Source: Bryoerythrophyllum caledonicum
Taxonomy: Eukaryota; Streptophyta; Bryopsida; Pottiales; Pottiaceae
Direction of reading: 5' to 3'
DNA length: 64,000 nucleotides
Assembly (NCBI GenBank): GCA_963971425.1
Contig: OZ020517.1
Location: forward strand, 10,108,501 to 10,172,500
The position numbers were made by a program, and so were the translations under genes. Positions 1 to 64,000 of this stretch are shown one piece after another. The notes below the pieces were generated by a model. That model searched no databases. It was given only the letters and a program-made list of their open reading frames with translations, and was not told the DNA's origin. The first letter of the stretch is position 1. Every line of letters begins with the position of its first letter.

Positions 1-1
1 G

Positions 2-724
2 TCATGGAGAGAAGCCTTACGCTCTTGTCCTGACAGCAGCATCAAATTTGCTGGAGCTCTCCACACATTCATGTCTGGGACATGCAACGACGACGTCCTG
101 CAGTTCGCCCTGACTCTTATCAAGGAAGAAACTGAACGACTCCGGGGATCAATCACGAATTCGCTTCACGACGATGACGATGGCACTGGAAGTGAGAGCG
201 TTCAACGGGACATACATAATCTGTGCTGGCTTTTCAAGGTATCAAGGAGAGCTACAGCAGCGCAAGGAATTCTAGAAGCTATTGTCAAGGCTACACCGTT
301 GTCATGTGAGATGAAAGACACTGTCAAATATATCCCAATCCCAGACGGCAGATACCCAGACGACATGCTGAAAAAATGGGCTCAAATTGTGATCGGCCCA
401 ATCTTTCAGGATGTGCTGGAAGGCCGCATGTTTCTAGATACTCCGCAACGGATTACTCTGGTCAATGACTGGTGTTGGATTCTTCGATTCCTAGACCGTG
501 ATGAAGAACGCGTCGGAGAATTCGTTACCAGGTTTCTCATGACGTTGCCTCAACTGGAGCAGGAGAAGTTTTGGATGAGCGCTCTGTTGGATCCTGTGTG
601 TGGATCTTTTACAGAGGCTCACAAGTCGTGGATCAGGCGCCTGGTCTCCGAAGTTGCGGCGGGGTCTGATCGGATTAGGCTTGTGATTCCGAGTGATGAT
701 CTGCTGTGCGAATTCCCGTACTAA
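2..724 (+). CDS. 3' part of a plant protein, possibly BTB/POZ C-terminal region
   Basis: The frame is open from base 2 to a TAA at 722-724, so the gene starts outside the window; the first internal Met codon is at 71. The product is about 240 residues, acidic in the middle (a DDDDG stretch), then helical with regularly spaced Trp and Leu. The segment around LDTPQRITLVNDWCWILRFL, followed by a LPQLEQEKFW stretch, recalls the C-terminal helical region of plant BTB/POZ proteins of the At3g05675/At1g63850 type (pattern: hydrophobic-LxxW, then LPxxxQ). That resemblance is from memory and weak. No BTB fold is visible because the N-terminus is missing. There are no stops or frameshifts, so this could be a working host exon. 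Alternative: a lineage-specific hypothetical protein. Confidence 0.5.
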   Translation, partial: SWREALRSCPDSSIKFAGALHTFMSGTCNDDVLQFALTLIKEETERLRGSITNSLHDDDDGTGSESVQRDIHNLCWLFKVSRRATAAQGILEAIVKATPLSCEMKDTVKYIPIPDGRYPDDMLKKWAQIVIGPIFQDVLEGRMFLDTPQRITLVNDWCWILRFLDRDEERVGEFVTRFLMTLPQLEQEKFWMSALLDPVCGSFTEAHKSWIRRLVSEVAAGSDRIRLVIPSDDLLCEFPY

Positions 725-1751
725 ATTCTATCTCAGAATTCCTCCCAAACACAGCATGTACTGTATAGTGACCACTAGAAAGTAAAGGAAATCCTACATG
801 GGGCAACTTTAGGTCAAGAAATTTTGCAAGGCTAGGTTATTTTTCAGAGGATGGAGTCTCGGACAAGATGGACAAATATTAAAAAACATATCAAGAATAT
901 TTGACCAATTATTGTAGAAATATCAAGAAGAGAAGTCTATTGGATAACAAAAACTCAAAGATAACTTAAATAGTAAAAAAAATGTTTGAAAAAACCTTGA
1001 AATAGCATTTGAAGAAGACATTTAGCCCCTGGGAGGACACTATACCATTAAGTATGGAAAGGGATTTAGAAAATCTAAAAAGTACTTTAGGGTTCTTGAA
1101 AATGGTCTTGAATAGAAGAAGACATCACAATGGTCTTGAATACCAGAGTGAGTTTGAGGATCCAAGCCATGTCATTATACTTCTCTTCCCTTTTCGGATC
1201 CTTCCACTGTAGGCTGAGGTGCTGAATTCAAGCTTCATCCTATTAGAATCATAGTATTCTATAATTACAATGGAGCAGGGATGTCTTAGTAAAGTTTCTA
1301 ACATGGCTTCATCTCAAGATTTTACATGTAGTATTATTTTGATTCTCGTGAACCTATGTCATTTAATATCCATGCATACTCCAATGCAATTACATGTCAT
1401 TATATTCATTGCAACATTAAATCACAGAACAAATGCTAGGAACAAGCCTTGGTATTCAACAACAAATATTCAAGCTATTGAACAAACGTTCAAGCCAAAT
1501 CATACTTACCAATCCGTACCCACTAACTAAGTAGACCTGGAACTGTCTGCAACAAGTTGCTGAAGTACTGGCGCATTCCAACTGAGTGTAACTGACGTAG
1601 TTTTGCCACAGCCACCTACCTTCCGAAGCTCCAAAGTGGGTCCTTGACCAAGTTCCAACTGCGTCTGCCAGGTCAACAAGTCTGTACACATTATTACAAA
1701 TTTTGGTGTCAGTTCGGAGGAGTGCTCACTATTTGCAAGCTTAAAGTAAGA
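725..1751. other. intergenic, no gene recognised
   Basis: AT-rich sequence with only short unsupported open frames. I see no domain, RNA gene or clear element terminus here. Confidence 0.5.
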
Positions 1752-1922
1752 GTCTCTTGATCCGACCCTGTTTCTTAAACCGTCCTCTAACTCAGAGTAC
1801 CTACAGTGTACCTACAGTGTACCTACAGTGTACCTACAGTGTACCTATAGTGTACCTACAGTGTACCTACAGTGTACATGTCAGAGGGGGACGGTTTAAG
1901 AAACAGGGTCGGATCAAGAGAC
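1752..1922. repeat. hairpin element: 34-bp perfect inverted repeat around a tandem-repeat loop
   Basis: Bases 1752-1785 (starting GTCTCTTGATCC) are the exact reverse complement of 1889-1922, 34 of 34 bases. The 103-bp loop is mostly seven copies of an 11-bp unit (1799-1875). Perfect arms suggest recent origin or selection. It could be a small foldback/MITE-like element or a transcribed hairpin. No clear target-site duplication was seen next to the arms. Confidence 0.85.
1799..1875 (+). repeat. 11-bp tandem repeat, 7 copies (ACCTACAGTGT)
   Basis: Seven head-to-tail copies of ACCTACAGTGT, the fifth with one C to T change. They form the loop of the 1752-1922 hairpin. Confidence 0.9.
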
Positions 1923-3494
1923 CCTTACCTTAGTACAACAGTGAGCCTGTTAAGTCGGAGTTTGGACCGGGAGAGAGAGTGCCGAGCCTCCTCCGTTAAC
2001 GATCCCCTGCGTCTTTGCCTCATTGCCGAGCCTGATTCCTCCGTTAACAGTTCCTCTCTATCATGCTTTAACGCTCGTCTATCTGAATTCTGCATCCGGG
2101 TTAGTTACCAAGCCTCTTCCGATAACAGTCCAAGGAAGTTAGTTGCTTTCCATTCCTACTTTGGGCCATTGCAGAGATGGTGAGTAAGAAACGACGTACG
2201 AGTTAGCTTGCAGTGCTTTGTCCTGCTGTAGTGCCGAACCTTCTCCGACACCAACACCGTAGCTTTGTTGTTCGTGGGTATAAGACCGCTGAACCAATTT
2301 GAGTCGAGTACAAACTTTCTCTGGACACTAAGTTGGCTCCCAGTTTTTGTGTGTTGAGCTTGTAGTGCAAGGTAGATTACTAATCTCACTAAGTTAACTG
2401 TGGAGGTTGCATATTCGCACTTCATTACATTCTTGGAGGTGTTAAGTGTCGGTAAGTTCTTAGAGGTGAAAATCTTAGCACAGAATTGTGTTTCTAGCAT
2501 CTGGTCGTGTTTGAAACTCGTTTTAGTGTAGTGGGTTTGGATTATCAAGTTCTGTTCTTACGAATGTCTGATTTGTAGGAGCGCTTTGAACACTTTCTCT
2601 ATTCAAGATATGGCGGATGAGGGAGCTGAAAGTGCAATGTGCGCATAGATTATGATTTTGAGATGCCAACTGTCAGAGGTGATTGTCATTCTATATCTCT
2701 TTCTTTGTGGAATTTATCCTTGTTCGGTTCTCTTTGTTGGTGCATTAAAATCTGGGTTTTAGCTTAATGTTCAGCTTGTGTGTGGTTTAATTCTTTTTTG
2801 CCACACTGATAAGCGTTAGGATTGGGCAGTCGTTAGAACTTTGTTAAATTGCGGTTCCCTTCCTGCCGACACTCCGGAATAGTGGAGGCCGGCAGGTGAC
2901 CTTTTCATTTTGTTTTGGAGGGAGTTAAATTGCTTTTTGATCCTTAGATTTTCAGTTTCATACTCTTTGATTCAAAGCTCTTGTAAGTTGTGAGCCGTGT
3001 AAGATTTCAAACAGGAGGATCTAATTTATTATTATTTTTCTGTCATCTTGAGTACACCTTCCCCTCAATCCTGTCCCTACGACACCTTCATCTTCTGTAA
3101 TTCTAATTTCTGAGTGATCGGTGCTGATATAACTCGGCCTGGAGAAACTAACCCAGTTCCACCCGCATAATTCAGAAAATTAAATCTGGATGGAGTCCTT
3201 CTGCATATTCTTGATTTGATTCTGCTGTAGACTCTTGAGCTGGCGTCCAACGATAGTAATTACTCTTTTCTGCAATCACGGATTGTGGAATTTCAAGAAT
3301 AATGATAGAATTTGAAGTAATCCCCTCATGTGCATTCATGAATGATCATGGATTAGGATTATACAGCTGACATTCTATGCCCAATTGTCGTCTTTGTAGG
3401 TTTGGTATCTTGGTCCAAGAGATTAATTGCAGGGAATAGCCTTTGCAATTAGATAAATGATTAGACTGCAAGAATATATTGGAGTGCAAGAAAG
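1923..3494. other. non-coding stretch upstream of the trihelix gene
   Basis: No long coding frame. It is T-rich with several GT..AG-like intervals and may be the 5' leader and first intron of the gene at 3495. A short possible upstream reading frame begins with ATGGCGGATGAG near 2610. A small hairpin lies at 2862-2896 (CCTGCCG..CGGCAGG). Confidence 0.4.
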
Positions 3495-4474
3495 ATGGCA
3501 AAGGGTACCAAAAAATTTAGATGTCCAAATTGGAGTCATGAAGAAACCCTGGTCCTGGCAGAATTGAAAAAGGACACCTTCCATAAGAAAAAAAAAGGTA
3601 GGTTTGTCTGGGAACAAATTTCCCACACAATTTCCAGCAGATTCCCTGATCAACAGCGGTCACAGGATCAATGTCGAAGGAGATGGGAGACTCTCACAAA
3701 AATTTACAATCATATTGAAAAATATTGTATCGTAACTGGGCAAGATTACGTGGAGCTTGATGAAGATGAGTTGCGTTTGATGAAATTGGATACCGCTTAT
3801 CGACAGGATTGGTACAATATTGTAAAGGAAGTGTGTAGCCAGCGCAAAAGAAAAGAGAAGGGTGATTGTGATCTGATAGCTGTGAAGCGGAGTAAGAGAT
3901 CAAATTTGTATGATTGCAGCTCTCCATCTTCAGTACTTCCAGAACCCACATACCTACCAGGAAGCGATAGTCTCTATGTGACTCTTCCGGCTTCAGATTG
4001 TGAACAAGTGAGCTTCAGTTCTCTTAACTCGATTAATTTGATTTTCTGGACATGTGTATGTTGGGCACCGCGCGCAGTGATCAACGTTTCTTATTGATGA
4101 TATTGACGTGCTTAATTCTTCCTTTCACAGTATTGTGTGGTAGAATTTTCATATTGAATGTCGAACGGAGTGACGGTTTTTAGCGGCATTGTGACGTGAT
4201 ATTTCTAGTTTACCTCTAGACAGAATTCCCCAAAAAAAATTATTCCTTCCTAAGAATAAATTATGCATTCTTGGATGTTTTTTTGCTGCTGGTCCATAGG
4301 TTACTACAACCACTGTTAATGGACAAATCTCTACTCGACCAAGTTCAGAAGCTGAGAAACTGAGGCTTGAGGAGGAAAATCGGAGGCTACATACAATGTT
4401 GAGAGAAAGAGATTGCTTTGATCCTTGCATTGGAGCGGCTTCAGCAGCGTGGACAGGTTGCTCAACAAGATCAG
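3495..4474 (+). CDS. trihelix / Myb-SANT-like DNA-binding protein, two exons seen
   Basis: Exon 1 (3495-4007, 171 codons) starts at the ATG in AAGATGGCAAAG. It encodes a GT-type trihelix: a Trp in CPNWSHEETLVLAELKK, a second in FVWEQIS, and a third in RRRWETLTKIYNHIEKY, followed by a basic patch RKRKEKG that may be a nuclear signal. A clean GT donor follows at 4008 (CAA/GTGAGC) and an acceptor lies at 4298-4299 (CATAG). Exon 2 (4300-4474) encodes a leucine-rich coiled coil starting EKLRLEEENRRLHTM and ends at a plausible donor (CAG/GTATCC). Around 4400-4412 the coiled-coil reading jumps by one base: the second half (ALERLQQRGQVAQQ) is only read after a shift. The copy is therefore either slightly broken or carries a sequence error. 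Later exons were not found. Plant trihelix proteins bind GT-rich promoter elements; the target here is unknown. Confidence 0.7.
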
Positions 4475-4890
4475 GTATCCAGTCAATTCTTGAAGTTAAT
4501 TTTTTAGTTGTGCCACTTGTTGTTATCCTGGTATGAATATATGTAACTTAGTACAGTTTACCCGTGGATTTGCTAATAGTTGGGTTCAAACATTGCTTGT
4601 TTCTTGTATGTGAAACTATTCATGATTCAAAGTTCAAATGAACTTCTTTAAATGACAAATCGTAAAGATCACCGAAGTTGACATCCCATGTTTGCTACAA
4701 GTTGGCTTATCTATTTATTAAAATGGGAAGTTTAAGATGAGAATAAGTCCAATAATCAGAGGAATAAGCAATGTTTGAAACCCCACCACTGTTGTGATGG
4801 ATAGGAAGTATGAGAGATGTCGAATATAGATTCGCCAGTAAAACCCGGTCCGGCATAGGCTTGCAAGAATTTCCTCATAGAACTGACCGT
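4475..4890. other. no gene recognised
   Basis: AT-rich spacer between the trihelix exon 2 and the kinase-like pseudogene. It may be intron or 3' flank of the former. Confidence 0.35.
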
Positions 4891-6163
4891 TGAATTCTAT
4901 GAGGAAAATTCTATTCGGTCATTGGAGACCCATAAGCGCGGATTTTTGAAGTTCTTGGATGCCAGAGTTCACGATTCACTCTAGAATGCCAAGAACTTGT
5001 TGACCAAGTTTGGGAGGTTCAATCGGGCGGCGGATGAAGTTTTCAACGACGTGCTGTTGAAGGCGGATTTGTTCGTGGCCCAGATGAAGCCATTCGCCAA
5101 GAATGAAAACCGGTGTGGCTCCGTGGAATGGTGGAACTCAATATAGGGGCACCAAGAAGACCTGTTGCGTAAAGCCCATCTCATTGCCATTCCGCCAACA
5201 ACCGCGGTTATACGAATGGACAATGCAAACAGGAGAGGTGGATACGCCACCATTCGCAAAGTCCGCATCGAGGGTGCTCCGGGCATTGAACCATTATGGG
5301 AATTTGCCGCCAAATTGTCCAACCAATCGGAGACACGGCCAGATTTGGCAAAAGTGGAGCATCAGAACGAGTCGATGGCAGTGAGGATTCCACATCCGCG
5401 TGTCCTCCGTTTCGTGGCCATTCATCCGGACAAGTACGAAGGCTATGCGTATTGGTGGAATGGCGGGACAATTCGAGAGATGTTGAACCAGGATATCAAG
5501 TTTGGTGACGATGTCATCACACATTTAAACTATGGGAGATTCTCCGATGATGAGATTATTCGAGTTCAACAGTTGGTTCGTTTTCGCAAAAAATGGACCG
5601 AGCTTGCGTAGGCGTTGTTGCGCATCATGAACGAGGTCCACAAGAGCAACAATCTCTACAATGACTTGTCTCCGGACAATATCCTCCTCCACTTCCCTCC
5701 AGATGAATCGCGAGTGTATATTGGAGTATGCGATTGGGGCATGACCATGAAGGTTAACAAACCAATGCAGTCTCTTTACACGTTCACAAAGCGTGAAGAC
5801 ATGGCCGAGACTCTGCGAAAGCGATGGTGGGTGGATCCGCGGGTTGCGTACTTGCACAAACCAGATGCGGATGTACAAATGATTCCGAAGTTATCCATGG
5901 CTACGGAAGAGTTTGATACGGCCCGAATAGCGCAACGAATCAACGCGCGGACAATGTCCATAGACTACGAGAATCTGCAACGAGAATCTCGGAGTTCCGT
6001 AGTATTCTCAAATCAAGAATTTGCGGATACATTTCATATGTACATGGAGAGAGTCTGCAACGAAAACCGAGAAAGCGCTGGAGGGTTGTTTCATATCATT
6101 ACACGCTTCAGCGACACATACAACTGGCCCATGCCTCATGAGCATTATCGGTCAACGTATTAG
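4891..6163 (+). pseudogene. broken atypical protein-kinase-like gene
   Basis: One frame reads through from about 4891 to TAG/TAA-ended 6163 but is cut by stops at 4982-4984, 5144-5146 and 5609-5611. Kinase landmarks appear in order: a loop-like GGYATIRKVRIEG near 5240, a hinge-like EGYAYWWNGGTIREML near 5440, and a catalytic loop YNDLSPDNILLHF near 5660, where the usual HRD is YND but the Asp and Asn are kept. A DFG equivalent reads CDWG near 5730. A helical C-lobe follows. The stops make this copy non-coding as it stands. The substitutions at HRD and DFG may be a family trait of an unusual kinase or decay; one copy cannot tell. The frame after 5611 alone gives 182 intact residues, so an expressed C-lobe remnant is possible. 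Confidence 0.65.
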
Positions 6164-8116
6164 TAATACATAGGTTTTACTTTATTCCTTTCGGCATTAT
6201 TAGACTATACTAGATAGCATGCATATTTTAAAGCGACTATAACAATAGTCTTAGATTAATATGTATTGCATGCCTTTGAAATTTGGGCACAAGAAGTAAA
6301 AAAACCTTATTTCATATAGCCGTGCAAAGACCGACATTTTTTGAATTTTATATGGTTTAGGTTGTGGCATAGTTCCGATTTTTTAACTTATCAATGTGTT
6401 CTATTTCAAAATTCTTGTATTTCAGATTTTTTTAAAAAATTACCTCAAAATATCCAAATCCAACCTTATGATGATATTTCCCTACACACCAATTTTAAGA
6501 GGTAAAAAAGAACTGTAGCATATTCAAATCAAGTGCGCAAATACAGGAGTTTCAAAATTATCATTCGAAGTTTTATTTTTTTGTAAACTAAATTAGATTT
6601 CAATTTTTAAATGATAATCCAAACCTAGGTTTATGAAGGTTTTCAGTGTTCACTACATGTTGTTGAAAAACCAAAATGTGTAGAATATGATGATCTCTAG
6701 GTTTTATGTAGAGAAGACGTATATCAAATTTTACAAGTTTGGGTTCGAATTTTTGGGATAGATCATACTGCTCATGGCACTAAATCATACATAACCTCAA
6801 CCATTTTATGTTTCTTGAATATAATTTAGCATTTATAGAAATTACCCCCATTTGAAACGCCTCCTCAGGCCGACTCCCTACTCATACAACATGTCTTCTA
6901 TATCCCCAAAAAAATCGTGACAGTTTTGCACCGAAAACACTTCATAGTTGTTGGATTCTAGTGCAATGACCATAGAACGAAACCAAAAGTTTGATTTCTA
7001 GTTTTGAAAGTTGGATCTCAATTAAGACTTATTAAAAAATATGTTTACAATATTTCAAAAACTTTGACCGCACAAATTGAAAGATTATAGTGTGTGAAGT
7101 GAAGCCAATAAGTCATTTACTTCACTGCGTTTAGTGGATCCGTAGACTTTGACTTTACCTGGTGTCAAAATTTTCAACTACAAAAGGTCTAAATCCACTA
7201 CCTTAAGCATGATGTTAGTTCCTTAGACATCAATTTTTTGAGGTAGAGGACAAGTGTAGCGTATTCAAAACAACTATGGAAGTAGTGGAGGTTCAAACTT
7301 TGCCAATTCAAACTTTTTTTCCTTCTGAACTTAATGTGTTTTGGATTACTAATCCGAATGGTCAATACGAAGGTTTACACCACATATTAATGTGGAGAAA
7401 ATAAAATGTAACAAATACAAAGATATGTAGGTTTTATGTGAAAATTAATAAGATCTTTTGGTACCTCGCCCGACAATGAGTGACAATGTGTGAAAATGTT
7501 TGACTTGGGTTGGTATGCTATTTTTTAAAAATTCAATAAAGAGAAGACTTGTTTTTTAAAGGGAACGGTGAAAAACATCGTTTCTCATGAGGTTTTCCAT
7601 GACATTGTCATGTACATTCTTCTAAATATTTACACCTGAATCAGGTGGATAGAAAAGTTAAAAGTTTGATTCAAACTTTGCATGTTTAGGGTTCATGCAC
7701 GCTTTGGTGATGTCCCCTTCCATCCAATTGTATTCTTTTGGTGTCCATCATCATATTATTGTTTCAAATGAGATTTCAAATGAGACACCTTACATGTCTT
7801 GTAAATGAATATCGCCATATATAACAAATTTGAAAACACAATCAACACTAACACACAAAAAACATGCATGAGATCAAATGTCATGAACATATTCTCTAGC
7901 CATAATCTACATCCAAAGTTTTAAAAATAACATTTCATCCAAAGTTTTAAAAATAACTCTGGATGTAGATTCAAATTTTCAAAACTTTTGTAACAATTTT
8001 TTTGCTTACCTACTAGATGAAAACGCACCTGAAAAGCCCAAATCCGAAGTCGGAATTCCAAAAAAATAAATATTTTGGAAGTTATTAACTCGCTCTTAAG
8101 TTAATTCTTCCAAAAA
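6164..8116. other. AT-rich non-coding stretch
   Basis: Nearly 2 kb with no open frame of interest and no recognised element. The direct repeat near 7911-7960 (ccaaagttttaaaaataac, twice) is the only local structure noted. Confidence 0.5.
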
Positions 8117-8395
8117 AACAGTTTCATCCACTGTGGATGAAATTCTATGTGGCGGAAGAAAAATCTTGCAGTGGATGAAAATTTCCACAGCGGATGAAAA
8201 ACAACGCAACGAATTAAAAACAAGCTGCGGATGAAAAAAAAACTGTGGATGAAAAATCAAAATGCGGATGAAAATCACACTACGGTTTAAATGTTTGCAG
8301 TGGATGAAAATCACACTACGGTTTAAATGTTTGCAGTGGATGAAAACATTCGCAGCGGATGAAAATTAGACTACAGATGAATTTTTGATAACCTA
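8117..8395. repeat. cluster of short degenerate YGGATGAAA repeats
   Basis: More than ten copies of a motif of the form (G/C)(A/C)(G/A)YGGATGAAA at irregular 20-40 bp spacing, including GTGGATGAAA, GCGGATGAAA and CAGATGAA. One longer unit (TCACACTACGGTTTAAATGTTTGCAG) occurs twice around 8272-8337. Inverted copies (TTTCATCCGCAG) lie near 8750-8790. Dispersed short motifs of this kind often mark subterminal regions of transposons. Confidence 0.6.
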
Positions 8396-8430
8396 ATTAT
8401 AATATTAAACTAGATTACAATGGTTGGACT

Positions 8431-8512
8431 AATGCGTTGCAAAGCAAGCGCCAACCGCTAGTTTGCATCTATAGAAATTTAGTACTCGTTCGCGCTTGTT
8501 TTGCAACGCATT
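8431..8512. repeat. imperfect inverted repeat, 20-bp arms
   Basis: 8431-8450 (AATGCGTTGCAAAGCAAGCG) pairs with the reverse complement of 8493-8512, 19 of 20 bases, with weaker pairing extending outward. The loop is about 42 bp. It could be a MITE core. Confidence 0.7.
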
Positions 8513-9160
8513 ATAACAACCACTTTAATGAATTTTCTATATTATTTAATATTAAGAAAGACATTCATTTCAAAATTACTTTTAAAAAATTGGAAGACTA
8601 GAGAAGGAGCGGGTTACAAACATTAAGTGTTTCTTAATAGTGTTCGTGATAATTCTTAACACTTAGCATTAGTCATTCGTAGACGATTTTTCTTCTGGAG
8701 ATTGTTTTTCGTCCAGAGACTGTTTTTTCAACCACGGACTACTTTTCCATCCTGTGACTATTTTCATCCGCAGTGGATGAAATAGTAATTTGGCCACATT
8801 ATATTAATAGTGGATATCGGCTCTCTGAGTAGGGTTTTGATTTAGTAGAAAACATAAATTGTGTAGAAGGTTTTCCAAAAACCACATTCTTGTGAGTGTT
8901 TATAAAGCATTTTAAGGAAGTTCAATGCCTAACTCTGTAGGTAGATTGCTACGACATATTTACTCAGACATCTAGAACCATAACAATTTAAAGCAATGAA
9001 GTATATGCTATCATTAATACAAACATGCATACATTAAATTGTAGAGGCATTCGAATATGAATAGCAAAAAAACCTTATAGGAAGATTTTGTTGTATTCAT
9101 TGATATTGTATAATGTATTTGGTATACCATTTCGTGTACTCTATAGAGTAATTTCCACAC
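8513..9160. other. AT-rich non-coding stretch
   Basis: No gene seen. It contains the inverted copies of the YGGATGAAA motif near 8690-8790. Confidence 0.4.
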
Positions 9161-10540
9161 ACTAAAATATCCTTAGAGCAGAACTTATGGCCATACACAA
9201 AACATGACAAATCATCACAATACAATACAACAACAAACCCGCACACATATTCACTGACTGTATCAATGCACTTTATGTACTAAACAAAAAAATAACAAAC
9301 CCTATCCTCTACAATAGCCATCTTGACCAAACCATTTTAATGTCGTTGATCCACATGTTACAAAATTGAACACATATAACAATCCTTCACAAAGTTTTGC
9401 TCAAGCAAATATCGATGGAAACGAACAAGCAAATAAACTTGGAAAAGAAGTCCGCAAAAAAACGCATGAAAATGGCAAAGACTTGTACGAACATCCACAT
9501 GCTACCCCATACTACTTCCAAAAAGAATATTGGCCTCCTAAAGAGGATACCCCCATTAAGGTTCCGGTTTTATTCCTGAACAAATATCTCAAGATACAAG
9601 ACCTCTATAACAACCTTGACACAATCAAATAAAACTTCCCTAATATAGAATAATGGGTTGGCAACAACAAAATAGACTATGAACTCTCTACGAATTCTTC
9701 AAAAAATCCCATCATCCCGAACTCACAAATAACATGCGTCATCAAATTCCGTAATAGTTGATATTTGGGAAACGCCCGAAAACAACTCTTATTTGGAATA
9801 GAAAAATTCCCATATGTAACATGCCCCATATGCACTTTCTCAGACCCCGACAAATCACTCCATGTTCTACTGAAAATGCCAAAACCATCACATACACTCC
9901 TTAATTGTCACAAGACATAACAAAGCAGTATGGGAAATTTGAAAACTATTTACCTCCTACAAAAAATCATGATGGTTTATCCTCATGAATGCCGGCATCT
10001 TTAATAACAAGTTACAACCCACAAGGAAATACGGTCCCCCCTTGGCTACTCCCGAGTCCTATGTACATGCGCAACTTAGCGATGTCCCTGTAACGCTAGA
10101 CTCAAAGCCGACATACTTTGCATTTGGGGCCTTCCATACAATGACCCTGCACCCGACCACATTAATCAAGAGTATACCATTCAATTCATCGAATTCACAT
10201 ATTGTAATGATAGATTCTCCCCGGAAACAATTGAAAACAAAATAAATGAATACCAACCGAGCAACCCCTTATTGATGACATCGTTGCCCTCGGATGGAAA
10301 ATGGACCCACTTATTGTAATCATTGCCGATGCTCGTGCCACCACCTTCATCCCATCTATAAATATCCTTTTGAGATACCTTTAAAATCTCCATCGAAACA
10401 ATTTCACACACTTTCAATATTATTAACACTGTTGCCATTCAGCAGGCCATGTCCATTCTACTATACCAACGCAAAATTGAAAAGAAACCAAGCCCTCCCC
10501 GACACGGTGTCTGGTGGGCATGGTCTTAGTGATGGAACAA
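9161..10540 (+). mobile_element. 5'-truncated LINE copy, same family as the 30-59 kb element
   Basis: The sequence matches, base for base with many changes, the stretch running from about 57977 to 59481 of the large LINE. It begins inside RNase H (CTTAGAGCAGAACTTATGG against the equivalent at 57990) and contains ACATATTCACTGACTG, the DGNEQANKLGKE motif and the MNAG stretch. It ends with the same tail, GGTGGGCATGGTCTTAG. Truncation at the 5' end is typical of target-primed reverse transcription. About 150 bp of 3' untranslated sequence present in the large copy is missing here. All frames are broken. It keeps the RNase H catalytic Glu codon (GAA at 9181) that the large copy has changed to AAA. 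Confidence 0.85.
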
Positions 10541-10556
10541 ACAGATTCTTTATTCA

Positions 10557-10580
10557 CGCCGGCCCCTTTGCGGACCGGCG
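10557..10580. repeat. GC-rich hairpin, CGCCGGCC...GGACCGGCG
   Basis: A short palindromic stem with a TTTG loop, directly after the LINE tail. A close relative (CGTCGGCCTCC-CTTT-GGAGACCGGCG) occurs at 62097-62122, and both are preceded by TTATTCA. This suggests two ends or insertions of one repeat family. Confidence 0.6.
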
Positions 10581-10953
10581 TTTCTTTTCTTGCTTTAACT
10601 TCTGGGTGAGAAATACTCAAGGAACTTGAGTGGTACATGTTGTAAAAAAGAATTTGTTTAACATGCAATGATATGAAATACTCTTTAACTTTTATGAGGT
10701 GAGTGAAAAGTTGGAATGTATAAAAATTTCTCATTCCACACATCCACTTATGCTAAAAAATTATCAATAAAAATCATTTGGAAACACGTAGCATGCATTG
10801 TACATTCATCATCCACATTGACATGGCTGCAACGTAGAAATATTTAATAAACATCAATTTGAGAATGACCTTCCAAATTTACAAAATAGTCAACATTGTT
10901 CTCGCATGAAGACATTATCCACATGGATTACATTACACAAAGACCATGTATGA
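10581..10953. other. spacer, 3' flank of the minus-strand gene
   Basis: No coding frame recognised. It probably contains the 3' untranslated region of the gene ending at 10954. Confidence 0.35.
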
Positions 10954-12267
10954 TTAATCGGAATCTGAGTCAGTATCACATCTTTGACTTGGCCCAGCGC
11001 CACTTGAGTACGGCCCGCTTGAATAAACATCATAGAAGTTATTGTATTGCATGTTCATGTAGCGAGATTCATCTTCGAGCCTGCGGATGTACTCGTTCTG
11101 GCTTTGTATTGTGGCTTCATGCATTTGTCTTTCAAACTCGGCATCTTCGTTCTGACGAGGTGGAAACGTTGATGGAGGTGTGTTGTCTCTCCCATCTAAG
11201 CTCCGGCCATATCCATCGTAAGCATGGCCATCTCCGTCGTAATAGACGGGTCCTGGATTTGGAGTGTCGTGTTCTTCCTCTTTTTCGGGGGAATTACAAC
11301 CAGACTCGTACGTATCCCTTGGATGCGTTTGCGTATAGCTCTGAGGGGTGTTGGTCCCTGTACCACATTGGCCGCCATCCAAAGAACGGCCATATCCATG
11401 GTAAGAACCGCCATATCCGTCGTAATAGACGGGTGTAGAGTGTGGGGTGTTATGTTCTTCCTCTTTTCCGGGGGAATTACGACGAGACTCGTACGTACCC
11501 CTTGGATGCGTTGGCGTATAGCTCTGAGGGGTGTTGGTCCCTGTATCACATTGGCCGCCTTCGTAGTAATGGCTGCCACTCCCCCCACCAAATGTTACAG
11601 GCGCGGAACCCATATCATTGCCACGGTTGTAGTCGTTGTAGTCGTTGTAGTCGTTGTAGTCGTTGTAGTCGTTGTAGTCGTTGTAGTCGTTGTAGTCGTT
11701 GTAGTCGTTGTAGTCGTTGTAGTTATGTCCCCCGTACTCTTCTGGAGGTGTCTGTTGTTGTTGGTGGGCATCGGAATCGTCCCCGGATCTTCGGTTTGAC
11801 CAATGCGGCCAACAATCACTCGGTTGATTCCAGGTGGTTGGTATAAAATGGGCAGTTCGATCCATCAGGCTGACATTGCGGCCCGCCACGGTGCGCCAGT
11901 CCACATCCTTGTGTAGGACGATTTCCGCCCAAACCATCGCCATGTTCGAATACAACATGATCTCCGGCCTCGAGTTGCGCACACCCACCGCAACAGTGAC
12001 CTCATGATATCGATGGCGGAAATGGTCGCTCAGACAATTGCTTGCTAGACCTTCGCGCCGCGGCCCCGATATCCTCGCATGTGCCCTGGGCCACAACTTC
12101 ATGAGGTGCTTCATCTTCATGTACCTCTTGCACATGGTACAAGTCCACAGCCTCTCTTCCTCATCCTGCCATCCGTACTTCGCAACAACATCTGGATCGT
12201 CCGTTGCGTCCCAATCCATCTCGGGGGCTTTCCCCATTGGAGCAACGGGCCCGTTGGACCTTGGCAT
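10954..12267 (-). CDS. 437-residue protein of unknown family with low-complexity C-terminus
   Basis: An intact frame from ATG (MPRSNGPVAPMGKAPEMDWD) to stop. Residues about 18-130 form a domain clearly related to the N-terminus of the broken gene at 14888: shared features are a Gly-Trp followed by acidic residues, Trp, Cys-K-(R/K)-Y-(M/V)-K-M, LWPR and a C-terminal VDW. CTMCKRYMK has two Cys but no complete metal site is visible. The rest is disordered: a QQQQ stretch, an (Asn-Asp-Tyr)n tract of about 11 units, and two 61-residue tandem repeats rich in Gly, Tyr, Pro and Asp. The upstream flank (12590-12778) is a GGACGGCC array, as for the related gene. I do not recognise the family. The domain may belong to a transposon accessory protein, because both copies sit beside such arrays and a hAT transposase lies nearby. 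It is the only intact gene of the 10-23 kb block. Confidence 0.65.
   Translation of the reverse strand: MPRSNGPVAPMGKAPEMDWDATDDPDVVAKYGWQDEEERLWTCTMCKRYMKMKHLMKLWPRAHARISGPRREGLASNCLSDHFRHRYHEVTVAVGVRNSRPEIMLYSNMAMVWAEIVLHKDVDWRTVAGRNVSLMDRTAHFIPTTWNQPSDCWPHWSNRRSGDDSDAHQQQQTPPEEYGGHNYNDYNDYNDYNDYNDYNDYNDYNDYNDYNDYNRGNDMGSAPVTFGGGSGSHYYEGGQCDTGTNTPQSYTPTHPRGTYESRRNSPGKEEEHNTPHSTPVYYDGYGGSYHGYGRSLDGGQCGTGTNTPQSYTQTHPRDTYESGCNSPEKEEEHDTPNPGPVYYDGDGHAYDGYGRSLDGRDNTPPSTFPPRQNEDAEFERQMHEATIQSQNEYIRRLEDESRYMNMQYNNFYDVYSSGPYSSGAGPSQRCDTDSDSD
11199..11565 (-). repeat. 183-bp tandem duplication inside the 437-residue gene
   Basis: Two diverged 183-bp (61-codon) units in frame. The landmark CTGAGGGGTGTTGG occurs at 11341 and 11523-11524, and the segment GTNTPQSYT is shared. 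Confidence 0.85.
11626..11723 (-). repeat. 9-bp coding minisatellite (GTAGTCGTT)n, about 11 copies
   Basis: Nearly perfect tandem copies; on the minus strand they encode (Asn-Asp-Tyr)n. Perfect repetition suggests recent slippage, so the length is likely to vary between individuals. Confidence 0.9.
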
Positions 12268-12308
12268 CTTCCCTAACTAGAACAAACAATTAAATGAATG
12301 AATGGGAA

Positions 12309-12532
12309 TTAACCCCTAAAGTTCCTTGACAATTTCCCTCAAAAACTATAAGTGATAATAACTTTCAAACCACAAATTAAAAAAAAAATTAAAAAAATAT
12401 GTCCACGAAGCTCTTATCAAAGGCAATCTAGAATAAAAATTTAAGAGAAAATTGATTTGTTTTCTAATTTTAGGAACCTGCCAAAAAATCAAGGAATCCC
12501 CCTGAAGGAGACTCTGGTCGTTTAGGGGTTAA
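12309..12532. mobile_element. 224-bp MITE-like element with 12-bp perfect terminal inverted repeats
   Basis: TTAACCCCTAAA at 12309-12320 is matched by its reverse complement at 12521-12532. The interior is AT-rich and non-coding. It lies just upstream of the minus-strand gene starting at 12267, so it could be in that gene's promoter. The superfamily is not certain. Confidence 0.5.
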
Positions 12533-12589
12533 ATGAATTAAGAAATAATGAGCCACTCGAGGGGGCGCAAGCGATTCGGCACAATATGC

Positions 12590-12778
12590 CAAAGCGACCA
12601 GCTCGCCTACTAGAGTGTGGGAGAAATGTCGGCCGTCCGCCTTTTATGCCGACCGCAAGTGGCGGACGGCCTCGGCGGACGGTCGGCGAATTGTCCGAGC
12701 CGTCCGATGGCGGACGGCCTCGGGCATATTGCCCGATCGGACGGCCACGATGCCGCCACGGACGGTCGCGGCCGACTG
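12590..12778. repeat. GC-rich GGACGGCC array, left of the gap
   Basis: Densely packed variants of CGGACGGCC, GGCCGTCCG and CGGTCGGC in otherwise AT-rich DNA. It runs directly into the assembly gap, which probably exists because the array could not be assembled. Related arrays lie at 14510-14690, 21910-22222 and 23400-23600. Confidence 0.8.
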
Positions 12779-12978
12779 NNNNNNNNNNNNNNNNNNNNNN
12801 NNNNNNNNNNNNNNNNNNNNNNNNNNNNNNNNNNNNNNNNNNNNNNNNNNNNNNNNNNNNNNNNNNNNNNNNNNNNNNNNNNNNNNNNNNNNNNNNNNNN
12901 NNNNNNNNNNNNNNNNNNNNNNNNNNNNNNNNNNNNNNNNNNNNNNNNNNNNNNNNNNNNNNNNNNNNNNNNNNNNNN
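12779..12978. other. assembly gap, 200 N
   Basis: Exactly 200 unknown bases, probably a placeholder of arbitrary length. No open frame across it should be believed. Confidence 0.98.
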
Positions 12979-13099
12979 CCGAAGAGGCAATGTCTAGATG
13001 GTGCGAAGGAGGACTTGATCATTGTTGCCCCTAAATTTTTTCTCATACTTTTTTCTATGAAGGACACTAAGTTAACTATGAAATTTTGTAAGTACATTA

Positions 13100-14259
13100 G
13101 AGTCAAACCTCGATAAGTGTTAGGGGTTGGGAGCATACTTTTAGTTAACACTTAGGCACTAGTAACACATAACACTTATAGAGGGTGATGCCGATGATTT
13201 GTAACACTTATAAAAAATAACACTTCGAAGAATTAAAAAGATAAATACATAACATTTATAGAAAAAATGGATAAAATTACAAAATATTGATTCATTATTC
13301 ATCTAAGTCCGTTGAAAGAATGAATCAATAGTACTTTGGGGAGTTTCTGCTACACGCCAAGATTCTACTTCCTTTTCTAGTGCTTCAACATTCCTCATAG
13401 ATAACATGGTGTCATTAGGTCTTTGCTCCAAAAACTTCTTCAAAGTTTAAAGAGCACTACCTACATCTTTAAAGCCTACAACTTCTTCGTGAGGATTAGC
13501 TTCATCAAGATCATTATCTTCGTGTTCACTACCTTGTTCTTTTTGCTTTACTATTCTTCCAATATTCATCTCAAACGCGTTTACTTGAAAGTGTGCATTG
13601 GCCCACACAATTAATGCTCTATTGGTAATCTTTCCACCACTAGCCAATACAGTCTCACAATATTCAATAATCTCTTGTTTTTGCTCTAACGTGAACTCAT
13701 GACCTTTTGCCATTGCAAACTGTAGGAAATATACGTTAACAATATATCTTCTATTGATGAATTTGCAATACAAATGAAAACTCTAACAACATATAGTCTA
13801 TGAATGAGGTAACAACACAAATAATAATTCTATAGCCTTCAGTCCCTTCTTATAGTCTTTGCCGCCTTGCCTAGTTGCCTTTTATTTTTTAGTTTATAAA
13901 CTTAAAAGTACACTTGTCTTTTACTTTATGAGCTTAAAAATATATGATCTATTAACTATTGAACTCGAAAATACATGTACCTATCAGTTTGTTTCTAGAA
14001 TGGACATCTAGAGTCACTTTGCAACTAAAAACTATTACTTTACCTCAAAATTATCTCCCCCCAAGCAATGGCTCTTACGAAAAGCCTTTTTTTGGAAACT
14101 TATCACTTATCGAGGTAAAATCAACAAAGTTGGGAGCGCGACATTGCGTAACACTTAACACATAACACTTAGTAGTCTTAATTTTAAGGGAGTGGAAATC
14201 TCCATAACACATATAGAGTTTTAACACTTATCGAGGTAACACTTATCGAGGTTCGACTG
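13100..14259. mobile_element. pogo/Tigger-like element with TA target-site duplication
   Basis: The left end GAGTCAAACCTCGATAAGTG and the right end, read inward as CAGTCGAACCTCGATAAGTG, form terminal inverted repeats. Each end is flanked by TA (13098-13099 and 14260-14261), the target site of Tc1/mariner and pogo elements. Further inner copies of ACTTATCGAGGT lie near both ends. The element is 1160 bp and contains only the N- and C-terminal remains of a transposase (minus strand), so it is a non-autonomous deletion derivative. Confidence 0.85.
13302..13713 (-). pseudogene. remnant of a pogo-like transposase
   Basis: Read from the Met at 13713 (MAKGHEFTLEQKQEIIEYCE) the frame encodes a helix-turn-helix of the CENP-B N-terminal (psq) type, with ITNRALIVWANAHFQV as the recognition part. 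After a stop at 13447 the same frame goes on to a leucine-rich tail ending STIDSFFQ, which resembles the C-terminal tail of Tigger/pogo transposases. The DDE catalytic domain that should lie between them is absent. An upstream Met at 13773 is possible but adds no domain. It cannot be active; expression of a DNA-binding fragment is conceivable. Confidence 0.7.
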
Positions 14260-14399
14260 TACTTACTAAGTCTTAATTGAAATCCCATGGTCAGAACTAA
14301 AAATAGAAGTTTTTTTTCCTTCTTTGTTCATTTTACTATAATCCAATACTTTTAAAGTGTTTTTGGTGGAAAACTGTCACAGTACTTCGACATTAACAC

Positions 14400-14690
14400 C
14401 TTCCATTACTTTTAACGAAGGAAAAAATAAAGGAGAAAAAATGGTAGAAAGAAGGAAAAAAAAGGAAAAAAAAAAGGAAAAAAGAACGAAAAAAAAACAG
14501 TCCTAGGAGGCTGGCGGACGCGAGCCCGGCGAACGGCCTGCCGGCGTGGTCGGCCAGGCTCGGCCGACGGCCGGCCCATTGGCCGACCGCCGGCCCGGTA
14601 GGCCCGGCCGATTGGCCGTCCACCGGTTCGGATAGCCGCCCGGTTAGGTTAGGCGGCCGTCCGCATATACATGCGGACGACCACTTCATT
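14400..14690. repeat. purine-rich tract followed by GC-rich GGCCG array
   Basis: About 110 bp of A/G-rich sequence (14400-14509) leads into 180 bp of GGCCGAC, GGCCGTCC and CGGCCCG variants. The same purine-then-array order appears at 23367-23600. The array ends with a small palindrome (TGCGGAC around 14673) and lies 200 bp upstream of the RING-containing gene, so it may be an element end or a promoter. Confidence 0.65.
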
Positions 14691-14887
14691 TTTCCTCACT
14701 TCCTCTCCTCTCATGCCGAGTCGGATGTGCTGCAGTTACAGTTTTCTGTACTTGCTGCTCTTACTAGATGAGGAGACGGGGGTCCTTTTATTGTGACCGG
14801 ATAAACCATTTCTTAATTTCCCAAACCATTCATTCACGAATTAATACCGAAGTGTCCGCGCTTGTTTTTTTAAAAGCAAGCGTTATT

Positions 14888-17800
14888 ATGGCGACGGAGA
14901 AGGGGATCGTGGTGGAAGATGTGAGTGAAATTGGAACGGGAGAGTCGAAGAAACGATTCAAACAGAAAGGTGCTACTCATGATCTACGATGGGAGATTTT
15001 GGACAATGAAGACATTCAGGCGGTGGATGGTTGGGAGGCTGAAATGGAGGATTACTGGGTATCTGAGGCATGCAAGAAATATGTGAAGATGTACGACATC
15101 GATAAACTTTGGCCAAGAGATTGCCACATAAGTCATACGACTTACTTTGCTTGTAAGCCGTGGATGTGCAAAGACGATCACTTCATTTATCATGGGGAGG
15201 AGGTTTGGCGGGCTTTGTTTGGGAATCACCCAAGAAGCAAAGGGTTTTTCAATTATAGCCTTCTATCAATGGTATACACTGAGGTCGTGTTGAAACGAAA
15301 GGTGGATTAGAGCAAGTTTCCGACTACAAAACAATATCTGCTTAGGATTGGGCAAAAATAGAAGCATATTCCTGATTTATTCAATCCTGAATCGACCTTG
15401 ACCAAGGCTATTTTGGAGGAGTTGAAGAAAAAGCCTCGTCAGATGACCGTGGTGGATACCGTGCCGAATATACAACCATCGGTGGAGGAGATTGCCGTTG
15501 TAATGGAGTCTGACAAACATTTGTATATTGTGGTCGACAATATATTGTCAACCACAATTCCCAAAGAGAATTTGGAGACAACGACGGTAGAAGACCCCGT
15601 ACAATCAAATATTCCGAATATTGTGATTGTAGGAGGTGAAGACCATGGTAACGCGGAACGAGGGGGGGAGAATATGGATGGAGAAGAAACTCTTGTTCCG
15701 AACGTTCAAACTTTGGAAGGCATGGCACCAAAGACAATGGATGCCGGGCCAAACACTTCAACGCGGGAAGCATTGGAACCAAATTCCAATGACCTGATCA
15801 TTGACAAGGGTACTTTGATTTCCAAGATTGAAGAAATGCTTCGAACAATGCCAAACAAGGATAAGTTGAAAGGCTTGCTCGACTTGAGTGTTAAGTGGGC
15901 TGAAGCGTGCGCTTAGGTAACAAAATTTGGTCATCCAGTCGATCTGGGAAGTGATTTGAACGAATGGGAACAAATACATGGAATAGTGAGAGTGGCACGT
16001 AATTCGGTGAACGGGGCCAAAATTCTTGCAGCAATGGCTCCTCATCTTCTAGATATGGCTCATACGTTTTCAACTATCACTCCGAGTGTGCTACTAGCCG
16101 CTGATGGCTTCGACACGTTGGCTTCCTCTATAACGCCAATGTTAAAAGACATGATTGTGCTAACTCAGAAAGTGATGGATATGGAGGAGGAGGTCTATAA
16201 AAATGAAATGCTCACTAGACACCTTAAATGAGAATTGGAAGATAACAAGCGGCAGCTGGAGGCCAGTAGGAGACTCGTTACAAGGATGTCGGAGAAGATG
16301 AATGCACAGGTTCGTGAGGTGGATGTGGTAGTCATTGAGGACAGTGCCGGAACTTCTGACGACCTTTCTCTTTCCAAGTTTGGAGGGAACGATGCAGAGG
16401 ATGCCACACCGGTCAAATCTAACAGACCGGCTGAGCCATCTTCTGTTCAATTGGCAGTACCAGCTGGGAGTAGCCAAGTACGGCTAGCAGCGCCTGGAAA
16501 ATGGAAGGCGATAGTGGAAGGTGAAAGAGAGATGGAATCGATGTCACAGAAGTTGGAGGTGGCAAATAAGGAGAGGGACGAGGCACGAGCGGAACTAGAG
16601 ACACTGCGGAGGACATTGAGATTGGTGGACGACACACCATAGAACGAGAACACAATGCCTTGGTTGGGTTGGGTTCATCGCCTTTAGGACATAGAGACCA
16701 TGGTCTCGAAAGCACAATATGATCTCAGGAAATTTGCCGCCGAATCACAAGAATCATGTGAACTCGTGGATACCTCACTTGAGAGATTGAAGAAATTCGT
16801 TGGACAACGTGGACATGAGTCCACAAAGGTTACTATTTGGGGTGTTGTACCAGAGATGATGGATCGCATAAACTATCATTGGAAGGGAAAGAGCCATGGT
16901 ATTCACTGGGCTTTAGAAGTTAAGGAATGATGGGTGCCCTATAATACCTTCTCATCACATTTTGTAGAATCGGAGCGAAGAGTAATCCATACTTGCAACC
17001 ATGTCCCGGCATTCCTCAATGACAAATGCAGCTTGTGCCAATATCATTTCGGTCCGGAGGGAGCGTAGACGTTGAGCCAATGTGGCCATAACTTTCATAT
17101 TACTTGCATTTCCGCAGGTTCTATGATACAATCCGCGTGTCCTATGTGTCGCTCTCCAATTAACACAAGATTCTACGAAGTGATGGGGATAAGAGATGTT
17201 ATGCCACCGGGGCATGAGTTCAACCGATGAAATCTCCCATTGGATCAACTTCCAAAGAAATCCTTGAACTATCGCAAGTGGAAAAAACCACTTATGTGGA
17301 ATTGTGAGCTTTCATGTCACCCCACTATACGAGGATTATGGGATGGAAATTGATCCATTATTTTGGATGACAGAAGACTATAAGGTCGAGATACGGGCAC
17401 GAGAGATTGAAGATGGCGAGCAACAAGAGTTGTTTTGCCGCAACTTTGGGGGGCATTGGAGCACTGAGCACAAACGTTTCTTCCGATTTCCTCCAATGAG
17501 AGCTGAGAAGGGAGAAGATGGTGTATGGCATGAGGTAAACAATGGCATTGAGTTGAGAGATGAATACAAGAAGTACAATCGTACTTTGGTGGGAAGAGCC
17601 TTGGTCTTTGCAAAATTGGAAGAGGCTGCAAAGCTACGGAGTTCAACGGATGAGGATTCTTTCAAAGACGTAGACTGTTCTTATTGAGATGCGGTGCAAG
17701 CATTTGATCGGAGGATTGGGGACATCATTGGTTATTGGCGGAACGTGCTACTGAAACCGGAAGGAAAATTATTGGTGTCATTCCCAGAGAATGACGCTTT

Positions 17801-18059
17801 TGTGAACAACATGGTGGAACGAATAAAGAAGGCCATGGAAATCTTTGCGGCGAAGAAGGTGGATCCTGGCGGGAAGCGGAAGAGGGATGATGGCAATGAG
17901 AGTGACGATAGTTGGTGGTCGGAGATGCATAGGGAAATTGCAGCCGTGGATCGAGAGTACGAAGAGGGGGAGAGGATTGCTAGGCCAAGCCAGAGACCGC
18001 GGACTCGTAGTAGCACTCGAACGGATCATACCGACAAGCCTTCTTCTTCAAGGCAATAG
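14888..18059 (+). pseudogene. broken multi-domain gene: unknown N-domain, coiled coils, RING finger
   Basis: Starting at MATEKGIVVEDVSEIGTGES, one frame can be followed for about 2.4 kb through stops at 15308, 15359, 15914, 16229, 16640, 16928, 17065 and 17228. After a frame change near 17300 it continues to 18059, with one more stop at 17685. The original product would be near 1050 residues. Order: the N-domain shared with the 437-residue protein (about 14970-15300); an acidic linker; a helical part; a coiled coil near 16190-16630; a RING-type Cys/His cluster (CSLCQ..CGHNFHITC..CPMCRSP) at 17028-17160; a W-rich domain; and a basic tail (GGKRKRDD, RPRTRSSTR). RING fingers usually mark E3 ubiquitin ligases. 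Most stops are single transitions from Trp, Arg or Gln. It is convergent with the hAT transposase at 18575-21635, and both are enclosed by GC arrays, so it could be the second gene of that element. Confidence 0.7.
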
Positions 18060-18574
18060 AATGTGGTAGATGAATGTAAAGGTTACCGTAGTTGTTGTTT
18101 AAGGAATGGTGTGGCAAGAAGTTGGAAGCATAACGTGGTGGGTCATACATTTTGAAATAAAGGTTTACAATTTGTAAGATATTTTGTCAACTTGTTAATT
18201 CTTTAATTGCATGTGGGTGTTAGAAATATTGTGGTGCATGAGGTGGATGCGAAACAGTGAAATGAATAGAAGTTTGCAAACTCGAATTACATTCTGCATA
18301 CAACAAGAATGTCATGTTTAAGTCATTTCGTATGGGATGACTAAATCTATACACAAAACACAAGACAATAGAATAGCAAAAGAGATGGATGTAAAACTTG
18401 TGCATAAATGAAAAAACTTTATTGATATTTGGAATAAATCTAAGAATCATTTGAGACAATAAAAGCTTTTAATGCATACACAGAACGACTATAAAGTACC
18501 CTAAACTCGAACTACACTATTTACAAACAAAATAAGTGCGGTGAACGCATATTACGTAAATGGGCCAAATTTTC
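18060..18574. other. spacer between two convergent genes
   Basis: AT-rich 3' flanks of the RING-containing pseudogene and the hAT transposase. No coding frame recognised. Confidence 0.5.
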
Positions 18575-21500
18575 CTACTCATTCATGTCGGTAGGAAGTT
18601 CGTAATCGCTGTCATCTTTGATTTCAGCTCCACTAGATCCCGAAGGATCGTCTTCATTATCTGTGGCGAGTTCTTGTTTGATTCTCTCTTTGATCGACAA
18701 TGTTTTAATGGTTTTGAATCTCTTGTAAGTTCCAATGACATCAATGGGATTACTAGGTCGGGTGCGAAGAAATGGATGCATGGGAGCTTTACGTTTCTTT
18801 GTGTTGTTTGTAGGCGGCCTAGGTTGTAACCCTAAACCTCCCTGAACCTCGGGGTGATGTATGAAGAGCTTAGATAGAGGTACATCGCCATCACTAGGTA
18901 GGCCATCGGATTGGCGTTGCGGCGTTTGGGGTCGCACATGTTTTGAAAGGGACACCAAACCGTGGAAGGATTTCAAATTGGTTGTAGTGACCGTTGCAAG
19001 AGGGGTTGCAAATAGAGACTGTGACGCACGACTTTGCAAGGACGGTTGATTCTTAGAGGAAGATGCCTTCTTCTCCGTAACGTGAATGGGACTCCGTGTA
19101 CCGCCATTAGTACCGCCCTCCACAGTTTTCTCCCTGAGAACAACCGTGTCGTCTAGGAATGGCTCTTTCGTTGTTTGCTGGCGATTCTCCGCAAGTACGA
19201 GACCATGGACGCCTTCCTCAACACTCTTCTCTGAGGGCCCTTGCGTTTGTTGCCCGTGTTGTGCCGTTACACGTGAGGATGATAAATCTTCTCCTCCCTT
19301 GTCCTTCGTGTCTTCGGGAAGTGGAGTCGGTCCACGACGAAGGGTATTATTGCTATTGACTATGCCGTCTCCATTCAAGTACCGCGCTATGGGCAACAAG
19401 TCATCTTCTTTCTCTGCAAGAACGTCGTCATCGACAAAATCATACTCGGTGATTGGGGCATCGTGAGTATGATCCATAAGTTGAGAAGAGCTGATGTCGA
19501 TGTCATCGTCTAGATGCTCTGCATCATAATTGGCAAGGGCACCGGTGCTTGAATCGTCAGAGTAGTCCGGGTCATCCGACTCACGTGGTTGTGGATCCTC
19601 TAAATCCAAGTTCTCCGCATACCACCTCTTCTCATCCGTCAATTTTGCATTCGCAAGCAACTTCGAGTTTGTATACACAAAGACCAAGTCATCAGCCCTT
19701 CCTGGTAATAACCGATTCCGTTTCTTGTCATGGACAAAAGAGTAGCTACTCCAATTGCGTTCGCAAGAAGAAGATGACACCGTTTGTTCTAGTATTCTCT
19801 TTGCAATTGGTGCAAGGAGCTTTCCACAAGCACCTTCAAAATCCCACCAAGCATACGGAGAACATTTTTGGTCCTTAGGATCCAACATGTCGTGGAATGG
19901 TACATCCTTGTTTCGAAATGCGAGGAACTCGTTCACCACGTCCGGATAAATCTTAGGATCGCATAGCTTTTGTAGTACTCGTTTGCATGCCGTGATGACA
20001 TCCGGATCATCGGCCAATTCTTCGTCATGGAGTAAATAAGGATTGAGAACTGCTCCGGCGGAATGTAAATCCGTGGTCATCATCCATTTCCGTGCGTAGA
20101 ACTCGTCCTCAACAATGAGCGCTAATCGCTATCGAGACAGAATGGTTCATTACGCAACGCTAGGACATGCTTCTCGAGGTCGCAAAGGATGTGCAAAACC
20201 TTGGGCATGCAAGGTTCCTTGGCATGGATTCCCGAAGCGCATACACTATAGGGGCTACCATCTCTTGGAAGTTCGTGCACCGCTCCCAGAAACTCTCATT
20301 TAGAACCACTCTTTTGATGGCTCGAGAGATGACTACTTTATCTCTAGCCGAGAGTGACTTCCTAGAGGCGTATGCCCGCCATTCAGGATCAACAACGGTT
20401 TGCTCCAATGATTTCTTGACCTTTAGCATGCGATCTATCATTATGAAATTACATGCAAATCTTGTTTGCCCGGGGAGCAATAGGCTGAACTTGGCCTCGT
20501 ATTTATGAAACACGGCGAGGGGCATTTGCCGATTCTTGACAAACTTAACCAAGAACTTGGCCTTCTCGAGAGTTTCTTTTACCCATTTAGCCTTCCCCTA
20601 GTCCTCCAACAATAAGTCCATGGCATGCGCGGCACATCCTTGAATGTATATGTGTGGATATTTCTCAACAATCAATGTTGAGGCATTGAGCATGACTGGA
20701 GCATTGTCAGTACACACTTGAACAATGTTGTGGGGGCCAACTTGTTCAATGAACTTGAACATGATGGATGTCAGGTACGCAACGTTCTTTTCTTTGCCCG
20801 TAGTATCTACAGCTCCCAAGAAGAGTTCTATAGCGGGAGACACGAGCATTGCATTGCACAAAGGGCGACTAGTCACAGATGTCTACCCATCTATGGCTAG
20901 AGTTCCTCTAAACTTCCGAACACTCTCGAACAGTCTTTTATTAAGTTGTGCTTCCAAATCGGCCTTCGCTAGTCCCAACAACCTTGTCCAAATGTCATGG
21001 TAAGAGGGTGGGACATATGGTTTTTTGAAAGAGGCAGTCTTCATCACGGCTTCCTTGAATGCAGCATTCCGTGCTATAGCAAACGGCATGTTTGCTTTGT
21101 AGAAAAACTTCGCCCACACTTTGTCTAGCTCCCGCCGCTCCACTTCTTGAAAGCTCTCTTCGAGCACGGATTGCCTCACCAATGTGGGGAACGTAGCACC
21201 TACACTCCCTTGTTCGGTGAAGTCATGGAAGGTGGGGGTCGGTTCAACCATGGTTGATGGTAAAATCATGGGGGGGGCTTGAGTGGATCCTACACAAGAA
21301 TCTTCACCGGTGGACTTGGGCGTGCTATATCCTGAGGCAGGCGCAGATTTCAATGGTGGGGTGGGGCAATGTTCGGAGAAAAGTTCTCCATTGTGTTTTG
21401 GGTAGTGGCGACGACAATTTTTAAACAAATTCTGTACGCGGGATGTTAATTTGGTGCAGAGGCCAACACCGCTATAGCGCTTGCCAGGGAGTTCTTCGTA

Positions 21501-21635
21501 CCCGAGATGACTTAGCTGTCGTTCTAGCCTTCTAGCAAAAATGCGGTGACAAAGATTGCATTGGACGAAGTCCGTCTTCTTGCCTTGTACTTCAGTGATT
21601 TCGATATACCAAGGAGACCAAGGTTTGGTGGCCAT
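18575..21635 (-). pseudogene. hAT transposase (BED finger, DUF659-like core, dimerisation domain), broken
   Basis: The frame starts at 21635 (MATKPWSPWYIEITEV). A BED-like finger (VQCNLCHRIF, then spaced His) is followed by the DUF659-type core: PFAIARNAAFKEAV, PYVPPSYHDI, VQVCTDNAPVMLNAS and GCAAHAMDLLLED. The last part (18575-20083) holds the C-terminal hAT dimerisation motif SSSCERNWSSYSFVHDKKRN and a long acidic, low-complexity tail. Breaks: TAG at 20883 (a Trp position, IDG-W-TS), TAG at 20598, and at least two frame changes between about 20090 and 20230. Intact hAT transposases of this type are usually 600-800 residues; the roughly 300-residue tail beyond the dimerisation motif is unusual and fully open. 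It shares a GC-array-bounded unit with the convergent RING gene. Confidence 0.85.
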
Positions 21636-21909
21636 TCTGATGGGTGTAGTATCGAGAAATGAACAAACATGATAGGTAGTATGTGGAAGAAATATCAGGA
21701 GTTCCGAAAGAAACTTTGATATTCAAGACTTCCGAACTCGATGATTACCAAGCAATAGATACATAATGTAGCTCAAAGCTCTTGGGAAACAAAAGTTCAG
21801 AAAAGTAAATGAGGCTCCATGTACTGTTTTCTTTATACTCACAGTGATTCTGACCGTTGGAAGACGATTCGTTGTCAATCTAATTGGGGACGAGGGAGTT
21901 GTCGTGAGA

Positions 21910-22222
21910 AAGCCGTCCGCCGCGGCGGACGGCCATGGCGGACGGCCGCCTGGCGGTCGGCCCAGCGGTCGGCCATGGCGGACGGCCTGGTGGACGACGG
22001 ACGCCGATCGCACGAAGCGGACTTCCGTGCGGTCGGCCCAGCGGTCGGCCCAGCGAACTGCCTGGCGGACGACGGACACCGGTCGCACGAAGCGGACGGC
22101 CGTGCGGTCGGCCGCGGGAAAACAACGGACGGTTGTGTGGTCGGCCGCGGACGGCCGTGATGTCGGCCCTAGCGGATGGAATGGGCGGTTGGCCGGGGCT
22201 GCGGACGGCTATTTACCCCCGG
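21910..22222. repeat. GC-rich GGACGGCC array with an internal tandem duplication
   Basis: The longest of the four arrays. A unit of roughly 75 bp containing CGATCGCACGAAGCGGAC or CGGTCGCACGAAGCGGAC occurs twice. It lies about 280 bp upstream of the hAT transposase start. Islands this GC- and CpG-rich in AT-rich DNA look like subterminal regions of a transposon. Confidence 0.75.
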
Positions 22223-22311
22223 GTAAACTGACAAAACTCGTTTTGTCACCGGACGTCCTGATAGGCCCGAGGACGTCCGCTCGTCAGGGACGTCGAGCGT
22301 CCTGACAACCC
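22223..22311 (+). repeat. terminal module: GGTAAAC box followed by GGACGTCC motifs
   Basis: TTTACCCCCGGGTAAAC is followed by repeated GGACGTCC/GTCCTGA motifs and ends at CGTCCTGACAACCC. A similar module in the same orientation lies at 23655-23785. I infer these are equivalent ends of two related elements; the opposite end was not found. Confidence 0.5.
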
Positions 22312-22389
22312 TACTGGATGCCCATTTCCTACAAAATAAACATAATAAAATATTAGTTTGAGATAGAAAAAAAAAACACTATTACAATT

Positions 22390-22833
22390 TCAAAAGATAC
22401 AACAAGATACATCAAAAGGGTGATAAGGTTCTACAAACTTACATTTCATGAGGGATTTCAAATCTTTCTTTATGTCCTTGAGATGCGCCTCCATATTCGT
22501 CTCAAGAGTAGTTCTCTTACCCTCAAGCACTACAATCTTCCCTTCGATCTTTCCGAGCTTCCCTTGAATCTCCCCTTTCATTCCTTGAATCTCCCCTTGA
22601 ATCTCCCCTTTCATTCCGTTTAACTGAACATCAGTCACATACGAAGCAGCGGCCACGGTGGAGAGACATCCGGTAATAAAAACACCAACCAATCTTCTTG
22701 CATCCTGATGATACATCTGCATCTTTACAAAAATATCGGAAGGATCAACATCCTCCAAACCTCCTGTTACTATGCGGCGAGCTGCCATGGACACATCCTC
22801 CACAGCTTCTGTGAGTGTGCGGCGAGCTGCCAT
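22390..22833 (-). CDS. 147-residue protein: one membrane segment plus coiled coil
   Basis: Intact frame starting MAARRTLTEAVEDV. The N-terminus contains a duplicated MAARR(T/I)(L/V)T motif. A hydrophobic segment (LVGVFITGCLSTVAAASYV) could span a membrane. It is followed by a Lys/Glu-rich coiled coil with a seven-residue repeat (MKGEIQG). The family is not recognised. It lies between two GC-array ends, so it could be part of another element of the same type. A coiled-coil membrane protein of the DUF1640 kind is an alternative I cannot support. Confidence 0.5.
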   Translation of the reverse strand: MAARRTLTEAVEDVSMAARRIVTGGLEDVDPSDIFVKMQMYHQDARRLVGVFITGCLSTVAAASYVTDVQLNGMKGEIQGEIQGMKGEIQGKLGKIEGKIVVLEGKRTTLETNMEAHLKDIKKDLKSLMKCKFVEPYHPFDVSCCIF

Positions 22834-23366
22834 TCACCAACTTTTAAAAGCCATATCACAATAAATGCAAAAACAAGAGGAACAACACACAGATCAGCAA
22901 GAACAACACCAAAACGAAAGAGAAGAGAGGAACACTTACCTTAACCTTCTTGAGCCCCGCCCAGCTCGATGCCCCGCCCCGTCCGAGCCAAAGCTCCGGC
23001 CCGCCCGAGCCTGAGGCTCGGCAAAAACCAGCCCGAGCCGGGGAGCTAGTTTAAGCGGTGCACTAAAACTACTGGAAATAAATAATGAATTAAAAGCTTA
23101 AGGGAAATCAGAAGAAGTCGAAGCACTAACATGGCGAGCTAAGGCGAATTTAGGCACAGAGCAAGCTTTTGTTTACTTTTGTCCCTTGGCATCTTCGTTC
23201 ATAATTTGAATCGAGCTTGATCGATAAACTCTATATAGTTTTTAAAAAAACTTTGTAAAATTCAACAAAATCTCCTCTCTCAATAAATCACTTTTCAACT
23301 CCCATAAATGAGGCGCCAATAGATGGATTTTGCCAGCCAAAGCCACTCCGCATCCACTCAAAAGAT
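22834..23366. other. spacer with a GC-rich GCCCGAGC patch
   Basis: 22950-23060 contains several copies of GCCCGAGC/GAGCC. The rest is AT-rich with no gene. Confidence 0.4.
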
Positions 23367-23785
23367 ATGAAGGGGAAAAGAAAAGTGAGGAAAAAGGGGG
23401 AGCGGTCGGCCTTTTTTAGGCCGCGGTCGGCCTCTTGGCCGTCCGCCCGATTGGACGGCCGAGATAAAGCGGTCGTCCAATCGGACGGCCACGGCCGGCC
23501 GACTGCACGACCATACGAGCGGACGGTCTCGGGCCATCCGCTCCATCGGACGGCCGTGTGCCCCTCGATTGGTCGATCGGACGGCCAGGAGGGCTTTCAA
23601 TCTAAACGGACAGCCCCGATTAATGCATTTTAATTAACTATCATTTTTTTACACCGTCGTTTTCACTATTTATCCCCGGTAAACGTTTACTACCGCCAGA
23701 CGCTCCGTCCGACCGGACGTCCGGTCGTTGCCGTTCGCAAATCGCCGGACGTCTTTTTGGACGCTCAGACCTTCAGGACGTCAGA
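23367..23785 (+). repeat. purine tract, GC-rich array and terminal module
   Basis: A short A/G-rich stretch runs into GGCCGTCC/CGGACGGCC copies (23400-23600), then CCCCGGTAAACG and a run of GGACGTCC/GGACG motifs ending near GGACGTCAGATTG. It has the same order and orientation as 21910-22311. Confidence 0.65.
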
Positions 23786-23792
23786 TTGTATC

Positions 23793-26700
23793 TCATGCTA
23801 TCAGGGATTCCAGTGCGGTCTTCATCATGTGCTTCCTTGAATCAGTGGCCTTGTATGAGTCCACAACAACGTAATACCCATTACGGAATGCCTTCCCAAT
23901 TTCTAGCCTAGAGCTGAATAGATGGCTGTAGATAATCGCTCTCAGTTTTTGCTCCACTTGTTGGTTCCATGTTGATTCCTTCAATTCAAATTTTTTGAAG
24001 GTCCACTCTAATTGATCCTCCCCTAGCTGACTTGTGTTGAGTTCAAAGATCAGTTGAGTGGCAAACTCAAAGCTCGTCCTTAGGGGAGATAATAAAGACC
24101 ACAAGGCCCTTTAGCCAAGGCAGAAATCACGCCCCAACGCAGCTCAGGTAGCGGAATCGACACCAACTATTAAATCCCTACTCAGAGGTACCTACTTGAT
24201 AAGCATAAGGATAGTAGCAAAGGAGAAGGGTCGAGCTAAGTCAATGCCCAGCACTGACAACAAGTAAGTTAAATGCTCGACCATCTCAGCAATTGGTAGT
24301 TGTAGATCAGGTCGCACCACTGCATTGTCCAGCTTCGAGTGAAGGATCTTGCCTACCATGTTATCTGGATATTCAAAAAATATTGTTATAATTGTAACTA
24401 TTGCCCCAGAATTGTTTTCATGCATTGCTTAGCCAACAATTTGTTAGTCCAGATACGTCCACGGCTATAGTCTCCTCAAAACCCAAGGTATGAATCGACT
24501 CCACTATTGGGTAATAGAAATAGTTGCTTGTGCTTGAAATCAAATCCCAATGCCTTGTAAAGGCTTCTAGCTCTTTACCTTGTGTCACCTGCACATGTGA
24601 AAGTGTGAAATTAATAGAATTAATATTTCTTTATTTTCTTTGCATGGTACAGGTTATATTGTCTCAAGAAGTTTACATTACACAATTTGTAAACATCATT
24701 GAACATTATTGATTGTTGCCTAGGTCATGAAGGAAGATTGTTGGTTGTATAAAGGTATGTATTGACCTGGATAGCTATAGAACGAGTCTCTTTCATAGCA
24801 ATTAGAATTTTGTTGAAAAAGGTTGAAGACAAGTACTGTCTTTGATATGCTGTTAGAGCATTGTCCACTTCTTCTCTCTTGAGGAGAAGGTCCCTCTCCT
24901 CCTCACAGTCCTCAATCATCAGAGACATTCTCCTCACCGTCTCCTTTGTAAACGTTGATAATGCGTTGTGCCTAGAAATTTAAGCTCTGCATTTGTGGAA
25001 GGCTCTAGACATTTTTCCACCCCACCATACTTCTGTGCAAAAAATTGCGCCTGTTCATTCGCCAATCCAGGTAAGCATCGATCCAATGCAATATCAAACT
25101 GATCCCAAAGCTGCCAGAACCTCCTAGAGTTCAACTCAAACTCTACCTTGACGTCTGTTGCATTATACATCGCCATAGACTTGTGTAGTAATATTTTTGT
25201 TAGGTCAGCTTCGGAGATTGAAATACCTCCATTTACCTTCTTTCGATGCATCAAATCTGTACAGAGCTAAAGTAAGTCTGGGTCTCCTACTGGGTCTTGG
25301 AGAACCTCCTTGTTAAAGACGTCGAGTACTGACCAGATGGTGAGTGAATCACTTGATTGTTGGTGCTTGTTTTTTTCCTCTTCAAAATCTAGCGCTTTAT
25401 AATAAGCGACATCAGCTCTCTCCCATGTAAGAGATAGTCTTTTCAACTCAAATAAATCCTCATCTTCTTGAATCATAATTGGTGGATTTGTGGAAGAACT
25501 TGCATCTGTTTTTGCTATAGACCTGCAATTGCAGTTGTAATTTGTTATTTTCAACTTAAGAAAGACTCCTACTGTAGGAAAGAATGCTACTTCAATCTAA
25601 GAATTTCATAGGAATAGGCTTTGGTGCAAGTATGAAATTAACTTCAGGGGGTATTCACATATGTACCTATAACTTTGAACAGGAGTTGGAGCATGAACTA
25701 GGGATGGAGCAGGACTGTACACCAAGTACCAAATTGGATCAGGTTTGTAAATGCTATGCCAAACTCAGCTCATTTATTATAAATCAACAATAAATTGTGA
25801 AAGAGGCATTTGAGGCACCGAAGCTTAAAATTAATGAATGCTTATATTGACTTACAAGTTACAAGGGAATGAAGAAGCTCACATCGTATGATGAGGAGTC
25901 GGAGCTCATGTGGTCGGAGCTCGTGTAGTTGGGGCTGGTGTAGTTGAAGTTGGCCAATACACCACATTGGGATTTTCAGGAGATCTGTAAACCAATACCG
26001 TTCATGAGTAAAATATTGCGTTGAAATTTGAAATATATATGGGGGCTAGCCTAATTCACGTCAAATCACGACAGAGTTTGCTGAAATAAACTTACAAGGA
26101 AATTGCCTGAGCATAGGAAAAAGCATCAAGTATGGCTGCTAAAGTGAGCGAGGTATAGTAGCTTGTGATGGCCCCTTGAGGAAATTCATGTACATTCGGA
26201 CAATATACGACTTTGGCATTGGGGGGTAGCGTATCGAAATAAGATACAGGTGATCTTCAGTACGGTTCTAAAAAAAAACCACTACCCATACTAGTCATCT
26301 TCCTCTTCCTCCTCCTCTTATAGAGGAGTCCTGGGATGCATAAATCCTCTTGCCTGAAATGTTGAATGTTGTTGAATGAAGTAGCTATGTCAAACTCAGC
26401 TGTGTGGGTTTGGAATGGAGTAGGATTTGTATATCCTCTCCAAAGAGTGCTGGATGGAAGTGAAACGGTCAGAGAAGGTGAATCTATTGGCCACCTCTCT
26501 AGAAAAGGTAAGAATTCATCTCCTCTTTGTGTCCACAAAGCACCTTGTGGGAAAATATAGATTGACCTCGTGACTATGTCGACAGTAGGACGTGAATTGG
26601 CGCTTGGGGCTGCAAGAGTTGCGAGAGGATCTGTTGTTGCTGGAGCAGGTACACTCCTTGATCTGTTCCTATTTCTACCCCTCCTTGCTTGGAATAATCT

Positions 26701-26820
26701 TCCTTTGCCCTGGACATGAGATCTAGAAAACTCTTCAGTTTACTAGACTATTTCCCTAGGAAAAACAGTTGTGCGAGGAGTGTGAGTGGAATCCGCATTG
26801 TTACCTTCGTGACCTGTCAT
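23793..26820 (-). pseudogene. decayed multi-exon gene of unknown function
   Basis: Exon-like open segments on the minus strand in reading order: from a possible start MTGHEGNNADSTHTP at 26820, through a basic RGRNRNRSRSV stretch and the repeated themes IYIFPQGALW and HEFPQGAITSYY (to about 26100, donor GTAAGT); a 25530-24980 segment containing FELNSRRFWQLWDQFDIALD; a coiled coil (EDCEEERDLLLKREEVDNAL) to about 24770; 24410-24190; and 24080-23793. Breaks: TAG and TAA near 26740, TGA near 26255, TAG at 25267 and a frame change near 24970. Several breaks sit inside otherwise good coding sequence, so this is probably a dead copy. I recognise no domain. Alternatives: a host gene family or another element's accessory gene. 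Confidence 0.45.
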
Positions 26821-28299
26821 TCCTGCAATATAGATGATAGTTTGTTAGTTAAATCCAATCCAACTTTCTAAATCCTAACCAACTTAATGAACAATTCTAA
26901 ACGCAATAGGTGTAAAATATAGGATATATTATAATGTATCATTTTTAACAACAATCATAATTTGCTCTGCGTTGCTCTAGAATTGCATTAACTTTAGTTT
27001 CTGCATGTTTAAGGTTCATAAGCTTCGTGTAGATGTCTTTCAGAAGTCAGTTTGTCTACTTGATATCTGTGTGAAAACACTCCATATGAATATCTGATCC
27101 ATACTTGAATGAAATCTTAGATTTTCACTACCTTTAAGTTTATATTTGTTCTATCTATCTACAGTATTATAAGACCAGGACGTATTTGCACAATATGATG
27201 GAGTATCCCATGCAAACTTCTAATTCAAGGTATGTAAAGATGTTAATTTCTACTCAATGTTGGAGGGGGTTTAGGGTTTAAATCTCTCCTTGTGTCACCT
27301 TTTTTTCTAATAGCAGTATGGGTCATCTGTAGCATGTCTTAGTTCTTCAGTGGAAGCATATGATTTTATGACCATCCTCGGAGGATTTTCAAGAAGTGAT
27401 TCTACCAACTATCTTTATTTTCATACATATTATTTAATTTCCTATTCACAAAATTTTGACACATATTGTGCCAATGGGTTTAGAATTAGGTACTATTTCT
27501 TGTTCCTAGTAATGTGCCTACAGGGTTATGATTGCGTCACGAAAGAAAGGTCTGGGGTTACGAGTTCTAGGATTACTGTCAACGAATCTCCTTAAAAGTC
27601 TTGCAAGAGCCAAAATGTCAGTCTACAATTTGCCAATATAAACATAGACAAAGGTCTTCCGCAAAAGCATTACCTACAGTAGAGAAATTGCAAAAATCAA
27701 GAAGAAGCTTCTGAAGGATCGCCCACCACCTCGTCTTTTCTCGTCGTCAATTCTCGTTGTCAGCAATTGTAATTGGCTCTTTCAAAACACGTTTCCTCGC
27801 TTCCTCTGGTCGATCAACAACAACTAAAATATTCATTTGATGTACGTACGTGAGAAAAATGTAACGCACGCCACAACATGCAGCGCCAAAGTTACGTCAA
27901 AGAAAAATTGCGCAGTGTCCACTTCAATAATCTGTCAATGATGATCGTGCAAATATACATGATTGCTTGTAAAGAACGCAACATCCTCTTCTATTATTAC
28001 GGTAATCTTCAAGGACTTTTACTACACATCGGTGTTGAGAGGGTATCGTGAGGTAATTGTCTAGTTGTTCACAACTTTTGCCACCTCCTTGTTGCACCCG
28101 CAACCTCCTTGAAATTGTAGTTTAGTCTGTGAATCTTCTTGCCGCGGTTGTGAATCTCCTTGCACCACCTCCACGCCTAGGAAACTCCACCTCCTTTGTG
28201 TCTAAAACCTCCTTCACCACAATCTTCTCACAAATCCTAGGTTGCAACTTTAAACCCTAGATCCACAAACCCTAGGTAGTTGCAACTTAAAAACCCTCC
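26821..28299. other. AT-rich stretch without recognised genes
   Basis: It contains several AAACCCTAG motifs near 28215-28280, often found in plant leaders and introns. No convincing coding frame; the open frame at 27350-27595 has no features. Confidence 0.4.
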
Positions 28300-28690
28300 T
28301 CTTGCTCTTGCTCCTCTTGCTCATGGTCCATTTGCTGTTCCTTCTCCTCCTCCTTCTTCTCCTTCTTCTTCTTCTTGCTCATGGTCCCCTTGCTCCTCCT
28401 TTTTCTTCTTCTTCTCCTTCTCCTTCTTTTTCTTCTTCTTCTTTTCATTCTTCTTCTTTTTCTTCTCCTTCTTCTTCTTCTTCTCCTTCTTCTTCTTCTC
28501 CTTCTTCTTCTTCTCTTTCTTCTTCTTCTTCTCCTTCTTCTTCTTCTTCTCCTTCTTCTTCTTCTTCTCCTTCTTCTTCTTCTTCTCCTTCTTCTTCTTC
28601 TTCTCCTTCTTCTTCTCCTTCTTCTTCTTCTTCTCCTTCTTCTTCTTCTTCTCCTTCTTCTTCTCCTTCTTCTTCTTCTCCTTCCTCTTC
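28300..28690. repeat. polypyrimidine microsatellite (CTT/CTC)n
   Basis: About 390 bp of almost pure C/T on the plus strand, mainly TCTTCTTCTTCTTCTCCT-type units. Every long open frame here (poly-Leu, poly-Ser, poly-Arg, poly-Glu) is a product of the repeat. Confidence 0.95.
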
Positions 28691-28796
28691 GCGCACTACA
28701 GCCCACTCCTCACTCGCTCTAGATTGTGCTCCTTACTCGCTCTTCGGGTTGTACTCCTTACTCGCTCTCGGGTTGTGCTCCTGTTTGTGCTAATAC

Positions 28797-28955
28797 CCGG
28801 TTGATACCGTCCTAATGCTGGTACCCGGTTGTACTCGTTCTTGTGCTAGTACCCGGTCGATGCCCTTCTTGTGTTGGTACCCGGTTGATGCCCTTCTTGT
28901 GCTAGTACCCGATTGATACCCTTCTTATGTTGGTACCCGATTGATAACCAATTTT
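28797..28955 (+). repeat. 28-bp minisatellite, about 5-6 degenerate copies
   Basis: Units of the form GTACCCGGTTGATGCCCTTC plus eight further bases repeat head to tail with point changes. Confidence 0.75.
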
Positions 28956-30099
28956 AGCCCGGGTATGAGCCCTTCTAGTTTTTTTGTTTTTGTTTTCTTT
29001 TACTTAAATTTAAACTCTTATTCTTTCAAATAAGAACTTAGGTCTCTAACAAACACTTAAACTAAAAAGAGGAAACCTAAATGATTAAACTATAAAACTA
29101 ATAAATAGTCTATCTACTGAATGAAAACTTAAATAGCTAATTTAGCCTCAAGTGGTGATTTGGTTCGTTTACCCGGAGATTCTTCCCGGGCTCTCTCTTT
29201 AAGTCTTACCGAGCATAAAACTTGGTTGTTAAAGGCCCGATTTATCACCACTATAACACTAATTAACTAGTTAAGCATTCTCTTGCTTTCACTAATTTCT
29301 ATGTAGTCTACTTCTACATAATACTAACTACTTTGCCGGTTATCTAATCAAAACATCACAATTTTAGCTAATTTTTTTGGTAGGTGCAACCAAGTGGGAT
29401 TTTCAGACTCCCACACCTAGATTAGTAACAAACTAATCTACACTAAAACACTACAATGCAGAGAGGCCCTCGACGCCACAACCCGTGACAAGTAGTTTTT
29501 TTCAGTATCCTTTGTAAAACCGTCGATGAATGCCAATTGTCCATTGAATGTGACAAAATTATGGTCTTCTAGTAAGTAGGTAAACGTAAGATACCATGTA
29601 TTTGTGCTGACATCTTAGACTTGGTGCTAACATAACATGTGGACAATTTTTGGTGGCGCAATCCTAATCCTAGTTGTATATTAGCTTACTAGACAATGTA
29701 CAAACAATACTTGATTGTATGTGCAATATATAGATTGTGCCCGAGGGTGTTGAGGATGAAGACAGAGTGAGCTCCAAAATTTCTGGTTGGGGGAGGTGAG
29801 ACTTAGCTCCAGACACAAGGCTGTGGGCACCAAGAGGTGGTTGATCTTGGTGAGAGCTCCCCACACATCTTAGATCTGAGAAGTAAGAGAGGCCTGGGAA
29901 GTAGACCATGTTGGAGAAAGCTCACAAGCATCAGATCTGGAGTTTGAGGAGTGAACGTATGAGTGTTGGATCTATGGTGTGCGTTTTCTGAGAAGCGTGA
30001 GAGCAAGTGTTGGCATATAGATCTACCTTTACCTTGTGCCACAAGATCTGCCCTAGATCTGAATGCTGGATACAAGATCTGTAGGCCTCTTTGTTAGTC
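28956..30099. other. AT-rich spacer, no gene recognised
   Basis: Several AGATCT-containing short repeats lie near 29870-30090. The minus-strand open frames in 29670-30075 show no domain. Confidence 0.35.
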
Positions 30100-31759
30100 G
30101 ACACACCTCCCCTACCTAGTTATCCATCTTTACAATATAGCAAGAAAGACAAGACAAACGCGACTACATTACAGCAACAACTCACCACAGCCTAAGATCT
30201 ACAACATTGGCAACCCGGAGCTTAGGGAGCCGCACCCACAACCCTGGAAAACAATACAATCAGCAGCAGCAAGCGCACACACCACATATTTCAGCAACAA
30301 GAAACGCACCAACATCTGTAAGTTTTTCATTAATGCATTAGATCTATAGCTCACACACCACTAGCCTACACACTTTGTCTTACAATCTTTCTCTTAATAC
30401 AAGTCACATAGATCACCAGCAGTCATAGTAATAACCTAACCAAAACCTAATCCTAGATCACAATAACCCTGTGCACACACATAGAAATCTCCACATCTAC
30501 AATCGAGCGCGGAAGCGCTGCACATTTTTCCTTAGAATCTTGCAGGCACAGAAGACGCTGCAAGTGCACATGTCAATCCTTCAAACTTGAACCAGCACCT
30601 CCCAACTAGCGGCCGAGTGTGGAGCAACACTGCACCTCCGTCTGGACCCTCCAACCTGTAGAAACATAGCTCTTAGTGCCGCATCAGAAGGAAACCTAGG
30701 CGGCCGGCGACACAAGCAGAAACACAAAGCCAACAAAACCGTTATCGACTCACAGCCAGCGGAGACCAACGCACAAACTCACAAGAGAAGGAGGCCCAGT
30801 GACTCAACTCACATAAGGTGCAGCAACTCCAACTTAACATAGACACAAGTAGAGATCCTGACGTTCATCTTAGACGAAGATAGCAGGCTCATCGACTTAG
30901 CTGGAAATCCGAACGTCCAAACTCACAAGAAGTGAGGATCCATCGACTAAGGAGACATGGACGTTTAAACTACAAGTCCACCGACTCAGACAGAACATCT
31001 TAACTCATAGCAAGAAGGAGACCCAGCGACTTAATCAGAGATCAACAAGATCATAAACTTAGACACTTAGACTCACAGCATGTAGAGATCCCGACGTCTG
31101 CACTCATCACTAGTGATTCAGGATCAAACATATACAACGACTCAGGCTTACAACACACACCAACGTAGGATCACCCAGATCCAGCGACTCAAGATCATAC
31201 TCGGCACAAACTCTAGACATAGACCCCAACGTTAGAAATACCAGCGCCCTGTCACACCAACTGAAGACTACTCCGTCGAAGACCCTGACATCCAACAACA
31301 TACACAACAGTCAGGCAGACCCCGACGCCAACAGGTAGACAACGGCCGATACAAGCTCACCATCAACCAAGAAGACAGGTTATATCCCCTCAACGAATTT
31401 CCATAGGAAGACATTGACCTCCCAACAGGCGGACAACGACCTATCAACAAGCAGATAGCGACCTCCCACAGCGGGCAGCGACCTCCCAACAGGCGGACAA
31501 CGACCTCCCTCAGGCGGAATAGCGACCTCCCTAGGCGGACAGCGACCCCCCTCAGGCGGTTTACGACCTTTCATAGGCGGACAACGACCCCCCATAGGTG
31601 GGCATCGACCTCCCACACCCCCCACCGACCCTCCCCAAGCCCAACTAGTGACCTTCCCCACCATATCGACCTACCCCAATCCTTGACCCCCCTAAGTCCA
31701 ACAACTCCAGGCCAAGAGTCCTCCACCAAGTAGTCTCCAAACCAACGACCCCATCCATA
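30100..31759 (+). other. presumed 5' untranslated region of the LINE
   Basis: A/C-rich and G-poor on the plus strand like the LINE ORFs, with no long frame. It contains the minisatellite at 31410-31625. Confidence 0.4.
31410..31625 (+). repeat. 20-22 bp minisatellite (GGCGGACAACGACCTCCC-like)
   Basis: About nine degenerate copies of GCGACCTCCCAACAGGCGGA-type units just upstream of LINE ORF1. Tandem repeats in the 5' untranslated region are known for some LINE families, where they can act as promoter units. Confidence 0.75.
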
Positions 31760-32834
31760 ATGGACGCCATGGACACCGAACACCCCCACCCAGGAGTTAT
31801 GAAGAACACAGAGACTGAAGAGTTAGTTTCAATGGCAAATGGAGGTCCAACCCTATCCAAAAAAACTAGAGGTAAATATTCCACCCCCATCCAGGTCTCC
31901 ATCCCTGACCTCTCTTCATTTCGATTTTGGTTGGGCTTCTCCACTGTGGAAAATCTTGCCATAGATGCAGGACATGAGCCCCTATTTAGTAGAGAGAGCG
32001 TTAGAGACATGATCACTCGTGGAATACCCAAGAAGAAGCAGAGGAGGCCCTCGGCGCCGTGGTGGCCTATCCTAGGATCCCACAACTCTTATACTCTTCA
32101 GTGCCCAACGACAACATCAAGGGCCAACACTACAACCTTACACAGGTACCCTTTGATATCCCTACACACCCTATCACTAGACTCTCCTATGATTTCCATG
32201 TGGCAATTCACTTCGAATTGCCACCACATCCTATGTACCATGATGATATGAAGAGGCTAGCCCTAGCTAGGCTCGAACACATGAAAATACCATGAGGCAC
32301 TAACCTAATGGACCCCATGGCTGTTCTATGCAAAGGGGTCAAAAAAGAAGGACAAAAGGGTGTATGGTCAGGCACTATCAAATTACATCTCCTCATGCCA
32401 GAGGTAGATGCTATTGCCCTCCTTCGAGGCACTTGATACTTCATCCTACATCTGGACCCCATAGGACAGGCCTCCTTAGGGAAAGTATGCAAAACTTTCC
32501 ATGCAGTAGCACGGAAGAATTTATCAGTGCGAATCAAGAGTGAATCCCTCAAAGGTGTGACTGCGCACACCCTCTTCCAAGATGTGGTGACAAATAGTTT
32601 CTCGAGAAACTTGGAATTCAAGATTACAGATGTGCAAAAAGTATAGGAGGATTCACACGCCTTTATAGTTGCCCCAACCCCTCAACAAGCTAAGAAATTT
32701 GAGCTCCACCAAATTACCACACACCATGAGGTGATACGAGCGCGTGCTAGTGGCTCTGGAGGCCTCTCTCCAGCTGATAGAGCCAAAAAGAACCCATTGA
32801 CGGTCACCCTTTCCCATCTCCCATCTTGGGGATC
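31760..32834 (+). pseudogene. LINE ORF1 (gag-like), N-terminal part
   Basis: The frame starts MDAMDTEHPHPGVMKNTETE. After about 100 residues the sense reading shifts by one base (near 32050) and goes on through stops at 32293, 32434 and 32644 to a point (SPADRAKKNPLTVTLSHLP) where the MULE begins at 32835. The protein is basic and shows no zinc knuckle in this part; FHVAIHFELP and HAFIVAPTPQQAKKFELHQ may be parts of a nucleic-acid-binding fold, but I cannot name it. The downstream half resumes at 50187. ORF1 proteins of LINEs bind the element RNA. Confidence 0.5.
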
Positions 32835-32905
32835 GCTATTTTGCGAGCCTAGAGCCGCGAGCGGAGAGCGGCGAGCCTTGGTTTGCGAGCGTAGAGCGCA
32901 AAAAA
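32835..32905 (+). repeat. left terminal and subterminal repeat of the MULE
   Basis: GCTATTTTGC followed by GAGCCTAGAGCCGCGAGCGG-like GCGAGC copies, ending near AGAGCGCAAAAAAG. Confidence 0.65.
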
Positions 32906-33650
32906 GTTGAGATTCTATAGAAAAAGTAAAAGTTTAGAAAACTTGTAAATAAAAGTGAAAGAAAAATTGGAAGTCAATGTTTAGGATAGGGTCCTATAGC
33001 CGTGGGAAGTGGACCACATTTGGAGATTCAAATACTGTCATGATATACTAGTTTGCCTCTTCAAATAAAATTAGAGTAGGGCTTAGAATTGACATGGGTT
33101 ATATTACCCTATGACCGTGGCAGAATTTTAAATAGAAAAAATCAGTTCCTTACATGAAAGTAAGGGAACAAAGTTGGATTTGAAATTAAATTTGAATTTG
33201 CTATTTATAAGAAGGAGATAATGGGTTTAAGTTACAGGCACTGCAAATTTAAAGTAAGTATAATTACAATAGTGACTTAAGGTGACCAAAGGTATCATTA
33301 AATATAAACAATATCAAAGTAAAAATTCAATTTTGCAAATATTACATTAGAAACGAACATTTTTTCAATGGACAGAACCAAAGAGAGGACAAAGTGGACT
33401 GTTGTAAGCAGAGTGCACAAGAAGAGTTATTCAGCAATTCTTTTGAATTGACAAAATGGTTTAGGAATGATATAGAGAAGAGGACAAAGACGGTTTAGAA
33501 TGAAGGACTTTACCATGGAAAGACAGTATTGACAACAAAGAAAAAATGCAATGTATTCAATGTTTAAAACCATGGACTGAAGAGAAACTGTAAGTCAAAA
33601 GTAGGAGAAGAAAGGCTTCAAATGTGCAAGAAATTACAACTAATGGAGGT

Positions 33651-36600
33651 TCATGATATAATGTCGAAGTCTACTTCTACCTCATCATCGATATATCTAC
33701 GAACACGTCTGTCAAAACGCAGAATTGGCGAAGAACCAGTTGGTGATGATATGGTTGCTTGTAAATTTGCCACTTCTTCATCCCATGGAGACATGACAAA
33801 GTCTCTCACCGGTGACACGATAGCAGCAATCAGTCTGGAGTACAAAAACATGGATCAGTGGATATGAAGAAAAATAAAAACAGCTCAACAATATGAAAAG
33901 AAAATTAAATGAGAACATATGTACTCAATCGGTTTCTTCGAGTGACTTGACGGATGGGCACGTCAATATCAGGTGCAACCGGAGCCGCTGAAGTGGAAGC
34001 TTGGACGTGAACGGCTTGCTCGGAAGTCTTGAACTGAGAGAGCATTGCTTCAAAGACAAGGAAGTCATCCTCAAGGGCTACAATGTGACGACCAATGGTT
34101 GTGCAAGCCCAAATTGAATTTCCTAGAGACAGAGAACAATTGTTATGGGCAATCAAACTAGAATTAGAAATAGAGACTACGAACATGGGGAAGCACTATG
34201 TATCAATTGTTGGCGTGGTGTCAAGGACCACATCTCCACGCTTCGTCAGTGCCGCGATGAGAATCTGGAGGAAGACCGAGTCTTTCTCACGAGCACCTCT
34301 TCAAGGAATGGAACCATTCATGGATTGAGACTCAGAAGAAGTAAAGTTGAAGAGGACGTCCGTTTCCGAGACCCCCATGCCAAACTCCACGAGATCTTCA
34401 TGCATAGAAATCAAGAAGCAATTACCTTCCATTGCGTTGTGGATGAAGAGAAGAATTCGAAATCGACAACACTGAAATAGTTTAGAAAGGGAGTTAGAGA
34501 ATGAACTACAAATGGAATTAGAAATAGAGCTCTTCAATAATGAATTGTGGAAACGAGGGAAGACACCATGAATTGGATAGAAAAGCTAACCTTAACTCCT
34601 GGATTTGTATGCGAGGAAAGCGGAAGGTCGTTGATTCTCCACCACTCTCGGTGCAATTTCAAATTATAGGCCGCAGCATATGAGAAGACGTCTGTTCGGA
34701 TACCAGGAACGTCAGGGGCAAACACCAGCATTGCACCTTCTTTGTGGAGAAAATTCTCCGCAAATTCGAACAAGTAATCCACATCTTGAATTGAGTTTCA
34801 TTCCAAGTTGGAATTTGAGTTGCATTCACGGAGATTCCTGGAACAGAGAGGCCATCCTTCACATTTGCCATAATCAATGCAAATCCAGAGTGTTTGCAGT
34901 GAAGCGAGAGTGCGGCGTTCCCAGTCTCTTTCTTCACCTGTAGAGGAGGTAAAACAACATTAAATGAGAAAGAAAGGTATAAATATCAAGTTTTTAGTTT
35001 CATGAGAAGGACCGTACTTGGAGCCCAAAGTTGTTAAGCTTCGTGAGGCACTCGTGAACTTCTAATAGTTTCTCCATCATTTGGCGGATGCTCGTCCGCT
35101 CCACTAAGACCGAAGCAGGATAAGATGAAGCAGAGAGATCAGCTGATTGAACCTTGGCCACTTTTTCTTCAATGTCGTAGTGACAAGAGACAAGGGACTG
35201 AAGAGAGCTTGCAACAGTGACGGCGAAGAATGCAAGGTCCGGGTAGCAACGGATGCCATAACGACGTCGTGGGCTCTGTCCATGATCTCCATGTCCGCAT
35301 CCACATCCGTTGCCATAGAGGCTGAATAAAGGGTTGCCTGCTTCGCCGTGATCACTGCGATAGCAGCTTCAACACGACGCTTCATACTTGCTTCCGCCTC
35401 AACTGCCAGAGCCTTCAATGTAGCAGTAGCTTCAGCCTCCGATGCAGCTTTGGCCTCCGCGGCAGCTTTCTCCATCATAGCCTTCTCTTCAGCTGCCACC
35501 TTCCTCTTCGATCCTCGAGGCTCCTTCACTACCGTTGCTAGCTCTGGAGGCACCAAAACTTTGTTACCAACTAACTCAGGTTGGATGCGGTTCCTGAGAG
35601 GAATGTCGAACGACGGCGGCTTTGTCAATGGACAATCCAAGTACCACCGACAGCTCTGCCAATGTTGATGGGCCCACTTCTTGGCGATAACATTGGTGAT
35701 CATGCAATTGTCCGAATCTCGATCCGAATAGCTTTCGAAGAATGCAGGCGTCTTCGATAATGCATTCCTCGGGCAAAGAATGTAGAAGAAGTATCGGTAC
35801 AGCATCCGGCTGACGGCCTCCGGAAGTCCTTCTTGCAACTCTGCAGCACGATTCGTGTGCACTCCTTTTGAACCCAACTCATCATGAAACGCCAAGTCCC
35901 ATAGTTGAATTCGCATCCTTTCCACCCAATCTTCAATTGTTGGAATGGAGCTCTTGCCGTCTAGGTGATAATCAATCGATTCGCCAAGCTCAGATAATGT
36001 AGAGTCAAACAAGATCTTCACCTCGGACGACAGCTGCATTAACATGACATTGAAAATATGTTTAGAAATTAAAAGTTTGATGGCTGAAAAATGTGATGGC
36101 ATAGGGATTTGAAACTAACTTGTGCCCACCAAGTCGCCTTCGTGAGCCACTCAGGAAAGCTATGGTCTATAAATTTTCCCTTTGGAAATTTAACAGCAGC
36201 GCGCAAGGAAGCTGGCTTGTTCCAACGCTCCAGCCACTTCACCTTCGAGGCGGCGTTCATTGCTGAGGTTGATAGGTACCAAAGCTTTTCTTGAGACATC
36301 TCAGGGTCATCCTCGTGACTCTCATAACGAAGTCGCACTTGTTGAAGGAACTGAGGTGTGTGCTTGGGATCTGCAATCGGTAGGTGCTTCTTCAGTTCGT
36401 TATGCATCTCTTTCGTCACTTGCTTCACTGCCTTACCAATTGACTCGTGCAACTTAACGGTTGTCCACTCCGATGACTTCTCTGGATACTTCTCTTCAAA
36501 CATTCAAGTAGCATGCGCCACGGCATCACCAAGTTGTTGCTATAATAATTAGACAACAAATAAATCAATAGATAGACAGTGAAAGGGTAGAAAATTGAGG

Positions 36601-37868
36601 AAGGGAAGTTCCCATGAGCAGGCAAGGAGCCTTGTACACTCTCCCGAGGAATCCCACTGGTCAGCCAACAAGTACCTAGTTGAGGCAGCCGACAACGGCT
36701 GCTCCAGTGGAATGCGGAGTGGACATTGAATTGTATAACCCGGATGCATGTTGATACAAAAATAATTGAAATGAAAAACTTCTGAGGGGTGGAGAAAAGT
36801 ATTACTGACCTGGTAAAGAATCCCAACAAGTGAATCAATAGTAAGTGTGTACCACGTATTTGGATTTGACTTGTGCTTCTTCTCTGCATCAGCAATCTCC
36901 TAGGAGGAGACAAGTTTCTCGAAGTACTTGAGAGGCTGACCAGCAATTCCCTGAAGGCGATAGAGTTTGTGCACGAGATTGGTTTTGACGTGACCAGTCT
37001 GATTTCTCCTACACACTCAACACAAAGTTGTGAGGAAAATGTTATCGAAGAAGAATGAAAGGCAGACTGTGAACAATATTTACCAATTGACTTGGTGAAG
37101 CGCCATTTGAAGAGGTCCAACTTGACCTTCCACTTCCAACACGATAGACTCCACGGAGTAGTGCCACGGTGGATCATCATCATGATCTCGATTAATAATT
37201 GGCAGCCATGTTGCAAGTCGATGGTTACCATCCCACACGAAAAACATCTTCCCGAAAAAATGCTTCCATGCGCTCTCTCTGTGCAACTCCAGCTCGAAGG
37301 CATCATTGGCGTTCTTCCAAGCTTGACTCCACTTCTCAATGTCACTCGGAGTGACGTCCAAAGTCTTTCCTTCATTGTCTTGAAGGACAACATAAAACAC
37401 CCCATGTCCATCCATGTAGCCAGTGCCAACAAAATAGGCGCTCAAAGCAATGACGTTGTTCTTGAGGTATGGCCTCACTACTGCAAGTGCCTTCATCCTG
37501 CATAGGGGAATATTTAGTTTAGACTTGCTCCTTGGTTTAAATCGGAGCCTGTCAAGTACAACATTTGTATTGACAGACTCTTTAACCACCATTTTGTCCA
37601 TCTCCTTTCAAAGGTCCTCTGCAGACATCTCTCCGTGCTCCTCAGAATCTGCATTGTCTTGAGTTGCATCATCCTCATCAGCTGCCAAAGGATCAAATCA
37701 CATATCAAAAATAAGCTAACAGGGATCACCTGAGGTATAAAAACATGAGCAGAATTGTTTGAAACAGGCACAACATTGGCTAACCTGATTCAAGTTTGTC
37801 GGGTTGCAATGAGTCCGGACGACCCCTTGATTGCGTGCCACTCGATGGTGCAAGTGAAGTCTCGTTGC
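33651..37868 (-). pseudogene. ParB-like (DGNHR) plus beta-class DNA-methyltransferase-like protein
   Basis: Ten exons can be traced: 37795-37868, 37084-37681, 36810-37008, 36120-36539, 35018-36033, 34591-34937, 34426-34471, about 34204-34396, 33925-34122 and 33651-33834. Most junctions are GT-AG; the donor near 34203 reads AT. Exon 2 holds MFFVWDGNHRLATWLPII, the DG-x-HR-xx-A core of ParB/sulfiredoxin-fold proteins. Exon 5 has an Ala/Glu/Lys coiled coil (KAMMEKAAAEAKAASEAEA). Exon 6 shows ENFLHKEGAMLVFAPD, as after methylase motif IV. Exon 8 has FLQILIAALTKRGDVVLD (motif X then I) and exon 9 has GRHIVALEDD. This order is that of permuted, beta-class N4/N6 methylases. Where DPPY is expected the copy reads ANVKDGL. 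Stops near 37609, 36901, 36504 and 34319, and frame changes near 35230 and 34780, show decay. It may be an element-borne gene or a captured host gene. Confidence 0.65.
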
Positions 37869-37948
37869 CTGAACAGGAGAATTGTTAGAGGAGAGTGAGA
37901 AGGGCGCAAAACAACTGCTGCAAAGACTCATAATACAAGGACTAGAAA

Positions 37949-38341
37949 TCAACAGAAAATAATGAGGCGGCCAATATAGACAGAACCCTCCTCGCCATGG
38001 CCGTCGTCGGCCAAGATGACGGCCATGGCAAGGAGGGCGCCCTCCAAATGTTTCTCCTGAATCTCCACCATAGTGATGTTCGGCAACCCCAACAGTCCAT
38101 AAGGAATGGATCCATTCAAGGAGTTTCCTCCCAGCCTCAGTTTCAGCAGACTCTGGCATGCTCCCAAACTCTCTGAGATAGGGCTTGTGAGGTGATTCTC
38201 TAAGAGGATCAGCCATTGGAGCTTCTGGACTGCGAATAAGTTCTGAGGGATTGTGCTGGTGAGCAGGTTTGATAATAGACCCAGGAGCGTCAGGTTCATG
38301 ATTTGTGCAGCACCATCGACGAGTTGCTTTGAGCTGGGCAC
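37949..38341 (-). pseudogene. captured fragment of a CLV1/BAM-type LRR receptor kinase
   Basis: About four plant-type leucine-rich repeats on the minus strand: NLTLLGLLSNLLTSTIPQNL, QWLILLENHLTSPISESLG, SLLKLRLGGNSLNGSIP and LLGLPNITMVEIQ. The sequence resembles the ectodomain of CLAVATA1/BAM-like receptors. There is no signal peptide, membrane segment or kinase. It sits between the methylase-like gene and an SNF2 fragment inside the MULE, as expected for transduplication. The edges against non-LRR sequence (near 37990 and 38340) mark the capture limits. Confidence 0.75.
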
Positions 38342-38426
38342 ATGCTCGCGAATGCAAAGGTGCTGGGCCTTTCACCTGTCTCAATCGCAGCCATATAGTG
38401 GAACTTGAATAATCAGTTTTATAAAA

Positions 38427-38929
38427 CTAACAGCTGTGCTGAATCAAGCAATGTTGTGGGTAAGACGTTAGATCAATGGGGAAGCTGAAACTACTCACAG
38501 TGTGCGATTCGTCAAGCACAACACGCCACCAGTTCACAGTGAGAAGGGGGCAAAATTGCTCTACGAATCCTGAGCCATGTCGCGTGGCTTGCGTAGCCTT
38601 GCTAAAGTCAGTACCCAAGGTTGCGTATGTTGTAATAACCTGCACAAATGACCAAATGCATGATGTTATGAATCACGTAAAATACTTTTCATCTTTGGTT
38701 TTTCTCAATCCAGTAAATTATTCAGTATCTCAGAAAGATAATCAGTGACAACCTTCACATATCTAATCTTCTTCAAATCCTCGTAATCGGCTCCCACGAC
38801 ACCATTATCACTTCTTTGATTTGCGACCTCCACACCATTGTGCCTCCCGCATATGACCGCAAGCAAAGTGTGAACAACGCGAGAATTGTTCGACACTCTC
38901 GACATCCCCGCCGTCGTATTCCGCAACAT
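38427..38929 (-). pseudogene. captured fragment of an SNF2-family helicase
   Basis: The minus-strand frame at 38427-38645 contains VITTYATLGTDFSKATQ and NWWRVVLDESHTV, the region around helicase motif II (DExH) of SNF2/RAD5-type ATPases; here the box is DESH. A preceding exon-like piece at 38705-38760 (DYEDLKKIRYVKVVTDY) fits the segment before it. The rest of the helicase is absent. It lies in the same orientation as the neighbouring captured fragments. Confidence 0.7.
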
Positions 38930-39651
38930 GGTTCCTCAACAAACTCGTCCTCTAATAATCAATCACCAGAGCAAACTGATCGCCGCCTCACAAAACTCAC
39001 TCGCATAATGCTCCCAAGAATCCCACATGTTGACCACCAAGTGGGCATTGCTGCTCAAATTACAGAAACTCACGTACCCTTTTCCACTCAACAACATGCA
39101 CTCTCATGTCAAACTCACGTACACAAAAAATAAAAAGTCCTTCACAGACTCATGTCATCGCCAACAACAAAAAAACCACCATCACTACTACACGTGAAAA
39201 AAACTATTTCTCCTCTTCCACACACGAAACGACCACCCCTCCTTCTCCACCGATTCTCGTCTCAAGCCCGAAGCCCAGACCGCACCTACTGCAGGCCTGG
39301 ACGGGAACAGTAAGTGTAAAGAAGGCGGGCGGGCACGGGAGGCAGAAGGTGGAGGAGCGTTGGAAGGGAGGCAATGCGGTTGTGGTGCGGCAACAGGGGC
39401 GCCTGTCATCGATGAGGAGGAGCGCGAGGGAGCAAAATCCGGTTCTTCTGTTACAGTCACGGTTCGTTGGAAATCCTACTCTTGCTTGGTTCAGATCAAT
39501 GGAAGAGATCGGTGATCAAGTCAGAGTAGTTGTCGTTGAAAGCGAAGAAAGAGTTCAACCATGAATGTTAGCCATCTTTCTCTCGTACATGAACTAAGAA
39601 TTCCTTAGATCTGACTTTACAGTTACGTGCTGGTGAAGAATGATAAAGGTT
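38930..39651. other. MULE interior between captured fragments
   Basis: It includes a plus-strand open frame (39106-39564) without recognisable domains and a GC-rich patch near 39240-39480 that may be the captured leader of a host gene. Confidence 0.3.
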
Positions 39652-40402
39652 TTACAGGTTCCTCGCCATTTTTGCAATCCCATCTTTGAACGAATGTGAT
39701 GCAGTTGAGATTAAGTCATCACAAATGCTACATACATCTGCAAACAAAGGGCAACAGGATTGAGCACCTGCAAGATCCTTGAAGTTAAGAGTGGGAGCAT
39801 CGCCACCGAGGCAGACAAGCATTTCCTTGGGAGCCAGGCAATCGAGAGACGCTGTGAAGGTGGTCTTTCCGACCAAATCGAACACGACCGCCACGCCTTC
39901 TCCAAACGCTGTGAAGGTGGTCTTTCCGACCAAATCGAACGCGACTGCCACGCCTTCTCCAGACGTCGTCAACTCGCGCACTTCATCCACAAAGGAGGAT
40001 TCCGCTGCAACAATCACTTCATGGCACCCACTGATCTGTCGTGCGCGTTCCACGTCGTCCTAGGACGCCACGGTTCTGATCATGAGCGCCTCCAGGTGCC
40101 TAGCCCACTGCGCAATCACGGACCCTAGCACGCTGGCCGGGTTGTGCACCAGGACGGCGTCGCCGCAGCGCACGGAGGTGAGCTTGTGCAGCAGCATCCA
40201 TGACGTGAAGCCTGGGAAGAGCAGCGCCACGGCCTCCTCGTCGCTGATGGTGGCGGGGATGGGCATCAGGAAGCTCGTTGGCACCACGCTCGCCGCGCTG
40301 AAGCCTAAAGGCGCCCTTGGCGGGCGGGTTCACGTAGCCCATGCGCTGGCCCACGCGGTGCCTCAGCACTCCCGTCCCTGGCATGCATCTTAATTCAACC
40401 AA
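39652..40402 (-). pseudogene. captured fragment of a quinone oxidoreductase (zeta-crystallin-like MDR)
   Basis: Read from 40402 downward: GTGVLRHRVGQRMGYVNPPA, a one-base frame change near 40300, then ISDEEAVALLFPGFTSWMLL, DAVLVHNPASVLGSVIAQWA (the nucleotide-binding turn) and VFDLVGKTTFTASLDCLAP. This is the order of the NADPH-binding domain of medium-chain quinone oxidoreductases. A stop at 40057 breaks the frame. A 57-bp unit (39850-39906) is duplicated in tandem, giving FDLVGKTTFTA twice. The fragment is markedly GC-richer than its neighbours, a sign of a different origin. Confidence 0.8.
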
Positions 40403-40640
40403 GAGAATCAGGCTCTAAGCACACACCAACAAAGCACATCCATCAGGCAACAAGCATAAAGTCGGTCACGCAACAAGCACACAACAACAACAGAGCGCAT
40501 TCATCAGGCAACAAGCACACAGCACATCAAACCGCATGATCAACAAGCACACAACAAACAATTAGCGCATCCATCAGTCTTCAGAAAACAAGCACACACA
40601 CACACAACAAAGCGCATCACGAAGGTGGAGATGCGTACCC
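40403..40640. repeat. degenerate tandem repeat with CAACAAGCACACA
   Basis: Several copies of CAACAAGCACACA and GCGCATCCATCAGGCAACAA alternate at irregular spacing. Confidence 0.55.
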
Positions 40641-41360
40641 AATTCGGTGATCTCTCCATACATAAATTCCAACTAGGTTGGATCCAAGTCGCTGTGACAT
40701 ATTCCTCTTCTCCACTTTGCATCGTGTGTCCGCCACTTGGACCGCATCAGCGACGACCATGGTGAGGAGGGCGGCGGCTTCAAATTAGAGGTAAGACTAA
40801 ATCAGAGTTCGGGATTGCACCTGCATCAATGTTGTCGGTGCTCTCCATCTCAACTTCGGCCTCGAACCTCTCCACTCTTCCTTCTTCCTCCATCTCCATA
40901 GCTGCACAGCTCTACAACAACAACTAAGCAAAAGAGGAGGGTCGCTCATGCGCGGCAACCACTCTTTGTGCTAACCCTTATCCTTTGCAATAAGATAAAG
41001 AACTCATTCACCATGGTGAAGGAAATGGGCAGTAATACTTGTTGATGGTCATCTTCATCCAGACAACGACGACAATCACGTCCAACGACTCACTCAAATA
41101 CTTCATCTACAAAACTGTCTTTCGCGGTGATATTTCACGGAAAATATTTTGCACTTCCATGATGAATTGAACGCTGGCTGCTGTCTTTTCTCAAAATGTG
41201 TTTGATACAAGAAGCTCTAATGAATTTTCAATATTCCATTTCGGGACCCAATATCAGTTGTTTGGTATGTGATCTTCACAACGTCGAAACACGCGGCATT
41301 CAAATGTAACATCTAAAAACAACATCTTTGTTACCATATACATATCTAAGGTCATGGTGA
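40641..41360. other. MULE interior, no gene recognised
   Basis: Mixed-composition sequence with short frames only. The part near 40740-40930 (many CTCCATC) may be captured leader sequence. Confidence 0.3.
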
Positions 41361-41717
41361 TTAGTGGACGTCGTTACCCGCCATGTCACCTGATCTCTGA
41401 GGAGACCATTGTGATTGAGCTCGATTAGCGTCCCGATCAGCTTCAACATCACTGCTTCCACTCGCGCTTGTTTCGAGAGTTAGCTTTCCCGGCTGGCCTG
41501 AAGTCATTTCAATCAATCTCAGACTCTGCAGCTCTCTTTGTCGATCTTTCTGCACTACTAGACAGGAATAATTTGTTGCCTCATACTCCAGTGCTCTAAT
41601 AGTATCTCTAGCGTCTTCTAACCTAAAATTTGATCTACACTCCCTCATTTGCCTCGACCTCTTCAACTGTTTCGAGTTGGTGAAATACAAAGCCTTTCTC
41701 TTAGGCCTCCTTGGCAT
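41361..41717 (-). CDS. 118-residue basic, coiled-coil protein of unknown function
   Basis: Intact frame starting MPRRPKRKALYFTNSKQLKR. A strongly basic N-terminus is followed by a helical segment (RLEDARDTIRALEYE) and a polar tail. The layout resembles a small DNA-binding or nuclear-localised protein, but no family is recognised and a complete bZIP is not present. It lies divergent to the transposase, about 720 bp upstream of it. Confidence 0.4.
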   Translation of the reverse strand: MPRRPKRKALYFTNSKQLKRSRQMRECRSNFRLEDARDTIRALEYEATNYSCLVVQKDRQRELQSLRLIEMTSGQPGKLTLETSASGSSDVEADRDANRAQSQWSPQRSGDMAGNDVH

Positions 41718-42440
41718 ACTATCAAATCAAGCTGACCCTAGACAATGTCTACAATGCAACCCTCTAAAAGTTGAAGCCTTATATGATCCATGTGTATCAT
41801 TTGTATCATTTCTAGAAGGTGCTTAAAATTGACGCATCAAAAGAGATTGATTTTTCGTACTTGTCAGCATGTCTACAAGGAAGTAGGGCTAACAATATTA
41901 GTTGCACATTTTTGGGCCCTTCTCGACTGACGGTTTGATTAGAATCGGATCTCAATCTTATAATTAAGAGCCGCCCTTTTGTATTAACACCCTTGAAGCA
42001 CCACCCAATTTTATCATCAACTAAATCTTTTGCTTAATGTTGTAGAAAGTGTTCCAGCCATGTATTGCTCAGTTTATATCTGCGTTCAAAATGTCGATAT
42101 GGAAATCGACATGGCGGCATATTTATTGTTTGTAGGCCATTTTAAATCCATCTTCCAACCGCCTATTTATCAGTGACTTCATTTATTCAAATTAGTTGTT
42201 CAGCAAGTTGACTACCTACCTGAATTTGAGGCGGCGGCAATTCTACATCATTGCAGTCTTAATTTGATAAAAACTACTTCTCTATTTTTAACTACTTCTC
42301 CATTATTAATGCATCTTCATTACAGAATTCTTAAGTCCATCTCTATCAACCTTCCCTTTCAATGCAGTCTCTGCAAAATGCATCATTGCCCACAACAGAC
42401 AGTCATTTTCTGCAGCACTTCTCCAATTCTCTAGAATCAC
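41718..42440. promoter_or_regulatory. divergent intergenic region, possible bidirectional promoter
   Basis: AT-rich and free of coding frames, between the divergent 118-residue gene and the transposase. The role is inferred from position only. Confidence 0.3.
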
Positions 42441-45400
42441 ATGGCTCTCTCAGAGGATTTGATTTCTGGATCTGCTGTAATTCATGGTGCTAGTGATAAT
42501 TTACCTATTTCATTTCCTGTTCTTGAGGATGGTCTCGCTATAGTTTCTGGGAATTGCTTAGCTTGTATGTTCCACTTCGTAGAAGAGAGTCTCCATGTTG
42601 ACCTTGTTGTGGTGGACCCGCTGACAAGCAATGTCACTCATACTGTTGCTCAGATGCCCTGCTCTTCTCACGGATCGAAGTCTTGGTTACTAGCGCCTGG
42701 AACCTATAGAGTCTACGGGACTGTGGACAGTGGTTCTAGCAGTGCTTCGTCCAAATTAAATCCTGCTCCTTGTTGCGCTGCAAATGATGTGACTCCGCTA
42801 CTTAGGAAGGTAAAACTTGAGCCGCCAGACAACCCAGTTCTCCTTCTAAGTGATGATTCAGACAGCGATGGCATCACCCCTGGTTCCCTGCCTAGCGTTC
42901 GCAATCCGAAAGATCCAGTAACTTTTCCTCAATCTCCTTCGTCTGAGCCTATAGGTCCCACCATTTGCAAACCCCCTCGCCCCTACGGAAAGTGTGGTGG
43001 ACTGTCTCCGACTTCTTAGCACCCGACGTGGTTCAAAGTCAGTTTTGTCAAAATTGGATTACAATGCCATTCCAATTTGCAAGGTTGATTTCCTCCCTCC
43101 CCAATTTGATGGAGATGTCATCTCCGAACTTCCTTCTTTGGGAAAGTACCTTTCATCCTCAAAGGCTGGGCAGCTACACGGAATGGATAAGCGAGATGAC
43201 GGCCACGCATGGACACGAACTTCCACTTCTCACATTAAATCCGAGTTTCACCTCACCTTTCGAATGTCTAACTGTCTGGGCGAGCTGAAGTGTGCTAATG
43301 AATCATGTGATTATCTCAATCGTCCGAATAGATTATCCCCTATCAATGAAACTGAGTGGGAGGCCAATTCTGCTTCTCCATTTGTGCCTGGATGTGATCC
43401 TCCTTCTCATTCCACCGTTGTCTGCGCTGTGTGTCAAGTTCCGCCCACATGTTCTAGGTCTTGCAAAGCAAAGATATATTACGTCCTTGGAGAAAACCAT
43501 ATGACTCGTGCTTGCATCCATTTGAGGTTGCATGGTCATGCTGTGAAAAAAGGAAACTACAGGGACTCGTCATTGAAGATTCGTTCCCTCATTAGCGACC
43601 AGGTGGAGCGAACTCCCGTAGGAATAAATTCCTCTATTGTGCGTGAAGCTAGTAAAGAGTACCTTGGGGAGTTATTGTTGCGCCCTGATGGTGTTCCAAT
43701 GAAGACTTTGGCATTTGAAGAGCTTGTCCCTGTCTTGGACAAGTTTAAACTGATGTCTTCTCCTAGCATTCGGAACAAGGTGACAACGTTCCGTTACCTT
43801 CGTCATTTTGGTGTAATGGATAGCATAACCAAACTTCGGGGGTCCAACAGTTGGGCCTTCATCCAAGAGAATTGCTTTCCTGGCCAAGGTATTGACTCTG
43901 ATAAAGTCTTCATATTTAAGATGGCTGAGGTTGGTCCGGGGTGTGGAGTTGATTTAGTTAAACGAATGCAACGTGGAGGTGATTTAGAGGACTCCTGGAT
44001 GATGTTTGACCATGTCAAACATGTGAAATCTTAGACCACTATGGCTTGCCATGTGTACGATTCTAGTTACTGTCGAATCATGACCATTGCTGTCTGCGAT
44101 ATGCAGTCCAAAGATGTGGCAGCGCAGTTAGTGTTCTGGAAGAATCTCAACGCAGTTTGTAGCAGACATGACCTTCCCAGTCCAGAATGCTGTTCGAATT
44201 TGCTACGAAAGTGGCGACCCAGCCGTCCCCATGGAGTCCAGAGAGAGAACTTGTCTTTTTCACTAGGTTCAGTCTCTCGAAAAGCATACTAAGGCTGATA
44301 TTCGAACTGACCTTCAGGATTAGCACCGAAGGCTTTGTAAGCAATACAAGAATTCCATTTCTTTGGAGGTGGCTAAGAGCAGGTATTTGGCAATAAAAGC
44401 GTGGTGGTTGTCGTCGGGCGCAACAACTGATGAAGGTCTTCCAAGACTAGACCTGTGGCTAGCCTTTTCGCATTTCCGATATCGGCAGTGGGAAGGATTT
44501 ATGGAGCTGGTAAGTTTCTTAATCCGCTCTTTTTTAATATTGCTTTTGAATGTGTCATCAGAGACCATGAAAATGGACGCCTTAGTCGGCAACCTGCCTC
44601 GTCACTCTACAATTACATAGATTACTGTAATTTCAATTTCATTTCTTTATCATAGCCGATGTCGGCAACTTCTTCTTGGTAGACGAGCCTACATACAATG
44701 GTCTGGCCATGTCAGTCACTGGACCAATTCTGACATTGCCGATGTCTTTGTTTACAGAATAGTATATTAATCTAATGAATGTGCATGACAAGACTTTAGT
44801 CTTCCGCTTTTTGGGTAGTCGTTCCTTCTGTGACATATTCACGTCTTCAATGACTTCCTGCTTTTGTATCTAACGCCATACTGTCACTAGAAGAAACCCG
44901 TGTTTTTTGTTACGTCTTCAGTCATGTCCTGGGAGACATGGTGACATCCGGATTTACATCCTTCGGACGTACTAACGCGTGTAACACGCTGTAACGCGCG
45001 GGGACATCACAAAAAACGTGTGGACATCCCCGTAACACAGACGATTTTTGATGATTTTGGGAGGCTGAAAACAGTGCCAACTGGGCGCCACGTCGACGAC
45101 ACCTAAGCGGCAGAATGACGGGCAGTGCTACATGGCCGGGAATTTCATCCGATCCAACGGTGACGTGGAATCTGACGTGGCGTCGGACCTAAACCCGGGA
45201 AAGAGTGACGTGGCAGGCCACGTCAACAGAGATTTGCGTGGTTTTTTTTCAGATTCGTGTTCGCGGGGACGTCATTGGTAACATGGCTGTGTTTTTTAAG
45301 ACATCCCGGGTTGACGTGGAGATGTCCTGCTCGACGTCTACGCCAACGCTACCTGGATTTTGATGTTGATTTCATTGAACATCGCCATGCCCTAGAGGAC

Positions 45401-48400
45401 GTGGCGATGGACATGATCGCGTCCTCCAATACGTTGCCGACCCATGGCCGTCGGCATTGAGGGTGTCATCGCAGACGTCTCAAAGAACTTATGCGTATCT
45501 GACGTGACATCCCCTAATGCATGGTATTGCTGACGATGTGTATGTGATGGTGTTTTGGAGGGACATCGAGAGATGTTATACAAGACATGAATACGTTGTA
45601 CAAGACATGAGTATGTTGTACAAGGCATGAGTACAAGACATGAATACCTCATCATACATGTAACATGTACATTCATCCAAATTCATGCTTACTGGCCTAC
45701 TTGCAAATGTGGTAATATGATATACACGCAATTTAAAATATGAATGCCTTCCACTTTATAGTCATTACATAGACGAATACAGCCTACACTGTACTCAAAA
45801 TTGAACATCGCTAAAGTGTCACAACATCGTAGCCTAAAACATTGCCGTGTTTGTGAACATGTCCAGGAATGTCTCCATAGACACGGGGATGTTTCAAAAG
45901 ACGTCCCTGCGTTTCCTAAGTGCTGCGGTATACGTCTTCTACAACATGGTCACATCTACATGTCGCTCACAGCACATTGCATGTCCAACACTACACATGT
46001 TCAACAGGCCAACAACGCATGCGGTTAAACAAGGGATTTACAAAAGAAGGAAATTGCTATAAATCTAGTTAGTAGAACAACGTCCATAAACTGTTAGCTC
46101 TAATCACAACACTATGTGAACGTTCAACATGCCCCACAAAGTGCAATACAACCTGCATCATGTGACAAGACGTCTCTTGGGATGTTCTACCAAACATCTC
46201 AGACGCTCATGGAAACGTCGACGCGTTTGATTCGACGTCTTTGAAGACGTCTTCTAGATTTCCCGTGTTGTTCATATATCATGCAGTGGCTCACCTAAGT
46301 CTCATTTGGGCCAGCATTAGATTGTGCAATTACTCGCCTACTTGCACGCATTTTTCTTCATTTCTTCTTTGCTGCCTCTATACTTTCAAAGTCTAATTTC
46401 TAACCTCTAAACTCTATTCTATATAACTTTAACCTCTACCCTCTAAACTCTAACACTCTCAAACTCTAAAACTTTAACATCTAAACCATACACTCTCAAA
46501 TTCTAAAACTCTAACCTCTACACTCTAAACTCTAACATTCTAACTTGTAAACTCAGTCTACACTCTAAAATTCCAACCTCTACATTCTAAACTCTAACTG
46601 CTTGGAGAAATGAAGGCCAAAGTGAGCTTTGTGCAACCTCAAATTCTACTTAAAGGTCTCATGACCTAACTATGGTTGCAGCAGCTAACCCTAGCCGCCT
46701 CATGACCTAACTATGGCTGCAACAGCTAACCCTCGCCGCCTCTATTCATCCAATGAACTTGACGAAATTCATCCTACTTGATGGTTATGTTTTGCAAGAC
46801 ACGATGATGTTTTCCAGGACATGTCAATGTTTTGCCAAACACTGCTGATATTTTCAGAGACGTCTCTGTGGGATGTCCTCAAAGACATGTAGACGTTACT
46901 CGAGACATCTTCAATTGGATGTCTCGAGTGACGTGGACCTATACACAGAATGACGTGTCACCTTGTCCGACATGGAATTGTGTTTGCCATGTAGATGAAG
47001 TATTGTAAACTACAAAATATATAATATGTCCACATGAGTAAGCCACCAAGGACTTTACAAAATCACCCTAAATTCCTTATAATTCTGGTTTTGGTAGAAA
47101 ATGGTATTTTAATATTATATTAATTAATAAATATTATTTAATTTTTTAATATACAGTACTGGATTTAATATATCCGCTTTAATTACAGAATAATCAGTTT
47201 TTATAAAATATTATTATAATATTAATTAATATTTTGTATTTTAAATATTTAAAATTAAATTTTATTTTAGAAACCATTTTGATACGAAGTGGACAAATCA
47301 GAAATTTTAGAGGATCAAAGTTAATAAATATAATCAGAATATTCTTCAATTTTATATTTTAAATTTTTTAAATTTTTTTTTTTTTTAAATCTTGTTTTAT
47401 AAGGCTCGTGCCCTTTTGTTTCTCTCCTCTTGCATACCGCTACCCGTTTCGCTGTTTTTTTTAACGTTGGGCTGCTTTCTACCTTGCACAGTAGTGACTT
47501 CGACATTCTTATCCCAGGTGAAACGCTTGTCCGCTGCCAGCGTGGCAGTTTTGCGTCACCCAAGATGTCCTTAATGACGTCCTCAGAGACGGGCGCGTTG
47601 TTGGAGACATCGTCGCGTCTCCTATTTCACACGCGCGTTTCGGGACCCTCCCACCTCCACTGTTCATAATTGACGCGTGGACATCCTCACGTTCACGGGG
47701 ACATTACTGGCTAGCTCCAAGACATCAAAAAAACACGCTGACATGATTAAGGACATAACAAAAAACACGGGTTTCTTATAGTGTGTTCTTACGATTTATT
47801 CTAACTCCTGAACTATGATTCTTTCGATTTCTCTGTAGAACCTCACTGAAGCTGAACTTGTTGAGATGCCATCCTGTAATTTGGCCAAATCAGTTCATAA
47901 CAAATGGTTGCAGCAATCGGGAAAGAGAAGGAATGATTTCTACGTTGCTGCAGTCGACGACATGGTTTGTGCTTTTATGCAGGTTGTGGCTTACTACCAA
48001 TTCTTGAAAGGGGAGAAGCCAGGTACGAGTCCCGGAAAGGAAGAACTTCGGCTCCGTACTGTCCATCGCACCGTCCAACGTTCAGGAAATGCCAAGGTCC
48101 TTCATGCCGCCCTCGCCAACATGCCTGGTGCTGAAGAATTCTGTACTTGCAATCCTCACCTTGAAGGAGAAGAGGAATTTGTATCCTTGAAGAGAAAAGC
48201 TGATCTTCCTCCTGGATCTGAGTTTGATTCGCATCGCCCGGATAAGATCAGCATCTCCCGCCCTCGGGGTAAAGCAATTCGCATTGATCAAGTGGTTGTC
48301 GACCTTACTGCTGAAGATCCTCTGCCGTCCTTGCATCACTCTCCGGAGTCCCGTGCAGGACTTCATTCATCTCCACCTACAACTTCAGCTTGCGTTCCAC

Positions 48401-49287
48401 ACGTGAAGAGTGTAGAAGAGACAGTCTGTGATGAGAATGAATGGCATATTGCAAGGCTTCCGAAGACATCTGCTAGGAAATGTTTTGCTCTACAAGCCGG
48501 TACAAGGAAGAAGTGTGTTGCCACGATTGTGCACAACAATCGACCTACACTTGCCCCTACATACACTGGTCTTATGGACAATTACAAGAAGACTAGGTTG
48601 GAGAGACATCAGTTCTTCTTCTGCAGCAACGACATTCACCGTTGTGTTATGGGCACAAGACGCAAATGGGTTAAAAGTATGCCACCTCCTCCAGAGTTCT
48701 GGCCTATTCCGATGGGCACTAACCTTAGCAGAACGGAGATACTTTTCCTTGAAAATGCCGGATTCCGTCTTATTGAGCGTCAGGTTTTATCTCCTCGAAA
48801 GCTGTTTGGTGCAAGCATCTCTGTGAACCTAAACGATTACCCTACTCCTTCTAAACTTGATGAGCATCCAACCAAGTGATATGGGAAAAACATTCGAAGG
48901 AACGAAGCTGCTCCAACTACTCGACACCATAACAGCTGCGCTTCTGCTCTCTCTGTAGTGGAAAAACTTAGCGCAATTCTGATGGTCCCGCCTCCAACAT
49001 TGGGTTGCATTGTCACTCTAGAGTCTCGAAACATTTCCACAGTTTCACGGTATTTTGTTACAGTCGGCCAGTTTCCAAGCTGCGACTGCCTATCGTTTAC
49101 AGAGATGTCCAAGAAATCACTCGGCAAACGCGGTTCATGGATTTATTGTAAGCACTTGTATTATGTATTCAATATTGTATGTGGTTTGGATCCGGAGGTA
49201 GATGTGTTCATTCATGCACCTAGTTTCAGCTGGATTGAGATCAAACGAATTCTTCAAATTCTGGTGCTTAAATTTTACAGTGCATAG
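42441..49287 (+). pseudogene. MuDR-like transposase with C-terminal SWIM finger, two exons, broken
   Basis: Exon 1 (42441-44509) starts MALSEDLISGSAVIHGASDN. It continues after frame changes near 42980 into a domain with two Cys clusters (CANESCDYL; CAVCQVPPTC), then KVFIFKMAEVGPGCGVDLV and SWTTMACHVYD-like sequence where the Trp is a TAG at 44032, then IMTIAVCDMQSKD. Near 44180 the frame changes and sequence appears missing; two further TAGs follow (44256, 44322) before AIKAWWLSSGAT. The donor is GTAAGT at 44510 and the acceptor CTGTAG at 47838. Exon 2 (47839-49287) ends, after a TGA at 48877, with CDCL..(19)..YCKH, a SWIM zinc finger (CxCxnCxH), typical of MULE transposases. Catalytic DDE residues cannot be assigned with confidence. 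Without the CACTA insertion the intron would be about 430 bp. Confidence 0.75.
44885..47783. mobile_element. non-autonomous CACTA element, 2.9 kb
   Basis: It begins CACTAGAAGAAACCCGTG and ends with the reverse complement of CACTATAAGAAACCCGTG; the inverted repeats match at about 27 of 30 bases. It is flanked by the 3-bp duplication TGT (44882-44884 and 47784-47786), as expected for CACTA/En-Spm. The interior carries many GACATC, GACGTC and GGATGTC motifs in both orientations near each end, typical of subterminal repeats, but no transposase. A degenerate CTCTAAACTCTAAC stretch lies at 46380-46610 and an extremely AT-rich part at 47090-47390. It is inserted in the MULE transposase intron, hence younger than the MULE. 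Confidence 0.92.
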
Positions 49288-50129
49288 CTGCCGTTTCCTG
49301 TCGCAAAACCTTGTACTGCGACTCTCCTTCCATTGAAAAGGCGGTGAGACTAAAAGGGCCACCTCCACACTTTGTACTACATCTTGTCAATCTCCAATTC
49401 TACTCTTGCAAAAAAGTGTGAATACAGGTGATTCACAGCGTCTGATTATCTTCCCTGTAAACTCTAAACCTAGTTGAACCTCTCATTAAACCTAGGTCCA
49501 CTAGTGATTTTATTTCTTTATCCTCTCTCGCACTTGCCCTAAACTTCTCAAACTCCCTAACTCTCTTAAATTCGCAGTATTTGCTACTTTATCACCCTTA
49601 ATGATCTTAAAATGTTTATCTCCTAATTGAACCATTTCCTATTGGTATCCCATGAGACGTGGGGGTCTTTTACTCTAACCCCAATTCTATCATTATCCAT
49701 AACTATCGCCAAAACCTACCTTCTAATCTCTAGCTCTAGTTACTTTACCCTATACCCTAAATATCAGTATCGGTACTCTGAATTTCTAAACCCTAAATTG
49801 TATCCTAAACCTCAACTACAACCTCCTTGTCCTCCACTCTTACACAGCAATTTAATCTATACTGAGCCCCACTTTAGAGCTTCATGTCCTCAGTAATCTT
49901 GTCTGTTTTTTATTCGTAGAGCAAAAAATCCACGGTCATAGGTTCATTCTTAGAATAATATCACCCAAATTGTCAACTTTACAACCTCTTCCGTTCAATT
50001 TCTACACCGTCCTCCACAGTAATAGGTCCCCTGATTTTCAGCTATCCACCATTTCCACCAAAAAAAATCCCTTTAAACTTTCGCTTTTTTTTTGCCTTTT
50101 TCAAATTTAGAACAATGTATTTGCCCAAA
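49288..50129. other. 3' flank of the transposase, no gene
   Basis: Rich in CTCTAA/CCCTAAA-like words but no regular repeat and no coding frame. Confidence 0.35.
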
Positions 50130-50186
50130 GGCTCGCAACCGTAGGCTCGCAGCTCGCGGCTCGCAAAGTTGGGCATGCAAAATAGC
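50130..50186 (-). repeat. right terminal and subterminal repeat of the MULE
   Basis: GGCTCGC repeated four times in about 40 bp, then GCATGCAAAATAGC at the end; it is the inverted counterpart of 32835-32905. Confidence 0.65.
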
Positions 50187-50777
50187 TTGGTCCTCTCCAT
50201 CCTTTTGAGCGTGGCAGAAACCACGGCAGCTATTCATCAAACATTTGAGGCCAAGAATGTCATCTCCCTATAGTTCCACAAGCAGCAGAGAGGAATGCAC
50301 AATGGCAGTGCCAATGTGCAATTCCCTAATCCCATCATCTACCGCCAATTTTTACAAAAGACATTCACTATAGGGCGACATCAAGTAGAGATTTCTCCCC
50401 ACCGCCGCAGCCTTGAAGGTGATGACCCATCCACCACCGAATTGTTGGAGAAGTGGGGTTTTAATGGCATCAACAAAGCCCTCGTAAACACCGTGGCGTC
50501 CCTCCAAGCTACCCCAGCTCGTGCAAGCATTACCAGATTAGAAATGACCTCCATTATAGATGCAGACAACAAGAGACTGCGTCAGGAGCTCTCCACCCTC
50601 AAAGAGGACATCATCAAGGATACAAAGGCCTACACCGATAACCGCACTAGTGAGTTACAGGCGAAGCTCTCAAACGTTGAGCAGCTGATGACCTCTGCAC
50701 TGACGGCTATGCAACAAATTACAGGATTGCGGCCACCAGCTATCCCAGCCTTAGAAGACCACTCAAACGTGGATTGA
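50187..50777 (+). pseudogene. LINE ORF1, C-terminal part
   Basis: Directly after the MULE end a frame resumes (SILLSVAETTAAIHQTFEAK), crosses one TAG near 50263 and runs to 50777. It ends in a helical, coiled-coil-like segment (NKRLRQELSTLKEDIIKD and TSELQAKLSNVEQLMT). No zinc knuckle is present. Together with 31760-32834 it would form a protein of about 550 residues. The exact join at the insertion point needs the target duplication resolved. Confidence 0.5.
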
Positions 50778-51507
50778 CGAAGGACTACAGCCGAAGTTAT
50801 CACCAATATGGCACCACATGAATAGACAAGGTTAGCACCACACCCCTCCATATTCTCCAATTCTCTTCGAACACCCCCCTATTCATTGAAACTATTATCC
50901 CCTCTAGTATGTTCTCTCTCCCTTACTATAATATACTAGTTAATACTCTCACACTTACTACATTAGTACCCCCCACACCACTACAGCTAGATGTAAACTT
51001 CCAAAGTCTCCACTCTTTCACTTTGCCCTTACTAATGATATATCATTTCACTACTATAATTGCAGTATACTCTAGCCTTACCAAAGTCTCTACCCCCCCC
51101 TCACTAGTCACCTCCTACTCTAGACATACTCTCTACTTTTGCTACAACATACCTACAACTAAATGCATGACTTGGAGGCCACATGGTAGATACCTGTACT
51201 GGTTTTGGAGTTTCACCCCACATATCTATAAACATTGTCATTGCATATACCATTACAGTATGAATATCTCTTGGGAAAACACGTATGAAATACACACTAA
51301 ACACTCATTCACCCTTACCACATTTCTACATCACAAACACACCCAATACACCTACACACAACACACTAGCCCTACTCCCACACACACCTCCAACTAATAA
51401 AAACACTTACCACATTGCATGTCACCTCTTACACACACCTTCGAAAACCACAAACAAACAAACTATCACCAATACAAACTCACCTCAAAAAATCAAAATA
51501 ATTGCAT
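50778..51507 (+). other. LINE region between ORF1 and ORF2
   Basis: C/A/T-rich, G-poor sequence without a recognised gene. Open frames here come from composition. Confidence 0.4.
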
Positions 51508-51770
51508 ACACACTCACATACATACACACTCACATACATACACACTCACATACATACACACTCACATACATACACACTCACATACATACACACTCACATA
51601 CATACACACTCACATACATACACACTCACATACATACACACTCACATACATACACACTCACATACATACACACTCACATACATACACACTCACATACATA
51701 CACACTCACATACATACACACTCACATACATACACACTCACATACATACACACTCACATACATACACACA
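51508..51770 (+). repeat. 14-bp tandem repeat ACACTCACATACAT, about 18 copies
   Basis: Almost perfect head-to-tail copies, just upstream of LINE ORF2. On the plus strand it gives meaningless HTHSHTYTLTY-type frames. Confidence 0.95.
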
Positions 51771-52071
51771 CACAAACACATCAAGACAAACACACAAACA
51801 CCCACACACTTGCACACACATTTAAACACACAAAATAAAACCACAATACACATGAACACACATATACAAAAACACATATACAAAAACACATCCACACAAC
51901 CAAATACACACACATAAGCTCAAAAACACACATAATATATACACACATATACACATACATATACACACACTCACACGCCCACACTCGCAAACAAAAACCC
52001 ACTTACAAAAAACCGCAAAGACACATACAAAAACAAACCTAAAAAACTATAAACAAGCCCACACAAAGACT
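51771..52071 (+). other. A/C-rich leader of LINE ORF2
   Basis: CA-rich sequence continuing from the tandem repeat; no gene. Confidence 0.4.
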
Positions 52072-55000
52072 ATGAAAAATACGCATCCAAAGATAACATT
52101 TAGAATCACAGGAAAAAACAGAATCACAACAAACCCTACAAACAAAAACATACACACATACAAAAATAAAAACACTAAAACCAAAAACATAAAAATAAGA
52201 AAACACCTAAAATATATACACAAATCAATAAACCAAAAACAAAACACTAAGCCGTCGCACTATAAAAGCCTATTACTACTAAGTAGAGATATAGAAACCA
52301 ATCCGGGACCCATGCCTAATGTACTAAAAACACATCCCACAACACATAAGAAAAATGCCAAAATTTACTTCATACCAAATACCATAAAACTACAACCGGA
52401 ATACAAAGACATTGCTCAGACATTTTCACCCCTTTTAAAAACCACACATATATTACATCAACTACACAACACAACACATCCAAATATCGCCCAATATATA
52501 CAACAAAAAAATACGCATCCATCAACACATATTTTCTACGCCCTGGTAATTACCACCCACCCAAACATAGACAAATGTAACCGTCTTCTAAATTTACAAA
52601 ACCCGAATATAATTACATGAACTAACACATTATTACAAACCTTATCAAACTTACAAAACCCACCCGAAAGATAACACCACACACCACACACCACACACCC
52701 TTATACAAAATTTCTTGAAGATAACCTAAGTATCATAAACCACGGAAACTCAATACATAAAGAACTATACGACTTTTTAAATAGTCAAACCGTACCCCCC
52801 TCAAACAACACAATAAAACAAAAATTTCCTTACCTTCCTAACAATCTTATTAATGAGTCACTAAAATGTTTCAACCCCATACTAGAATATACCCATCCAC
52901 CCCTCCACCCTCTTACCTTCCTCCACAAAAAGCAAAATATTAGCTGAAACAATGGAAACACAAACATAATTACATGGATGCTTCATCTCTAAACACCGCT
53001 CTTCCTAGCCTACAAGCCTTGGTCACACATACAAACACACCACCGGCCGTCATAGTTATACAAGAAACAAAAATATCGGCCACAAAATCTACAAAATACA
53101 TACAAAACATATTTCAAGACTACAAACTTATTTTTAACAACACACATGCACTAATAAAGTGCATCCAACAACGTAGACCATACACACTGGGCCGCAGTGG
53201 CCTCCTTACACTAGTACACAAGAAATACGCTTTTCCGGACAACATCAAAAAAATTCCTACCCCAATGCACATATCTCCCTACCTCCAAATAATTAAAATT
53301 ACTAATCAACCACTACAAGCATGGTTAATCTTTCACATGTATATGCCCTCCCATCCCGAAGATACTAGATTTATTATAGACATACAAAACACCATTACAT
53401 CTCAAACAAATCAAAACCCTAACCATACCTACTTGTTGTGTGGAAACTTCAACAGAGACATAGCTCTAATTGGTCGACAAAATGGAAATCATATCACCCC
53501 TCCTCAAACCACAGACTACCAATGGCGCCACTTCACAGAAAACTTAAACTTTACCTACATAAATACTGATACACAATACTCTAGACAAGGCGGATATAAC
53601 TATAGTGATTGAAGCCTAATAGATGGCTTTTACATAAATACAAATAACACTACACAGTTAACCTCTACAACAAACAAAGATATTACTCTCAACTCGGATC
53701 ACTCGCCTATACAACTTCACATCCCAAATAACATACTAATTAGTCGCACCCCTATAATCACAAGGATACTATCCGAATACTAAACCCCATCCCAAAAGAT
53801 AACTTAGAAAAATTCAACACAAAGTTCTTTGAAAAAAACTCCATACAAATTGACTCTCTCATAAACACCCTTAAATATAACAACCAACTCTCTCCAACAC
53901 AATGGAACGAAACGTGCCACACCCTAGATACACTTATAAATAATATCTCCAATACATTGCAACAAACTTGTAATGCCCAACCAATACCACAAATGACAAA
54001 CAGATCATCACTACAAGGCGGTTATCTACCCCGCAAACTGTCCAAAACAAGGAAACAACACATAACCACATACCATATAATACAAAAAACTATTAGAATT
54101 GTAAAAAATAACCCACAATGGCACAATCATCCCATATGTACCGAATTACTAACCCTGCACCATACCCAAATCCCTGCCCAACCCCCCCCGACCTACCCCA
54201 TGATACATGGATTAAAGACATTGCACTAATCGCAAAAAATGCCACTCTACAAGCCCGGAAAGTAACTACAAAATACTCCAAAGATAATATTTAAAAAGCC
54301 ATTTCAAAATACAGACAACTACACGAAACTAGCCTTAAAAAAAATAGAGAAGTTTTAAAAAAAATAGAATTTTCACCACTAGATTGTATCACTGACTAAT
54401 ATAATAACATTCTAACTAGCCCGGAAGATATTGTAAACAAAATTTGCAATCAACAGACAAAAATAATAGACCCACAGTACCAACATGCAACTACCAACCA
54501 CAACATCTTATCGAATGCACATGCGCAGTACGCCCATACCCATGGCATGACCTAGATGGATTTACCTTAGACAAAAGAGGTGAATCTATAATTCCATCAC
54601 ACATACTTTAACAGAGCCATATATGACACATGTCTCTGCAACCTCGGAAATAACAAAGCCCCAAGGCCAGACCGTATACCGAATTCAATACTCAAAAACA
54701 TGCCCCCAAGATTTAATAAATTACTATTTCTATTTTTCTCTCATTGCTATAAACAAAAACAAATACCAGCCTCATGGAAAACAAGTGCAACAATTTTACT
54801 ATACAAAAAAGGAGATCCTTCAATATTATCAAATCATAGACTAATAGCATTAGCCAACACAATATATAAACTCTACACCAATACACTTACCTCAATATAA
54901 TCCTCATATGGTGAAAAATTTAAAATCCTACACGATAGTCAAGAAGGATTTAGAGCAGAGAGAAGTACCTCTAGACAAATATAAACTATAATAGCGGCAC

Positions 55001-58000
55001 CAGAAGATGCACGATTCAGAAATCAAGACATATATGTTATATATGTTCACTTCAAAAACGCCTTTGGCTCTATAGACCACGCCCGATTATTAGCAAATAA
55101 TGACTGATATTGGGTACCCAAAAGATGCATCTGCACTAGTTGGAAATATCTACTCTCAATCATCTACTTACTACATCGGTGAGCACTTTGGTAAAACTAA
55201 GCCCATCCCCATTCATAGAGGCACTATACAAGGAGACACCCTGAGTCCATACCTATTCATTATATTTTTAGAAACACTACTTAGATGGCTAGAGAGAGGC
55301 AATAATGGATACACCTTTGGTACATCTCAAATCACCATAAACTCTGCCGCCTACGCCGATGACCTTGCTACTATAACTAACAAAATAAAATCATTACAAA
55401 CACAAATTGATAAAATCGACAAATATTGTAAATGGGCTGGTATGGACGTAGGCGTCCCAAAATGCGCGGCTACATGATGTCCAAACAAATCCAAATGAAT
55501 CCAACTACATTTAAAGCCCTAATGCAAGCTTCTAACATCAACTACCGTGGTCAACCAATCCCCATACTACACAAAACGAAGCATATGTTTACCTAGGCAC
55601 AAATTTTGTTCCCTCTCTAAAATGGAAAATCCAAATTCACACTACGACCACAAAACTCATTAAACAATGCAAAGAATTAACAACATGTCCGGCCACTATG
55701 AAACAAAAAATTAGAATGGTTGACACCATAATATGCCCAGGTGTAGCATACAGTTTCTACGCTGTACCATACTCTATGCCAGCCATTAAAAAACTTGACC
55801 AAAAAATTATAGCCATACAAAAAACCATCTGTGGTATGCCAAAATGCATGTCAAATGCAATAACCCAACTCCCATATAACCTATTTGGACTTGAAGCTTT
55901 CTCCCTAAAAATGTCTATCTAAGATGTATCGGGGAACAATTACAAAATGCCCTAAATGACAAAGGTAGGCTTGGAAAAATATATAATGGACTAACGCATT
56001 ACGTTCTTGCTCAATATGGTGGTGCCGAAAATATACCTAGAATTAAAAAAAACGGATTGTATAAGATCACCAATAACTCGTGCACTTCTCTTATCAAAAC
56101 AAGTAGCTAAAGTTCACCTTAAGAGTACACTTCCAAATTTCCTCTTTGATTTAACATCATTATGGCGTCAAGAAACACAAAACCATAACACACTCAACGT
56201 CCAACTCTCCCAAAAAATTTTACAAATACTCCTCTCAAAAAATATTTTCGAATTAAAACAAATTACTTTACCAAACGGCACACACATCATGAATAATGAG
56301 GATTTCAAAACCTTCCACTTCACCCCATCCAAACTAACCAAGAGTGCCCTAAATGTTGCCAAACACCTTTTTTGCCATCCAACACGCCCAACTACAAGCG
56401 ATACCCCTTGTAACATACACCCACACTCCTACATACTCCAAGACTCATTCATCACCATCAACAACAACATCCTCCCAAGAACTACCCTACCACCAATCCA
56501 TCCTCCCAACCCCTCATACCCATACCACCCCCGCCCCCCAACATACATCACCAAAAATCCCACCACATATCCTATTAATATCATATGCCACGAACACATA
56601 CAACATATAGATACCAACAAAATACAAAATACCTATACAAAATATCTTTGCCAATGGCAACACAACAACAATACATTCAACAAATGGCTTCCTCAAAGAA
56701 ACCTTTTTCCGAGACACGACTATAATACCTCCACATATAACACCGAAAAACTAAAACAATATTATCAAAAAATTAAAGATAAATTCTACTCAAAAATCAT
56801 TCAAGCCCACCACCCCCAAGTACAATTACAAGACTCAAGATCCGTAACTCCACCTATAATCATCCCACTCCTTAACATCTATACAACGGAAAGTAACCCC
56901 GAAAACGATATAACCACAATCTCGAACACAATTAAAATAGAGAACAAGCAAGCCCATCTATATGAAGCAAATGGCGGACATCTACACAATATCCCCACTA
57001 CTGGACTCCAATGGCTATGGAATCAATACAACACGAAACTAAAAACTCCTACACACATCGAATCAACTACCCAATCATTTGAAACCAAATTAATTTGGCT
57101 ATACCAAAGATATAAATACCACATTCCAAAAAACAATCCCCTCAAAAAAGCACAATACACAATATCCACATCTATTCTAGACTCTTTAATCTCATCCTTC
57201 AACATCGAACAATCATACTTCTCTTCCCACATCACATGCTCCATCAAATTAAAAAAATTCTACTCACCCTTTAAAAGAGATAAAATATTTGGCTCCTTGG
57301 GAAAGGCCTTTGACTATAAATGGGTCGGTAATGGTATAGCTCACCCCCACAATGAGGAAGAAACTCAACAAGCACTACACTGGGCCCACTTTGCTGCTAA
57401 AAATGATCCACAACACACATCTACATTCATTATCACACCAGACAAAAATTGGTACCAAAACTTCAATCCCCAGTCAAGCCATTTGCAGACTTCCATATTA
57501 TTGCAATATTTGAAGCAGACTCAATCCCTTACAAAGAACCTACTATCCCACCCGAGCTAAAAAAGCCTAGACTTGAACCATCTACATTACAAATAATATG
57601 CGTCCATCACCAAAACCAAACCATTGGCACCCTATAACAGCTTGCCGAACTCACCTCTGTAGCAAAAACTCTTAACATAAATTGGCTATATACAAAGATG
57701 GCCCTACCAACACCTATACAAACATCAGTCAATAGAAACAAAAAATGGTCAAAACTAAACTATAATAACAACACACTAGATTACACCTCATCACCCCCAC
57801 CCCTCCCAGACTACCAAACTACCACCTCACCAAAATTTAACCCCGCACATAGCTACTATATTGATGGCTCCTTCAAACCACCAGAACAGATCAGTCCGGG
57901 TAATTGGCGTAGAGAAAAAGCCGGTTATGGAATATACAATCCTACGAAAGAAATCAAATTAGCCAAAAGACTACATGGGCTACAAAATATCCTCAGAGCA

Positions 58001-59317
58001 AAACTCATGGTCATCCACAAAACACTGGAAATTGTTACAACAAAATACAATAATGAACCAGCGCACATATTCACAGACTGCATTAACGCACTATACTTAT
58101 TAAACACCCAAATAACACACCCTACCCTCCACAATAGTCACCCCGACCAAATCATACTAAAATCTATGGTCCAAATGATACTAAAACGTAGACAAATCAC
58201 AACCATCCACAAAGTTCGAGCCCACGCAGATATTGATGGTAACGAACAAGCGGATAAACTAGCAAAAGAAGGCCGGTAAAAATCACACAAAAATGCCAAA
58301 GATCCACACAAACATGCCTACGCCACCCCATACTACTTCCAAAAAGAAGACTGGCCCTCCAGAGAAGACACCCCCGATAAAAGCCTGGTTAGATTTTTGA
58401 GCAAATACCTCAAAAAATAAGACCTATATAATAACCTTGACACAATCTCAGATAACTTTCCTAACATAGAAAAGTGGACTAGTAACAACAACATTGATAA
58501 TGAACTCTCTACAAATTTTTGGAAAAATCCCACCGTCACTGACACACAAATAACATGCCTCATCAAATTCCGTATCGGACAATACATGGGAAACGCCCGA
58601 AAACAACTCTTCTTTGGAACAAAAAGATTCCCATCCATAACATGCCCAATATGCACATCCACGGATCCCGACACATGGCTACATGTTTTACTTAAATGTC
58701 ATAACCACCACATATCCTCCCTAATTGTCAAAAGACATAACAAAGCCGTATGGAAACTCCGTAAACTAATCACCTCCCATAACAAATCAAGATGTTTTAT
58801 CCTCATGAATGCCGGCACCTTTAACAACAACCCACAAGAAAGCACGATCCCACCATGGCTACTCTCATGTACATGTGAAACCCAACGATGCCACTGCAAT
58901 GCTCGACTCAAACCAGACATACTATACGATAGAGGCCTATCATACAACGACCCCCCACCCGACCACATAAACCAAAACTACACCATTCAATTCATCGAAT
59001 TTACATATCGTAATGATAGATTTTCCCCTGAAACAATCGAAAACAAAATCAATAAATATCAACCCCTTATAGATGACATCACTGCCCTCGGATGGAAAGT
59101 GGACCCCCTTATGGTAATCACAGCCGGCGCACGCGCCACCACCTTTATCCCATCTATAAAAACCCTAGAAGATACCTTCAAAATTCATATTAATACAATT
59201 ACAAACACTTTCAAGAATATTAACGTCATTGCCATACAACACGCTATGTCCATCCTTCTACATAAACGCAAAATTGAAAACAACCAAGCCCTTCCCGATG
59301 CACAAGACCCCCCATAA
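52072..59317 (+). pseudogene. LINE ORF2: 2A motif, APE endonuclease, RT, RNase H, CCHC, KPD motif
   Basis: Domains in order, crossing several frame changes and stops. A 2A-like motif lies at 52288-52311. The APE-type endonuclease (about 52950-53760) shows VIVIQETKI, LLCGNFNRDIALIG and LNSDHSPIQLHI. The reverse transcriptase (about 54640-55480) shows NKAPRPDRIPNSI, GDPSILSNHRLIALANTIYK, HRGTIQGDTLSP and AYADDLAT; its motif A reads VHFKNAFGSIDH, with His (CAC at 55048) where the catalytic Asp belongs. A long thumb/linker frame lies at 56007-57460. RNase H (57840-58280) shows YYIDGSF, HIFTDCINALY and ADIDGNEQADKLAKEG; its catalytic Glu is changed to Lys at 58001. The CCHC knuckle CPICTSTDPDTWLHVLLKC lies near 58640, then RHN, then ARLKPDILYDRG near 58905 and IQFIEFTYRNDRF. 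The last frame (58586-59317) is intact. The copy is dead. Confidence 0.85.
52288..52311 (+). other. 2A-like ribosome-skipping motif DIETNPGP
   Basis: The codons for LLLLSRDIETNPGP match the 2A consensus D(V/I)ExNPGP, preceded by a hydrophobic/basic stretch as in known 2A peptides. It is about 73-80 residues into the frame that starts at 52072, upstream of the endonuclease. In viruses and in some trypanosome and animal LINEs such motifs make the ribosome release the upstream product between Gly and Pro. Function here is inferred from the motif. Confidence 0.8.
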
Positions 59318-59481
59318 AACTACCTCTTTACTTCACTTTAAATCTCTGAATTTTGTGGCTGGTGGGTTTTGTGGTTCTTGGTTACTTGTTACATAGTGTC
59401 GACCCTCGAAAGGGGGAAGTAGTTCTAGCTTATTAATTCCCTGTCCGGTGGGCATGGTCTTAGTAGTGGAACGAACAGACA
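59318..59481 (+). other. LINE 3' untranslated region and tail
   Basis: It ends with GGTGGGCATGGTCTTAGTAG and GGAACGAACAG, shared with the truncated copy at 10510-10540. A CGAAAGGGGGAAGTA block is also echoed near 62980. Confidence 0.65.
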
Positions 59482-60559
59482 CTTTAAACACGCAATTAAG
59501 CAATTATGCACTTGGCCAAGTGCACCTAGTAGCAGCTAAAATTGGCAGGTTTTGCACAAAACAATGAAAAATTAGGCAAGATTTCAGTCATCCTTTTGAA
59601 AATTTTGTATGCAATTAATCAATCTAAGTTTTATTGGAAGTGTCTATATATACCTTATTATTATAAAAAAAATCACCATATGAAGAATAAAAGCTTTTGC
59701 ACCTTGTAGATGCTAAGTCATGTTTGAATTCCCCTCCAAATATTTAATAGTTTTTAACATTTCTATTTTTAGAAAATATTGACCCATTTAGCCATATTTA
59801 TTGTGCTTTCAAACATCTTGGACAAGCAATCATTATAGTCTTCTTGTTCAGTACAATTCATAGACCTCAAATTACTTACATATTAAAAATCCATTCATAG
59901 AAGAAAACATACTTTTGCTACACAGTTCTCTGAATGTAGTGTGGGTGAGAGTAGTTCAAGTTTCTACACTAATTGAAGATTTACATGCAAACCTTAACTG
60001 GCACACACTTGGCATGCTTGAAAAACAAACACAAAAAAGAATATGACATGTATGTGATTGATGGAGATTTGTGTAGATGATCCACATCAGTAATGAATTC
60101 AGAATATACAGATTGAACGGTGAAGTAAGTTTCTAACAAATGATATTGAGAGGGAATTGAAGGGAACCAAAGGAAACCAAAGGGAACTAAGTTCTCAATC
60201 TTGGGAACTTCATGGAATCTTTTGAGGGCTCTGAGAGGGGTCCCTGGGCGCGGACCTCTGAGAGCGAGCGCTAGGGTTTTGTCAGGCGGCGCTAGGGTTT
60301 CTCCTGCCATCAACAACTAATTGATAAAGATTGTTTAGATGTGCATGCGAGCTTTGGCCTAGTGGTTTGTGATTTCAAGTGGGAATTGCCGTCACGAGGT
60401 ATGTTCAGGTGGTGAGGATGGCTCGAATGAGCTAGGCATGGTGAAGGATGGCACGGACCCATCGCAACTATCATCGACCCTGTTTTTTGGGTTTTTGTGG
60501 TTTTGGGTGTGGGTGGTGTACCTTCCGATGATGCTCGTCGTGTTGATATACGCATATTA

Positions 60560-60840
60560 TCACGGCCATTGTAAGTAGCTGTTGGAGATTGTCACGCCCG
60601 TGGAGCCCATGGTGACGTCCACCAGGTCGTCAGCGGCGTCTGCAAAGTAGCAGTGATCCACCCACACGTCCCTTGACGAGTACACGCTCACAGCATCGCC
60701 GTCAGTCTGGCCGCGCCCTCCACTGTGGGATTGCAAGCTTTGGATCTCTTCCGGGCCAGTGGGGACGACGCCATGGAAGTGCACGCCGTGGATGATCACG
60801 TTGGAGACGGACTACAGCGTGAGCCCCGCGCTGCCTGAGG
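60560..60840 (-). pseudogene. captured pectate lyase exon fragment
   Basis: The minus-strand frame contains VSNVIIHGVHFHG, DGDAVSVYSSRDVWVDHC and DLVDVTMGSTGVTISNSYL. These are the parallel beta-helix core motifs of plant pectate lyases (polysaccharide lyase family 1), including the vWiDH segment. The N-terminus and the rest of the helix are missing, and a TAG interrupts the reading near 60812. GC-rich like the quinone oxidoreductase fragment. Confidence 0.85.
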
Positions 60841-61321
60841 TTTACGTTGACCATCGCAAAAAGCCAGCTTCCTCTAACAGAAGATTCAACACTACTGTAG
60901 ATGGAAGACGAAACACAAATTAGAGTTTGAAGCTCAAGGTCGTGCTCCCGTCCATCTTGTCGCGCCTCCACAATTCCGCGGACGTATTGTCCGTACTCGC
61001 TGCCTGCTACTCTTCTTTGTCGTCGTCCTGACCGCGTTCTTCCGCCTCTACATCACGATGCACCTCAAGGATAAACACACTTTGTTCAGTGCCAACTGCT
61101 CGCGACCACTCTGCTTGCTTCGTCTCCGACTATGATGTCCCGTCTCACATGCAAGCTCTCGAACACCTGGAGCACTTTATCTTTCACAGAAGCTCATGAG
61201 TGTTGCTGCAGACAATGGAGGAGCTACTAGGATGAGCTACGTTCTGGAGAGGAAGAACCTTCTAAGGAGGACCATTATGAAGTAAGCAAATCGTTCCGAA
61301 GAGCGTTTATCAGCTGGTCGT
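60841..61321. other. rest of the captured centre
   Basis: GC-rich sequence of possible host origin, including a hydrophobic plus-strand stretch (LLFFVVVLTAFFRLY) near 61010. No family recognised. Confidence 0.35.
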
Positions 61322-62096
61322 CGATGGCAGAAGAAACCCTAGAGCCGCCTGACAAAGGTGAGCTGCGGGGGCAAAACCCTAGCGCTCGCTCTCAGAGGTC
61401 CGCGCCCGGGGACCCCTCCCACAACCCTCAAAAGATTCCATGAAGTTCCTAAGATTGAGAACTCAAGTTCCTTCGGTTCCCTTTGGTTACCTCTCAATAT
61501 CATTTGTTAGAAACTTACTTCACCGTTCAATCTGTATATTCTGAATTCATTACTGATGTGGATCATCTACACAAATCTCCATCAATCACATACATGTCAT
61601 ATTCTTTTTTGTGTTTGTTTTTCAAGCATGCCAAGTGTGTGCCAGTTAAGGTTTGCATGTAAATCTTCAATTAGTGTAGAAACTTGAACTACTCTCATCC
61701 ACACTACATTCAGAGAAAGGTGTAGCAAAAGTATGTTTTCTTCTATGAATGGATTTTTAATATGTAAGTAATTTGAGGTCTATGAATTGTACTGAACAAG
61801 AAGACTATAATGATTGCTTGTCCAAGATGTTTGAAAGCACAATAAATATGGCTAAATGGGTCAATATTTTCTAAAAATATAAATGTTTAAAAACTATTAA
61901 ATATTTGGAGGGAAATTCAAACATGACTTAGCATCTACAAGGTGCAAAAGCTTTTATTTTTTATGTGATGATTTCTGGTAACAAGCTTTTGAAAAGTCCG
62001 CTAAATTGGCATTTATGCGCGCATCAGCCTTCACTGCCGAGAAGTGCACTTTTAAAATGCTAAGTGCAAAATTGCTTAATTGCGTGTTTTTATTCA

Positions 62097-62122
62097 CGTC
62101 GGCCTCCCTTTGGAGACCGGCG
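62097..62122. repeat. GC-rich hairpin, relative of the one at 10557
   Basis: CGTCGGCCTCC and GGAGACCGGCG pair around CTTT, preceded by TTATTCA as at 10551. Confidence 0.6.
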
Positions 62123-62640
62123 TTCTTTACATATTGTACCCGAGCATGGAAAATTTCATCTTCAAGAAATACTTGTCTCGGGATGGATTTGTCAATACAC
62201 CCTAAGGTCCACCTATAGTTTTGTATGGTTTAGAAAGTTGCATAAATTTTTGTGAAAACCACATTTTTTCTCAATTTTAAATGCAATGAGAAAATAGTCC
62301 ATTTTCTTTCATTACGAGTAAATTGGACTATTGAATTAATTAATTTCAATCTTAAGTCTATAAAAATTATGCTTTCTGGTGTACCTAAAATTTCATAGAA
62401 ATCTAAGCACTCAATCTTCCACAAGAAGTATATATGTGATAATTTGAAAATTGTGACATGTATATAGTGGTATATGAAAATCCCTCTTATGTTCAAACCG
62501 TAGATCTTCTTTTCAAAAATCTGAATATGTGTATTGGTATGCAAGTCAACAATCATATTCCTTAGTCATAAACCGAAAATGAAATCTAGGTTGGAATTGT
62601 GAAGCAAAAGAACAATTGTGTATCTTGCACTTTGTGTCAA
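62123..62640. other. AT-rich stretch, no gene
   Basis: No recognised coding sequence or repeat. Confidence 0.4.
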
Positions 62641-62649
62641 GTTTTTCAT

Positions 62650-63330
62650 ACTAATTCAATCAACCACGACCCATGCCCTCAATGAAGTCAATAGAAGAAG
62701 AACTCAAAATCACAGATACCTTCGTTAGAAACACTTTCAAAGCCATAGCAATCCAACATGCCATGTCAAAATTCCTTCATAAGCAAAGATTAAAAAATAA
62801 CCTACCCTTATCTAAACTTTAAGACTCACTTTAGGGAGAACTTGAAAAAAAATATAGGTATAATTAGTCTAGCCATTTCATCAAAACATAATAACCCTAA
62901 TACCCTTCCACCCCCTCATTCTATTCCAATTGTAACAATGAAGCTCTTTGAGCTACATATTTGTATAGTGTTTCTCCTTGAGAGGGGGAAGTATTCCCAT
63001 ACTACCAAAATTCAGTCCATTGAGCATTAATCCCTTACCGCCGAAGGTCTACACAAGACACGGGAGGATCCACAAGTATAATAGATTATGTACAACAACT
63101 AGTAGATAATGCACAACAATATCTACATGCATGGTACATTTTACATTGTCCCAACTTGACAGAAATCATTGTAGCTCTCCAATGCGCCCGGGAATTGTTC
63201 CACTTGAACTACTAACATACACGTTCTCAACCAAAAAAAAGTGCATCTATCTTATATAGGAGGAGCTATACCCTAGAAAGCACAAGAACTGACCCAAAAA
63301 CAGTCACCCTGACACTGAAGGGTTAATTTA
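62650..63330 (+). pseudogene. 3' remnant of an older LINE related to the 30-59 kb family
   Basis: 62715-62820 can be read as TDTFVRNTFKAIAIQHAMS and LHKQRLKNN, matching the ORF2 C-terminus of the large LINE (EDTF..., VIAIQHAMSILLHKRKIENN). GAGAGGGGGAAGTA near 62985 and GGGTTAATTTAGTGGTAAAACAAATAG near 63321 echo that element's 3' region. The divergence is much higher than for the 9-kb copy, so this is an older or different subfamily. Confidence 0.6.
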
Positions 63331-63429
63331 GTGGTAAAACAAATAGATACTCAATTCATGCCAACCTCATTCGGAGATTAAAGCTCATCTTCTTCTTGGG
63401 TAGATTCTTGTGATATCAAATTTGAATGA

Positions 63430-64000
63430 ATTATTTTGGATTCTTTGGTGATCGTAAGGAATAACGAGATCTTCCTTGAACACAACAAGAGAATCCCCGC
63501 GACAGAGAACCGGCTAGAGCCGGTGCCCCATGAAGAAGAAGAACAGCGAACGACCGCCAAACGAGCAGCATGCAAACACCATCACCCGCCGCGCCGGTGG
63601 CCACACCCGCACCAACACGCGAAAGGTCCTGACCGGCCACAGACGGTCGCCTCCCCGCCGCCACCGCTACGCGCCGGCCACCCGGTCACCCACGAGCATC
63701 ACTTGGCCCCGAACCCTCACTCATCGCGCTCCCTTTTATTGCTCTCGCTGGTAGCTGCTCTCGACGACCTCCCCATCGCCGCCGCTCATTCCCTCGCTCC
63801 GCGCAGGGTTTGCTGGTACGTTCCTCCCCTCGACGGATGTCTTTACGGGTCTAGAACAGGCTAGTGCGTGTTTTCTGAGGTTTTGTGGTTTCGTGATGCC
63901 TAGTCTTGATTCGTTTCTCTCGCGTCGGGAAACCTAGATCAGATTCGACGATGATGCCGGTCGCGTTTTTTTTTTTCGGATGATCTCTTGTGTGCGCTTT
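63430..64000 (+). other. GC-rich end of window, possible 5' part of a host gene
   Basis: Composition rises sharply in GC. A 142-codon plus-strand frame (63436-63864) is rich in Pro, His and Ala without a domain. Sequence near 63780-63990 (CGCAGGGTTTGCTGG, then T-rich with a poly-T run) resembles the leader and first intron of plant genes. No coding claim is made. Confidence 0.3.

Follow-up and report, generated by a model that had tools for sequence, protein, structure and literature searches.

A decayed gene joining ParB-like and methylase-like domains, probably an accessory gene of a Mutator-like transposon, in Bryoerythrophyllum caledonicum

The closest described systems come from algae, where a ParB-like domain and a DNA methylase have been found together in one protein carried by a transposon. 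In the brown alga Ectocarpus, the 21.5-kb Sola-1 element Sola1-1_Ec32 carries an opposite-strand gene whose 1104-aa product combines ParB with an N4C/N6A methylase, and the authors predict that this protein deposits 4mC or 6mA (PMC12477816); the same paper points to similar ParB-methylase proteins in transposons of green and red algae (Iyer 2011; Petroll 2025, via PMC12477816). It also mentions that red algae have giant EnSpm elements bearing accessory genes, and its passages on these elements do not place ParB-methylase genes in them (PMC12477816). ParB-N6_N4 methylase fusions are frequent in phages and prophages, according to a 2025 survey that also lists ATP- and GTP-binding ParB members, including ATP-binding ParB fusions to SAM-dependent methylases (PMC12704722). 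VANC of the VANDAL MULEs is a transposon-encoded, sequence-specific protein that counters the silencing of its element (PMC5735166, PMC10398659), and bdelloid N4CMT, a chromodomain-bearing host gene that was acquired horizontally and is reported to be active in E. coli, shows that eukaryotes can put a bacterial beta-class methylase to work (PMC8885841). For a ParB-methylase gene in a transposon or MULE, the Ectocarpus paper was the only one on point among the literature matches listed, a search that did not cover its cited works (Iyer 2011; Petroll 2025). A sequence-only reading of the DNA described here knew of no MULE with a ParB-methylase fusion; a lack of precedent in transposons at large is not supported, given the Ectocarpus, green algal and red algal cases reported in PMC12477816.

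In the window, by which we mean the whole 64,000-nucleotide stretch that was analysed, both domains lie in one spliced gene, opposite the transposase, between ends with iterated GCGAGC sites. We think it rather probable that this gene serves a large Mutator-like DNA transposon as an accessory gene, akin to the algal ParB-methylase accessory genes, whose product would bind its own element. The parts of the element are as follows.

32826..32834, plus strand: candidate 9-bp target-site duplicate TTGGGGATC, weak; the right copy, TTGGTCCTC at 50187-50195, is identical at 6/9 positions
32835..32895, plus strand: left terminal inverted repeat, starting GCTATTTTGC, with GCGAGC at 32843, 32857, 32871 and 32885 (14-bp spacing)
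33651..37868, minus strand: ParB-methylase gene, nine exons, decayed, joined by hand
37949-38371, minus strand: LRR-like fragment (LRR_8, E 9e-4, below the cut-off)
38427-38672, minus strand: SNF2-like fragment (SNF2, E 2.5e-3, below the cut-off)
39652-40059, minus strand: zinc dehydrogenase fragment (ADH_zinc_N, E 1.2e-11, above the cut-off)
42435..44884, plus strand: first part of the transposase gene, zinc-finger-like and DDE-like by eye, with stops and frame changes
44885..47783, strand not assigned: nested CACTA-like element within the transposase gene, with 44-bp ends 89% complementary (CACTA...TAGTG)
47784..49287, plus strand: last part of the transposase gene, SWIM-like C-x-C...C-x-H by eye
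50125..50186, minus strand: right terminal inverted repeat with the same first ten bases, and GCTCGC at 50131, 50145, 50152 and 50159

The gene sits between inverted ends 17.35 kb apart (32835 and 50186), which have the long terminal inverted repeats of a Mutator-like element and align locally from their first base with a score of 43, whereas 292 random pairs from the window scored no more than 30. Each end holds four GCGAGC sites spaced 14 or 7 bp apart, and clusters of four such sites (either strand) within 60 bp occur only twice in the 64 kb, once at each end, and in 0 of 200 block-shuffled windows. The sequence-only reading had proposed a 17-kb MULE with the gene in one third and the transposase in another, and a location between transposon ends with a transposase is supported by the paired ends, their site clusters and a SWIM-type transposase (SWIM by eye) on the strand opposite the ParB-methylase gene. 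The identity of the element as a MULE is probable, resting on the ends, the possible 9-bp duplication and the SWIM motif seen by eye; the broken pieces of the transposase gene gave no match in Pfam. This gene is split by the CACTA-like element, 2.9 kb long, with a 3-bp duplicate, TGT, on either side, so that the region holds at least one nested element, and the ParB-methylase gene might then also belong to another element, one inserted into the MULE or lying next to it. This we hold to be very improbable: among 25 of the 27 inverted pairs, those touching 33-38 kb measure no more than 20-29 nt and were regarded as chance pairings, self-BLAST at E 1e-10 found no repeat at 33-38 kb, and nothing smaller than the whole 17.35 kb is framed by the GCGAGC clusters.

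Elsewhere in the window, inspection by eye shows non-LTR retrotransposon-like ORFs at 51856-59317, together with an RNase H-like ORF and a 2A-like peptide (DIETNPGP). The stretch 57984-59298 shares 77% identity with 9164-10502, while 59670-60328 and 61306-61974 form an inverted copy pair, 91% identical. ORFs at 18575-21722 resemble a hAT-type transposase with a BED-like zinc finger.

The ParB-methylase gene runs on the minus strand from 37868 to 33651 and encodes about 1,109 residues in nine exons, the joins being made by hand. Its product has, in order, an N-terminal part, a ParB-like exon, middle exons, an Ala/Glu-rich stretch, a methylase-like region and an acidic C-terminus.

37785..37868, minus strand: E1, N-terminal part (hand model; start codon not located)
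37084..37681, minus strand: E2, ParB/Srx-fold domain with WDGNHR; one stop
36810..37008, minus strand: E3; one stop
36120..36539, minus strand: E4; one stop
35018..36033, minus strand: E5, Ala/Glu-rich stretch, with a frameshift near 35240 and a coiled coil judged by eye
34591..34937, minus strand: E6, first half of the methylase-like domain, with NVKD at the motif IV position and a frameshift near 34785
34204..34471, minus strand: E7, methylase-like, with the RGAREK helix and the motif I strand GDVVLDTTPTIG; one stop, donor not GT
33925..34122, minus strand: E8, end of motif I and next strand (GRHIVALEDD), from the hand model and the profile alignment
33651..33834, minus strand: E9, acidic C-terminus, out of phase with E8

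Exons E1 through E7 join in phase, as do E7 and E8 (I-G-N-S) without a GT donor, and in this hand-made model the splice-site dinucleotides are GT or AG at 15 of 16 positions. The multi-exon minus-strand gene of the sequence-only reading is thus retained, while its count of ten exons becomes nine; its tenth exon may have been 36780-36560, a stretch without which E3 and E4 join in phase and which is intronic in the nine-exon model. This copy is dead, because it carries four in-frame stops (three TGA and one TAG, that in E7 sitting where the homologue P0023 has W) and two frameshifts.

Because the element holds other gene fragments, capture is a live rival to an accessory gene: a host ParB-methylase gene would have been picked up in the Pack-MULE style, its protein having no role in transposition. 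Host-gene-like fragments (37949..40414, minus strand), among them the dehydrogenase, LRR-like and SNF2-like ones, do lie between the ParB-methylase gene and the transposase, as in gene-capturing MULEs; yet they are short, whereas the ParB-methylase gene is nearly full length with its splice dinucleotides largely kept, occupies an end-proximal slot opposite the transposase, matches the Ectocarpus transposon gene in length and layout, and has homologues that are both divergent and numerous. We therefore judge capture to be unlikely. A 23-bp inverted pair was seen at 37986-38037, at one edge of the host-gene-like fragments.

Turning to the domains of the proposed accessory protein, the ParB part is the firmer of the two. 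The DGNHR-type motif is equivalent to the GERR motif, and E2 reads WDGNHR, while DGNHR is present in 21 of the 22 homologues found for the ParB exon, the 22nd (P0020) stopping short of the motif, so that the motif with its conserved Arg is of the GERR/DGxHR type of the ParB/sulfiredoxin fold superfamily. All 19 homologues that reach that far stop at a common VN(W/R) point, which we read as a shared intron after E2. One divergent homologue, P0022, 38% identical in the alignment, is found on 21 contigs, the longest of 46.5 kb, and is perhaps a repeated family member. The domain gave a good AF2 model with the ParB/sulfiredoxin fold, and Foldseek and VIA matched it to ParB and Srx, with a Mycobacterium phage Vincenzo "DNA methylase" among the structural matches, the Foldseek E-values being no better than 0.02 in the PDB and 0.004 in the viral library. 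The motif and the ParB-type domain proposed from the letters alone have therefore both stood, on the model, these matches and the 22 homologues. The best related Pfam row, DndB at E 0.006 in one of the 23 members of the ParB alignment, is suggestive only; a PDB profile search with the ParB alignment A1 gave no match, and the Pfam search of the composite protein found none of the canonical ParB features (HTH, C-terminal dimerisation domains). Twenty-three beta-lactamase rows (E 0.34-0.56) obtained by PDB phmmer with ParB pieces were taken as chance. Given that Foldseek ranks plant and human sulfiredoxin at the top, and that the 2025 survey has ATP and GTP binders, ATP-binding ParB-methylase fusions included, the domain could instead be a nucleotide-binding regulatory or enzymatic module in the style of Srx or SerK and not a DNA clamp, a reading we consider doubtful.

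The methylase part is weaker than the ParB part, and still surpasses the shuffle, reversal and window-ORF controls. Exons E6-E8 read like a beta-class N4/N6 methylase with motif IV first and motif I last, in the permuted order of post-IV strand, helix and motif I strand. Against a profile of E. coli YhdJ relatives in viral contigs (26 of 50 loci used, leaving out close YhdJ duplicates and others that were mostly short or partial matches), hhalign gave the protein of the window a score of 45.5 and a probability of 87% over 176 columns. Among the controls, 200 shuffles reached at most 23.6, the protein in reversed order scored 16.1, and the highest score from the 113 stop-to-stop ORFs of >=100 aa in the window, some of them pieces of the gene, was 28.3. 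The permuted methylase of the earlier reading is upheld by this domain-wide similarity to the beta-class N6_N4 DNA methylases, and HMMER, run with the YhdJ-relative profile, recovered the motif I block. PDB phmmer with the methylase piece aligned DpnA and CcrM at motif I (E 0.85-0.92), matches that are not convincing by themselves, its top row being an unrelated protein at E 0.3. PF01555 was absent from the Pfam matches of the gene, its gathering score not being reached, and Pfam named neither domain. Among 25 candidates, P0023 was the sole homologue of the methylase exons (E 9.6e-18, 46% identity across 45% of the query); it keeps PWRGAREK...GDIVLDWKASTG and spans neither motif IV nor the region past motif I. 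Taken alone, P0023 gave only a weak match to the methylase profile (score 30.4, probability 30%), PDB phmmer with it returned two unrelated rows and no methylase, and its single-sequence AF2 model was poor (pLDDT 53) and was discarded.

Beta-class methylases have the consensus (D/N/S)PP(Y/F/W) at motif IV and DxFxGxG at motif I, and this copy departs from both. Motif IV reads NVKD (ALIMANVKDGL against DLIFADPPYNI), as had been noticed from the letters, the position being set by eye, with the profile alignment beginning just after it. Motif I is DTTPTIG here, DWKASTG in P0023 and DPFAGSF or DPFAGSG in bacterial members, so that the first Gly is gone here and in P0023 and only the second is kept. 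Four stops in ~1,109 codons correspond to roughly 3% substitution since selection ended, with 0.042 of random changes creating stops, while going from NPPY or DPPY codons to NVKD takes five or six base changes within twelve bases, which by arithmetic has a chance of about 1e-5 to 1e-6 at this decay. Because so many changes are very unlikely at ~3%, the loss of motif IV probably predates the decay of the gene, which, from one copy, points to a methylase weakened or lost in this lineage. The protein might instead be an active self-methylating factor, if intact relatives keep the N4C/N6A methylase and only this copy or sub-branch has lost motif IV; the prediction made for the Ectocarpus product, and the beta order and motif I strand kept here, speak for it, the five or six changes and the missing first Gly of P0023 speak against it, and we find it rather unlikely.

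Relatives of the whole protein were sought widely. From 5.8 billion proteins, the 7,995 candidates that had most words in common with the full-length composite were compared with it, and none matched at E <= 0.01; the homologues found later matched exon-sized pieces. The ParB alignment A1 gave 27 pattern stretches in viral contigs and 60 in prokaryote genomes, P0023 gave 11 in viral contigs, and alignment A2 gave 38 in prokaryote genomes and 99 in viral contigs, with 0 relatives in each case; the homologue P0001 had no tblastn match in phages at E 1. Thus no close prokaryotic or viral donor turned up in the collections searched. With five proteins, PHROGs returned two weak rows of unknown function, and NCBIfam no match; Thiamine_BP, POB3_N, CagE and other sub-threshold Pfam rows were taken as chance.

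Our best reading would then be an accessory protein that binds its own element, with its catalysis weakened or lost. ParB in bacteria is a CTP-dependent DNA clamp. Here, the ParB domain would load onto the DNA of its element, the iterated end sites being the likeliest place, and would bring the methylase-like domain to the element, which in the ancestral form may thereby have been marked with 4mC or 6mA. In this lineage, where NVKD stands at motif IV and motif I is damaged, the methylase-like domain is more likely a weak or non-catalytic binder of SAM or DNA, and the protein might serve as a sequence-specific marker, as an anti-silencing factor or as a binder of the ends, like VANC in role but not in sequence. 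Because the 2025 survey has ATP and GTP binders, nucleotide and clamp action may differ here from those of the CTP clamp. Against this reading stand its single copy, the end site arrays, which may serve the transposase alone, the curated family models, none of which names either domain, the Foldseek E-values and the unrelated top phmmer row given above, and the partial cover, weak profile score, absence of a PDB methylase and low pLDDT of P0023. A bolder version, which we regard as improbable, would have a widespread eukaryotic MULE-borne family in which a ParB-type NTP-dependent clamp sits on the GCGAGC sites at the ends of its own element and the methylase is a non-catalytic reader or scaffold. 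Partition and modification parts of phages or plasmids would here have been assembled into an epigenetic factor that a transposon encodes and that recognises this transposon.

Possible novelties are the MULE-like host, the arrays at its ends and a methylase with NVKD as its catalytic motif. If the MULE-like case is true, this two-domain module was acquired repeatedly by unrelated transposon superfamilies, and it would therefore be useful to a transposon. The 22 homologues are a starting set for a ParB-methylase family, binding could be tested directly on the iterated end sites, and the absence of the catalytic motif makes it testable whether such a protein methylates or only binds.

Set beside the known systems, VANC is a precedent for self-directed anti-silencing and is likened to this gene in role only; to our knowledge, it has no ParB or methylase domain. 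Phage ParB-methylase genes are not known to carry introns, unlike the gene here, and differ also in that P0001 found no match among phages; they share with it a ParB fold and an N4/N6 methylase on mobile elements (PMC12704722). Bdelloid N4CMT is likewise an intron-bearing eukaryotic gene for a permuted bacterial N6_N4 methylase (PMC8885841), but it is a host gene with a chromodomain, in contrast to the transposon-borne gene here. The nearest likeness, going by published description, is to Sola1-1_Ec32: a ParB-like domain and a predicted N4C/N6A methylase in one protein (PMC12477816), 1104 aa there and about 1109 here, both opposite the transposase of a giant DNA transposon, of 21.5 kb there and 17.35 kb here. 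That element has a Sola-1 transposase and belongs to a brown alga, whereas ours is SWIM-type and MULE-like, and the motif loss sets this gene apart from the class as described in Ectocarpus. ParB-methylase passenger genes are thus already known in algal transposons, and the present gene, which as one decayed copy with degenerate motifs joins ParB and an N4/N6 methylase in a single accessory protein of a DNA transposon, fits among them by architecture, length and layout.
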